A stretch of DNA of 43,071 bases, from the NCBI GenBank assembly GCA_029264355.1, contig JARIBW010000047.1, positions 1 through 43,071 of the forward strand, written 5' to 3'. Origin of the DNA: Collinsella sp. (lineage in GTDB: Bacteria > Actinomycetota > Coriobacteriia > Coriobacteriales > Coriobacteriaceae). Shown in pieces: positions 1 to 43,071 of this stretch. The position numbers and the translations under genes were made by a program. The notes beneath the pieces were generated by a model. That model was not told the DNA's origin and did not search any database. It saw only the letters and a list, made by a program, of their open reading frames with translations. Every line of letters starts with the position of its first letter. Within the stretch, counting starts at the first letter, position 1.

Positions 1-3
1 CGC

Positions 4-1056
4 CTATTCGGCGAAACGGTTCTTGTGATCCCAGCTGTGACGATACAGGTCATCCGAGACCAGGTAGTCGTAGATGTCGTCCACGATCTCGATGCCGCCG
101 GCCTCCTTCGTGGCCTTGATCCTGCCCTGCGCACGCTCACCCGGCCAGTAGACCTTGTCGAATCCGACACCCGGCTTGACCGCATTAAGCTCGTCGATGA
201 CCTCGGCCATGTGCTCGCGGAAGGCATCACCACCGCAGAAGAACTCGGGGTTGATGACGACGTTCAGGTGCCCCAGTCGACGCCCCTCGGAAAGATCGTG
301 GTACATGGAGCTGACGTGCTTGCCAGCCGGGACGCCCAGCAGGACGCCGGACAAGATGTCGACCATCATCATGAGGCCGTAGCCCTTGGGGCCCGCGATC
401 GCCACAAGCGCGTTGACCTTGTGGGGATCGGTAACGGGCAGGCCGTCCTCATCGACCGCCCAACCCTCGGGGATCGAGCGACCGGCACTCTTGGCGTCCA
501 AGATCTTGCCCCAGGCCTGCACGGTGGTCGCCATATCGAAGCTCACGATGCGCCCATCAGACGTCGGGGCGGCCAAGGCAATGGGGTTGGTGCCGTAAAA
601 CGGCTCGGCGCCGCCATAGGGAATGACCATGGGGTCGGATTGCGTGCAGGAAAGGCCGATCATGCCCTCCTTCGCCGCCATCTCCGTGTAGTAGCCGATG
701 GCCCCGGTGTGCGAGACGTTCGAAACGCCCACGAAACCGATGCCGTTCTCCCGCGCCATGTCGATGGCTCGGCGCATTCCCTCGATGGCGAACGGATAGC
801 CGCAGCCGTTGTCGGCGTCCAAGATGCCGGTGCACGGGCCCGTCTGCTCCCAGGTCACCTTGGGATCGATGGTCATTCCGCCCTTGGAGATGCGCTCGGT
901 GTAATACTCGACACGGACCTCTCCGTGGCTGTGCAGGCCGCGCTCGCTCGACCAGGTGAGCACCTCGGCCATATCGTCGGCATGATCGTCGTGCATGCCT
1001 GCCGCCATGAACTTCTTCTTCATCAGGGACTTGAGTTCTTCACGTGAAACGAGCAT
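4..1056 (-). CDS. allD: Ureidoglycolate dehydrogenase (AllD), malate/L-lactate dehydrogenase family
   Basis: NAD-dependent oxidation of ureidoglycolate to oxalurate in anaerobic allantoin breakdown; cytoplasmic. The 350-residue product follows E. coli AllD, as I recall that sequence, along its whole length: an early RGxHSHGxVRVEYY segment, a QSDPMVxPxGGAE segment, FDMATTVQAWGK, AAGPKGYGLMMM, VSSMY and a C-terminal GIEIVDDIY. Length is normal for the family. The frame is open upstream to 1143, but the ATG at 1056 is preceded by GGGAGG at good spacing and starts the family-typical N-terminus, so I chose it. It is the last gene in view of a minus-strand operon with two symporters, a DUF2877 protein and the FdrA-DUF1116 fusion, which supports AllD over sulfolactate or malate dehydrogenase relatives. 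The stop lies 4 bases from the window edge, so further operon genes (for example a carbamate kinase) may lie outside. Confidence 0.88.
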   Translation of the reverse strand: MLVSREELKSLMKKKFMAAGMHDDHADDMAEVLTWSSERGLHSHGEVRVEYYTERISKGGMTIDPKVTWEQTGPCTGILDADNGCGYPFAIEGMRRAIDMARENGIGFVGVSNVSHTGAIGYYTEMAAKEGMIGLSCTQSDPMVIPYGGAEPFYGTNPIALAAPTSDGRIVSFDMATTVQAWGKILDAKSAGRSIPEGWAVDEDGLPVTDPHKVNALVAIAGPKGYGLMMMVDILSGVLLGVPAGKHVSSMYHDLSEGRRLGHLNVVINPEFFCGGDAFREHMAEVIDELNAVKPGVGFDKVYWPGERAQGRIKATKEAGGIEIVDDIYDYLVSDDLYRHSWDHKNRFAE

Positions 1057-1139
1057 GGGTGATACCTCCCGAAACGAGATGATGAAACTGATTTTGAAAC
1101 CGATAGATGCCGAGTTGCGAATAAATTCAGGCGATGCCC

Positions 1140-2390
1140 TCACACATCACCGTTGAACACGTCGTAGTCGATCCCCCCTTCGCTCTTGGCCACGAGTATC
1201 GCGCAGAACACGTCAGAGTTGACGTTCAGCGTCGTGCGGATGGCGGCCACGATGTACTCCAACCCGCCGAGGATGGCGATCGCATCCATAGGCAAGCCGA
1301 GGGCGGGGATCAGCATGGTGAGGGAGATCAAAGATGCCCCGGGTGCCACGGCGTTCGCCATCGACAGCGCCCAAGCGATGAAACAAACGGTGATGAGCGC
1401 ACTGCCCGTGAATTCCATGTTGTACATCTGCGATACGAAGACCGCCGTCAGCGCCATATGCAGAGCCGACCCGTTTGAGTTGATCGACACACCGAGAGGA
1501 AGGACCAAGTTGGAGATCTCCCGATCGAGGCCGATCCGGTTCTTGGCGTCCTCCATCTCGACCGGCAGGGTGACCGCCGAGGAAATGGTCGAGGCCGCCA
1601 TGACGGTCATGCGGAACATCTTTCGTGCGAGACGCACGATGGACATCTTGCAGGTAACGGCGATGACGATGAACCAGGCGACAGTGAAGATCGCGGTGCC
1701 GGCGGCGAGAGCGACGATGTACTTGCCGATGGGTAGCAGGATATCGAAGCCGAGAGAGCCAATGGATGCCGAAACATACGCGAAGATTCCGATAGGGGCC
1801 ACGTTCATCACGATGCGGATGATCGCTAGCAAGATCTGATTGAGCTCCTGTACCCAGCGATAGAACACGGGCTCTACACCGTTGGCCTCGTGCACGACCA
1901 CGATTCCCACGCCGAAGAAGACGGCGAAGACGATGCAGGGCACCATGGAGCCCGAGGCTATCGAACCGATGATATTGCTCGGGAAAAAGCCAAGGATGGT
2001 CTCCTGCAGCGTCATGGAGGTCGCCTGGAGATCGGTTGTCGCGTTCTGCACGAGCGCCGTGTCGGCCAGGCCCGCCCCGGGGTTCACCACCAGGGCCGTG
2101 AGGATGCCGAAAGCCGAAGCCAGAAGCGATGAGCCGAGGAACAGGACGATGGCCTTGAGACCGATACTGCCCAGCTGCTTGAACGACAGGGCCCCGATTG
2201 CCTCGATGATCTGGCACATCACGAATGGGACGATACCCATCTGAATCAGGCGGAAGAACACGTCGCCGATAAACTTGATATCGCCCATCCTGGGGCCGAA
2301 GACAAGACCGGAGGCGATGCCGAGCACCATGGCCACGATCATGGCGATGGTTGGACTGTACTTGCGTTTCTTGACAGCGGTTGAATTCAT
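1140..2390 (-). CDS. Dicarboxylate/amino acid:cation symporter (DAACS family), copy 2
   Basis: Polytopic membrane protein that would import an organic acid or amino acid with Na+ or H+. About 416 residues with the glutamate/dicarboxylate-transporter pattern: repeated hydrophobic segments, a serine-rich ISSAVTLP re-entrant loop around residue 270, the LPLGVSINSNGSALHM core and a GASLISLTMLIPALGLP tip. An in-frame GTG lies at 2399, but the GAGGAG at 2403-2408 is too close to it and suits the ATG at 2390 better. The start is therefore moderately certain. It sits between a paralogue (2607-3869) and allD and is clearly related to that paralogue in the core motifs. Given the neighbours, a ureido acid such as ureidoglycolate, oxamate or allantoate is a reasonable substrate guess, but the sequence does not show it. 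A 216-base gap with hairpins upstream suggests separate control from copy 1. Confidence 0.9.
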   Translation of the reverse strand: MNSTAVKKRKYSPTIAMIVAMVLGIASGLVFGPRMGDIKFIGDVFFRLIQMGIVPFVMCQIIEAIGALSFKQLGSIGLKAIVLFLGSSLLASAFGILTALVVNPGAGLADTALVQNATTDLQATSMTLQETILGFFPSNIIGSIASGSMVPCIVFAVFFGVGIVVVHEANGVEPVFYRWVQELNQILLAIIRIVMNVAPIGIFAYVSASIGSLGFDILLPIGKYIVALAAGTAIFTVAWFIVIAVTCKMSIVRLARKMFRMTVMAASTISSAVTLPVEMEDAKNRIGLDREISNLVLPLGVSINSNGSALHMALTAVFVSQMYNMEFTGSALITVCFIAWALSMANAVAPGASLISLTMLIPALGLPMDAIAILGGLEYIVAAIRTTLNVNSDVFCAILVAKSEGGIDYDVFNGDV

Positions 2391-2522
2391 TCGAATCACG
2401 CACTCCTCAGGGGACCACTCTCCCCCCTATTGGATGGTCACACCCCACGACGCCTTGGGCGCGGGGCCGCCCGCCCATGAAAGCGGACGACAAGGCTTTT
2501 AGGTCCGAGTGGGGACCAAGCT

Positions 2523-2580
2523 CACGCATCGCACAAGGCGATGCAACAACGGGGCGCGGTTGCGATCGCGCGCCCCATCG
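2523..2580 (-). terminator. Two hairpins downstream of symporter copy 1
   Basis: Two adjacent inverted repeats lie in the gap between the symporters. GCATCGC at 2526-2532 pairs with GCGATGC at 2538-2544. GGGGCGCG at 2551-2558 pairs with CGCGCCCC at 2569-2576. On the minus strand the second stem is followed by GTTGTTGC, a poor U-tract. They may end or attenuate transcription after the gene at 2607-3869 and partly isolate the two downstream genes. Termination itself is inferred. Confidence 0.45.
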
Positions 2581-2606
2581 CAACGAAACGTAAATCCAAG
2601 CAAGGC

Positions 2607-3869
2607 CTATGCCGCCTCGGCGTACTCCTTCTTTCCGTCGAAGACATCGTGGTCGATACCGTCAGGCCCAGCCACGAGCATGGCGGCAAAGATGTCACCA
2701 CCAACGTTGAGCGGGGTGCGGCAGGCACCGGTCGGGTACTCGAGCCCGCCGAAGATGCCAATAGCGGAGATGGGCAGGCCGAGAGCGGGAACCATCATGG
2801 TAAGGGACACCAGGGAGGCACCCGGAGTCGCGGCGTTCACGAAGGAGATCATGGTGCAGATAACCCAGCAGGTAAGGAGCTCTGACGGACCGAACTCGAT
2901 ACCATAGAGCTGGGCGATGCACAAAGCATCGACGGTCATGTGGATGGCCACGCCGTTGGAGTTCAGGGGGACTCCAAGGGGCAGAAGGACGTCAACCACG
3001 TCGGAACGAATGCCGATCTTTTTCTTAGAGTCCTCCATGGCGGTGGGCAGCGTGACGGCAGACGAGATGGTGGTGAATCCGGTGACGAGGCTGCGAGTCA
3101 TCTTGATGGCCAGCTTCACCGGGCTGACGCGGCAGTACAGGCCGCACACGACAAAGTAAGCGGCGAACATGATAAGCATACCGAGGACCATGACCATGAA
3201 GTATTTGGCCAGCGGCATCAGCACGTCCATACCCATGGAACCGACCATGGAGGAAACGTAGCAGAAGATTCCGATGGGCGCGAAGTTCATGACGGCGCGA
3301 ATTATGTTGAGCAGGAGGTCAGAGGTCTCGCAGAGCAGGTCGTACACCATGCACTCACCATTGTGCTCGTGACGCCAGAAGCTGATCACCAGGCCGAGGG
3401 CAACGGCGAAGATGATGATCTGGATCATGGAGCCGTTGGACAGGGAAGCGACGATGTTGTTGCCGAAAAAGCTGGTCAACGTATCCTGGATGCTCATCAT
3501 CGCTGTGGCCTCGCCCTCGAAATTGGCGTTGGCCATGACCGCCTCGGTACCAGCTCCGGCACCGGGCTTGAACACAACCCCCAGGAAAATGCCGAGGGCA
3601 GCGGCGATGCCGGAGGACACGATGAAGACGATAACACCTTTGAGACCGATTCCAGAAAGCGTCTGAGGCGTGAGGCCGCCGACGGACTTGATGACGGTCG
3701 CCATGACAAAGATGGGAATACACATCTGGATCAGGCGGAAGAAGATATCGCCGATGAATTGGATCTGGGACATCGCCTCGCCGCCGATGAGACCCGCGAT
3801 CACCGCGGCCAGCATCGAGAGCAGCAGCAGGACGGTGATGTCCATCTTTTTCTTCTTTGCTTCTGCCAT
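2607..3869 (-). CDS. Dicarboxylate/amino acid:cation symporter (DAACS family), copy 1
   Basis: 420-residue sodium/proton-dependent symporter with the same signature blocks as its neighbour: GDIFFRLIQM near the N-terminus, the TISSAVTLP serine-containing loop, LPLGVPLNSNGVAIHM, and GASLVSLTMMVPALGLP. The start ATG has a clear upstream AGAGGAAGG at good spacing. It lies 44 bases downstream of the DUF2877 gene, so it is probably in the oxamate-carbamoyltransferase operon. The two tandem copies have diverged in the residues flanking the NSNG core, which hints at different substrates, for example a paired uptake and product-exchange function. That is inference; the family covers glutamate, aspartate, C4-dicarboxylates and serine/threonine. 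Confidence 0.92.
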   Translation of the reverse strand: MAEAKKKKMDITVLLLLSMLAAVIAGLIGGEAMSQIQFIGDIFFRLIQMCIPIFVMATVIKSVGGLTPQTLSGIGLKGVIVFIVSSGIAAALGIFLGVVFKPGAGAGTEAVMANANFEGEATAMMSIQDTLTSFFGNNIVASLSNGSMIQIIIFAVALGLVISFWRHEHNGECMVYDLLCETSDLLLNIIRAVMNFAPIGIFCYVSSMVGSMGMDVLMPLAKYFMVMVLGMLIMFAAYFVVCGLYCRVSPVKLAIKMTRSLVTGFTTISSAVTLPTAMEDSKKKIGIRSDVVDVLLPLGVPLNSNGVAIHMTVDALCIAQLYGIEFGPSELLTCWVICTMISFVNAATPGASLVSLTMMVPALGLPISAIGIFGGLEYPTGACRTPLNVGGDIFAAMLVAGPDGIDHDVFDGKKEYAEAA

Positions 3870-3913
3870 GTCTTACCTTCCTCTCTTTTACCAACCCACT
3901 GAGGGGCCGGAAG

Positions 3914-4813
3914 TTATACCAAACAACAGAACGCGGCCGAGAACCCCAGAAGGCTGTCGGCCCCAGAGGTGTGGCCGACAGACAAGACCCGGCCTGCCTC
4001 CGAGGCGAGCGCCTCGTGATGGCACGATTCGAGCGCACCGAGGAGAGAGATGTAATCCCCGTTCGCATGCCCATCGCACATGGCACGCAGGTACGCTTCG
4101 CTCACCGCCGTGGTCTTGCCGGGAACCGAACGCACGACTTCCTCGAAGAACCGTTCCGTTTGCAATGCAGCTCGACCACCATGGATATAGCGCAGACCGG
4201 TCCCAAAACCCATGAGGACATCATCCCCCGATGGGGTGAGGCCCAGCCCGCGTCCCAACAGATAACCGACCGCGCTGCGCATACCGCGTCGAGCGGCCTC
4301 GGCGCGCTCGGGCGAAACAGACGTCCCGCCCTCCCACATTGCCCGGGAGACCGCCGAAAAACGTGCGAGGTCCGCAAGCGACCGGCTGGCACGGGCGTCC
4401 CAGGGCAATCCGATACGGGCGGGCAGGTCGAAATCGGACATGCAGCGCGAGACCAGGATATCCATTCCCTCGAGGCGCTCTGGGCACGATGTGGGAACCG
4501 CCGTACCGAGAACCTCGACGGTGCTCAGATCAATCTCGACGACATCGGCCCGGCCATACAGGCGCAAGGCCCCGTTGCGGAAACTGACAAGGTCCCCAGG
4601 GCTCATGAGCCGGCTCAGATGGGACGCCCCCTCGGGTTCGACCGTCAACCCCAGGCAGGAAAGCGAAGAGTCGGCCGAGCCGATATGCAGCAGGAATCCG
4701 TTGAACCCGACGTTCAGGCTCGTGCGGAACACGCTGTGAACGCTTCCCGTCGCCACATGCGAATCCCGTTCGCTGACGACGTAGTCGCTGATTGAGAGGG
4801 CGTCCAGCTTCAT
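3914..4813 (-). CDS. allH: DUF2877 protein (YlbF/AllH-like), oxamate carbamoyltransferase component
   Basis: 299-residue soluble protein recognised as DUF2877 by its GYLLGRGLGLTPSGDDVLMGFGTGL segment (about residues 185-209) and the downstream VSEAYLRAMCDGHANGDYISLLGAL-like region. In E. coli the equivalent gene ylbF lies with fdrA and ylbE; I recall that these three (renamed allF, allG, allH) were reported to be required for oxamate carbamoyltransferase, which converts oxalurate and phosphate to oxamate and carbamoyl phosphate. Here it starts 12 bases after the stop of the FdrA-DUF1116 fusion, so the two are almost surely translated from one mRNA, and its ribosome binding site overlaps that stop region. 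The gene order matches E. coli, with the first two proteins fused. The role as a subunit is inferred from family and context. Confidence 0.8.
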   Translation of the reverse strand: MKLDALSISDYVVSERDSHVATGSVHSVFRTSLNVGFNGFLLHIGSADSSLSCLGLTVEPEGASHLSRLMSPGDLVSFRNGALRLYGRADVVEIDLSTVEVLGTAVPTSCPERLEGMDILVSRCMSDFDLPARIGLPWDARASRSLADLARFSAVSRAMWEGGTSVSPERAEAARRGMRSAVGYLLGRGLGLTPSGDDVLMGFGTGLRYIHGGRAALQTERFFEEVVRSVPGKTTAVSEAYLRAMCDGHANGDYISLLGALESCHHEALASEAGRVLSVGHTSGADSLLGFSAAFCCLV

Positions 4814-4825
4814 ATGCCGCCTCGC

Positions 4826-7800
4826 CTACTCGATACCGAGCTTGGCGCAGTACGCCTCGAGGGCCTTCTCGAAGCAGGCGAGCGGGGCGCGGACGGTACC
4901 GGCACCGACCTGGCCGATGCCCGCCTCTTTATGCGCGATGCCGGTGTTGATGATGGGCGTGATACCCGTCTCGACCACCTTGCGGATGTCGATGCCAAGG
5001 CAGGCCCCCTTGAAATCCCATGTCGGGATAGCCCAGTTGGGATTATGGGTGACGCAGATTTTCTCCATCTCGTTCGAGATGTTCAGCGCGTCTCCAAAGC
5101 CGCCGGCGCCGACGAACCGTGTGACGCCCGGTGCGGCCACCATGGCCATGCCACCGACGCCGACCGTCTCGCAAATCGCGGAGTCACCGTTGTCCGGGCA
5201 TCCGTCCTCAGCGGTGAATCCGGTGAAATACAGGCCGACCGGGGTGTTCACGGGAGCCACGAACCACTCGTCGCCCAATCCGGAAACGCGCACGCCGAAC
5301 TCGTAGCCGTTGCGCGTCATGGTGGAGACCACGCAGCCCTCGACGTCCTTGCGAACGTAGTCGACGATCGACTTGCCGGTCGCCATCATCACGTTCAGGA
5401 AGAACTGGTCAGTGTCGGCCAGGAACTGGATGACGCGCTGTTTGGCATCCTCGCTCGCATCGGTCTTGACGATGAGCGGGGCGACCTCCTTGAGGAAGTT
5501 GAGAGTGGCGGCCATGTTCCGCTGATGAAACTCATCGCCTTGGGTAATGGCGCGGGCCATCAGGACGTTCAGGTTGATACCGCCGTCGGAGAGCTTGAGT
5601 GCCTTGGCGAGCACCGGTCCGAGTTCGTCGGCCATCCAATGCAGGCGGTCGACGACCTCCTGGCTGTAGGCGCCAAACCGCAGGACCTTGCCGATGCCCT
5701 CGTTCATGGTGCAGTAGGCGACGGTGTCGTCGGCCAGGTTCCGAACCACGAGCACGGCCATGTTCGCCGAGGTGATACCACCCATGGGGCCTACGGCGTG
5801 GCAGTGGTGGCAGGGGATGAACTCGACCTCGCCCGCGGAGAGCATGGCCAGGGCCTCCTCCTCGGTCTTCGCCCAGCCCTCGAAGAGGGCGGCACCTATG
5901 CACGAACCCCTCATCGGCCCCTGCATGTTCTCCCAGCAAATCGGAGGACCAGCATGGAGCAGGGTCTTCTGGGCGCGATTGAGCTCGGGGATGACGGTCT
6001 TGGCCGGGACGACGTCGACCAGCACGGGCTGCGACTCCTTGAACCGCTCGCAGATGCGCGCGTTCGCCTCGTCGATACCCTCAATCTTCTCCAGCTCGCT
6101 GAGCAGGTGGATCATGCGCTTATTGCCGCCGGCCTTCGGCTTCCACGTGTATTGGACGCTCTCGGCGCCATATGCGCGCAGCGGGTCGTTGAAGCTCTCG
6201 ACGCCAACGTTGATGACACGCGGCTTGGCGGTGAGCAGCTCCATGACGGCCTCGGAGGGCTCGGGCAACGGGCTGTCATCCTTGATCTCGTAGGGGACGA
6301 CGCCGCGATCGGCCTCGGTGAACTCGATGCCCTTGAAGGCGAGGGCGGCGCGGACGGCCATGGCGTTGCTGGGCTCCATGATGGCACCGGCCTCTTCGAG
6401 CAGCCTCACGGAACGATCGTAATCCTGGGGATCGTGATGAGTGCCCACGACGGTGCCCACGAATCTGACCTCGCGCCCCTCGGAGCGCGCGGACTCGATG
6501 CACTCCGCTATGACCGGGGCGAGCTCGGCGGCCATGTCGGGATGGCAACCGTAGCCGAGAACGCAGTCGAAGAGAATGACGCCCGTGGTGTCCTTGTCGG
6601 CGTAATCGCGCATCATGCGGATACGGACCTCAGGGTCGATCATGGGGTGCGGACGGCCCTGCGTGTACACGTCGTCGCCGAGATCGATGACGTCGTAGCC
6701 GTCGTGGCGCAGCATGTAGCCGTCTTCCTTGATGATGGAGCCGAGCTTGAGAGCCTCGGTGACCATCATCGCGGCCTCTCCGGCGAGCGTGCCGCCGGAA
6801 TACAGGCCGATCACGGTCTTGTCCTTGGGAAGCGGGGATTGCACCTCGACGTCGAGAGGCTCGAGGTAGTTCTTCTTGACGGCCTCCCCATTCGCCAAAT
6901 CGACGGCGATGCGCGCGGCCTCCTCGAGGGTGTGCGCGAGGTGCACCTTCCCGAGATGCGCCTCGGGCTTTTCGCCGATGAAGATGGCGACAACCGGCTT
7001 TTCGCACTTCTCCAGCAGATCGACGACCTCATCGCGGACGGCGGGCGCCGGCGGTTTGGAGATGACGCATATGACGTCGGTGGGATCGTGATGCTCGAGG
7101 GCGACGATGGCATCCTTGACCGTCACGGCGCCGACCTTCTCGTTGAGATCGCGGCCACCGGTCCCTATGGCGTGTACGCACCCGCCGCCCAGACGGTCGA
7201 TCATGCAGGTGACCTCCTGGATGCCGGTGCCCGAAGCGCCCACGATGCCGATGTTGCCTGGGTTGATGACGTTGGTGAAGGCGATTGGCACAGAAGAGAC
7301 CACCCCGGTCCCGCAGTCGGGGCCCATGAAGAGGAGCCCCTGCTCATGTGCCTTGCGCTTGAGACGGACCTCGTCCTCCAGGGGGACGTTGTCGGTGAAG
7401 GAGAAGACGTTCAGGCCCAGGTCGAGGGCCCGCTCGAGCTCGGGCGCCGCATACTCGCCGGGGATGGAGAACAGCGCCATGTTCGCCTCGGGCAACATGG
7501 CCATGGCCTCCTCCCAGCTCGTCGCCTCGGCGGGCGCCCCGGCCGCTTCCTTCTTTGTGGAGAGGTCTGACAGGAAGGTCTCGGCCTCCGCCAATACGGT
7601 CTCCATGACACCCTCGTCTTCGGTCTCGACGACGATGACCATATCGCTGGGGGCAGCCGCCTCCGCCTCGGTCGTCAACAGGCCAGCGGCCCGGTAGATA
7701 TCCTTATTCGCATCGGTGCCCATCATGATCTGGCTCTGGACGACACCGTCGAGCGTGTTGATCTTATTGGTCAGCAGCATCAGGTTGATGGAATCCTGAT

Positions 7801-7831
7801 AGGAGTTTTGCTTGACCACGGTTTTCAGCAT
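4826..7831 (-). CDS. FdrA-DUF1116 fusion protein (FdrA/AllF joined to YlbE/AllG)
   Basis: A 1001-residue single ORF joining two proteins that are separate in E. coli. Residues 1 to about 565 are FdrA: an N-terminal alpha/beta region, then a CoA-ligase-like nucleotide-binding part with GASGTG near residue 197 and GTGGRDLNEKVG after it. From about residue 573 (a Met encoded at 6113-6115) the sequence follows E. coli YlbE closely, with LLHAGPP, a CHHCHAVGPMGG motif near residue 673, GDEFHQRN and a long conserved C-terminus ending ...GIGQVGAGTVRAPLACFE. The start at 7831 has a strong GAGGAGGAA site; the open frame upstream to 8407 is not used. Expected function: the catalytic part of oxamate carbamoyltransferase with the DUF2877 partner. 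No stop, frameshift or clear internal ribosome site is seen at the junction, so it looks like a real fusion. Confidence 0.88.
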   Translation of the reverse strand: MLKTVVKQNSYQDSINLMLLTNKINTLDGVVQSQIMMGTDANKDIYRAAGLLTTEAEAAAPSDMVIVVETEDEGVMETVLAEAETFLSDLSTKKEAAGAPAEATSWEEAMAMLPEANMALFSIPGEYAAPELERALDLGLNVFSFTDNVPLEDEVRLKRKAHEQGLLFMGPDCGTGVVSSVPIAFTNVINPGNIGIVGASGTGIQEVTCMIDRLGGGCVHAIGTGGRDLNEKVGAVTVKDAIVALEHHDPTDVICVISKPPAPAVRDEVVDLLEKCEKPVVAIFIGEKPEAHLGKVHLAHTLEEAARIAVDLANGEAVKKNYLEPLDVEVQSPLPKDKTVIGLYSGGTLAGEAAMMVTEALKLGSIIKEDGYMLRHDGYDVIDLGDDVYTQGRPHPMIDPEVRIRMMRDYADKDTTGVILFDCVLGYGCHPDMAAELAPVIAECIESARSEGREVRFVGTVVGTHHDPQDYDRSVRLLEEAGAIMEPSNAMAVRAALAFKGIEFTEADRGVVPYEIKDDSPLPEPSEAVMELLTAKPRVINVGVESFNDPLRAYGAESVQYTWKPKAGGNKRMIHLLSELEKIEGIDEANARICERFKESQPVLVDVVPAKTVIPELNRAQKTLLHAGPPICWENMQGPMRGSCIGAALFEGWAKTEEEALAMLSAGEVEFIPCHHCHAVGPMGGITSANMAVLVVRNLADDTVAYCTMNEGIGKVLRFGAYSQEVVDRLHWMADELGPVLAKALKLSDGGINLNVLMARAITQGDEFHQRNMAATLNFLKEVAPLIVKTDASEDAKQRVIQFLADTDQFFLNVMMATGKSIVDYVRKDVEGCVVSTMTRNGYEFGVRVSGLGDEWFVAPVNTPVGLYFTGFTAEDGCPDNGDSAICETVGVGGMAMVAAPGVTRFVGAGGFGDALNISNEMEKICVTHNPNWAIPTWDFKGACLGIDIRKVVETGITPIINTGIAHKEAGIGQVGAGTVRAPLACFEKALEAYCAKLGIE

Positions 7832-8054
7832 TGCTTCCTCCTCATCGTTCGTTGCGCCATCGCAAGGATCAACCGCGCTGTGCACACGGCCCGCTTTCCC
7901 GGGATGCGGGCATGCTCGCGCTATAGGAGATTGAAGCATGTGGTATTCATGAATACATTTCCCGATTGGATAAGTTTTTATCGATATTTTTAACCTTTTG
8001 GAAAATGTGGATGGAACAGAATGTCGATAAGCTGATTGACGATGAAGGAGTGAG
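7832..8054. promoter_or_regulatory. Divergent promoter region with perfect 14-bp palindrome
   Basis: This 223-base region separates the fdrA-like operon (minus) from pucR (plus). Its centre (about 7940-8010) is strikingly AT-rich against GC-rich surroundings, as expected for promoters. It holds the perfect palindrome GTATTCATGAATAC at 7943-7956, a good operator candidate for the adjacent PucR regulator. The RBS of the fusion gene (7835-7843) and of pucR (GAAGGAG, about 8044-8050) bracket it. I could not place convincing -35/-10 pairs with correct spacing. Confidence 0.5.
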
Positions 8055-9728
8055 ATGGACGTTCGCGAAGCCTTGCTATTACCGTCCTTCGCCGATGCGG
8101 AGGTCATGGCCGGAGCCGCGGGGCTCGGCAACGAGCTCTCAAGCGCCATGGTTCTCGAGGCCGCGGACATCGAGAACTGGGGCAAGCGCGGGCAGCTCAT
8201 CATCACGAGCTTCTTTGCCCTGCAAGAGTTCTCGGATGCCGACATGGCCCGCTTCTTCCACACCATGAGCACCCTGGGGATCGCCGCGATGGCCTTCAAG
8301 CCAGCGCGCCTGTGGCCGAGCGCGCCCGACAACGTGATCGCGCTGTGCGAGGATTTCGGGGTGCCGCTCATCAAGCTCAGCCCCACGGTCAAATATGAGG
8401 CCATCATGCTAGACGTGCTCGGTCACGTCCTCGATTCCAACCTCACCCTGCTCAACCGCTTCTACGATGCGCATCGACACACGATGGCGCTCGCACTCAA
8501 ACAGCCATCGATCCCCTATATCCTCAACACCCTCAAAAACACGCTGCGTATGGACGTGAGCTATCTCGACACCACACGCGACCGCCGCCTGGGCACCGAC
8601 CCATCACTCCTGAAATTCAGCGCGTACTCGTTTACGCGGAGAGAGCCCAGCGCCCTGCAGACGCACGCCTACTTCGACGCGACCCTTTACTTCGACGACC
8701 CCCCGTTCACCGACGAGAAACCCACCGCCGAGCGCCTGCGGGAGACTTTTTCGGACGAGGGGGGCCGAGGTTGCGATCGCAGCCAGAAGGCGCTCGCCGT
8801 GAGGATCCCCAGTTCCGATGGGATCGACTACTACCTGCTCGTCCACGAATCAGACGTCCAATTGACGCCCCTCGACGTCATGACGATCGAGAACATCGTG
8901 GGCCTGATCCAGATGAAGATCTTGGAGCAGAACGCGATCAAGCAGAAGCTGTTCATCCAGAACAACAACGCCGTGCACGACCTACTGCTCGACCGCTGCG
9001 GATCGGGAGAGCGCCTGGACTCCATGCTCACCGTGTTGGGAATCGATGAGTACCCCTTCTACGAGGTGCTGTACGTGCGTGTCAACCTGTCGGACAGCAC
9101 CGACATCGACCGTCTCGACGAACTGCAGCAGGCGATTCGGCGTCGGATTCGAAGCGCCTATCCCGGAATCGTCTACTTCATCAACAACGACCGCATCGTG
9201 TTCCTGCACAACTTCCGCAGCCCGCTCACGAGATTCGACCTCGACCTCATCCAAAGCACGCTCGAGAAGCTGCACGCCTCCTCGACGCTCCCCCTCTTCA
9301 CGCACCTCATCACCCTCAGCTCCATCGTCGATAAGCATGGGCTCGCCCGGGCCAACACCGAGGTGCTCAATGTGGCGCGTCTGTTCGACGGGCCGACCCA
9401 CGCCGATCGAGCCGTCCGCTTCGAAGACCTGGGAGCCTACAAACTGCTGCTCGCCGCATCGGATCTCTCGCAGCTCGCCGGGTACATGGACCCACGCGTG
9501 GTGCAGCTGTCCGAGAAGCAGCCCGAGCTGTTCACCACGCTTGTGACCTTCTGCGAGAACGGTATGGATTTCTCAAAGACGGGCCAGGACCTCTTCATCC
9601 ATCCCAAAACGGTGCGCTACCGCGTAGATCGAGCGAGACAATCCTACGGGGTCGACGTCAAAAACCCCGATGATTTTCTGCAGGTGATGCTCACCAGCAA
9701 GATCATGGCGCTGGGCGGAGAGGGCTGA
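8055..9728 (+). CDS. PucR-family transcriptional regulator
   Basis: 557-residue cytoplasmic regulator. The N-terminal ~125 residues have the PucR (purine-catabolism regulator) domain pattern: VREALLLPSFADAEVMAGAAGL, an ENWGKRGQLIITSFFAL strand-helix segment, and a CEDFGVPLIKLSP end. The C-terminus (about residues 490-550) is the helix-turn-helix of this family, with FSKTGQDLFIHPKTVRYRVDRA. The middle part would sense a ligand or another signal. Start ATG follows GAAGGAG at normal spacing. It is divergent from the ureidoglycolate/oxamate operon and probably controls it, either as an activator responding to a purine breakdown product (PucR and AllS-like roles are known for such pathways) or as a repressor. 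It is followed after 30 bases by a hydrolase gene, probably co-transcribed. Confidence 0.85.
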   Translation: MDVREALLLPSFADAEVMAGAAGLGNELSSAMVLEAADIENWGKRGQLIITSFFALQEFSDADMARFFHTMSTLGIAAMAFKPARLWPSAPDNVIALCEDFGVPLIKLSPTVKYEAIMLDVLGHVLDSNLTLLNRFYDAHRHTMALALKQPSIPYILNTLKNTLRMDVSYLDTTRDRRLGTDPSLLKFSAYSFTRREPSALQTHAYFDATLYFDDPPFTDEKPTAERLRETFSDEGGRGCDRSQKALAVRIPSSDGIDYYLLVHESDVQLTPLDVMTIENIVGLIQMKILEQNAIKQKLFIQNNNAVHDLLLDRCGSGERLDSMLTVLGIDEYPFYEVLYVRVNLSDSTDIDRLDELQQAIRRRIRSAYPGIVYFINNDRIVFLHNFRSPLTRFDLDLIQSTLEKLHASSTLPLFTHLITLSSIVDKHGLARANTEVLNVARLFDGPTHADRAVRFEDLGAYKLLLAASDLSQLAGYMDPRVVQLSEKQPELFTTLVTFCENGMDFSKTGQDLFIHPKTVRYRVDRARQSYGVDVKNPDDFLQVMLTSKIMALGGEG

Positions 9729-9758
9729 CCCGCCCGATCCCGCGAAGAAGGAGGACGC

Positions 9759-10628
9759 ATGGGGCTCGAGAAGCTCGTCACCATCCATCGACCGCACGCC
9801 GGGCACGACCGTCGCATAGCCGTGTTCTACCTCCACGGCGGGGGACTGCTCTACGGGGAGCGGGACGATCTCCCGCGCACCTACATCGATCGGTTCACCG
9901 ATGGCGGCTACACGCTCATCTGCGCTGACTACCCCCTAGCCCCCGAATCCCCCCTTCCGGCCATCGTCGACGCGGTGTTCGAGCTCTGGCGGAACGCGGT
10001 GGCGGAAAAGGTGCTCACCGGCGAATATAAGGGGTACTTCCTATTCGGCCGCTCCTCCGGCGCGTACCTGTCCCTCCTGCTCGCGCGCGAGATTAGCCGT
10101 CGAGGAGACAAGCTCCTGCCTGCACCCTTGGGGGTTCTAGACTACTACGGATACCATACGCTCGCAGACAGCGCCTTCTCTCGACCCGCAAGGGCCTACA
10201 CCGCCCTCCCGGACATCCCCCGTGTGCAGGTGGACAGGATCGCAAAATCCGACGGAACCGCTGTCACTTCGGGACCGAAGTCCATGCGCTACGCGCTGTA
10301 CGTCCACGCCCGGCAACACGAGGGAGCCTGGCTGGATCTTTTGGGACTCGCCGAGCAGGGCGGGCCAAGCGCCCCCGAGGACTGGTCCCTCGACGGGCGG
10401 GATGTCGCCGCACTTCCCCCGCTATTCATCACAGCCAGCAGCACCGACGAGGACGTACCGTTCCGCCTGCCCAAAACCCTCTCCCGCACGGCCCCCCGCG
10501 CAGTCATGAAGCCCGTATACAACCTCCCTCATGATTTCGATCGCGATACGGTCGATCCCACGGGAGCCCACATCTACGACCAGGCGATTGAATGGATGGC
10601 CGAACACTCTCGCACCGGATCGGCTTAA
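9759..10628 (+). CDS. Alpha/beta hydrolase, HSL/acetyl-esterase type
   Basis: 289-residue hydrolase of the hormone-sensitive-lipase-like group. The oxyanion-hole motif HGGG lies at residues 26-29 and the nucleophile elbow is G97-R-S99-S-G101, with Ser99 as the predicted nucleophile. A later ITASSTDEDVPF segment and the LPHDFD segment near residue 266 probably carry the catalytic acid and His. No signal peptide is seen, so it is cytoplasmic. The start has AAGGAGG upstream. It sits 30 bases after pucR in the same direction, so it may be co-regulated. Whether it acts on a ureido or amide compound of the neighbouring pathway or on an unrelated ester cannot be told; most relatives cleave short-chain esters. 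Confidence 0.8.
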   Translation: MGLEKLVTIHRPHAGHDRRIAVFYLHGGGLLYGERDDLPRTYIDRFTDGGYTLICADYPLAPESPLPAIVDAVFELWRNAVAEKVLTGEYKGYFLFGRSSGAYLSLLLAREISRRGDKLLPAPLGVLDYYGYHTLADSAFSRPARAYTALPDIPRVQVDRIAKSDGTAVTSGPKSMRYALYVHARQHEGAWLDLLGLAEQGGPSAPEDWSLDGRDVAALPPLFITASSTDEDVPFRLPKTLSRTAPRAVMKPVYNLPHDFDRDTVDPTGAHIYDQAIEWMAEHSRTGSA

Positions 10629-10651
10629 AGCTGAGCCCGCCCCGACATAAA

Positions 10652-10718
10652 GGCACCGCTCGCGGTCATGTGCCGCGGGCGGTGCCCACTTGCACCCCGG
10701 TCTCACAGCCGGGGTGCA
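10652..10718. terminator. Two hairpins between convergent hydrolase and nifJ genes
   Basis: GCACCGCTCGCGG (10653-10665) pairs with CCGCGGGCGGTGC (10673-10685) with one G-U type mismatch. TGCACCCCGG (10691-10700) pairs perfectly with CCGGGGTGCA (10709-10718). They fill the gap between two convergent genes and probably stop transcription from both sides. Neither has a strong U-tract, which is common in high-GC actinobacteria. Confidence 0.6.
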
Positions 10719-10737
10719 GACTTATAGACGGCTCTCG

Positions 10738-13700
10738 CTACTCGTTGTACAGCGTCTTGAGCTTGACCAGATGCTTGTAGCGATCCATGGCGGCCGCCTC
10801 ATTGGCGGCGAAGAGCTCCTCGGCGCGCTCGGGGAACGCGGTCGTCAGGCTCGCATAGCGCGCCTCGTTCATGAGGAACTCCTGATAGCCGCCGGCCGGC
10901 TCCTTGGAGTCGAGGGCGAACTTCTTGCCCTCGGGCGCCGCCGGGTTGTAACGGAACAGGTTCCAGTACCCGCACTCCACGGCCTTCTTCATCTCGGCCT
11001 GGCAGTTCTGCATACCGCCCTTCTTGATGGAGTGCATCTCGCAGGGGCTGTAGCCGATGATGATGGACGGGCCGTCATACGCCTCGGCCTCGTGGATGGC
11101 CTTGAGGGTCTGAGCCGGGTTGGCGCCCATGGCGACCTGCGCCACGTACACATAGCCGTAGCTCATCGCGATCTCGGCCAGGCTCTTCTTCTTGATGTTC
11201 TTGCCGGCCGCGGCGAACTGGGCGACCTGACCCAGGTTGGAAGCCTTGGATGCCTGACCGCCGGTGTTGGAGTACACCTCGGTGTCGAACACGAAGACGT
11301 TGACGTTGTTGCCGGAGGCGAGAACGTGGTCCAGGCCGCCGAAACCGATGTCGTAGGCCCAGCCGTCACCGCCGAAGATCCAGAAGGACTTCTTGGTGAG
11401 ATACGCCTTGTCGGCCAGGATCGCCTTGGCCTTGTCGCAACCGCAGGCCTCGAGCTGCTCGATATAGGCGGCAGCCGCGGACTTGGATGCCTCGGCGTCA
11501 TCACGGGCATCGATCCATGCCTGCGCGGCGGCCTTCAGCTCGTCGGTGGCGCAGTCGGAAGCCATGAGCTCCTCGGTCTGGGCGACGAGCTTGCCCTGGA
11601 CGGCCTTGTATCCGAGCTCGAGTCCAAGACCGTGCTCGGCGTTGTCCTCGAACAGGGAGTTGTTCCACGCCGGGCCATGACCGTTCGCGTCGGTGCAGAA
11701 CGGAGAGGTCGCGGCCGGGTTGCCCCAGATGGAGGAGCAGCCGGTGGCGTTGGAGATGAACATGCGCTCACCGCAGACCTGGGTCACCAGGCGGGCGTAA
11801 GCCGTCTCGGCGCAACCCGCGCAAGAGCCGGAGAACTCGAGCAGCGGCTGCTTGAACTGGCTGGACTTGACGTTGTTACCGATGAGCTCGGGCTTCTCGG
11901 CGACGTTGGCCACGCAGTAGTCGAAGGTCTTCTGCTCCACGAGCTCGCCCTCGGCGGGAACCATGGTGAGCGCGTCCTTGGGGCAGACCTTGGCGCAATT
12001 GGTGCAGCCCATGCAGTCGAGCGGGCTGACGGCGATGGCGAACTTGTAGCCGGTGTCCTTGGGGATCTTCACGTCCAGCATGCGCATGGTCTCGGGGGCC
12101 TCGGCGACCTCGGCCTCGTTGAGCGCGAACGGACGGATGGTGGCATGCGGGCACACGTAGGCGCACTGGTTGCACTGGATGCACTTGGTCTCATCCCAGT
12201 GCGGGACCATGACGGCCACGCCGCGCTTCTCGTAGGCGGAAGCACCCAGCTCGAACTGGCCGTCGGCGCAGTCCTTGAACGCGGAGACAGGCAGGGAATC
12301 GCCGTCCATGCGGGCGATGGGCTCCATGAGCTCCTTGACCTGCTTGGCGATTGCCGTCTTCTCGTCGTCCGTGAGGACGGAGGCAGGGGCCTTGTCGGCG
12401 GCATCGGCCCAATCGGCCGGCACGTCGAACTTCACGAAAGCGGTGGCGCCGGCGTCGATGGCCTTATGGTTGGCCTCGACGATCGCCTCGCCCTTCTTGG
12501 CGTAGGACTTGGTGGCCGCCTCCTTCATGTAGCGGATGGCGTCCTCCTGAGGCAGCACGCCCGCGAGCGCGAAGAACGCGGACTGCAGAACCGTGTTGGT
12601 TCGCTTGCCCATGCCCACCTTGGCCGCCAGGTCGATGGCATCGATCAGATAGACGTTGATGTCGTTCTGGGCGATATAGCGCTTGGCGTTTGCCGGCATA
12701 TGGGAGGCGAACTCCTCGGGGGTCCACTGGCAATTGACCAGGAAGGTGCCGCCGGGCTTGACATCGCGGACCATCTTGAAGCCCTTGATGATGTAGCTCG
12801 GGTTGTGGCAGGCCACGAAGTCGGCCTTGTTCACATAGTACGGCGAGCGGATCGGGGAGTCGCCGAAACGCAGATGCGAGGTGGTGACGCCGCCGGTCTT
12901 CTTGGAGTCGTACTGGAAGTACGCCTGGACGTACTTGTCCGTATGGTCGCCGATGATCTTGATCGAGTTCTTGTTGGCACCGACGGTTCCGTCACCGCCC
13001 AGGCCCCAGAACTTGCACTCGATGGTGCCCTCTGCAGCCGTATTGGGGGCATCCGGATCCATGGGCAGGGACAGACCGGTGAGGTCGTCCTCGATGCCGA
13101 TGGTGAACTCGCGCTTGGGAGCATCCGCCTTGAGCTCCTCGAACACCGCGAACGCGGCCGCCGGCGGCTCATCCTTGGAACCGAGGCCGTAACGGCCGCC
13201 GGTCACCACGAGGTCGGATCGACCGGACTCGTACAGCGAGGAGACGACGTCCTGGTACAGCGGCTCGCCGATGGAGCCGGGCTCCTTGGTGCGGTCGAGC
13301 ACGGCGATCTTCTTGACGGTCGGGGGAAGCGCGGCCGCGAAGTCCTCGACGGACCACGGGCGGTACAGGCGGACCTTGACCAGGCCGACCTTCTCGCCAT
13401 GGGCGTTCAGGTAGTCGATGACCTCCTCGAGCGTGTCGCAGAAGGAGCCCATGCACACGACCACGCGGTCGGCGTCGGCGGCGCCGTAGTAGTCGAACAG
13501 ATGGTAATCGGTGCCCAGCTTGGCGTTGACCTTGTCCATGTAGGACTGGACGATGGCGGGCAGCGCGTCATAGGTGCCGTTGCACGCCTCACGATGCTGG
13601 AAGAAGATGTCGCCGTTCTCATGGCTGCCGCGGGCGGAAGGATGCTCGGGGTTCAGGGCGTGGTCGCGGAACGCCTGGACGGCGTCCATGTCGCACATGT

Positions 13701-14280
13701 CCTTGAGGTCCTCGTAATCCCACACGGCGACCTTCTGGATCTCGTGCGAGGTGCGGAAGCCGTCGAAGAAGTTGACGAACGGCGTCTTGCCGGTGAGGGC
13801 GGCCAGGTGGGCGACGGGCGAGAGGTCCATGACCTCCTGGACGTTGCCCTCGGCGAGCATGGCAAAGCCGGTCTGACGGCAGGCCATGACGTCGGAATGA
13901 TCGCCGAAGATGTTGAGCGCGTGGGTGGCGACGGTACGGGCCGAGACGTGGAAGACGCTCGGCAGGCCCTCGCCCGCGATCTTATACATGTTCGGGATCA
14001 TGAGCAGAAGGCCCTGGGAGGCCGTGTAGGTGGTGGTCAGGGCACCGGCACCCAAAGAGCCGTGCACGGCTCCGGCGGCGCCGGCCTCGGACTCCATCTC
14101 GACCACGTTGACGGGCGTGCCGAAGATGTTCTTCTTGCCCTGGGCGGCCCACTGGTCGACATGGTCGGCCATGGGGCTGGACGGCGTGATCGGGTAGATA
14201 CCCGCCACCTCGGTGTAGGCATACGAAACGTATGCAGCGGCCTCATTGCCGTCCATGGATTTGAACTTGCGATCTGCCAT
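10738..14280 (-). CDS. nifJ: Pyruvate:ferredoxin (flavodoxin) oxidoreductase
   Basis: 1180-residue single-chain enzyme that oxidatively decarboxylates pyruvate with CoA to acetyl-CoA, reducing ferredoxin or flavodoxin; central to anaerobic energy metabolism. In order: N-terminal TPP pyrimidine-binding part with the YPITPSSPMAD motif, transketolase-C-like and gamma-type domains, two 4Fe-4S clusters (CIQCNQCAYVCP near residue 697 and CMGCTNCAKVCP near residue 755), then the TPP pyrophosphate-binding C-terminal part with SGSCAGCAETAY, ATGCSSIWG, GGDGWAYDIGFGGLDH and EVYSNTGGQASK. Length is typical. The start has GGAGAGGGG upstream. It is monocistronic in this window, with a terminator downstream and a 355-base gap upstream. 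Confidence 0.97.
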   Translation of the reverse strand: MADRKFKSMDGNEAAAYVSYAYTEVAGIYPITPSSPMADHVDQWAAQGKKNIFGTPVNVVEMESEAGAAGAVHGSLGAGALTTTYTASQGLLLMIPNMYKIAGEGLPSVFHVSARTVATHALNIFGDHSDVMACRQTGFAMLAEGNVQEVMDLSPVAHLAALTGKTPFVNFFDGFRTSHEIQKVAVWDYEDLKDMCDMDAVQAFRDHALNPEHPSARGSHENGDIFFQHREACNGTYDALPAIVQSYMDKVNAKLGTDYHLFDYYGAADADRVVVCMGSFCDTLEEVIDYLNAHGEKVGLVKVRLYRPWSVEDFAAALPPTVKKIAVLDRTKEPGSIGEPLYQDVVSSLYESGRSDLVVTGGRYGLGSKDEPPAAAFAVFEELKADAPKREFTIGIEDDLTGLSLPMDPDAPNTAAEGTIECKFWGLGGDGTVGANKNSIKIIGDHTDKYVQAYFQYDSKKTGGVTTSHLRFGDSPIRSPYYVNKADFVACHNPSYIIKGFKMVRDVKPGGTFLVNCQWTPEEFASHMPANAKRYIAQNDINVYLIDAIDLAAKVGMGKRTNTVLQSAFFALAGVLPQEDAIRYMKEAATKSYAKKGEAIVEANHKAIDAGATAFVKFDVPADWADAADKAPASVLTDDEKTAIAKQVKELMEPIARMDGDSLPVSAFKDCADGQFELGASAYEKRGVAVMVPHWDETKCIQCNQCAYVCPHATIRPFALNEAEVAEAPETMRMLDVKIPKDTGYKFAIAVSPLDCMGCTNCAKVCPKDALTMVPAEGELVEQKTFDYCVANVAEKPELIGNNVKSSQFKQPLLEFSGSCAGCAETAYARLVTQVCGERMFISNATGCSSIWGNPAATSPFCTDANGHGPAWNNSLFEDNAEHGLGLELGYKAVQGKLVAQTEELMASDCATDELKAAAQAWIDARDDAEASKSAAAAYIEQLEACGCDKAKAILADKAYLTKKSFWIFGGDGWAYDIGFGGLDHVLASGNNVNVFVFDTEVYSNTGGQASKASNLGQVAQFAAAGKNIKKKSLAEIAMSYGYVYVAQVAMGANPAQTLKAIHEAEAYDGPSIIIGYSPCEMHSIKKGGMQNCQAEMKKAVECGYWNLFRYNPAAPEGKKFALDSKEPAGGYQEFLMNEARYASLTTAFPERAEELFAANEAAAMDRYKHLVKLKTLYNE

Positions 14281-14635
14281 ATACCCCTCTCCTCTCGAAC
14301 TAGGTATATCAGGCTCCGGAGCCAGGCGGACCCCGGGTTATGTATGAGGGAGACGCTGCGCGGACGGCGAAACCTTGCGATCCGGCGATGCCCCCTCCCA
14401 TGGGAGTGACGCGCGACACGGCGAATTGCCACAAAAGTTCGCGCCTTATTTCATTGTACTCCGCCCGGGGGACGCGCAACCGACAAACACACGGCGTCAT
14501 GTACAAGAGAGGAAGACGTCACAGGCGACGTCCCGAGGAGCAACACCGAACGCGGGGGACCGCAAGCACCCTCGCCCCCCCGCGTCCAATCCCAGCGGTA
14601 ATTCTGTAAACTTATCGGCCCGGCCTTTCCGATGC
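14281..14635. promoter_or_regulatory. nifJ upstream region: candidate promoter and paired GACGTC sites
   Basis: This 355-base stretch holds no convincing gene. On the minus strand a TACAAT hexamer (plus-strand 14453-14458) with TTGCGC (14474-14479) 15 bases upstream is a possible but badly spaced promoter for nifJ. Two identical palindromic GACGTC hexamers occur at 14515-14520 and 14527-14532, six bases apart, an operator-like arrangement just upstream. A GC stem (14551-14558 with 14577-14584) could end the PTS operon transcript that reads in from 14636, though no good U-tract follows. Confidence 0.35.
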
Positions 14636-15112
14636 CTACTCTCCGCAGAGGCGCACCATGGTGGCCACCATGTCCTCACGCGTCTTCTGCTCCATAACCT
14701 CGGCGCAGGCAGCCTCGTCCATAAAAATGGACATAAGGGCCTGCAGCACGGCCACCTGGGCATCGGCGTGCTGAAGCAATCCCAAGTTGATGATGAGCTC
14801 GGCGGGAACTGGATCCCCCATACCGGCCATAGCCTCAAACTCCACAGGTTTCTTCGGCCTGATTACGGCAATATAGGGTTTCTTGAGATGCTCCGGCTCC
14901 GTGTGGGGGATGGCGACTTTGATGGCCTGGCACGCCAATCCCGTTGGATAGTCTCTTTCCCGCCGCGTAATTGCATCAAGCCACGTGTCCTCGATATATC
15001 CTCGCTTGGAAAGCTCCTCCCCGAGCTTGGTGAAAAAATCACCTCGGTCGACGACCTCAAAATCAAAGAAAACAAGTTCGGGCTTGAAAAGATCGGTATC
15101 GACGGCAGACAT
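14636..15112 (-). CDS. gatA: PTS EIIA, galactitol/fructose-like type
   Basis: 158-residue phosphocarrier protein of the PTS EIIA type-2 (fructose/mannitol-like) fold. The phosphorylatable His is His70 in the VAIPHTEPEHL motif, characteristic of the GatA group. It would receive phosphate from HPr and pass it to EIIB (18910-19194). The start has GAAAGG upstream. It is the last gene of the operon, 38 bases after the aldolase gene and far from its IIB and IIC partners, unlike the usual gatABC order, with membrane-protein and aldolase genes inserted between. Confidence 0.88.
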   Translation of the reverse strand: MSAVDTDLFKPELVFFDFEVVDRGDFFTKLGEELSKRGYIEDTWLDAITRRERDYPTGLACQAIKVAIPHTEPEHLKKPYIAVIRPKKPVEFEAMAGMGDPVPAELIINLGLLQHADAQVAVLQALMSIFMDEAACAEVMEQKTREDMVATMVRLCGE

Positions 15113-15150
15113 ATGTTCACCTTTCGACTGTTGCCTCTTAAAAAATGTCT

Positions 15151-16047
15151 TTAGCTGGCTTGGGGGTCTGCCCCGTTGGCAAAGACTTTCATGACCTCAA
15201 TGAAGTCAGCGGTTAAGCGCTCATACGCCACCGTAGTCATATCGTGCCAATACACGGTCGCAGAATTATCCGCCTTCCGCCGCGCATCGACCAAATCGAG
15301 TACCGCCTCTCCCGCATACTTCACACCGTACGTGTAATAATTGATCTTTCGTATGCCCGCGCTAATTGCCTTTCGATAGTCATCATCAGAGACTCCCGAA
15401 CCACCGTGCATCACCAGCGGAACACACACGCGCTCGCGAATACGCTCGAGAACATCAAATGACAGATGGGGCTCTCCACGATATAGACCGTGGACGGTAC
15501 CGAACGAGCATGCCAGGATATCCAATCCCGTAGACCGGGCAAAATCGCATGCTTGAACGGGATCGGTGTATGTCGCACCGGAACCGCCCTCGGGCGCGGA
15601 AGCCCCGTCTGAAAGAACATCCCCCTCGCGGGCTCCAAGGCTTCCGAGCTCGCATTCCAGTCCACAGTCAAATCCAGAGCACATAGCGGCGGCTCGAACC
15701 GAGTTGGCGACATTTTCCTCATAGGGCAACGCCGACCCATCGTACATCACGCCGTTGAAGCCCATCTCGAGGGCACGGCGCATATAGGAAAGATGCTCGC
15801 AATGGTCGAGGTGCACGCACACCTGGGCATGTGAGCGCTCCGCAAGGGCAACCATGGAAGGGCCCATCACGTCGAGCGGGGTTATGTCCTCATGGCACTC
15901 GGCGTGCTGAATGATCACCGGATAGCCCGTGGCTTCGGCGGCATCTATAGCCGCCCTGACGGCCTCAAGACTCGGCGTGTTGAAGGCCGCGATGGCCATG
16001 TTGCCCTGTTCGGCAATCGCACAGACATCACGCAGATTCACAAGCAT
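15151..16047 (-). CDS. Class II fructose/tagatose-bisphosphate aldolase family protein
   Basis: 298-residue zinc-dependent aldolase of the FbaA/GatY/KbaY family. The catalytic Asp is in H79-L-D81-H82; His82, His186 (SFGTVHG) and His214 (HGGSG) are the expected zinc ligands, and the YTDPVQACDF segment is family-typical. It should split a ketose-1,6-bisphosphate or ketose-1-phosphate into dihydroxyacetone phosphate and an aldehyde. The start has AAGGAAAGGA upstream. It lies within the galactitol-type PTS operon, which favours a tagatose-bisphosphate-like substrate, but no tagatose-6-phosphate kinase is in view, so a monophosphate substrate is also possible. Confidence 0.88.
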   Translation of the reverse strand: MLVNLRDVCAIAEQGNMAIAAFNTPSLEAVRAAIDAAEATGYPVIIQHAECHEDITPLDVMGPSMVALAERSHAQVCVHLDHCEHLSYMRRALEMGFNGVMYDGSALPYEENVANSVRAAAMCSGFDCGLECELGSLGAREGDVLSDGASAPEGGSGATYTDPVQACDFARSTGLDILACSFGTVHGLYRGEPHLSFDVLERIRERVCVPLVMHGGSGVSDDDYRKAISAGIRKINYYTYGVKYAGEAVLDLVDARRKADNSATVYWHDMTTVAYERLTADFIEVMKVFANGADPQAS

Positions 16048-16098
16048 GTTTGTTCCTTTCCTTGATTAACACCAGAATTTGAGCATGCGACAGGCGTC

Positions 16099-16758
16099 CT
16101 ACGCATCCTCGCTCAAAGGCTTCTGCCCGTAACGGTGAAATACGGCCACAGCCTCGTCAATCTGTTCCTGCGTCATGTCGGCCATGGGAAGCCCCGTCGA
16201 AAGCGCAACGGCCACCGTCTTGGCAGCCTCTTCAAGGTAGACGCAAGAATACAACGCTTGGCGAAGATCGCGTCCGACGGCGATTACCCCATGGTGCTTG
16301 AGCACCACCGCGAGCTTATCGCCGATAGCCCGAACGGCCTCGATTCCCATCGACAAACTCCCGGGATCCCCATAGGCAGCCACGGAAACGGGCCCCTCGG
16401 TCGCGTTCGCCATCGTCGAGAGATTGCAGGGAATCTCATCCAAAACGAGGCCCAGTCCCGTGGCATATGGCTGATGGGTGTGGATAACAGCATTCACCTC
16501 AGGTTTACACCGGTAGATATAAAGCAGGGCATCCGTATCGACCGAAGCCTTCCTCTCCCCCTCCAAAACGTTACCATCCATATCGACAACCAAAATGTCC
16601 TCATAGGTCATCTCGTCGTAAATCATTCCGGAGGGCGTCACGAGCACCTCCCCCGTCGGCATTTTCCAACTTACGTTCCCACCGGAAAGGGCAATAAGCC
16701 CATAACGATCGAGCTTGAGCGCCGCGTCCAGGACCGAGCGTCTTTCATCTTCAAACAT
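16099..16758 (-). CDS. Class II aldolase/adducin family protein (FucA/AraD-like)
   Basis: 219-residue zinc enzyme of the family that contains L-fuculose-1-phosphate aldolase and L-ribulose-5-phosphate 4-epimerase. Visible marks are SGGNVSW near residue 25 (phosphate binding), VTPSG, an acidic region, IHTHQPYAT (zinc His pair), KHHGVIAVG (further His) and LEEAAKT. The THQ motif, rather than the NHA I recall from FucA, leaves aldolase and epimerase both possible. The ribosome binding site AAAGGAG overlaps the end of the upstream membrane-protein gene, so the two are coupled. A second aldolase-type enzyme in one operon suggests cleavage or epimerisation of a pentulose or deoxyhexulose phosphate. 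Confidence 0.82.
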   Translation of the reverse strand: MFEDERRSVLDAALKLDRYGLIALSGGNVSWKMPTGEVLVTPSGMIYDEMTYEDILVVDMDGNVLEGERKASVDTDALLYIYRCKPEVNAVIHTHQPYATGLGLVLDEIPCNLSTMANATEGPVSVAAYGDPGSLSMGIEAVRAIGDKLAVVLKHHGVIAVGRDLRQALYSCVYLEEAAKTVAVALSTGLPMADMTQEQIDEAVAVFHRYGQKPLSEDA

Positions 16759-16770
16759 GATTGACTCCTT

Positions 16771-17310
16771 TTATGCTCGTCCGCCCCGCCTAGAATGACG
16801 TCGAGACGGAACCTGCTTTCGTTTTGATTCGGCATTCAGGTATTCGGAGTTGACCCTGCGGGCCCGAGCTTTAAGGCTGTCGGGGTGCTTGGCATACTCC
16901 AAATCGCAGATTCGACCGAACAATTCGCGACCATCTCGCATCGCACGCGTCTGGATCCAATAACGACCCCGCAGCAAACCTCCCCCGTTTACTCGAACGT
17001 ACATCTTTCCCGCGGATGGAAACTCCCTCACGCGAAACTCGCTCACGTTGGAGAGTTCATAGGAATCGACACGTCCCCAGGCGCCGAACTCGATTTTGTC
17101 ATCCGAGACCGAGACCGTGCGCGGATTAGAAATAGCAACGAACGTGTTCCATACCTGGTACGCCGCAGGCACCATCAACACGACCATAATCCCGGGCATG
17201 ACACCGCGCATCGCCAGGACAGGGCAAACCACCAAGGCCGCCACACAGATGATGCCGGTCAGGACGACCTCGACAAAAAAGTAGCGGTCTATGTAAGTGT
17301 AGGTCTTCAT
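16771..17310 (-). CDS. Small membrane protein with PH-like domain, unknown function
   Basis: 179-residue protein. Two hydrophobic segments (about residues 8-28 and 34-55) form a hairpin anchor, followed by a soluble region with the bacterial PH-domain-like pattern (SDDKIEFGAWGRVDSYELSNVSEFRV, then strands to about residue 135) and a basic tail rich in Arg/Lys. I chose the Met at 17310, preceded by GGAG at 7 bases, rather than the longer frame to 17352. No enzyme motif is seen. It is embedded between the PTS IIC and aldolase genes, an unusual neighbour for a sugar operon; it might influence localisation or stability of the permease, but that is a guess. Confidence 0.7.
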   Translation of the reverse strand: MKTYTYIDRYFFVEVVLTGIICVAALVVCPVLAMRGVMPGIMVVLMVPAAYQVWNTFVAISNPRTVSVSDDKIEFGAWGRVDSYELSNVSEFRVREFPSAGKMYVRVNGGGLLRGRYWIQTRAMRDGRELFGRICDLEYAKHPDSLKARARRVNSEYLNAESKRKQVPSRRHSRRGGRA

Positions 17311-17331
17311 GCCGACACTCCAAAACAGACT

Positions 17332-17360
17332 CAGCGCTGGCGCGCCATGCACCAGCGCTG
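17332..17360 (-). terminator. Intra-operon hairpin after gatC
   Basis: A perfect 9-bp inverted repeat (17332-17340 with 17352-17360, loop of 11) lies between gatC and the membrane-protein gene. On the minus strand it is followed by GTCTGTTTTGG, a modest U-run. It may act as an attenuator or processing site lowering expression of the downstream membrane-protein, aldolase and IIA genes relative to the IIB and IIC genes. Confidence 0.45.
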
Positions 17361-17408
17361 GGCATAACTACAATCTACAAACACGACAGCACGCTGCAAC
17401 GTGAGGCA

Positions 17409-18812
17409 TTACGCCTCGGTCTCGCGCATGCCCTCGGCCTCGCGGAGGATACGGCCACGATTCCACAGGGCAAGACCGATGGAAACAGCGGCAACGATAC
17501 CGGTTCCCACATAGCCGAGCCAGCCGTGAAGTCGCGTGATAATCCAAGTCAGAGGATTGGCTCCGTCGCATATGGAAGAAATCATGGTGTCCGCAGCGCC
17601 GGTTGCCGCCGCAATATCGAAGCCCACATTGTTGGCGGCGGTGGTGATGAGCGGGGCAAGATCGGTGGCGATGTAGAGCCCAACCGCCAAAACGATGATG
17701 CCGATGACAATGCCACGGAACCCGTTGTTGTTCACAATGGGGGTGATGAGCACGAACATCCAAGGAACGACAGCGAGGTCGGCAAAGGGCAGAACCTTAT
17801 TGCCGGGAAGCGTTACGGCCATGAGAATCATCAGAGGTACGAGGATGTAGGCAATGGTCAGGGTCGTGGGATGGCCGACACCCACAGCCGAGTCGAGGCC
17901 GATATAAATCTTTCCGCGATTCTTAAAGCGCTTTTGAACGAATTCGGACGCGGAGTCACTGATTGGAATCAGACCCTCCATCAACAATGCGGCCATCTTG
18001 GGAATGAGGACCAGGACAGCCCCGAGGGAGACCCCCGTCCCAGTAATGCTCACAATCGATGCCTGAATATCGGTTGGGTTCCAATAGGCAAGGGTGCCGA
18101 TGACGAAGCCGATCACAGTGCCGATGATCATTGGCTCCCCGAAGATGCCGAATTTACGCTGGAGATCGTCAACATTCACGTCAATGTCTCGGACGCCGGG
18201 GATATGGTCGATAACCCAATTGAAGAACATGGCAATGGGCGCGTACGCGGTGGTGAAACCGTGGGGCAAGGAAACCCCAGGCATACCCAAGGACTTCTCC
18301 ACCTGAGGGGCGGTATAGTCACCAAGAACCATGATGATGACCATGTTGAGGATGGCGGCAACGATGCCGAGGACCAGGTTATCCGTCACGATCGCGACAA
18401 GCGCGCCGGTAAATGCGAAGTGCCAGTAGTCCCAAATGTCCACATCGACCGTCTGAGTGGTGTTCGTGAGCAACATGACAATGTTCACGATGAGGCCAAG
18501 CGGAATAATAATGGTGCCCACGACCGACCCCATGGCGATCGCCGCGGCGGCCGGCCAACCAACGTCAATCACGGAGAGGCTGAATCCAAATCGCTCGATC
18601 ATCTGCTGGACTGCCGGCGCCAGCGTGGTTCCCAGCAGACTGTTGATAACGAGGTTCAAACCGATGAACCCGATACCGACCGTAAGGCCGGCGCGTAGGC
18701 TCTTGCCGAAGCCAGCTCCGAGGGCACACCCTAAAATTGTAATGACAATCGGCATGACGACAGACACGCCGAGGGAATTGATGAAGGAAAAGAATCCTAA
18801 AATCGCGTCCAT
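17409..18812 (-). CDS. gatC: PTS EIIC, galactitol type
   Basis: 467-residue polytopic permease that binds and transports the sugar while EIIB phosphorylates it. It matches the galactitol IIC pattern I know: VMPIVITILGC at the start, FKAGL/GIGFIGLNLVI-like helix, VDVGWPAAAAIAMGS, NVDIWDYWHFAFTGAL, PHGFTTAYAPIAM, DDLQRKFGIFGEP, GHPTTLTIAYILVPLMILMAVTLPGNKVLPFADLA, and PLTW near the end. The start at 18812 has GGGAGG upstream; the open frame continues to 18896 but that extension is not hydrophobic and lacks a better site. A GTGACT/AGTCAC hairpin (18831-18848) precedes the RBS. Substrate is galactitol-like by family, but the operon lacks galactitol-1-phosphate dehydrogenase. Confidence 0.9.
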   Translation of the reverse strand: MDAILGFFSFINSLGVSVVMPIVITILGCALGAGFGKSLRAGLTVGIGFIGLNLVINSLLGTTLAPAVQQMIERFGFSLSVIDVGWPAAAAIAMGSVVGTIIIPLGLIVNIVMLLTNTTQTVDVDIWDYWHFAFTGALVAIVTDNLVLGIVAAILNMVIIMVLGDYTAPQVEKSLGMPGVSLPHGFTTAYAPIAMFFNWVIDHIPGVRDIDVNVDDLQRKFGIFGEPMIIGTVIGFVIGTLAYWNPTDIQASIVSITGTGVSLGAVLVLIPKMAALLMEGLIPISDSASEFVQKRFKNRGKIYIGLDSAVGVGHPTTLTIAYILVPLMILMAVTLPGNKVLPFADLAVVPWMFVLITPIVNNNGFRGIVIGIIVLAVGLYIATDLAPLITTAANNVGFDIAAATGAADTMISSICDGANPLTWIITRLHGWLGYVGTGIVAAVSIGLALWNRGRILREAEGMRETEA

Positions 18813-18909
18813 AAATCCGTCCTCCCTTATGTGACTACCTCGAGTCACCTCACTGAGAGACCATGTGTCAATGGGCCGAGTTCGCTCCGACCCCATGAGC
18901 TCGAAAAGA

Positions 18910-19194
18910 CTATTCCGCCATCAGCCTGAGAATCTCCGCCTCAGCCGCCTCGGTGCCAACACCCGTCAGATACGGTATTCCGTTCACGTAGGGGCACTGA
19001 AGGCCTGCCGGGGCCATTGTGGTCGCCACAAGGAAATCGAAGTTCGCCGACTTCGAAGGAGCCTCAGAAACCTTGCACTGCGTGATTTCGTATTTTCCGG
19101 AATACCCCTTGTCATCGAGCATTTTCGCCACCTTCTGGTGAACCGCCGTTGAGGTGCAGATGCCCGAACCACATGCCAGTAGAATCTTTTTCAT
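18910..19194 (-). CDS. gatB: PTS EIIB, galactitol type
   Basis: 94-residue phosphotransfer protein. The N-terminal KKILLACGSGICTSTAV segment is the IIB P-loop with the phosphorylated Cys8, followed by an alpha/beta fold and the GVGTEAAEAEIL end typical of GatB. It accepts phosphate from the EIIA at 14636-15112 and gives it to the sugar bound in GatC. The start has AAAGGA upstream. It lies 97 bases upstream of gatC and 18 bases after yjbQ in the transcript. Confidence 0.9.
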   Translation of the reverse strand: MKKILLACGSGICTSTAVHQKVAKMLDDKGYSGKYEITQCKVSEAPSKSANFDFLVATTMAPAGLQCPYVNGIPYLTGVGTEAAEAEILRLMAE

Positions 19195-19212
19195 GGTTAA
19201 TCCTTTCCGAAG

Positions 19213-19734
19213 CTATTCCCCGATGACGATGACCTTGACCTTACGGGCTCGCTCGCGCGTACGGTCGAAATCGACGAAGTAGATGCTGGCCAATCCGTTC
19301 ATATCGAGCTCCCCATCTGCAACTTCGAACGTCTGGTTGCTTCCGATAAGCGTGGAACGCAGATGTGCATCCCCGTTCCAGAGCATAGTTCGATCGAGGT
19401 TAGGGAGCCAAGATTCCGGATTGGGCCAAGACTCGACCTCTTCGAAATGACGCAAGCCGGGATAGCGATACGTGCCCCAATCGTTCTGCTCGGGAAAGAT
19501 CCGATTCAGCCCATCGTTGAGGTCCGCCTGAAGAAACGTCTCCCCCGCAGGTGTGCGGTCATGATCGAATTCCTCGGAAAATACGGCGCACGTCGTATGG
19601 CAGGAGAGCACGCATACAACCCCCTCCTTGATGCCAGATGATGCGACGATATCCGCGACATCCTGGGTAACGTCTACGTACGTCGGCTTTCCCGCCAGCG
19701 TATCTACCTTGATAAGACCCTTGTGCACAGCCAT
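19213..19734 (-). CDS. YjbQ family protein (UPF0047)
   Basis: 173-residue protein of the YjbQ/UPF0047 family. It shows the VVCVLSCHTTCAVFSEEFD segment, ADLNDGLNRIFPE, WNGDAHLRSTLIGSNQ (the H-x6-GxS region) and the C-terminal IYFVDFDRTRERARKVKVIVIGE. It is longer than the 130-140 residues usual for the family, with an insertion near WGTYRYPGLRHFEEVESWPNPESW. Some members have weak thiamine-phosphate-synthase activity, but the true role is unknown. The start lies 2 bases past the stop of the TPI-like gene, with GGGGAGG inside that gene, so translation is coupled. Its tight placement in a PTS operon suggests a role in sugar-phosphate metabolism. Confidence 0.85.
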   Translation of the reverse strand: MAVHKGLIKVDTLAGKPTYVDVTQDVADIVASSGIKEGVVCVLSCHTTCAVFSEEFDHDRTPAGETFLQADLNDGLNRIFPEQNDWGTYRYPGLRHFEEVESWPNPESWLPNLDRTMLWNGDAHLRSTLIGSNQTFEVADGELDMNGLASIYFVDFDRTRERARKVKVIVIGE

Positions 19735-19736
19735 GT

Positions 19737-20441
19737 CTAAGCCTCCCCATGGAAATCGGTGCGAGCGCGATCAAGCGCCGCGAACATTTCGTCGAGTGTC
19801 TCAAACGGGTCGTCCGCCGCGACGATTCCAGAAGTGCCGCCCGTGGCATCTGCGCCATATTTGATGGCGTCGTACACGTTCTGGGCAGTAGATATACCAG
19901 CCGCCTGAAGAACTTTGGTACGAGGGGAAACGGCTTTCACGGCCTCAGTCGAAGATCGCATGTACTCCTCGCCGGCTACCTTACCGGTTCCGATCAGGCT
20001 GGTGAGCTCGCACACCATGACATCCGGCTCGAGTGCGGCGATCCACTCACCCTCCTCCACCGAATCGGCGCAGACAACCGTAAGAATCCCAACCTCATTC
20101 GCACGAGATATTGTGCTTGCTAACTCATGAGCGGTGCACGGATGCTCCGCATGATTGAGGAAGGTCGCCTTGACCCCAGCGGCCGCGAGGGCCTCGGGAA
20201 GCACATGCCCCATCCCGCGCCCCGGAACCAGGCTCTCCATATGTTGCGCGCAGGGCGTGAGATGCGGACATTCGTCGATGATTCTCGGCAAATCAATCAG
20301 CTGAGCGGTAAACAAAACGTCGAGATCGTATTTCTCCGCAAGATCATCGGCCTTGTGGGCCAAAGCGAGAATCTCATCACCATATAGGTACGATTTTGGG
20401 TTCACCACGAAGAACGGAGTCCTGAGCTTTGCCTTCTCCAT
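19737..20441 (-). CDS. Triose-phosphate isomerase-like protein
   Basis: 234-residue TIM-barrel protein, shorter than the usual ~250 and closer to archaeal-type TPI. Recognisable sites: NPKSYLYG (the Asn-x-Lys substrate Lys), FLNHAEHP (the catalytic His region), VMVCELTSLIGTG (the catalytic Glu and IGTG) and GGTSGIVAADDP (phosphate binding). It probably interconverts dihydroxyacetone phosphate and glyceraldehyde-3-phosphate, or a related keto/aldose phosphate such as erythrulose or tetrose phosphates as in polyol pathways. The start at 20441 has AAGGAAAG upstream; the frame is open to 20615 but this extension crosses the operator region. It is the first gene of the operon and is coupled to yjbQ. 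Confidence 0.85.
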   Translation of the reverse strand: MEKAKLRTPFFVVNPKSYLYGDEILALAHKADDLAEKYDLDVLFTAQLIDLPRIIDECPHLTPCAQHMESLVPGRGMGHVLPEALAAAGVKATFLNHAEHPCTAHELASTISRANEVGILTVVCADSVEEGEWIAALEPDVMVCELTSLIGTGKVAGEEYMRSSTEAVKAVSPRTKVLQAAGISTAQNVYDAIKYGADATGGTSGIVAADDPFETLDEMFAALDRARTDFHGEA

Positions 20442-20531
20442 CCTTTTCTTTCCTTCCTGCCTCTTAAATCTTGAAAGAAAAGCGCGCGCGATAGCGAGGG
20501 CACAGAGGTGGAACCATCCCGTCCCCGCCAT

Positions 20532-20583
20532 AGTTGTCCACTCATTTGTGAACAATAAGTTATATATCTTAATGTGGACAACT
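20532..20583 (-). promoter_or_regulatory. Operon promoter with three TTGTCCAC-type half-sites
   Basis: AGTTGTCCAC (20532-20541) and its exact reverse complement GTGGACAACT (20574-20583) flank a very AT-rich core. A second arm GTGAACAA (20548-20555) pairs with TTGTCCAC (20534-20541) across six bases, giving a 22-bp imperfect palindrome. On the minus strand TTGTCC followed after 18 bases by TATTGT is a possible promoter for the PTS operon, overlapped by the sites. The GntR regulator encoded upstream is the obvious candidate binder. The same 9-mers (TTGTCCACT, TTGTTCACA, TTGTCCACA on appropriate strands) also resemble actinobacterial DnaA boxes. Confidence 0.55.
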
Positions 20584-20701
20584 TGAGAAGGCCCCTTTAG
20601 GGGGTCGGATCGCAAACGGTCGCGTTTTCCCGGCGGACGGCGTAAAGCCTACGAGGATGTGAAGTCGACTGAAGAAAGACCTAGGAGCGGCGGAGACGCG
20701 C

Positions 20702-21556
20702 TTACGCTGGCTGAACCGCGGTGCCTTCGACAGTCTGGCCAGGGTTGAACCAGGTGTCTGTCCACTCTATCACGGCACCGTCCTCAAGGCTGATGTGCTG
20801 CTCGAGCAGAAGAAGGGCAGCCGCCTCCCCGCACTCGAGCAAAGAGGCATACTCGCGGCCCGCCGTACGGGCGCTGTATCGCATATGCGAGGTCGTGATT
20901 TTACGACCTGAACATTTTTGAACGGCGTTGAATAGGGATTCCGAGGTGTAATCGATATCGAACAGGCCGGGACACTCTCCCAAGTTGAGCCAACTTTCCT
21001 GGCACATGATGGGACTTCCCTCGACCGTTCGGACGCGGCGCATGAACATCACCAGCTCGCCCGGAGACACGCCCAACTCGCCGGCAACGGACGCCGACGC
21101 TTCCTCCACGCGCTTCTCGATGACACGAGTCTCGAAGACCTTACCCTGTGCCCGCAGAGAATCCGCGAAAGACAGGGGACGAACACCAGCCGGGTGAGAT
21201 ATCCCCGGCTCAGCGACGAATGTGCCGCTACCCCGGACCTGCACGAGCAGCCCTTCATCTACAAGCATTTTAAGGGCCTTCCGTACTGTTCCGCGAGCAA
21301 TTCCGAACCTCCCCATGAGAGAGAACTCGGATGGGATGCGACTCTGCGGCGGCCACTCATGAGAATAGATTTTTTCACGCAAAATATCAGCCAGCTGCAG
21401 ATATAGCGGCGCACCAGGCAGAAGCTCGCTATCGCCGGAAGCCGAATCTGCCTTTCCAACATGACTCAAGTTGTCTATCTTGTTTTGCCGTTCCCGCACG
21501 ATTAACCAGCTTCCATCAGGCTTTTGATCATCATCTAGACAACTGTTATACAGCAT
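20702..21556 (-). CDS. GntR/HutC-family transcriptional regulator with UTRA domain
   Basis: 284-residue repressor. A winged helix-turn-helix spans about residues 55-120 (PLYLQLADILREKI, then RIPSEFSLMGRFGIARGTVRKALKMLVDEGLLVQVRGSGTFV). It is followed by a UTRA ligand-binding domain to the C-terminus, of the type that binds sugar phosphates or amino-sugar effectors. The ~50-residue N-terminal extension before the HTH is unusual. I chose the ATG at 21556, with GGGAGGAAT immediately upstream; the frame is open to 21679. It is the gene directly upstream of the PTS operon in the same direction, separated by 260 bases containing paired operators, so it very likely controls the operon and perhaps itself via a site at 21662. 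Confidence 0.9.
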   Translation of the reverse strand: MLYNSCLDDDQKPDGSWLIVRERQNKIDNLSHVGKADSASGDSELLPGAPLYLQLADILREKIYSHEWPPQSRIPSEFSLMGRFGIARGTVRKALKMLVDEGLLVQVRGSGTFVAEPGISHPAGVRPLSFADSLRAQGKVFETRVIEKRVEEASASVAGELGVSPGELVMFMRRVRTVEGSPIMCQESWLNLGECPGLFDIDYTSESLFNAVQKCSGRKITTSHMRYSARTAGREYASLLECGEAAALLLLEQHISLEDGAVIEWTDTWFNPGQTVEGTAVQPA

Positions 21557-21646
21557 ATTCCTCCCTGGAAGAAACCACCCCGGATGGCCGCGGAAAACAC
21601 ATGGACCCGACGGCCCCAAACGAATCGGGCACGCGGCGAGCGGCAA

Positions 21647-21673
21647 TTGTTGCTCAACAAATTGTCCGGACAA
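21647..21673. promoter_or_regulatory. Palindromes upstream of gntR: TTGTTG-CT-CAACAA and TTGTCCGGACAA
   Basis: TTGTTGCTCAACAA (21647-21660) and the perfect 12-bp palindrome TTGTCCGGACAA (21662-21673) lie in the divergent region between gntR and the coiled-coil gene at 21715. They share the TTGTCC/GGACAA arms with the PTS-operon sites, which fits autoregulation by the GntR protein. Binding is inferred. Confidence 0.5.
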
Positions 21674-21714
21674 GCGCATATGGTGGAGACGGCAAACTTA
21701 TGACGGGAGGAAAC

Positions 21715-22509
21715 ATGGAGAACCCGGTCGCGGCATCGGCACGCCCCGCCGCCGACATGACCGCCGGCGAGGCGCGAGCGGCGGTGAGCGCCCTGAAGGA
21801 TGCCCTCGCCCGCGCCGAACGCAGGCATCGGGAATGCTGGGATGAAACGGAGCGTCTCTGCGATCTGTGCGTGCAGCTGTGCGACCTCAAACGGGAAGAC
21901 CGCGCACGTCTGATCGCCGGCTGCGAGCCGATCAGCCGCGCCGATCACCTCAAAGGCGACCTGACCCAGGCGGACCTGCAAGCGGCGTTCTTCGACCTGT
22001 ACTCGGCAGAACTCGAGATGGACAAGGCGCGCGCGGAATTGCTCAGCCTGCTCGGGAACCTGCCGGAAAGCCTTGTGCAAGAGATCGGCGAGCAGGCGCC
22101 CGCACAAAAGGATTTCGACGACCTGCCAAATGCCTGGGGCATCGCCGCCATCGAGAACCACCTGCGCGGAAGAGGCGCGACCGACGAGCCGGATCCGGTC
22201 GACCAGCTCAATTACCGCAGGTGGCTCGTCGAACTCTCCCAAGGCGCACTCGACTATTCCAGCTACCTCGAACATGAGATGAGCCGCCATCGAGCCGAGC
22301 TCGACGCGCTCGAGCGTGCGGCCAAGACCGACGACTTCTTCGAGGGGGACGAACTCGAGCAGATCGCCCAGGCGGCGGCACTGCAACAAGCGCGCATCGT
22401 CGCATGCCGAGAACAGCTCGACAAACTCGCCTCCTCCGCAGGCGCGCTCGGCAAGCGCATGGAGGCGTGCGAGAGGGAGCTGCAACGTTTTCTCGGCGGG
22501 GAGGGATAG
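21715..22509 (+). CDS. Hypothetical alpha-helical/coiled-coil protein
   Basis: 264-residue protein I do not recognise. It is nearly all predicted helix, rich in Ala, Glu, Arg and Leu, with heptad-like stretches at about residues 18-55, 85-115 and 185-260, and no signal peptide or membrane segment. Three Cys near residues 41-50 (CLDLCVQLC-like spacing) are notable. The start at 21715 has GGGAGG 4 bases upstream; the frame extends upstream to 21331 but that part overlaps gntR antisense. It is alone on the plus strand, diverging from gntR and converging on the FHA gene, so it belongs to neither operon. Codon use matches the GC-rich region to its right. Confidence 0.7.
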   Translation: MENPVAASARPAADMTAGEARAAVSALKDALARAERRHRECWDETERLCDLCVQLCDLKREDRARLIAGCEPISRADHLKGDLTQADLQAAFFDLYSAELEMDKARAELLSLLGNLPESLVQEIGEQAPAQKDFDDLPNAWGIAAIENHLRGRGATDEPDPVDQLNYRRWLVELSQGALDYSSYLEHEMSRHRAELDALERAAKTDDFFEGDELEQIAQAAALQQARIVACREQLDKLASSAGALGKRMEACERELQRFLGGEG

Positions 22510-22527
22510 GGGCGACCCTCGGCCGTC

Positions 22528-22554
22528 CCGCCCCCCGCCGAGCACGGGGGGCGG
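22528..22554. terminator. GC-rich bidirectional terminator hairpin
   Basis: CCGCCCCCCG (22528-22537) pairs perfectly with CGGGGGGCGG (22545-22554) around a 7-base loop, in the 51-base gap between two convergent genes. It probably ends both transcripts, although no U-tract follows. Confidence 0.6.
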
Positions 22555-22560
22555 CACGCC

Positions 22561-23535
22561 TCAGCGCGCCATCTCGGCCGCACCCTCCACCAGAACGAAC
22601 GTCGTGCGCGAGCCCAAGCGGACCTCATCGCCGGGGTGCACCTCCACGGCCTCGCCCTTTGCGATATGCACCGGGGTCGAGCCGTCGCCATCGACCACCA
22701 CGGTTCCGTTGCTAGATCCAAGATCGCTCAGCATCCACCGTCCCATGCCGGCGTCGGAGGCCTCGTACCACACGCGCGCATGATGGGCCGAAACATCTCC
22801 GGCCACGTCGGTGATGTCCTCTGCGCCCGTGGACAATGCGCCGATCTCGGCTCCAGTCGAACCGGACGAGACCCAATACGGCTCGCTGGCGATGACCCCA
22901 TCCACGATGCGCACAAAACCGAGGACGCGCGGCAGCACGAGGTCGACCTGAGCCTTCTTGGGGTCGAGGGAGACCGGGCAGGATGTGGGCGTGCCGAGCC
23001 TTCCGCCCATCAGGCAGCGGATGTACTCGGTGGTGTAATCGACCGCACGACCGACGTTGGCCGAACATCCAGCCGCCACGAGCAGGACCATGGCCGCCTC
23101 GGCGCGCTCTCCCACCGTGTAGCCTTCGCCATCGCGCACGCGGGCCAGGGCGTTGCGGTATAGGCGCACATCGTCGTGGCTCGCCTCCAGCGCGCGCACC
23201 ATGGCCTCGCCGGGTTCGCCGCACACCATGTCGAGGATCTCCGCACAGGTTCGCGAGCCCGAACGGCCGGTGCGCAGGCGGTCCATCACACGCTGCGCCG
23301 CAACGCCGTAATCGCGGAACAGCCGCTCCTGGGACGCATCGGCCGGGGCGTGCACCACAAAGCGCGACACCCAGCTTCGATCGGACGAGCGGCTCTGCGG
23401 GCTGCGTCCATCGGCAAGCGGTCGCTCGGACAGGATCATCGAGGCCAATTCCTTGTGGCTGATCCCCCCGAATCGTTTGAGTATGTCGAACAGGGCCCCA
23501 CAGGGCGTCTGCTCATTCGCGCGCTTCAGCGGCAT
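22561..23535 (-). CDS. FHA-domain protein
   Basis: 324-residue protein. The N-terminal two thirds form a helical/unknown region with several conserved-looking Cys and a SHKELASMILSERPL start. The C-terminal ~100 residues are a forkhead-associated (phosphothreonine-binding) domain, with DVSAHHARVWYE, LSDLGSSNGTVVVDG and a following AVEVHPGDEVRLGSRTTFVLV. The start at 23535 has GGAGG at 6 bases and overlaps the end of the kinase gene by 23 bases; the open frame to 23961 is antisense-like extension within the kinase. It is the last gene of the kinase module and probably reads the phosphorylation state set by the adjacent kinase. The FHA domain lacks an obvious GR start motif, so phosphopeptide affinity is less sure. 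Confidence 0.82.
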   Translation of the reverse strand: MPLKRANEQTPCGALFDILKRFGGISHKELASMILSERPLADGRSPQSRSSDRSWVSRFVVHAPADASQERLFRDYGVAAQRVMDRLRTGRSGSRTCAEILDMVCGEPGEAMVRALEASHDDVRLYRNALARVRDGEGYTVGERAEAAMVLLVAAGCSANVGRAVDYTTEYIRCLMGGRLGTPTSCPVSLDPKKAQVDLVLPRVLGFVRIVDGVIASEPYWVSSGSTGAEIGALSTGAEDITDVAGDVSAHHARVWYEASDAGMGRWMLSDLGSSNGTVVVDGDGSTPVHIAKGEAVEVHPGDEVRLGSRTTFVLVEGAAEMAR

Positions 23536-25399
23536 CTGGGACCTCCGTATCCTCGGGCAGGGCCGCGTGGGCATCGGGCCCCTCCCCCGCAATCGAATGT
23601 TGAGTTGCCATATGCGGCAAACCGGCCCCATGCATGTCGAACGACCGGGGCGAAGCCGTGGTGGCATACTCGAGCACAAGCGGGCACCACGCCGCCGCAA
23701 CCGCCAGGAACAGCGCCGCGAACAGCGGGGACCTCCCAATCGCACCCAGGAATGAGACATGCGAGATGAGCGCGAGCACGAGCGCCGCACCTGCCGCCAA
23801 GGCGAGCGTCCCGCGCACGAAACCCGCACGCGTGCCACCGGCCCGAGCGCGGCCCGCAAGGGCGCAGGCCGCCGGGAAGGCGAGCGTGAGCGCCACGAGC
23901 GTCGCCGAAACCTCCCCGCGGGCAGTGAGGGCGCCGAGGCGGAACAGGACCGTGACCCCATCGAGCAGCAAGGCGGTCACACAGGCGACTGTGACGAGCG
24001 CGGCGCCGGAAAGGGCCATGCCCACCACACCGATCAGCCGGTTCACCGCGTACGGGGAACGTCTTTCGCGGCGGCGCGCATCGCCCCGGCACGGGATCAG
24101 GCGCTCGCCGCGCAGGGCGCGCCGGGCGTTTTGGGCATAGCGCGCGCAGAACGCCGAGAGGGCATCGCGCAGGGCCTCTGCCGAAGGGCGCGATTCTTGA
24201 CCCGCGGCGATCGCGGAGGCGAGCACCCCAAAGAGCTGCCCGTCGACGCGATCGAGGGCGCGCCGGAGCTCGAGCTCGTCGTGCGCGTCGGCCACATCCA
24301 ACGAGACTTCCGCCGCGACCGCCGCGACCTCGGGCTCGAACATGAGCACGTCGCCCAGGTGAAACGCCGCATGGTGCGCGGCCACGAACGGACGCGGGGA
24401 CTCGTCCATCTTAATGCGATAGAGCGACTCGCCCGCACGGCCCCCAAGCTCGAAGGGCGGCTGACCGCAGGCGAGCTCGAAGATGACGCTCGCCGCGGCG
24501 TAGACATCGATCTTCTCAGATTTGCGCAGCTCGACGAGGTTGGGCAGGTCGCCCGTGAGCATCTCGGGCGGGGCGTAATCGGGTGTTGCCCGCCGCAGCG
24601 TCGCGTTGCGCATGGTATAGCCCGGGGCACCCATGGGATCGAGGTGGACGGAGGAGCCGAAGTCGATCAGGCACAGGTCGAAGGCGCCCTCGGCCGCCTG
24701 CTCGGTGACCGACAGGCGCGCCGTGCGCACGAGGATGTTCGACGGAGAGATGTCGCGATGGACGAAACCGTCCCCCACCAGGCCGAGGCGCGTGAGCAGA
24801 TCGGCCAGGTCGCGGCCGATGCGGGCGGCGACGAGCGGCGCGACACGGCCGGCCTCGTCGACCGAGAGCATGCGCGCCGCCACGTTGAGCGTCACGCCCT
24901 CCACCCACTCCATGACGATCGCGGGCGTGTCTCCGACATGCGCGAAGCCGAACAGGCGCGGGAAGCCCTTGAAGCCGGAGAGCGATCGGTGGCTCTCGTA
25001 TTCCGCGCGAAACGCCGAGAGCGCGAGCTGGACGCGCGCCGCAAAGGACGAGTCATCCTCATGCTCGGCACGAGCCGGTGCGTTCAAGGTCTTGAGCGCG
25101 CAGACCTCGCCCAAGGCGTTCGTCGCGCGCACAACGGTGCCCAAGCCGCCGCGACGAGCGGAGGAATCGTCCACGAACAGGATGCCGAAGCGGCGGCGAT
25201 ATGCCTCGCGCTCGGGATCCGCCATGCGGAAGGGCTCCTCAAAGCCCTCGAGGCGTACCATGCGCGCGCCGCGGACGTAGCCGCTGGGATACGGCGGCGT
25301 CGAGCGATTCGGCTCAGCGCTCGCCGGGGCGGGCACGACTTCACCGGGGCCGAGCGGCTCCGTGGTGCGCGGGGTCATGTCCCCAGTGGACGCGCTCAT
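23513..25399 (-). CDS. Membrane Ser/Thr protein kinase
   Basis: 628-residue kinase. An N-terminal Pro-rich tail (1-60) leads to a Hanks-type catalytic domain: a GGLGTVVRA glycine loop, ATP-binding Lys103, H214-R-D216-I-S218-P-S-N221 catalytic loop, IDFGSS (DFG) and YAPPE. The catalytic-loop Lys is Ser218, as in some bacterial HRDxSPxN kinases. The C-terminal ~130 residues contain four predicted membrane helices from about residue 475, then a short cytoplasmic tail, so the catalytic domain is N-terminal and cytoplasmic. Its ATG overlaps the stop of the upstream anchored protein gene as ATGA (25396-25399) and it overlaps the FHA gene downstream, so the three proteins are translationally coupled. 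Confidence 0.88.
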   Translation of the reverse strand: MSASTGDMTPRTTEPLGPGEVVPAPASAEPNRSTPPYPSGYVRGARMVRLEGFEEPFRMADPEREAYRRRFGILFVDDSSARRGGLGTVVRATNALGEVCALKTLNAPARAEHEDDSSFAARVQLALSAFRAEYESHRSLSGFKGFPRLFGFAHVGDTPAIVMEWVEGVTLNVAARMLSVDEAGRVAPLVAARIGRDLADLLTRLGLVGDGFVHRDISPSNILVRTARLSVTEQAAEGAFDLCLIDFGSSVHLDPMGAPGYTMRNATLRRATPDYAPPEMLTGDLPNLVELRKSEKIDVYAAASVIFELACGQPPFELGGRAGESLYRIKMDESPRPFVAAHHAAFHLGDVLMFEPEVAAVAAEVSLDVADAHDELELRRALDRVDGQLFGVLASAIAAGQESRPSAEALRDALSAFCARYAQNARRALRGERLIPCRGDARRRERRSPYAVNRLIGVVGMALSGAALVTVACVTALLLDGVTVLFRLGALTARGEVSATLVALTLAFPAACALAGRARAGGTRAGFVRGTLALAAGAALVLALISHVSFLGAIGRSPLFAALFLAVAAAWCPLVLEYATTASPRSFDMHGAGLPHMATQHSIAGEGPDAHAALPEDTEVPDAAEARE

Positions 25400-26364
25400 A
25401 GGCTGAACCTCCCGTGCACCTGCTGGAATTCGGCGAGTTGGTTGTTCTGCGCGGCGCGTATCGAGGCGAGCAGGCCGTTCACATCGCCGGGTTCGGCGGC
25501 CGTGTTGTTCTCCCACGCGTCCGTCACAACCGAGGCGTACTCGGTGAGCAGGCGATACATCCTGATGAGATCGCCCTGCGCGTTCTTGTAGCGCGACTCA
25601 TTGGCGACCAGGATGCCGTCGCGCGCGTGCATGTACTCGTTGAACAAGCGGTCCCTCAGGCCACGCGCCTCGACGAGGCGCCGCTCGCGCGTGCCCCTGT
25701 CGGCCATGCAATCGTTGTTGAACCCGGAGGTGATGCCGTTGATCTCGCCCACATAGCCGTTGATGCGGCCGGCCGAGGCGCTCAGGGCGCTGTGGAACTG
25801 CCGCTCCTGATCCTCCGTGACCGCGGGCTCCGTGGGAACCTCCGCCGGAGGGGCGGGCTCGGGCGCGGGGGCCGGCGCGCCGCCCGCGACTTCGGACGAG
25901 CCGCCGGATGCGCTTCCACCGGATGCGCTTCCGGCGGAACCCGTGCTTCCAGATGCGCCGGACGGTGCGGGCGCGTCGGGGGAAGAGGAGGAGGAGTCAC
26001 CCACAACACCCGAGATGACCTGCTCGAATGTCACGCCGCCGAGCGTGAAGCCGCCGGCGGTGCCGGCCTCGGGCGAGGCGGTGCCGTCCGCGACCGGCTC
26101 GCCGGGCTGCGCCCCGCCATCGGGGCCCGCGCCCTGCGAGGCGGCGCCGCCGGGGGCGCCGGACCCGAGCAGCCCCTCGACGAACACATCGGCGATGCCA
26201 TGCTCGCCGGCGTGCTGCGCGGCTTGGATCAGCGCCGGCAGCGAGGCCGCATAGGTGACGCCGCCCGAGCCGAGCAAGGCGAATGAGAAGGTGACGAGCC
26301 CCAGCAGGTGAGGAGGCAGCACCGTGCGACGCAGGTGCCTGCGCGGTGTGTCGAAGATGCGCAT
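25396..26364 (-). CDS. Membrane-anchored or secreted protein with low-complexity linker and helical C-terminus
   Basis: 322-residue protein. A basic N-terminus and one hydrophobic segment (about residues 17-41, ...LLGLVTFSFALLGSGG) suggest a signal anchor or signal peptide. This is followed by a Gly/Ala/Ser/Pro-rich region (about 70-185, with SGGSASGGSS-type runs) and a charged helical domain (about 185-322) containing GRINGYVGEINGITSGFNND and an RERRLVEARGLRDRLFNEYMHARDG coiled coil. I do not recognise the C-terminal domain. It would extend outside the cell on a flexible stalk. The stop overlaps the kinase start and it follows recR after 27 bases. A role as the extracellular sensor or partner of the kinase is plausible from coupling only. 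Confidence 0.72.
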   Translation of the reverse strand: MRIFDTPRRHLRRTVLPPHLLGLVTFSFALLGSGGVTYAASLPALIQAAQHAGEHGIADVFVEGLLGSGAPGGAASQGAGPDGGAQPGEPVADGTASPEAGTAGGFTLGGVTFEQVISGVVGDSSSSSPDAPAPSGASGSTGSAGSASGGSASGGSSEVAGGAPAPAPEPAPPAEVPTEPAVTEDQERQFHSALSASAGRINGYVGEINGITSGFNNDCMADRGTRERRLVEARGLRDRLFNEYMHARDGILVANESRYKNAQGDLIRMYRLLTEYASVVTDAWENNTAAEPGDVNGLLASIRAAQNNQLAEFQQVHGRFSL

Positions 26365-26391
26365 CGCGGCTCCTCTCGCAACGGACGGGCG

Positions 26392-26988
26392 CTAGAGCGC
26401 GCGACGCGCCTCGATGGCGCGTCCAAGGGTCAGCTCGTCTGCGTACTCAAGGTCGCCGCCCACGGGCAGGCCGCTCGCCAGGCGCGTGACTGCGATGCCG
26501 AGCGGCTTGATGGTGCGCGCCAGATAGCTGGCGGTGGTCTCGCCCTCGATGTTGGGGTTCGTGGCGATTATGACCTCCTCGATGTCCTCCGTGCCCAGGC
26601 GGGCGAGAAGCTCCCGAACGTGCAGCTGCTCGGGGCCGATCTTGTCCATGGGGCTGATCACACCGCCGAGCACGTGGTACAGGCCGCGATAGCTGCCCGT
26701 GCGCTCGATCGCCGAGACGTCGCGGGGCTCCCCCACCACGCAAATGCGGTTGCGGTCGCGCGAGGAATCCTCGCAGATCGCGCACTCCTCGCCCGTCGCG
26801 TAGTTGAAGCAACGGCTGCAGAAATGGACCTCGCTTTTCACCATGAGGATGGCGTCCGCCAGACGGCGGGCCTCTTCGGCATCGGCCTCGAGGAGGTGAT
26901 AGGCGATGCGCTGGGCGCTCTTGGGGCCGATGCCCGGCAGGCGGCCCAGCTCATCGAGAAGTATTTGTAGGCTGCGGTCGGCGCTCAT
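26392..26988 (-). CDS. recR: Recombination mediator protein RecR
   Basis: 198-residue RecR, the usual length. A helix-hairpin-helix ([21 protein letters not shown]) is followed by a Cys4 zinc finger ([16 protein letters not shown], about residues 56-71) and a Toprim domain with [15 protein letters not shown] and [19 protein letters not shown]. It loads RecA with RecF/RecO at gapped DNA. A longer open frame continues to 27624, but the family start is the ATG at 26988, with GGGAG 12 bases away. It lies in the classic dnaX-ybaB-recR order; a tandem 21-bp repeat sits just upstream. Confidence 0.95.
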
Positions 26989-27009
26989 GCGCGTTTGCTC
27001 TCCCGAAAT

Positions 27010-27051
27010 GGTGAATTGGGGACAGACCCCGGTGAATTGGGGACAGACCCC
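27010..27051. repeat. Perfect tandem pair of a 21-bp REP-like unit
   Basis: Two exact copies of a 21-base unit starting GGTGAATTGGGG and ending ACAGACCCC occupy 27010-27030 and 27031-27051. The GGGG-ACAGA-CCCC core can form a short hairpin (TTGGGG with CCCCAA in the second copy). It lies between recR and ybaB inside an operon. Similar short GGGGACAGACCCC motifs are, as I recall, dispersed in many genomes and linked to REP-type tyrosine transposases; no transposase is present here. Confidence 0.75.
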
Positions 27052-27101
27052 AACTGCGCATGTCCGAATAGACGATGCGGTCGGGGCGAAATCTCGTGGA
27101 T

Positions 27102-27428
27102 CTAGAACGGCATGCCGGGCATGCCGGCGCCCATGCCGCCGGTGGCGGCGCTCATGCGCTTGTTGGCGATCTCGGCCACGCCACGATAAGCCTCGTTCAC
27201 CGCGGCCACGATCATATCCTGAAGCATGTCGACATCCTCGGGATCGAGCGCGTCCGGGTCGATGGTCACGGACTGGAGCTGCATGTTGCCGTCCACGGTG
27301 ACCTTGACCATACCGCCGCCGGCGCTGGCGTCGACGGTGACCTCGTTCATGGACTCCTGGGCCTCGGCGAGCTTCTTCTGCATCTGCTGGGCCTGCTTCA
27401 TGAGCTGCTGCATGTTGATTCCGGCCAT
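27102..27428 (-). CDS. ybaB: YbaB/EbfC family nucleoid-associated protein
   Basis: 108-residue DNA-binding protein. An N-terminal helix ([20 protein letters not shown]) precedes a beta-strand part ([29 protein letters not shown]) and the [22 protein letters not shown] helix, all typical of EbfC. It forms dimers that bind DNA and influence nucleoid structure. The start at 27428 has GAGGAG upstream; the second Met at residue 6 is an alternative. Its place between dnaX and recR is the conserved arrangement. The Gly/Met-rich tail ([11 protein letters not shown]) is normal for the family. Confidence 0.95.
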
Positions 27429-27511
27429 GGGTTCTCCTCACGGGTGAAGCCTGCGGTTTGACAGGCGGGTCATTCCAAGGGGCATGGTACCACGTGAAAC
27501 GGGCGCAAGCG

Positions 27512-27621
27512 CGCATCTCCCCCGCACGAGGAGGGGGCTTATGGGCATCCGGCGCTGAGGGCACCGGACGCCGTGCGAGGCGGACGTGGGAACGCGCGCA
27601 AAGACCGACCCGCGCCGGGTC
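27512..27621 (-). other. Structured intergenic stretch after dnaX
   Basis: Between dnaX and ybaB three inverted repeats follow each other: GACCCG with CGGGTC (27607-27621), GGCATCCGG with CCGGACGCC (27544-27552 with 27564-27572, one G-U), and CCCCC with GGGGG (27519-27523 with 27533-27537). The first, right after the dnaX stop, is followed on the minus strand by GGTCTTTG and could be a weak terminator. The dnaX-linked SRP RNA consensus (GGTCAGG ... AGCAGCC) was looked for and not seen. Confidence 0.3.
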
Positions 27622-27625
27622 CATG

Positions 27626-29899
27626 CTATTTAAAGGTCACGTTGCCCCAGATGTTCTGGAGGACCTCCTTGGGGTCGGCCGGAGCCTCGCCGTCGGCAGC
27701 CACGTGCAAGTCGGGGGCGGGAGCCGATGCGGTGGGGGCCTCGGCGGGCGCAGGGGCCGACTCGGGGGCAGCGGGGACCGGCACGGGAGCCGGCTCGGGT
27801 GCCGAGGGCGCGGGGGCCTCCGCGGGCGCGGCGGGAGACACGGGGCCGGGGGCCGGGGCGTCGAACGGCGGGACTTCGGCTTCGTCCTCATACGACGCGA
27901 TGAACGCGTCGTCATAAGGCGGCATGTCGTCTTCCCACGCCTTGCGATCGGCCGCGATATCGCGCTCGGCAAGAACCGTGGGGCCGCTCGCATGATCGGC
28001 GACGGGTCTCGCAGCGGCGGCGGGAGCGGTGGGCCGAGATTGAGCGGGCGCCGAGGAGGGGGCCGGCTGGGCGGGCGCCGCGGGACGCACGGGTGCGGGA
28101 GCAGCGGGCGCGGGGGCGGGCGGGGCGGGGGTCGGGGCGCCATCCATCACGTACTCGACGGAGCGCTTGCCAAAGACCTCGCAGATAACGGGCATCACCA
28201 AGGCGTTGCTGTCTGGGCGGCTGATCATCTTGAGGGCGAAGTTGGAACCCTTGGGGAACGCGACCACGAGCGTCTCGCCATCGTCGCTCACGGCGCGGGA
28301 GCTTTGCAGCAGGCCGCCGCGCGACGGCTGGACCGCGGCGATTTTCTTCACCGTCTCGACCCAACGACGCTGCAACTCGCCGTCATCGGCGGAGGCGGGC
28401 GCCACGGCGCACGAGGCCATCGCCGGCGTGGCGCTCGCCGGGACCGTTGCGGCGACGGGCTTTGGGGCCTGCGCGACCGGGGCGGGAGCCTCGGCACGTG
28501 CGGAGACGGGAGCCGAGGCGCTCGCCGGGACGGCGGGGCGCGCGGGCGCCTGCCGCACCTGCACTGGGGCCGCGGTGTCCGCCGGAGCCGGGGCGCTCGT
28601 CGGGGCCGCGGGGCGCGCGGGGGCAGGGGCGACCTCGTGTGTGCGAGCCTCGGGGCGCGCAGGGGCGGCCTTCGTCCTCGTGGCCGTTGCGAGCTGCTCG
28701 GCCGACATCGGCGCGCTGGGCACTCCGGAGGCGATCTGAGCCTCAAGGCGGGCGACGCGCTCGGCAAGCGCCTCGAGCGTCAAATCGGACTCGGGGCGGG
28801 CCAGGCGCGTGCAGGCGATCTCGAGCACCAGGCGCGGGTCGGTCGCATTGCGCATCTCCAGCGCGGCGTCGTCCAAAACGGTGAGCGCGCGGGCCAGACG
28901 GTCGGCCCCCTCGAACAGGCGCGCCTCCTCGACGAGGGCGGCCACCTCTTCGGGCGTGCCGTCGAACAGCTCGGAACGGGGACCCGCGATCGCGGCCGTG
29001 TACACGTCGCGGATGTGCGCGATCAGGTCGCGGGTGAGTTCCTGCAAGTCATTGCCCTCGTCGACCTGGGTCCGGATGAGGCCGAACAGGCCCACGGTGT
29101 CGCGCACGGCCATCTTGCAGGAAAACTCGGACAGCACCGTGGACGCAACCTCGCCCAGCAGGGCGCGCGCGTCATCGATGCGCACCGACCCCCCGCCGAA
29201 GACCGAGAGCTGCTCCAGCGTGGACAGAGCGTCGCGCATGCCGCCGCGGGCATGGCGCGCCACGACCTCGAGCGCCTCCTCATCGAAGGCGAATCCCTCC
29301 TGCTCGCAGATGTAGCGCAGACGACCCACGATGTCCTCGTTGGAGATGCGGTGGAAATCGAAGCGCTGGCAGCGCGACAGGATCGTCTCCAAGATCTTTT
29401 GCGGATCGGTGGTGCACAGGACGAAGATGACGTGGCTCGGCGGCTCCTCAAGCGTCTTGAGCAGGGCGTTGAACGCCTGCGGCGTGAGCATGTGGACCTC
29501 GTCGATGATGTAGACCTTGTAGGCGCCGCGCACCGGGGCGAAACTCACCGAGTTGATGATCTCCTCGCGCACGTTGTCCACTCCCGTGCGGGAGGCCGCG
29601 TCGAGCTCGTAGACGTCCGGATGCGTCCCCTCGGCGATCGCCGTGCACTCCGGGCAAGTGCCATCGGGGTTGCAGCCGGTCGCGCCGGCGGCGCGGGCCC
29701 CCTCGGCCCTCTCGCACAGAAGCGCCTTGGCGAGGATGCGCGCCATGGTGGTCTTGCCCGTGCCGCGCGGGCCGCAGAACAGGTACGCATGGCTCAGACG
29801 GCCCTCGGCCACCGCGTGCTCCAGCGTCGATACGATATGCCGCTGGCCCACGACGCTCTCGAACGTGAGCGGGCGGTACTTCCTATAGAGCGACTCCAT
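27626..29899 (-). CDS. dnaX: DNA polymerase III gamma/tau subunit
   Basis: 757-residue clamp-loader ATPase. N-terminal AAA+ domain: [17 protein letters not shown] start, Walker [11 protein letters not shown] (about residue 44), a Cys-rich zinc module ([12 protein letters not shown]), Walker B IDEVHML, sensor [12 protein letters not shown], then domains II and III to about residue 380. The rest is a long Ala/Pro-rich disordered linker with a short folded insertion (about 490-590, [23 protein letters not shown] ... [11 protein letters not shown]) typical of tau C-termini, and a final [13 protein letters not shown]. No internal frameshift signal of the E. coli type was noticed. The start has AGGAGG upstream. 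It leads a minus-strand operon with ybaB and recR and diverges from the kinase at 30088. Confidence 0.96.
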
Positions 29900-30021
29900 G
29901 GGGAATTCCTCCTACAATCCGCGCTCGGACAAGCGGCGGTCGATGTCCTTCATCTCAGTCTGGTGTTCTCGCCCATCATCATAGCGCCTCGGGCGGACCT
30001 TCGTCCCCCATGCGCCCACCG

Positions 30022-30030
30022 TGGTAAAAT
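30022..30030 (+). promoter_or_regulatory. Candidate extended -10 promoter of the kinase/fha operon
   Basis: TG-G-TAAAAT at 30022-30030 is an extended -10 element in a GC-rich surrounding, 58 bases before the start of the first gene of the plus-strand cell-wall operon. No good -35 hexamer at 17-18 bases was found, which an extended -10 can tolerate. Confidence 0.4.
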
Positions 30031-30087
30031 GGGCCGAACCGCACTTGGCTTCGGCCGCAAACGAACTTTAAACGCACGAGGATGGCC

Positions 30088-31956
30088 ATGCCGATCTTCC
30101 CCTTCAACACATCGTCGACAGGCGCGCGCCCCGCCGCGCGGGCGCCCATGGCACCGCCGCCGGCCGCCGGCTCGGCGGCATCGTCTCTGCTCAAGCGCTA
30201 TCGACCGCTCGAGACGCGCGCCGCGGGCGGCTTTGGCAGCGTCGAGATCTGCCTCGACTCCCGCCTGCAGCGACGCGTGGCCATCAAGCGCATGCCCCTG
30301 GCCTCTCCCGACGCGCGGGCCCCGCTCGAAACCACCGCCACCGCGCTGGCCGAGGCGCGCACGGCAAGCATGCTGCAGCACCCCAACATCGTCCAGGTCA
30401 TCGACTTCACCTACGACAGCGCCCACGCCTACCTGGTCATGGAGTACGTGGACGGCTTGACGCTCGAAGAGTTCCTCCGGCAGGTCGACGGCCATTCCCT
30501 CACCTACGACGAGGCGGCCTGCATCGCCGACGCCCTTGCCCAAGCCCTGTCCTTCGCGCACGAGAACGGCGTGCTCCACCTCGACATCAAGCCCGCCAAC
30601 GTCCTCATCGACCGCAACGGGCATGTCAAGCTCGCCGATTTCGGCATGGCCATGCTCGCCAGCGCGGCGGGCTTTGGCGGCGCGCGCGGCGGCACCATCG
30701 GCTACATGCCCCCCGAGCAGCTCAACGGGGAGCAGGTTGACGAGCGCAGCGACATCTTCTCCCTGGCCGCGGTCCTCTACGAGTCCCTCTGCGCCACGGC
30801 CCCCTTCCGCGCCGGCACCCCCGCCGACTCCCTCGAGCGCATCATCCGCGGGGTCCTCTACCCAAGCGACCTGCTGCCCGATATACCGGAGATCACCGAG
30901 CGCGCCCTGCTTGACGCGCTCTCCCCCAGCCCGTACGACCGCATGTCGAGCGTGGCGGAATTCGCGGACGCCTTCCTGGCCCGGCTGGGCAACCCGCGCG
31001 AGGGCCGCAAGAGCCTTGCGCGCATCATCGCCCGCCTCACCTCCGATGATGCCGAGGAGGGCCCCGACCAGGACGAAAACCGCGCCGAGCGCGTGTGGGA
31101 GCTCGATCCGGACGAGGGCTATCTGGGCAGCCGCTCCCCCCGCGCGCGCGAATACGCGCTGGGCGCCGTCACGGGCGTCGCGGTCGCGGCCGTGTCTTGG
31201 GCGCTTTTGGGCGACCTGCAGGTGGGAGGGGCGGCGGTCCGCGCCGTCACGGCGATGGGCATCGGCGCGGCCGCGGGCATCGCGCCGCAGCTCGGGTCGG
31301 CCCTCGCCCTCGCCGGCTGGCTCATGCTCGTCGTCAACGCGACGCCGCTGTTCGACGTGCTGCCCCTGGCCGTTTTGGCCTTCTGCCTCATGGCCGCCTG
31401 GTGGTTCGTGTGGGGCCGCCTGCACCCGGCCGCATCCACCGTCCTCGTGACCTGCGCCGCCCTCGGCCTGGCCGTCGGCGACGCCACGGCCCTCGCATCC
31501 ATCTCAGCCGTGGTCGGGGGCTTTTTCCTCACCCCGGGCGCGGCCGCCGCCGCCACCGGCGCCGGCACCGCCTTCGCGCAGCTCCTCGTGACCTCGCACC
31601 TGCGGGCCGGGACCCTGGGCTCGCTCGACGCCCTCATGGCGCTCGCCACCCCGGCGTTTCTCGTGCCCGCGGCGGGCGCGGCCCTCATCGCCGCCGGGAC
31701 GTCCTGGGCGCTGACGAGAACATGGGAAGACCGCCTGGAGGGGCGCCGCGCATACCCGCTCGTGGCCCTCTACCTGCTCATCCCGTTATGCGGGCTCGCG
31801 TGTCGCCATCTTGCGCACCCTATGGAAATTGGCGCGGTGGCCCCCGCCGACGCGGCCGTGGCCCTGGGCCTGGGCTGCCTATCCTCTATACTTGTCTGGC
31901 TATGCATATTTGCTCTCGGGTATAAACGAGATTTTTCGGAAGGTGATCGTTCGTGA
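30088..31956 (+). CDS. Polytopic membrane Ser/Thr protein kinase (HLD-type)
   Basis: 622-residue kinase. The N-terminal ~40 residues are disordered, then a Hanks domain to about residue 310: GGFGSVEIC loop, VAIK with Lys67, catalytic loop H164-L165-D166-I-K168-PAN, ADFGMA (DFG), GYMPPE. The Arg of HRD is Leu, making it a non-RD kinase. Residues ~345-610 contain about ten hydrophobic helices, far more than the single helix usual for PknA or PknB. I chose the ATG at 30088, with GAGG at 6 bases, over the ATG at 30082 that has no spacing. Its stop overlaps the GTG of fhaA (GTGA), so it is coupled to the FHA genes. It takes the place of pknA in this actinobacterial cluster. Confidence 0.9.
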   Translation: MPIFPFNTSSTGARPAARAPMAPPPAAGSAASSLLKRYRPLETRAAGGFGSVEICLDSRLQRRVAIKRMPLASPDARAPLETTATALAEARTASMLQHPNIVQVIDFTYDSAHAYLVMEYVDGLTLEEFLRQVDGHSLTYDEAACIADALAQALSFAHENGVLHLDIKPANVLIDRNGHVKLADFGMAMLASAAGFGGARGGTIGYMPPEQLNGEQVDERSDIFSLAAVLYESLCATAPFRAGTPADSLERIIRGVLYPSDLLPDIPEITERALLDALSPSPYDRMSSVAEFADAFLARLGNPREGRKSLARIIARLTSDDAEEGPDQDENRAERVWELDPDEGYLGSRSPRAREYALGAVTGVAVAAVSWALLGDLQVGGAAVRAVTAMGIGAAAGIAPQLGSALALAGWLMLVVNATPLFDVLPLAVLAFCLMAAWWFVWGRLHPAASTVLVTCAALGLAVGDATALASISAVVGGFFLTPGAAAAATGAGTAFAQLLVTSHLRAGTLGSLDALMALATPAFLVPAAGAALIAAGTSWALTRTWEDRLEGRRAYPLVALYLLIPLCGLACRHLAHPMEIGAVAPADAAVALGLGCLSSILVWLCIFALGYKRDFSEGDRS

Positions 31957-32939
31957 ACTTCCTGAACATATTCGAGGACCGCGTCGCCGGGATCTTCGGC
32001 GCCGCGCAGGCGCCCTTCTCCTTCAAGAAGCTCGCCAAGCAGGCGGCCCGCGAGATGGAGGACCAGACCCTGGTCATCAACGGCGTCAACACCGCCCCGG
32101 CCCTCTACACCGTGCTCATCGCCGCCGACGACGACCAGCTCCTGGCGCCCTATTACTCCCAGCTCGCCGGCGAGGTCACCGAGTTCGTGCGCGCCCAGGC
32201 CGAGAAGAAGCGCTACCGCTTCGTGGGAACCCCGCTCGTCCGCTTCATGATCGACCCGTCGCTCAAGCCGGGCAAGTTCTCCGTGTTCGCCGAGAACGTA
32301 GACGCCCCCACCCTCGCCCGCCTGTACGAGGAGGAGCGCGCCTACCTCAAGGGCGCATCCGAAAGCGTCACGCCCGCCCAGGTCCCCATGCCGGCCTCCA
32401 CGCCCTCTCCCGCCGCCGGCGCCATGCCGGTGGCGAACCCCGCGCTCGACGCCGCGTTCAGCCCCGCGGCGGCGCAGGTCGCCGGCGCCGTCGAGGTGGC
32501 CGATCCCTTCGCGCCCGCCCCGGCTCCCATCCCCGTCCCGCAGACCATGACTCGCGAGCAGATCGCCGGCATGGGCGGCGCCGCCGCCACCGGCGCGGGC
32601 ATCGCCGCCGCGGGCGCGGCCCACATGGCGCCCGCAAGGCCCGCCGCCCCCGCCCGCCCGCTCGCCCGACTCGTGGACGTCGTGACCGGCGACACCTATG
32701 AGCTCACCTCCGCCCGCGCCACCGTGGGCCGCGAGCGATCCGTGGCCGACGTCGTCCTGCGCGACCCCAACGTGAGCCGCCGCCACGCCGAGCTCACCTT
32801 CACCGGCAGCGACTGGTCCATCGAGGACCTCAACTCCACCAACGGCACCATGGTCAACAACCGCCGCATCACCCGTTGCCCCCTGCGCAACGGCGACGTG
32901 CTGACCTTCGGTTTGAGCACCTTCGAATTTAGGGGTTAA
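31953..32939 (+). CDS. fhaA: FhaA: DUF3662 and FHA domain protein
   Basis: 328-residue protein. The N-terminal ~115 residues are the DUF3662/FhaA domain (NFLNIFEDRVAGIFGAAQAPFSFKKLAKQAAREMEDQT ...). An Ala/Pro-rich linker follows (~125-230), then a C-terminal FHA domain with ATVGRERSVADVVLRDPNVSRRHAELTF and EDLNSTNGTMVNN. The canonical G-R, S-R-x-H and N-S-T-N-G residues are present, so phosphothreonine binding is likely. In mycobacteria FhaA links kinases to peptidoglycan precursor (MviN) control. GTG start inside the kinase stop codon; RBS GGAAGG upstream. It is followed by fhaB after 3 bases. Confidence 0.93.
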   Translation: MNFLNIFEDRVAGIFGAAQAPFSFKKLAKQAAREMEDQTLVINGVNTAPALYTVLIAADDDQLLAPYYSQLAGEVTEFVRAQAEKKRYRFVGTPLVRFMIDPSLKPGKFSVFAENVDAPTLARLYEEERAYLKGASESVTPAQVPMPASTPSPAAGAMPVANPALDAAFSPAAAQVAGAVEVADPFAPAPAPIPVPQTMTREQIAGMGGAAATGAGIAAAGAAHMAPARPAAPARPLARLVDVVTGDTYELTSARATVGRERSVADVVLRDPNVSRRHAELTFTGSDWSIEDLNSTNGTMVNNRRITRCPLRNGDVLTFGLSTFEFRG

Positions 32940-32942
32940 CCT

Positions 32943-33356
32943 GTGATCGACATCATCCTGTTCGCCGGGCGCATCGTGCTCGTCGCGCTGCTCTACATCT
33001 TCCTGTTCGCCGTCATGAAGACGGGTGTGGGCCTGGTGCGCGGCCAGCGCCGCGACTCCGCGATCTGGACGATCGATGTCGACAAGGGCCCGCGCGGCAT
33101 CCGCGGCATCCACATGGACATCCTGGGGCCGGTCATCGTGGGCCGCTCCCCGTCCTCAGATATCTGCGTGAACGAGCCGTTCGTCTCCGCAAGCCACGCG
33201 CGCTTCTCCCTTCAGGGGCCCGCGCTCGTAATCGAGGACCTCAACTCGCTCAACGGCACCCTCGTCAACGGCCGCGCCCTGCAGGAGCCCGCGACCCTGC
33301 GCGAAGGCGACGAAGTCCAGATCGGCGACGTGGTCATGAAGGTGAACCGTCGATGA
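32943..33356 (+). CDS. fhaB: FhaB/FipA: membrane-anchored FHA protein
   Basis: 137-residue protein with an N-terminal membrane helix (residues ~3-27, IILFAGRIVLVALLYIFLF) and a cytoplasmic FHA domain (GRSPSSDICVNEPFVSASHARFSL, EDLNSLNGTLVNG). In mycobacteria its counterpart FipA binds FtsZ and FtsQ under oxidative stress and is phosphorylated by PknA. GTG start. The stop overlaps the ATG of the phosphatase (ATGA). The SASH rather than SRxH sequence at the phosphate-binding face could alter affinity. Confidence 0.92.
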   Translation: MIDIILFAGRIVLVALLYIFLFAVMKTGVGLVRGQRRDSAIWTIDVDKGPRGIRGIHMDILGPVIVGRSPSSDICVNEPFVSASHARFSLQGPALVIEDLNSLNGTLVNGRALQEPATLREGDEVQIGDVVMKVNRR

Positions 33357-35017
33357 CGCCCGAGCAGGACGACCTGCGCGCCACCGGGTACGAATCACAA
33401 GCCCAACACGCTCGACCGGCGGCCCCCATGGCCCCGGTTTGCGACACTCCGGCATCGGGCGCCCCAGACCCCTGGGCGCCCGATTACGCCATGCCGGCCC
33501 CCGTGCCATCCGCGCATGCGGTCCCGGAGCACGAGGACGCCCCCATCTCGGTCGAAGCCGCCCCGATCCCGGCGCCCGCCCCGGCGCATGCGGCCCCCGG
33601 CTCCTTCGAGCCCGAGTCCGAGCCCGAACCCGAGATCGCCGTCCGGGCGATCCCCGATCCAACCGCGCCGGTCTCACCTGAAGACACGGCGGAGATCGAC
33701 CTCCAAGCGGTGGAGGCCAAGCTCAACGATCCCGGCTCGACCATGGGCTTCGAGCCCATCACCGACGAGCTGATCGACACCGACGCGACCTTCGACGCCG
33801 GCACATCCGCCACGCTCATGTGGGGCGCCCGCTCCGACGTTGGGTGCGTGCGCAGCCACAACGAGGACTCCTATCTCGCCGCCTCGCCGCTGTTCTGCGT
33901 GTGCGACGGCATGGGGGGCCACGCCGCCGGAGAGGTCGCCAGCGCGATCGCCGTCGAGACCATCGCCAAGACCGGACCCAAGTCGGCCGACGCCGCGCAG
34001 CTCGCCGCCTCCATCGAGGCGGCCAACGCGGCCATCATCGAGGCGGCCGTGAACGGCGTGGGCAGGCCCGGAATGGGCTGCACCGCCACCGCCGCCTACA
34101 TCGAGGGAACCACCCTCGCCATCGCGCACGTGGGCGACTCGCGCGCCTACCTGCTGCACGAGGGGACCCTCATCCGCGTCACGCGCGACCACTCCTACGT
34201 CGAGGAACTCGTCGATGCCGGCGAGATCACCGCCGACGAGGCGCGCACGCACCCCAACCGTTCCGTCATCACGCGCGCCCTGGGCTCCGACCCGGCGATG
34301 TACGCCGATCACTTCACCCTGAACGTCGAGGAGGGCGACCGCCTCATCCTGTGCTCCGACGGCATGTCGGGCATGGTCCCGGACGGCGAGATCGAGCGCA
34401 TCGCCCAGCAGAGCTCCACCGCGCAGATCTGCACGGACAACCTGGTCGACGCCGCGCTCGCCGCCGGCGGCGGGGACAACGTCACCGTCGTGGTCGTCGA
34501 CATCACCGATGACGGCCGCATTCGAGAGGCCGTCCGCAAGCACAGGCGCACGCTGCTCCTCGCGATCGTCGGCCTGCTCATCGCGCTCGTCGTGGCGGGC
34601 GTTGCCTCGTTCATCTCCATCCGCAAGTCCGTCTACCTGGGCGTGAAGGACGATGCGGTCGCCATCTACACGGGCATTCCCGACCCATTCCTCGGCCTCA
34701 AGCTCAACTGGCTCGAGGATGAGACCTCCATACAGCTCAAGTACCTCCCCGAGGACACCCAGAACCGCCTGCATGAGGGCATCCCGCAAAAGAGCCTCAA
34801 GGACGCGCAGGGCGCCGTGGAGAACTACCGGGCGCAGATCGACGAGACCCAAACCAAGCTCATCGAGGACGCACGCGCGATCCAGCAGGAGCTCACCGGG
34901 CCCACGGAGGCGCCGGGCACGAGCCCCGCAGATGCCCTGGCGGGCGGCGCGTCCCCGAGCGAATCCCCCGCCGATGCCATTTCACCTTCAACCACGACCG
35001 AGGGAGGTGCCGCGTAA
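33353..35017 (+). CDS. pstP: PP2C-type Ser/Thr protein phosphatase (PstP)
   Basis: 554-residue phosphatase that would dephosphorylate the kinases and their targets. An acidic/Pro-rich N-terminal extension of ~150 residues precedes the PP2C domain (~155-395) with the metal-binding motifs SHNEDSYL, CDGMGGHAAGE, GDSRAYLL, SDGMSGMV and GGGDNVTVVVVDI. One membrane helix follows (~402-423, LLLAIVGLLIALVVAGVASFI), then an extracellular region with coiled-coil and Ser/Pro/Ala tail. Mycobacterial PstP lacks the long N-terminal extension, so this may be an added regulatory part. The only phosphatase for three kinases in the window. It is followed directly by the SEDS-PBP gene. Confidence 0.93.
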   Translation: MTPEQDDLRATGYESQAQHARPAAPMAPVCDTPASGAPDPWAPDYAMPAPVPSAHAVPEHEDAPISVEAAPIPAPAPAHAAPGSFEPESEPEPEIAVRAIPDPTAPVSPEDTAEIDLQAVEAKLNDPGSTMGFEPITDELIDTDATFDAGTSATLMWGARSDVGCVRSHNEDSYLAASPLFCVCDGMGGHAAGEVASAIAVETIAKTGPKSADAAQLAASIEAANAAIIEAAVNGVGRPGMGCTATAAYIEGTTLAIAHVGDSRAYLLHEGTLIRVTRDHSYVEELVDAGEITADEARTHPNRSVITRALGSDPAMYADHFTLNVEEGDRLILCSDGMSGMVPDGEIERIAQQSSTAQICTDNLVDAALAAGGGDNVTVVVVDITDDGRIREAVRKHRRTLLLAIVGLLIALVVAGVASFISIRKSVYLGVKDDAVAIYTGIPDPFLGLKLNWLEDETSIQLKYLPEDTQNRLHEGIPQKSLKDAQGAVENYRAQIDETQTKLIEDARAIQQELTGPTEAPGTSPADALAGGASPSESPADAISPSTTTEGGAA

Positions 35018-37834
35018 ATGAGTCGCCGCACGACCGAACTGCTCCTGCTCATAGCCGCCGCGTTCCCCGTCACGCTGCTCTACGCCATGTACGTGGTCAC
35101 CACGGGCGCCGCGCTCTCCTTCCAGACGCTGGCCGTCCCGCTGGGGCTGTTCGCCGCGTTCGCCGCGGCCCACATCGGCGTGCGCGTCTTCGCGCCCGGC
35201 GCCGACCCGGCGATCCTGCCCATCGTGTTCACGCTCTCGGGGATCGGCGTCACCTTCGTCACGCGCCTGCAGCCCGACGCGTCGCTCGGCCAGGTGATCT
35301 ACCTGTTCCTGGGCGTGGCCCTCATGGTGGGCACGCTCGCCGCGGTGAAGAACCTCGACGTCGTCAAGCACTACAAATACGCCCTGGGCATCGCCGGCAT
35401 CATCTTGCTCGTGCTGCCCATGTTCATCGGCACCGAGATCTACGGCTCCAAGCTGTGGATCAAAATCGGCAGCTTCCAGTTCCAGCCCGGTGAGTTCGCC
35501 AAGGTCCTCATCGTCTTGTTCCTCGCCGGCTACCTGGCCGAGAACCGCGAGCTGCTGTCCATCTCGAATCGCACCGTGCTCGGCATCAAGTTCCCGCGTC
35601 TGCGATTGCTCTACCCGCTGTTCATCGTGTGGGGCGTCTGCCTGCTCGTCGTCGCGTTCGAACGCGACCTGGGCAGCGCACTGCTGTTCTACACCATCTT
35701 CTTGATCATGCTCTACGTGGCCACGGGCCGCGTTTCCTACGTGATCATCGGCCTCGCGCTGCTGGCCGTGGGCGCATTCGGCATGTACCAGATCATGAGC
35801 CACGTGCAGGTCCGCGTGGCCATCTGGCTCGACCCGTTCTCCGATGCGCAAAACCTCGGCTACCAGATCGTCCAATCGCTGTTCTCCCTGGCGGACGGCG
35901 GTCTCGCGGGCGTCGGCATCGGCAAGGGCATGGCCGACATCATCCCCGTCGTGGCCTCCGACATGATCTTCGCCGCGATCGGCGAGGAGATGGGCCTGCT
36001 CGGCGGCACCGCGGTCCTGCTTTTGTTCATGCTGTTCGCGGTCCGCGGACTCACCACAGCCGCGCGAGCCAAGTCCGACCTGGCGGCCTTCTCGGCCGCC
36101 GGCCTCACCGCGGCCATCTCCTTCCAGGCCTTCACCATCGTGGGCGGCGTCACCAAGCTCATCCCGCTCACCGGCGTGACCCTGCCCTTCATGAGCCAGG
36201 GCGGCTCATCCCTGCTCGCGAGTTTCGTGATCGTGGGCCTGCTGCTGCGCGCCGGCGATGAGGCCACCGGCCGCTCAACCGAGATCGCCAACACGAGCAC
36301 CGACTTGGCCGGCGCGGGCTATCGCACCACCGTACGCGGCTCCCACATGCGCCGTCCCGCCCTCGACACCCCCGAGAGCGGCCTGCTCGGCCGCGTGGCG
36401 CTCGCCAACCGCCTCACACGCACCGTGTTCCTGTTCACCGCGCTGTTCGCCGTGCTCATCGGCAACATCACCTATATCCAGGTGATCAAGGCCTCCGAAT
36501 ACCAGGACATGCCGAGCAACAACCACACCATCAACAAGGCGCGCTACATCAAGCGCGGCTCGATCATCACCGCCGACGGCCTGACACTCGCCGAGTCCAT
36601 CCAGCAGGCGGACGGCACGTACGCCCGCTCCTACCCCAACGGCAACCTCGCCGCGCACGTGGTGGGCTACTACTCGCAGCAGTACGGCACCATGGGCATC
36701 GAGAACACGCAAAACGACACGCTCACGGGGTCCAAGGATTACTCGAGCTGGCAAAACGCCCTCAACTCGCTCGCCGGCATCAGCGAGCCCGGAAACTCCG
36801 TCCAGCTCACCATCGACTCGCGCATCCAGCGCGCAGCCGAGCAGGCGCTCGCCGGCCGCGTGGGCGCCATCGTCGCCCTCGACCCGCGCAGCGGCGCCGT
36901 GCTCGCCTGGGCCAGCGCGCCCACGTTCGACAACGCGAACATCCAGGCCGCGATCGAGGCCGCCAACGCCAGCGGGGGTGTAGACACCTCCATGTACGAC
37001 CGCGCCACCCTCGCGCTCTACACGCCGGGCTCCACCTTCAAGGTCCTCACACTCGCCTCGGCCCTCGAGAACGGCCTGGCCACGCTCGACACCACCTACA
37101 ACAGCCCGGGGCGCATGGAGATCGGCGGCGCGGACGTCGTGAGCATCGGCGAACGCGGCCACGGCACCATCTCCCTGGCCAGGGCCTTCGCGCTCTCGTC
37201 CAATACGGTCTTCGGCCAAGTGGCCGACGGCCTGGGCGCCGACAAGCTCGTGGCCACGGCGCGCGCCTTCGGCTACGGCCAAAAACTCGGCCTGGACTTC
37301 ACCACCGCCGCATCCATCATGCCCAACCCCGAGGAGATGACCGAGTGGGAGCTCGCCTGGGCGGGCGCCGGTCAGCCCGTCGGCCAGGGGCACACGCCCG
37401 GCCCGCAGGCGACCGTGATGCAAAACGCGCTCATGGCGGCCACGATCGCCAACAACGGCATCGCCATGAACCCCTACGTGGTCTCGCAGATCCTCGCGCC
37501 CGACGGCACGGTCCTCAAGACCACGCGCGGGCGCTCCCTCGGCCAAGCCGTGAGCAGCGGCACCGCCGAGCAGGTCAAGCAGGCCATGCTCGACGTCGTC
37601 CAGAACGGCACCGGCTCGGCCGCGTCGATCGCGGGCGTGAAGGTGGCCGGCAAGACCGGCACGGCCGAGACCAACAACGCCACCGCGAACTCCACGTTCG
37701 TTGGATTTGCCCCCTACGACACCCCCACCGTGGCAATCGCCGTCGTGATCGAGCAGAACGCGAAGGGCGAGCAGAGCGCGGCGGGCGTGGGAGGACAGGT
37801 CCTGCGAGCGGCGCTCGCGACACAGGGGCTGTAG
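35018..37834 (+). CDS. RodA/FtsW-penicillin-binding protein fusion (SEDS glycosyltransferase + class B transpeptidase)
   Basis: 938 residues in one frame. Residues 1 to ~405 are a SEDS peptidoglycan polymerase with about ten membrane helices, a FQPGEFAK motif, WLDPFSDAQNLGYQ loop and PLTGVTLPFMSQGGSS signature. A ~45-residue linker leads (about residue 444) to a membrane anchor (FLFTALFAVLIGNITYIQVI), a PBP dimerisation-type domain and a transpeptidase: S672-T-F-K675, S727-S-N729, K879-T-G881. In mycobacteria rodA and pbpA are adjacent separate genes at this position; here the junction has no stop or internal RBS. The fused protein would polymerise and cross-link glycan with 1:1 stoichiometry. 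ATG follows the pstP stop with no gap; GGGAGG lies ~12 bases upstream. Confidence 0.93.
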   Translation: MSRRTTELLLLIAAAFPVTLLYAMYVVTTGAALSFQTLAVPLGLFAAFAAAHIGVRVFAPGADPAILPIVFTLSGIGVTFVTRLQPDASLGQVIYLFLGVALMVGTLAAVKNLDVVKHYKYALGIAGIILLVLPMFIGTEIYGSKLWIKIGSFQFQPGEFAKVLIVLFLAGYLAENRELLSISNRTVLGIKFPRLRLLYPLFIVWGVCLLVVAFERDLGSALLFYTIFLIMLYVATGRVSYVIIGLALLAVGAFGMYQIMSHVQVRVAIWLDPFSDAQNLGYQIVQSLFSLADGGLAGVGIGKGMADIIPVVASDMIFAAIGEEMGLLGGTAVLLLFMLFAVRGLTTAARAKSDLAAFSAAGLTAAISFQAFTIVGGVTKLIPLTGVTLPFMSQGGSSLLASFVIVGLLLRAGDEATGRSTEIANTSTDLAGAGYRTTVRGSHMRRPALDTPESGLLGRVALANRLTRTVFLFTALFAVLIGNITYIQVIKASEYQDMPSNNHTINKARYIKRGSIITADGLTLAESIQQADGTYARSYPNGNLAAHVVGYYSQQYGTMGIENTQNDTLTGSKDYSSWQNALNSLAGISEPGNSVQLTIDSRIQRAAEQALAGRVGAIVALDPRSGAVLAWASAPTFDNANIQAAIEAANASGGVDTSMYDRATLALYTPGSTFKVLTLASALENGLATLDTTYNSPGRMEIGGADVVSIGERGHGTISLARAFALSSNTVFGQVADGLGADKLVATARAFGYGQKLGLDFTTAASIMPNPEEMTEWELAWAGAGQPVGQGHTPGPQATVMQNALMAATIANNGIAMNPYVVSQILAPDGTVLKTTRGRSLGQAVSSGTAEQVKQAMLDVVQNGTGSAASIAGVKVAGKTGTAETNNATANSTFVGFAPYDTPTVAIAVVIEQNAKGEQSAAGVGGQVLRAALATQGL

Positions 37835-37896
37835 CAATCCACCGAACGAGGTAACACTTCCGCCCACGGCGGATAGATTGATGAGGAGTTAAAGAC

Positions 37897-39822
37897 ATGC
37901 CAGACGGACAGCGCGTACTTGGAGGAAGGTACCTGCTTAAGGACAAGGTCGGCAACGGCGGCATGGCCAGCGTGTACCGCGCGCAGGACCAGGTGCTCGA
38001 TCGCACCGTCGCCGTGAAGATCATGCTGCCCCAGTACGCCGGGGACGCCACCTTCGCCGCCCGCTTCAAGCAGGAGGCGCAAGCCGCGGCCGGCCTGCAG
38101 AGCCCCTACATCGTGGGCGTGTACGACTGGGGCAAGGACGGCGACACGTACTACATCATCATGGAGTACCTGCGCGGCACCGACCTCAAGAGCGGCGTGC
38201 GCAGCCACGGCGCCCTCGACCCCAAGAAGGTCGCCCAGATCGGCTCCCAGATCTGCGGCGCCCTCTCCGTCGCGCACAAGCACGAGATCATCCACCGCGA
38301 CATCAAGCCCCAAAACATCATGGTGCTGCCCGACGGCAACATCAAGGTGATGGACTTCGGCATCGCGCGCGCCAAGAACAGCCACCTCACGCAGGATAAC
38401 AACGTCCTGGGCACCGCCCACTACGTCTCCCCCGAGCAGACCCGTGGCCAGGAGCTGGGCGCTACGAGCGACATCTACTCCCTCGGCGTGGTCATGTACG
38501 AGTGCGCCACCGGCCGCGTGCCCTTCGATGGAGACGACGCCATCTCCGTGGCGCTCAAGCAGGTCAACGAACTGCCCGTCCCGCCGAGTCAGGTGAACCC
38601 CAACGTCGATCCGGCCCTCGAGCGCATCATCCTCAAGTGCATGGAGAAGGACCCGGCCAACCGCTTCCAAACCGCCGAGGAGCTGCGCCAGGTGCTCAAC
38701 TCCTACGCCGCAGGGCGGGCAGTCGACGTAGCCGAGCCCACGCGCGTGATCGCCGCCCCCATGGGCGTCGGCGGCAACGAGACCCGCGTGATGAGCGACG
38801 CGACGCAGGCGATGGTTCGTCCCTCCGGCTCGGCGGGCAACGGCTCCACCGCCGCGGGCCCGCGCGTCGCCCCCGCGGCAGCCACGCGCGACCAAGGCGG
38901 CTACGATGGCCCCAAGAAGGGCAACGGGGCGAAGATCGCCGCCATCGTGATCGGTGCCGTTGCGGTCATCGCCGCCGCAGTCTTTTTTGCCAGCAACCTG
39001 TTCGGCGGGTCCAGCGACATGGTCATCGTGCCCAATGTCATCGACTACACGCAGGACGAGGCCGAGAAGGCGCTCGAAAACGCCGGCTTCAGCGTCGAAT
39101 ACGGCAAGGCGGTGAATGACGACAAGGTCGAAGAGGGCCACGTCGTGGACCAGACGCCCGACGGCAACAAGGAGGCCCCCGAGGGCTCCACGGTGACGCT
39201 GACGCTCTCCAAGGGCCCTGTCCCCGTCAAGGAGACCGAGGTCCCCAACATCACCGGGAAAACCAAGGACGAGGCCGAATCCATGCTCGCCGCCGCAAAG
39301 CTCAAGGGCCAGGCGCACGAAGAGGCCAACGATGCCGCGGCGGGCACCGTGTTCAAGCAGGGGTTGAACACGGGCGAGACCGTCGAGGAGGGCACCGTTG
39401 TGGAGTACTGGGTCTCCACCGGTCCCGACACCATCGACGTTCCCAACATCACCGGGAAGACCAAGGACGAGGCCATCCAGGCGCTCGGCGACAAGCTCAG
39501 CTACACCTTCAGCTCCGACTACAGCTCCACCGTGCCCAGCGGGAACGTGATCAGCTACGAGCCCGGCGGCAGCGTCAAGCCCGGAACGACCATCAAGATC
39601 GTGCTCTCCCAAGGCCCCGAGCCGGTGGCGAAGGTCAACGCCCCCAGCTTTGTGGACGACTCCGTGTCCCACGCCAAGCCCCAGCTCGAAGCCCTCGGGT
39701 TCAAGGTCGTGGTGAGCGGCCCCACCGACGGCATCATCGTGAGCCAGTCCGCATCAGGCCCGCTCGACAAGGGGTCCACGATCACCCTCACGACCCAGGC
39801 ACGCACCGAAACCGACGACTAG
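37897..39822 (+). CDS. pknB: PASTA-domain Ser/Thr kinase (PknB)
   Basis: 641-residue receptor kinase. Cytoplasmic Hanks domain: GNGGMASVYRA glycine loop, VAVK with Lys41, H133-R-D135-I-K137-PQN, MDFGIA, YVSPEQ, SDIYSLGVVMYE. A Ser/Thr/Ala-rich juxtamembrane segment (~285-340, with several Thr that are likely autophosphorylation sites) precedes one TM helix (~346-369) and four extracellular PASTA repeats starting near residues 376, 449, 513 and 579, which bind muropeptides or lipid II. The second and third PASTA repeats share VPNITGKTKDEA. GAGGAG lies 9 bases upstream of the ATG. Sixty-two bases separate it from the SEDS-PBP gene. It is the last gene of the operon before a strong terminator. 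Confidence 0.95.
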   Translation: MPDGQRVLGGRYLLKDKVGNGGMASVYRAQDQVLDRTVAVKIMLPQYAGDATFAARFKQEAQAAAGLQSPYIVGVYDWGKDGDTYYIIMEYLRGTDLKSGVRSHGALDPKKVAQIGSQICGALSVAHKHEIIHRDIKPQNIMVLPDGNIKVMDFGIARAKNSHLTQDNNVLGTAHYVSPEQTRGQELGATSDIYSLGVVMYECATGRVPFDGDDAISVALKQVNELPVPPSQVNPNVDPALERIILKCMEKDPANRFQTAEELRQVLNSYAAGRAVDVAEPTRVIAAPMGVGGNETRVMSDATQAMVRPSGSAGNGSTAAGPRVAPAAATRDQGGYDGPKKGNGAKIAAIVIGAVAVIAAAVFFASNLFGGSSDMVIVPNVIDYTQDEAEKALENAGFSVEYGKAVNDDKVEEGHVVDQTPDGNKEAPEGSTVTLTLSKGPVPVKETEVPNITGKTKDEAESMLAAAKLKGQAHEEANDAAAGTVFKQGLNTGETVEEGTVVEYWVSTGPDTIDVPNITGKTKDEAIQALGDKLSYTFSSDYSSTVPSGNVISYEPGGSVKPGTTIKIVLSQGPEPVAKVNAPSFVDDSVSHAKPQLEALGFKVVVSGPTDGIIVSQSASGPLDKGSTITLTTQARTETDD

Positions 39823-39845
39823 CCCCCTTCGATACGCGCCCTCAT

Positions 39846-39891
39846 AAAGCCCGGGGCGCTCCGGCCCATCAGCTGGAGCGCCCCGGGCTTT
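39846..39891 (+). terminator. Strong terminator after pknB
   Basis: A perfect 17-bp stem (39846-39862 with 39875-39891, 12-base loop), AAAGCCCGGGGCGCTCC-type, ends in TTTT. It clearly ends the cell-wall signalling operon. Confidence 0.9.
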
Positions 39892-39968
39892 TGCATGAAT
39901 CGGCGGCATGGGGTGCAGGCTGGGAAGAGAGAGGCTGGCTCGACGAGCCCCACTCTCTCCCCACGGAA

Positions 39969-40001
39969 AAGGCGGTGGCAGACCATGTCCGCCACCGCCT
40001 T
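39969..40001 (-). terminator. Terminator of the Asp-box surface-protein gene
   Basis: AAGGCGGTGGC (39969-39979) pairs with GCCACCGCCTT (39991-40001). On the minus strand the stem ends in CCTTTTCC, so it terminates the gene at 40081-43071. The 79 bases between it and the stop codon show nothing else. Confidence 0.8.
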
Positions 40002-40080
40002 CAATTATGCTTACGCGTCTTGGAATGCCCCTCAATCAACCCGGCACATCGGATGTCCGGGATGAAAAGGGCGCGCGAGA

Positions 40081-43071
40081 CTACTTGCCGGCCCTCTTGC
40101 GAAGAATCACTCCAAGGAGCACCAACGCAAGCGCGACCGCACAGACTCCACCCACTACCACGAGCGTGTCATCACCGGTCTGAGGCAGCCCGGAACTCGG
40201 TTTGGAGCTGCCACTCGGCTTGGAGCCATCACTTGGCTTGGAGCCCTCGCCCGTCTCGGCGCCTCCGCCCGGCTTGAGCGAGTCATCGGGCTTCACCTGC
40301 TCGGACGAATTCTGATCGCCGCCCTGCCCATTGGGATCGACAGGCTTCTCCGGATCGACGGGACCACCGGCCTCCACCTTGCGCCACGAGGCATACAGGG
40401 TGAGGTTGGAGTCGACTGGAGCGGAGAGGTCATAGACTTGATCGCCCTTCGCATCAAGGCACCAACCGAGGAACTCATATCCCTCGCGCACGGGCGCCGC
40501 AGGCGCAACACCGTCGAGGGAGGTGCCGGCGGGCACCGACTTTACCTCGGCAACAGGCGCACCGTCGAAATTGAAGTCAAAAGTGACCTTCGCGTTCACA
40601 GGCAGCTGGTCGGCAATCAGCCCATGATGGCGGAGCAGGTCGTCGAGGGTGAACTTGGCCTGTTTGATGTAGGAGAGGTCCTGCCTGACATCGTAGTTGT
40701 GGCTCTCCGTGAAACCCTTATCCCAATGTCCGTAGGAATCCATGACGAACATTCCGGTCTCGGGATTCACCGTGAGGCCGGTGTAGCCGCAGTCACCGGA
40801 TTTTGCGGACTTGGACCAATCCTCGGCCAGCACGAATCGGAAATCGCCCTCCTGCTGGTTCATGAGCTGATCGTACGTTCCGACCCACATGCCCCAGTCT
40901 CCGCAAGTCCAATCGTCGTTGCCATCGAACTTGTCATTGTGGTTCATGTCGAACTCGATCTCGCGGAAGGTGATCACGAGCCTACCGCTCACGGGATCGT
41001 ACATGGCTTTATGGCGCTCGCCGGCCAGAGAGCCGGGCAGGTCCATGGGCTTGCTCCAAGTCTGTCCCTCATCGTCTGAGTAGATCAGCGTCGAGGGGTT
41101 GTTGTGGGACTGGCTGCGGCAAAGACCCACGATGCGCTTGCCATCCGGGGAGCGGAACATGCCGATCTCGCACATCTGATACGAGGTCTCGACATCGCGC
41201 GACTCCGGCAACAGGAGCTCGGGCTTGCTCCAATGCTCCTTGCCGTCCTTGTCGAACGTGAGGTACGTCTTGTAGTTGGTGAACTTTCCATCCTGGTGGT
41301 GGTACACGCCCATCCAGCGCTGCTCGGGCTTGCCGTCCTTGTCGTGCAGCTGGATCAGGCTCGCCATGCCGACGACCGCGGGGTTCTCCCCGCCCTTGCC
41401 ATCCTCCTCCATGGTGGGCCACCAGTTCTTGTACTCGGTCCACGTCTCGCCGTTGTCGTCGGAATAGGACGTGTTCCAGCCACGCGCGTTGTTCCCGTCG
41501 CCCCAATTCGGGCAAGCGGTGATCATCATCAGGCGCTCATGCCCATCGGCGAGGCGCAGAGCGTACAGCGTCGGAGTCTCGCGCGAGTTCTTCCAAGACT
41601 CAGGCAGCGATTTCTCAAACTCCTTCCACGTGGCCCCTTCATCATCGCTATAGCGCATGAAGATCGGACCATGGCCATGGCCGTTGGGGAAGGCGGTGAT
41701 CAGGCGGCCGGTCTCGGTGCGGATCATATCCGGCTGACCGTAATAACGCTTGTTTTGCCCCCAGTTGCCATCGTCGGAGGTACGGGGATCGTAGATATCG
41801 CTGGTGTAACGCTTCTGATCGATCAGAATCGGATTGAGCATGTTCGCCGCCGTGACATGGCGCTTGACCTCGACGGCGACCGTCTCGACGCGATCTCCCT
41901 GCTTGACCTCAACAACGGCGGTACCGCGCTGCAGGCCGTCCACGCGGCCGTCTTTGCTCACCTGCACCACATCGCCCTTGTCGTCGGCGACGTTCTTGAC
42001 GCTCTTGACCGAGAAGGCCACATCCTCGTCAAAGTTACCGGAAATGCCGAAGGACTCGCCCTCGTAGATGGTCTTCTGCACGGGATCGATGCCGAACTGG
42101 GCATCGGAGAACTTCCCATGCTGGGAAGCGACCTGCTCAGCGCTCAGGGCCTTGTTGTAGACCGCCAGCTCATCGATGAGACCGGTGAAGCCCTCCGCAC
42201 CGATGATGCCCACGGGGAGCTTGATCTCGTCCTTCTTTCCAACCGTCCAGTCGGTCTTATCGGCCTGCTTGCCATTGACGTACAGGGTCGCGCCCTTCTC
42301 CGGATCCTGGACCAGAGCGATGCGGTTCCACTCCCCCGTCTTGAGGGTCGGAGCCTTCGAGAAGGTCAGTTTGTCCCATTTGCCCGTATCAACCGCAAAC
42401 CCAGGCTTGTCGGGATTGTCCACGCGCAGGGCAACACCGTAGTGGGTATCGTTGTCCTTAATCGCAATGGTCTTGCCGCCCATTCCCGCCGTGGGCTTAG
42501 CCCAGAAGGCAACGGTCCAGGGCTTAGCGCCATCAAGGCCAAATTCATCGGACTTGATGGTGATGGACTTGTTGGCCGTGCCGTCCACAAGAGCGGCCTT
42601 GCCCATCTTGCCGTCCTCGACAAACGTCACGCCCGCGCCGACCTTGCCGTCGAGTGTGCCGTCCTTCTTGCCCCAATCGTTCTTGGCATCGCCCTCAAAC
42701 GCATAGTGCGCGACCTTGGCGGCGTCGTCCACCGGGGTCTCGGGGGCCTTGGCAGCAGTCACCGTGATGCGGACGGTCCCGCTTACCTTGCCATTGGCCT
42801 TAGAGGTCGCCGTGATGTCGGCAACGCCGGGCTTCTTGCCGCTCACCACGCCCTTGGCGGAAACGGTGGCGATGTCAGGATTGGAGGAGCTCCACTTCAC
42901 GCCCTTGGCGGGCGCATCGGTCTCGACGGTGAGGGGGAGAGTCTCACCCACCTTGACGGTGTTCCCGCCCTTGATGGTGACTGACGTGGGGACCTTGCCA
43001 CGCTTGGCGATATAGGAGTCGGTCAGTGCATCAAGGCCCTTGTCGAATTCCTTCATCTCGCCGACGAGCTT
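40081..43071 (-). CDS. Sortase-anchored Asp-box (sialidase-type) surface protein, N-terminus missing
   Basis: C-terminal 996 residues of a large cell-wall protein; the frame runs off the window edge (43071), so the start is unknown. In order from the edge: a Big-like Ig domain (GNTVKVGETLPLTVETD ... GVADITATSKANGKVSGTVRITVTA), a LamG/concanavalin-like domain (HYAFEGDAKNDWG ... GLIDELAVYNKALSAEQ), a second Ig-like part, a six-bladed propeller-like domain with three Asp boxes (SDDEGATW at 41626-41652, SDDNGETW at 41440-41466, SDDEGQTW at 41056-41082), an InlB B-repeat-like domain (GYEFLGW ... LTLYASW), a GSKPS linker and the LPQTG sorting signal with membrane helix and basic tail. The classical FRIP Arg motif of GH33 sialidases is not evident (YYGQPDMIR instead), so specificity is uncertain. 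Confidence 0.88.
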   Translation of the reverse strand, partial: KLVGEMKEFDKGLDALTDSYIAKRGKVPTSVTIKGGNTVKVGETLPLTVETDAPAKGVKWSSSNPDIATVSAKGVVSGKKPGVADITATSKANGKVSGTVRITVTAAKAPETPVDDAAKVAHYAFEGDAKNDWGKKDGTLDGKVGAGVTFVEDGKMGKAALVDGTANKSITIKSDEFGLDGAKPWTVAFWAKPTAGMGGKTIAIKDNDTHYGVALRVDNPDKPGFAVDTGKWDKLTFSKAPTLKTGEWNRIALVQDPEKGATLYVNGKQADKTDWTVGKKDEIKLPVGIIGAEGFTGLIDELAVYNKALSAEQVASQHGKFSDAQFGIDPVQKTIYEGESFGISGNFDEDVAFSVKSVKNVADDKGDVVQVSKDGRVDGLQRGTAVVEVKQGDRVETVAVEVKRHVTAANMLNPILIDQKRYTSDIYDPRTSDDGNWGQNKRYYGQPDMIRTETGRLITAFPNGHGHGPIFMRYSDDEGATWKEFEKSLPESWKNSRETPTLYALRLADGHERLMMITACPNWGDGNNARGWNTSYSDDNGETWTEYKNWWPTMEEDGKGGENPAVVGMASLIQLHDKDGKPEQRWMGVYHHQDGKFTNYKTYLTFDKDGKEHWSKPELLLPESRDVETSYQMCEIGMFRSPDGKRIVGLCRSQSHNNPSTLIYSDDEGQTWSKPMDLPGSLAGERHKAMYDPVSGRLVITFREIEFDMNHNDKFDGNDDWTCGDWGMWVGTYDQLMNQQEGDFRFVLAEDWSKSAKSGDCGYTGLTVNPETGMFVMDSYGHWDKGFTESHNYDVRQDLSYIKQAKFTLDDLLRHHGLIADQLPVNAKVTFDFNFDGAPVAEVKSVPAGTSLDGVAPAAPVREGYEFLGWCLDAKGDQVYDLSAPVDSNLTLYASWRKVEAGGPVDPEKPVDPNGQGGDQNSSEQVKPDDSLKPGGGAETGEGSKPSDGSKPSGSSKPSSGLPQTGDDTLVVVGGVCAVALALVLLGVILRKRAGK
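40198..40250 (-). repeat. GSKPS-type linker repeats
   Basis: Three to four near-identical 15-base units encode Gly-Ser-Lys-Pro-Ser repeats just before the LPXTG motif of the surface protein. They form a wall-spanning flexible linker and could vary in copy number between strains. Confidence 0.7.

Follow-up and report, generated by a model that had tools for sequence, protein, structure and literature searches.

The window analysed here (43,071 nucleotides of a Collinsella sp. draft genome, GenBank assembly GCA_029264355.1, contig JARIBW010000047.1) contains an open reading frame in which two proteins that are separate in E. coli are joined in one chain. The locus raises the question of whether this is a genuine single gene, how the two proteins meet within it, and what such an enzyme would do for the bacterium.

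One intact gene for AllF and AllG

The frame (P0001) lies on the minus strand at 4826..7831 and encodes 1001 residues; the initial annotation had given its position, length and single frame correctly. It begins with the ATG at 7831 behind a strong Shine-Dalgarno sequence (GAGGAGGAAGCA-ATG) and ends with a stop codon at 4828-4826. Third-position G+C is 0.84-0.89 over the entire gene, the junction included, and a frameshift or stop near 6115 was looked for and neither was found. The draft genome is in 53 contigs, one of which makes up the window, and this leaves room for the thought that assembly or sequencing created the fusion, but the probability of this is negligible: the same full-length stop-free frame was found in 13 of the 67 genomes of the family (72-100% identical), in 15 Coriobacteriia and in about 52 Lactobacillales. 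An artefact or frameshift is ruled out because the full-length frame recurs in related genomes of the family, in the class-wide sample and in Lactobacillales, many species in two phyla, and the coding bias is even. This is one intact gene joining AllF (FdrA) and AllG (DUF1116) in the order F-s-G, s being a small module at the junction.

The two families, named FdrA and DUF1116 in the initial annotation, are partners in the oxamate carbamoyltransferase, or oxamic transcarbamylase, AllFGH of E. coli (Kim & Kim 2024, PMC11326118). The AllF part (aa 1-525, 6257..7831, minus strand) combines a succinyl-CoA-synthetase-alpha-like domain with a Ligase_CoA domain. The NCBIfam FdrA model PRK06091 matches aa 1-580 with 652 bits (cut-off 433). 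Pfam does not return the PF06263-type FdrA domain that had been expected; in its place it gives CoA_binding (PF02629) at aa 191-286 (44 bits, cut-off 22.3) and Ligase_CoA (PF00549) at aa 343-498 (98 bits, cut-off 24.5). The AllG part (aa 586-1001, 4829..6076, minus strand) carries PF06545 at aa 669-884 (287.6 bits, cut-off 27). The third subunit is encoded by allH (DUF2877, PF11392; 84 bits, cut-off 25) at 3914..4813 on the minus strand. Its start at 4813 lies 12 bases past the fusion stop codon, as had been noted, and its 299-residue product is a separate polypeptide here; the gene adjoins the fusion in 52 of the 57 fused loci. AllH has two invariant motifs, G-x-GLTPxGDD and GxxSGxD.

An AlphaFold2 model of the 1001-residue fusion was built from 126 related sequences, with the two E. 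coli rows left out, and as a single chain reached a mean pLDDT of 92.2 and a pTM of 0.83. Had the two parts floated freely, a distinctly lower pTM would be expected. A value of 0.83 is high for a two-part chain of 1001 residues, and the model thus predicts with confidence how F and G lie relative to each other. In AllF, residues 12-319 match the succinyl-CoA synthetase alpha fold (Z ~17). The E. coli FdrA chain 3dmy aligns by sequence to aa 86-581, and superposition of the model on this crystal structure as a whole is poor (rmsd ~19 Å over 422 residues); the AllF halves are thus arranged differently in the crystal. The Enterococcus faecalis DUF1116 chain 3clq aligns to aa 579-999 and has the fold of the AllG part (Z 64 over 418 residues, 44% identity), but it is unfused and its chain is numbered 56-474; the crystal thus seems to begin just past the place that an s module would occupy. 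AllH was modelled well (pLDDT 94.5, pTM 0.93), and its comparison with the PDB gave no convincing match (no Foldseek hit at E <0.001; best Z 6.1), a result that does not by itself prove a new fold.

The succinyl-CoA synthetase alpha subunit and NDP-forming acyl-CoA synthetases share the fold and the CoA-binding and Ligase_CoA domains with AllF, but no ATP-grasp nucleotide-binding domain is among the Pfam and NCBIfam matches of the fusion and the AllFGH reaction proceeds without CoA. With respect to the phosphohistidine region of the alpha subunit, the sequence match of the fusion stops at position 237 of 291. The aspartate, ornithine and putrescine transcarbamylases catalyse the same kind of reaction, but no sequence or fold similarity between them and the fusion was found, and no OTCase-type (ATCase/OTCase) domain was detected in the Pfam and NCBIfam scans.

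Two further large frames were noticed in the window. At 35018-37834 on the plus strand, a 938-residue frame is a natural SEDS-PBP fusion: a SEDS glycosyltransferase (FtsW/RodA type) occupies aa 67-414, and the dimerisation domain and transpeptidase of a class B penicillin-binding protein occupy aa 513-923. At 40084-43071 on the minus strand, a large frame of surface type runs off the contig end; its repeats are of the Laminin_G_3, bacterial Ig-like, BNR (sialidase-like) and Flg_new kinds.

A small module at the junction

The initial annotation let the FdrA-like part run to about residue 565 and the DUF1116 part begin at about residue 573. The two parts stand, but that border falls inside a third element that had been overlooked, module s (aa 529-583, 6083..6247, minus strand). 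The module measures ~57 residues and follows the pattern V-I-N-x-G-...-W-x-P-P-A-G-G-N, which in the fusion reads W563-x-P565-x-A567-G568-G569-N570; G543, W563, P565 and G569 are nearly invariant. It is predicted to fold as beta-alpha-beta-alpha (pLDDT 85-96).

Module s was spotted from the ends and starts of split allF and allG genes. A profile made from six seeds and refined twice was run on 100 loci, and exactly one copy was found in 99 of these. The sole exception, in which the profile found no copy, is a weak AllG-like locus without AllF (L196). Four arrangements occur. The module is inside the fusion in 57 loci, at the tail of AllF in 16 (E. coli AllF, the split Lactobacillales allantoin operons and three other genomes) and at the head of AllG in 18, to which E. 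coli YahG is added; in the remaining 8 it has a small open frame of its own, placed between allF and allG. The order of the fusion is read as F-s-G because the module is found once per locus in these four forms, with 57 of the copies inside the fusion. The free frames are ~57-60 residues long and lie between allF-like and allG-like genes (L181, L185, L186, L191, L192, L193, L194, L198). In three of these loci (L191, L192, L193), two tandem AllG-type genes follow one AllF-type gene and the free module.

The homology of the module is secure, since free copies align with the final 50 positions of the FdrA model of NCBIfam (E 1e-14 and 6e-13). Within NCBIfam only the C-terminus of PRK06091 is matched, and no match above chance was obtained against Pfam. 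Domain borders based on E. coli FdrA or on AllG family models cut through module s or omit it, and small genes of this kind between allF and allG may escape annotation.

A module that moves from gene to gene in this way suggests a location where AllF and AllG meet. From the gene arrangement, the conservation and the global confidence of the model, s is most likely a bridge between AllF and AllG, close to the active site. A more far-reaching proposal is that oxamate carbamoyltransferase is a four-module enzyme in which the active site between AllF and AllG is completed by s, a part that is indispensable yet able to move, whether as AllF tail, AllG head, free mini-protein or joint of a fusion; we give this about an even chance.

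The single chain could still yield the usual three-protein enzyme if it were cut after synthesis or if an internal start at codon 530 also produced s-AllG. The initial annotation had seen neither a stop nor an internal ribosome-binding site between the parts. The stop is indeed absent, but an ATG at codon 530 with an upstream GAGG is present at the head of s, where YahG-type proteins begin. It is not a convincing start: of the 57 fused genes just 11 have a start codon with such a motif here, control positions gave 0-6, and the coding bias is continuous. The internal start giving a separate AllG was rejected for want of clear conservation, and the wider idea of cutting or internal initiation is highly improbable.

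Distribution and history of the fusion

Named carriers in the Coriobacteriia are Collinsella massiliensis, C. provencensis, C. phocaeensis, C. vaginalis, Enorma and Olsenella. Fusions that are 66-68% identical are found in the Bacillota: in Vagococcus silagei, Granulicatella seriolae, one Aerococcaceae genome and one Enterococcaceae genome. In the class-wide sample, AllG was present in 22 of 298 Coriobacteriia genomes; 15 of these have it fused, in frames of 1000-1198 aa that were checked locally for both parts and that all belong to two families, and 7 have it split. Among Lactobacillales, AllG was detected in 109 of 395 genomes, with 51 AllG matches in frames of at least 1000 aa and one more truncated by the end of its contig, or about half of the genomes with AllG. 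The wider Bacillota sample added one further fusion (G1020; locus L154).

Phylogenetic analysis groups the fusion protein with E. coli AllF and AllG and not with the YahFG type, on which the AllG, AllF and concatenated trees agree. A clade of E. coli, fused and Lactobacillales split sequences has SH-aLRT support of 100 in the AllG tree, apart from the YahFG type, and the same clade is supported at 100 in the concatenated tree and at 92 in the AllF-only tree. The YahE-YahF-YahG operons (E. coli yahEFG and many Bacillota) resemble the present locus in having AllH-, AllF- and AllG-type families and module s, but the AllH-type gene comes first, s heads the AllG-type protein and the genes are separate.

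The coriobacterial fusions form a single clade nested among the Bacillota fusions, which suggests that the fusion was transferred between phyla. A single unbroken origin was rejected: constraining all fused rows to one clade gave an AU p of 0.005, because the fused L154, itself on a long branch, groups with split Lactobacillales genes. This leaves two fusion events, or a single one followed by a split. In the AllG tree, which was built without the module s columns, there were at least 7 changes among the four arrangements of s. For the shift of s from AllG to AllF, a fused ancestor and a free mini-gene joining either neighbour cannot be told apart; the free-s relatives near the allantoin clade (L191-L193) favour the mini-gene. 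One genome (G700) has three paralogous AllFG systems with three arrangements of the module: internal (L121), at the AllF tail (L169) and at the AllG head (L170). Beside the fusion of an Olsenella (L018), a lone second AllG-type gene at 15557-16984 on the plus strand has a long branch and no AllF of its own.

The reaction and its metabolic setting

The enzyme itself is known, and the fusion represents a variant of it. E. coli AllFGH, identified recently and serving nitrogen recycling, interconverts oxamate plus carbamoyl phosphate and oxalurate plus Pi, and all three genes are required (PMC11326118). The E. coli system shares with the present one its three protein families, the order F-s-G-H, an adjacent allD and a nearby carbamate kinase, and s is located on the AllF tail, next to the beginning of AllG. 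In E. coli, however, AllF (555 aa) and AllG (419 aa) are separate, the regulator is the LysR-type AllS whereas a PucR-type one is found here, and the cluster is a complete allantoin cluster with allK directly after allH.

Physical association of the subunits, which the initial annotation presented as directly evidenced by the fusion, had already been observed, since untagged AllG was purified together with His-tagged AllF and AllH (PMC11326118); a gene fusion is indirect evidence, and the earlier wording was too strong. The proposed 1:1 ratio of AllF to AllG held up. It is fixed by the fusion and agrees with the unproven guess of equal numbers by Kim & Kim 2024 (PMC11326118), where subunit numbers were only estimated and the heteromer was not predictable with AlphaFold-Multimer.

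It had also been proposed that substrate may be handed between the two parts. Such channelling, with AllF and AllG doing successive steps and the fusion passing on an intermediate, draws on the succinyl-CoA-synthetase-like fold of AllF, a family that uses phosphoryl and acyl intermediates. But oxalurate plus Pi is converted to oxamate plus carbamoyl phosphate in a single step with no known intermediate to pass, the fusion has no ATP-grasp match, and a shared site accords better with a conserved module that either protein can carry. Channelling is accordingly very unlikely, and a shared active site is simpler than a hand-over because the reaction is single-step and without an intermediate. The single chain F-s-G would be the core of an oxamic transcarbamylase working with a separate AllH, with a composite active site of AllF, AllG and s for oxalurate + phosphate <-> oxamate + carbamoyl phosphate. 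Module s would be a bridge that needs the same position whichever gene encodes it, and here it would also link the two large parts.

Downstream of the fusion on the minus strand are two carriers of the sodium:dicarboxylate symporter family (SDF; PF00375) at 2607..3869 and 1140..2399, and allD, encoding ureidoglycolate dehydrogenase, at 4..1056 (start taken as the ATG at 1056; TIGR03175, 525 bits, cut-off 496). A divergent PucR-type regulator of 557 residues (PF07905, PF13556) lies at 8055..9728 on the plus strand. SDF carriers are present in most fused loci, and a divergent PucR adjoins nearly all coriobacterial and most Lactobacillales fusions. The usual coriobacterial order is divergent PucR, F-s-G, AllH, two SDF carriers, AllD and often carbamate kinase.

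In this genome (97.6% complete), family searches found no AllB (allantoinase) over the cut-off and no AllC match; a complete allantoin pathway, taken as AllB plus AllC in the genome, thus appears to be absent. Allantoinase exceeded the cut-off in only 2 of 19 fusion-bearing genomes tested. These gaps bear on the possibility that the fused enzyme, though related to oxamate carbamoyltransferase, phosphorolyses some other carbamoylated acid. The superfamily of AllFGH is a broad one, with YahEFG types and tandem AllG types, many fused loci are without AllB, AllC and AllE, and E. coli AllF is just 39% identical to the AllF part of the fusion. Nevertheless a different acid is unlikely: AllD over the cut-off is encoded in the same operon in 10 of 11 coriobacterial genomes tested, the fusion is placed with support in one clade together with E. 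coli AllFG and with split genes from complete allantoin operons, and four Lactobacillales fusions and one Collinsella fusion are clustered with allB, allC, allE or allW.

Only one carbamate kinase in the genome exceeds the cut-off (364 bits), in an agmatine-deiminase cluster on contig C26. Bases 1-127 of the window equal the last 127 bases of that contig, an assembly overlap that joins the two, and the agmatine-deiminase operon is therefore placed beside the oxalurate operon. About 1.6 kb on, on the same strand of C26, come a true putrescine carbamoyltransferase, an antiporter, agmatine deiminase and the carbamate kinase, the last 6 kb beyond AllD across the overlap. Two routes to carbamoyl phosphate lying side by side could share one kinase. 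In one Lactobacillales locus (L176, 10037-11800), a 588-residue AllH-carbamate kinase (AllK) fusion directly follows split allF and allG, which hints that the product could be handed on in this case.

We consider it probable that F-s-G together with AllH is an oxamic transcarbamylase with a composite site and s as its bridge, used catabolically in this bacterium. The operon is best read as serving to ferment ureidoglycolate or oxalurate, taken up from outside, to carbamoyl phosphate and ATP. The SDF carriers, at a guess from their family membership, would import either compound, AllD would oxidise ureidoglycolate to oxalurate, F-s-G with AllH would split the oxalurate, and the carbamate kinase of the adjoining agmatine-deiminase operon would give ATP, CO2 and ammonia. 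We infer, for the fused protein, its activity and the location of its site where F, s and G meet, and for the pathway the part played by the carriers and the direction in which flux runs. The title of Vander Wauven 1986 (cited in PMC6022934) refers to a pathway of oxalurate catabolism in Streptococcus faecalis that has a carbamate kinase of its own, and as worded it fits catabolic oxalurate use.

The enzyme, its three genes and their association were already known; new here are the fusion and its wide spread, module s with its four arrangements, and the ureide-fermentation context. In the open-access papers searched, no mention of the fusion or of module s was found. A single chain with a fixed 1:1 ratio of AllF to AllG is convenient for crystallography, cryo-EM and kinetics, and the wandering of s points to the likely interface and to W563, P565 and G569 as residues to mutate. 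In the gut, species of Collinsella, Enorma and Olsenella appear able to use a ureide of purine origin, provided by other organisms, as a source of ATP and ammonia.
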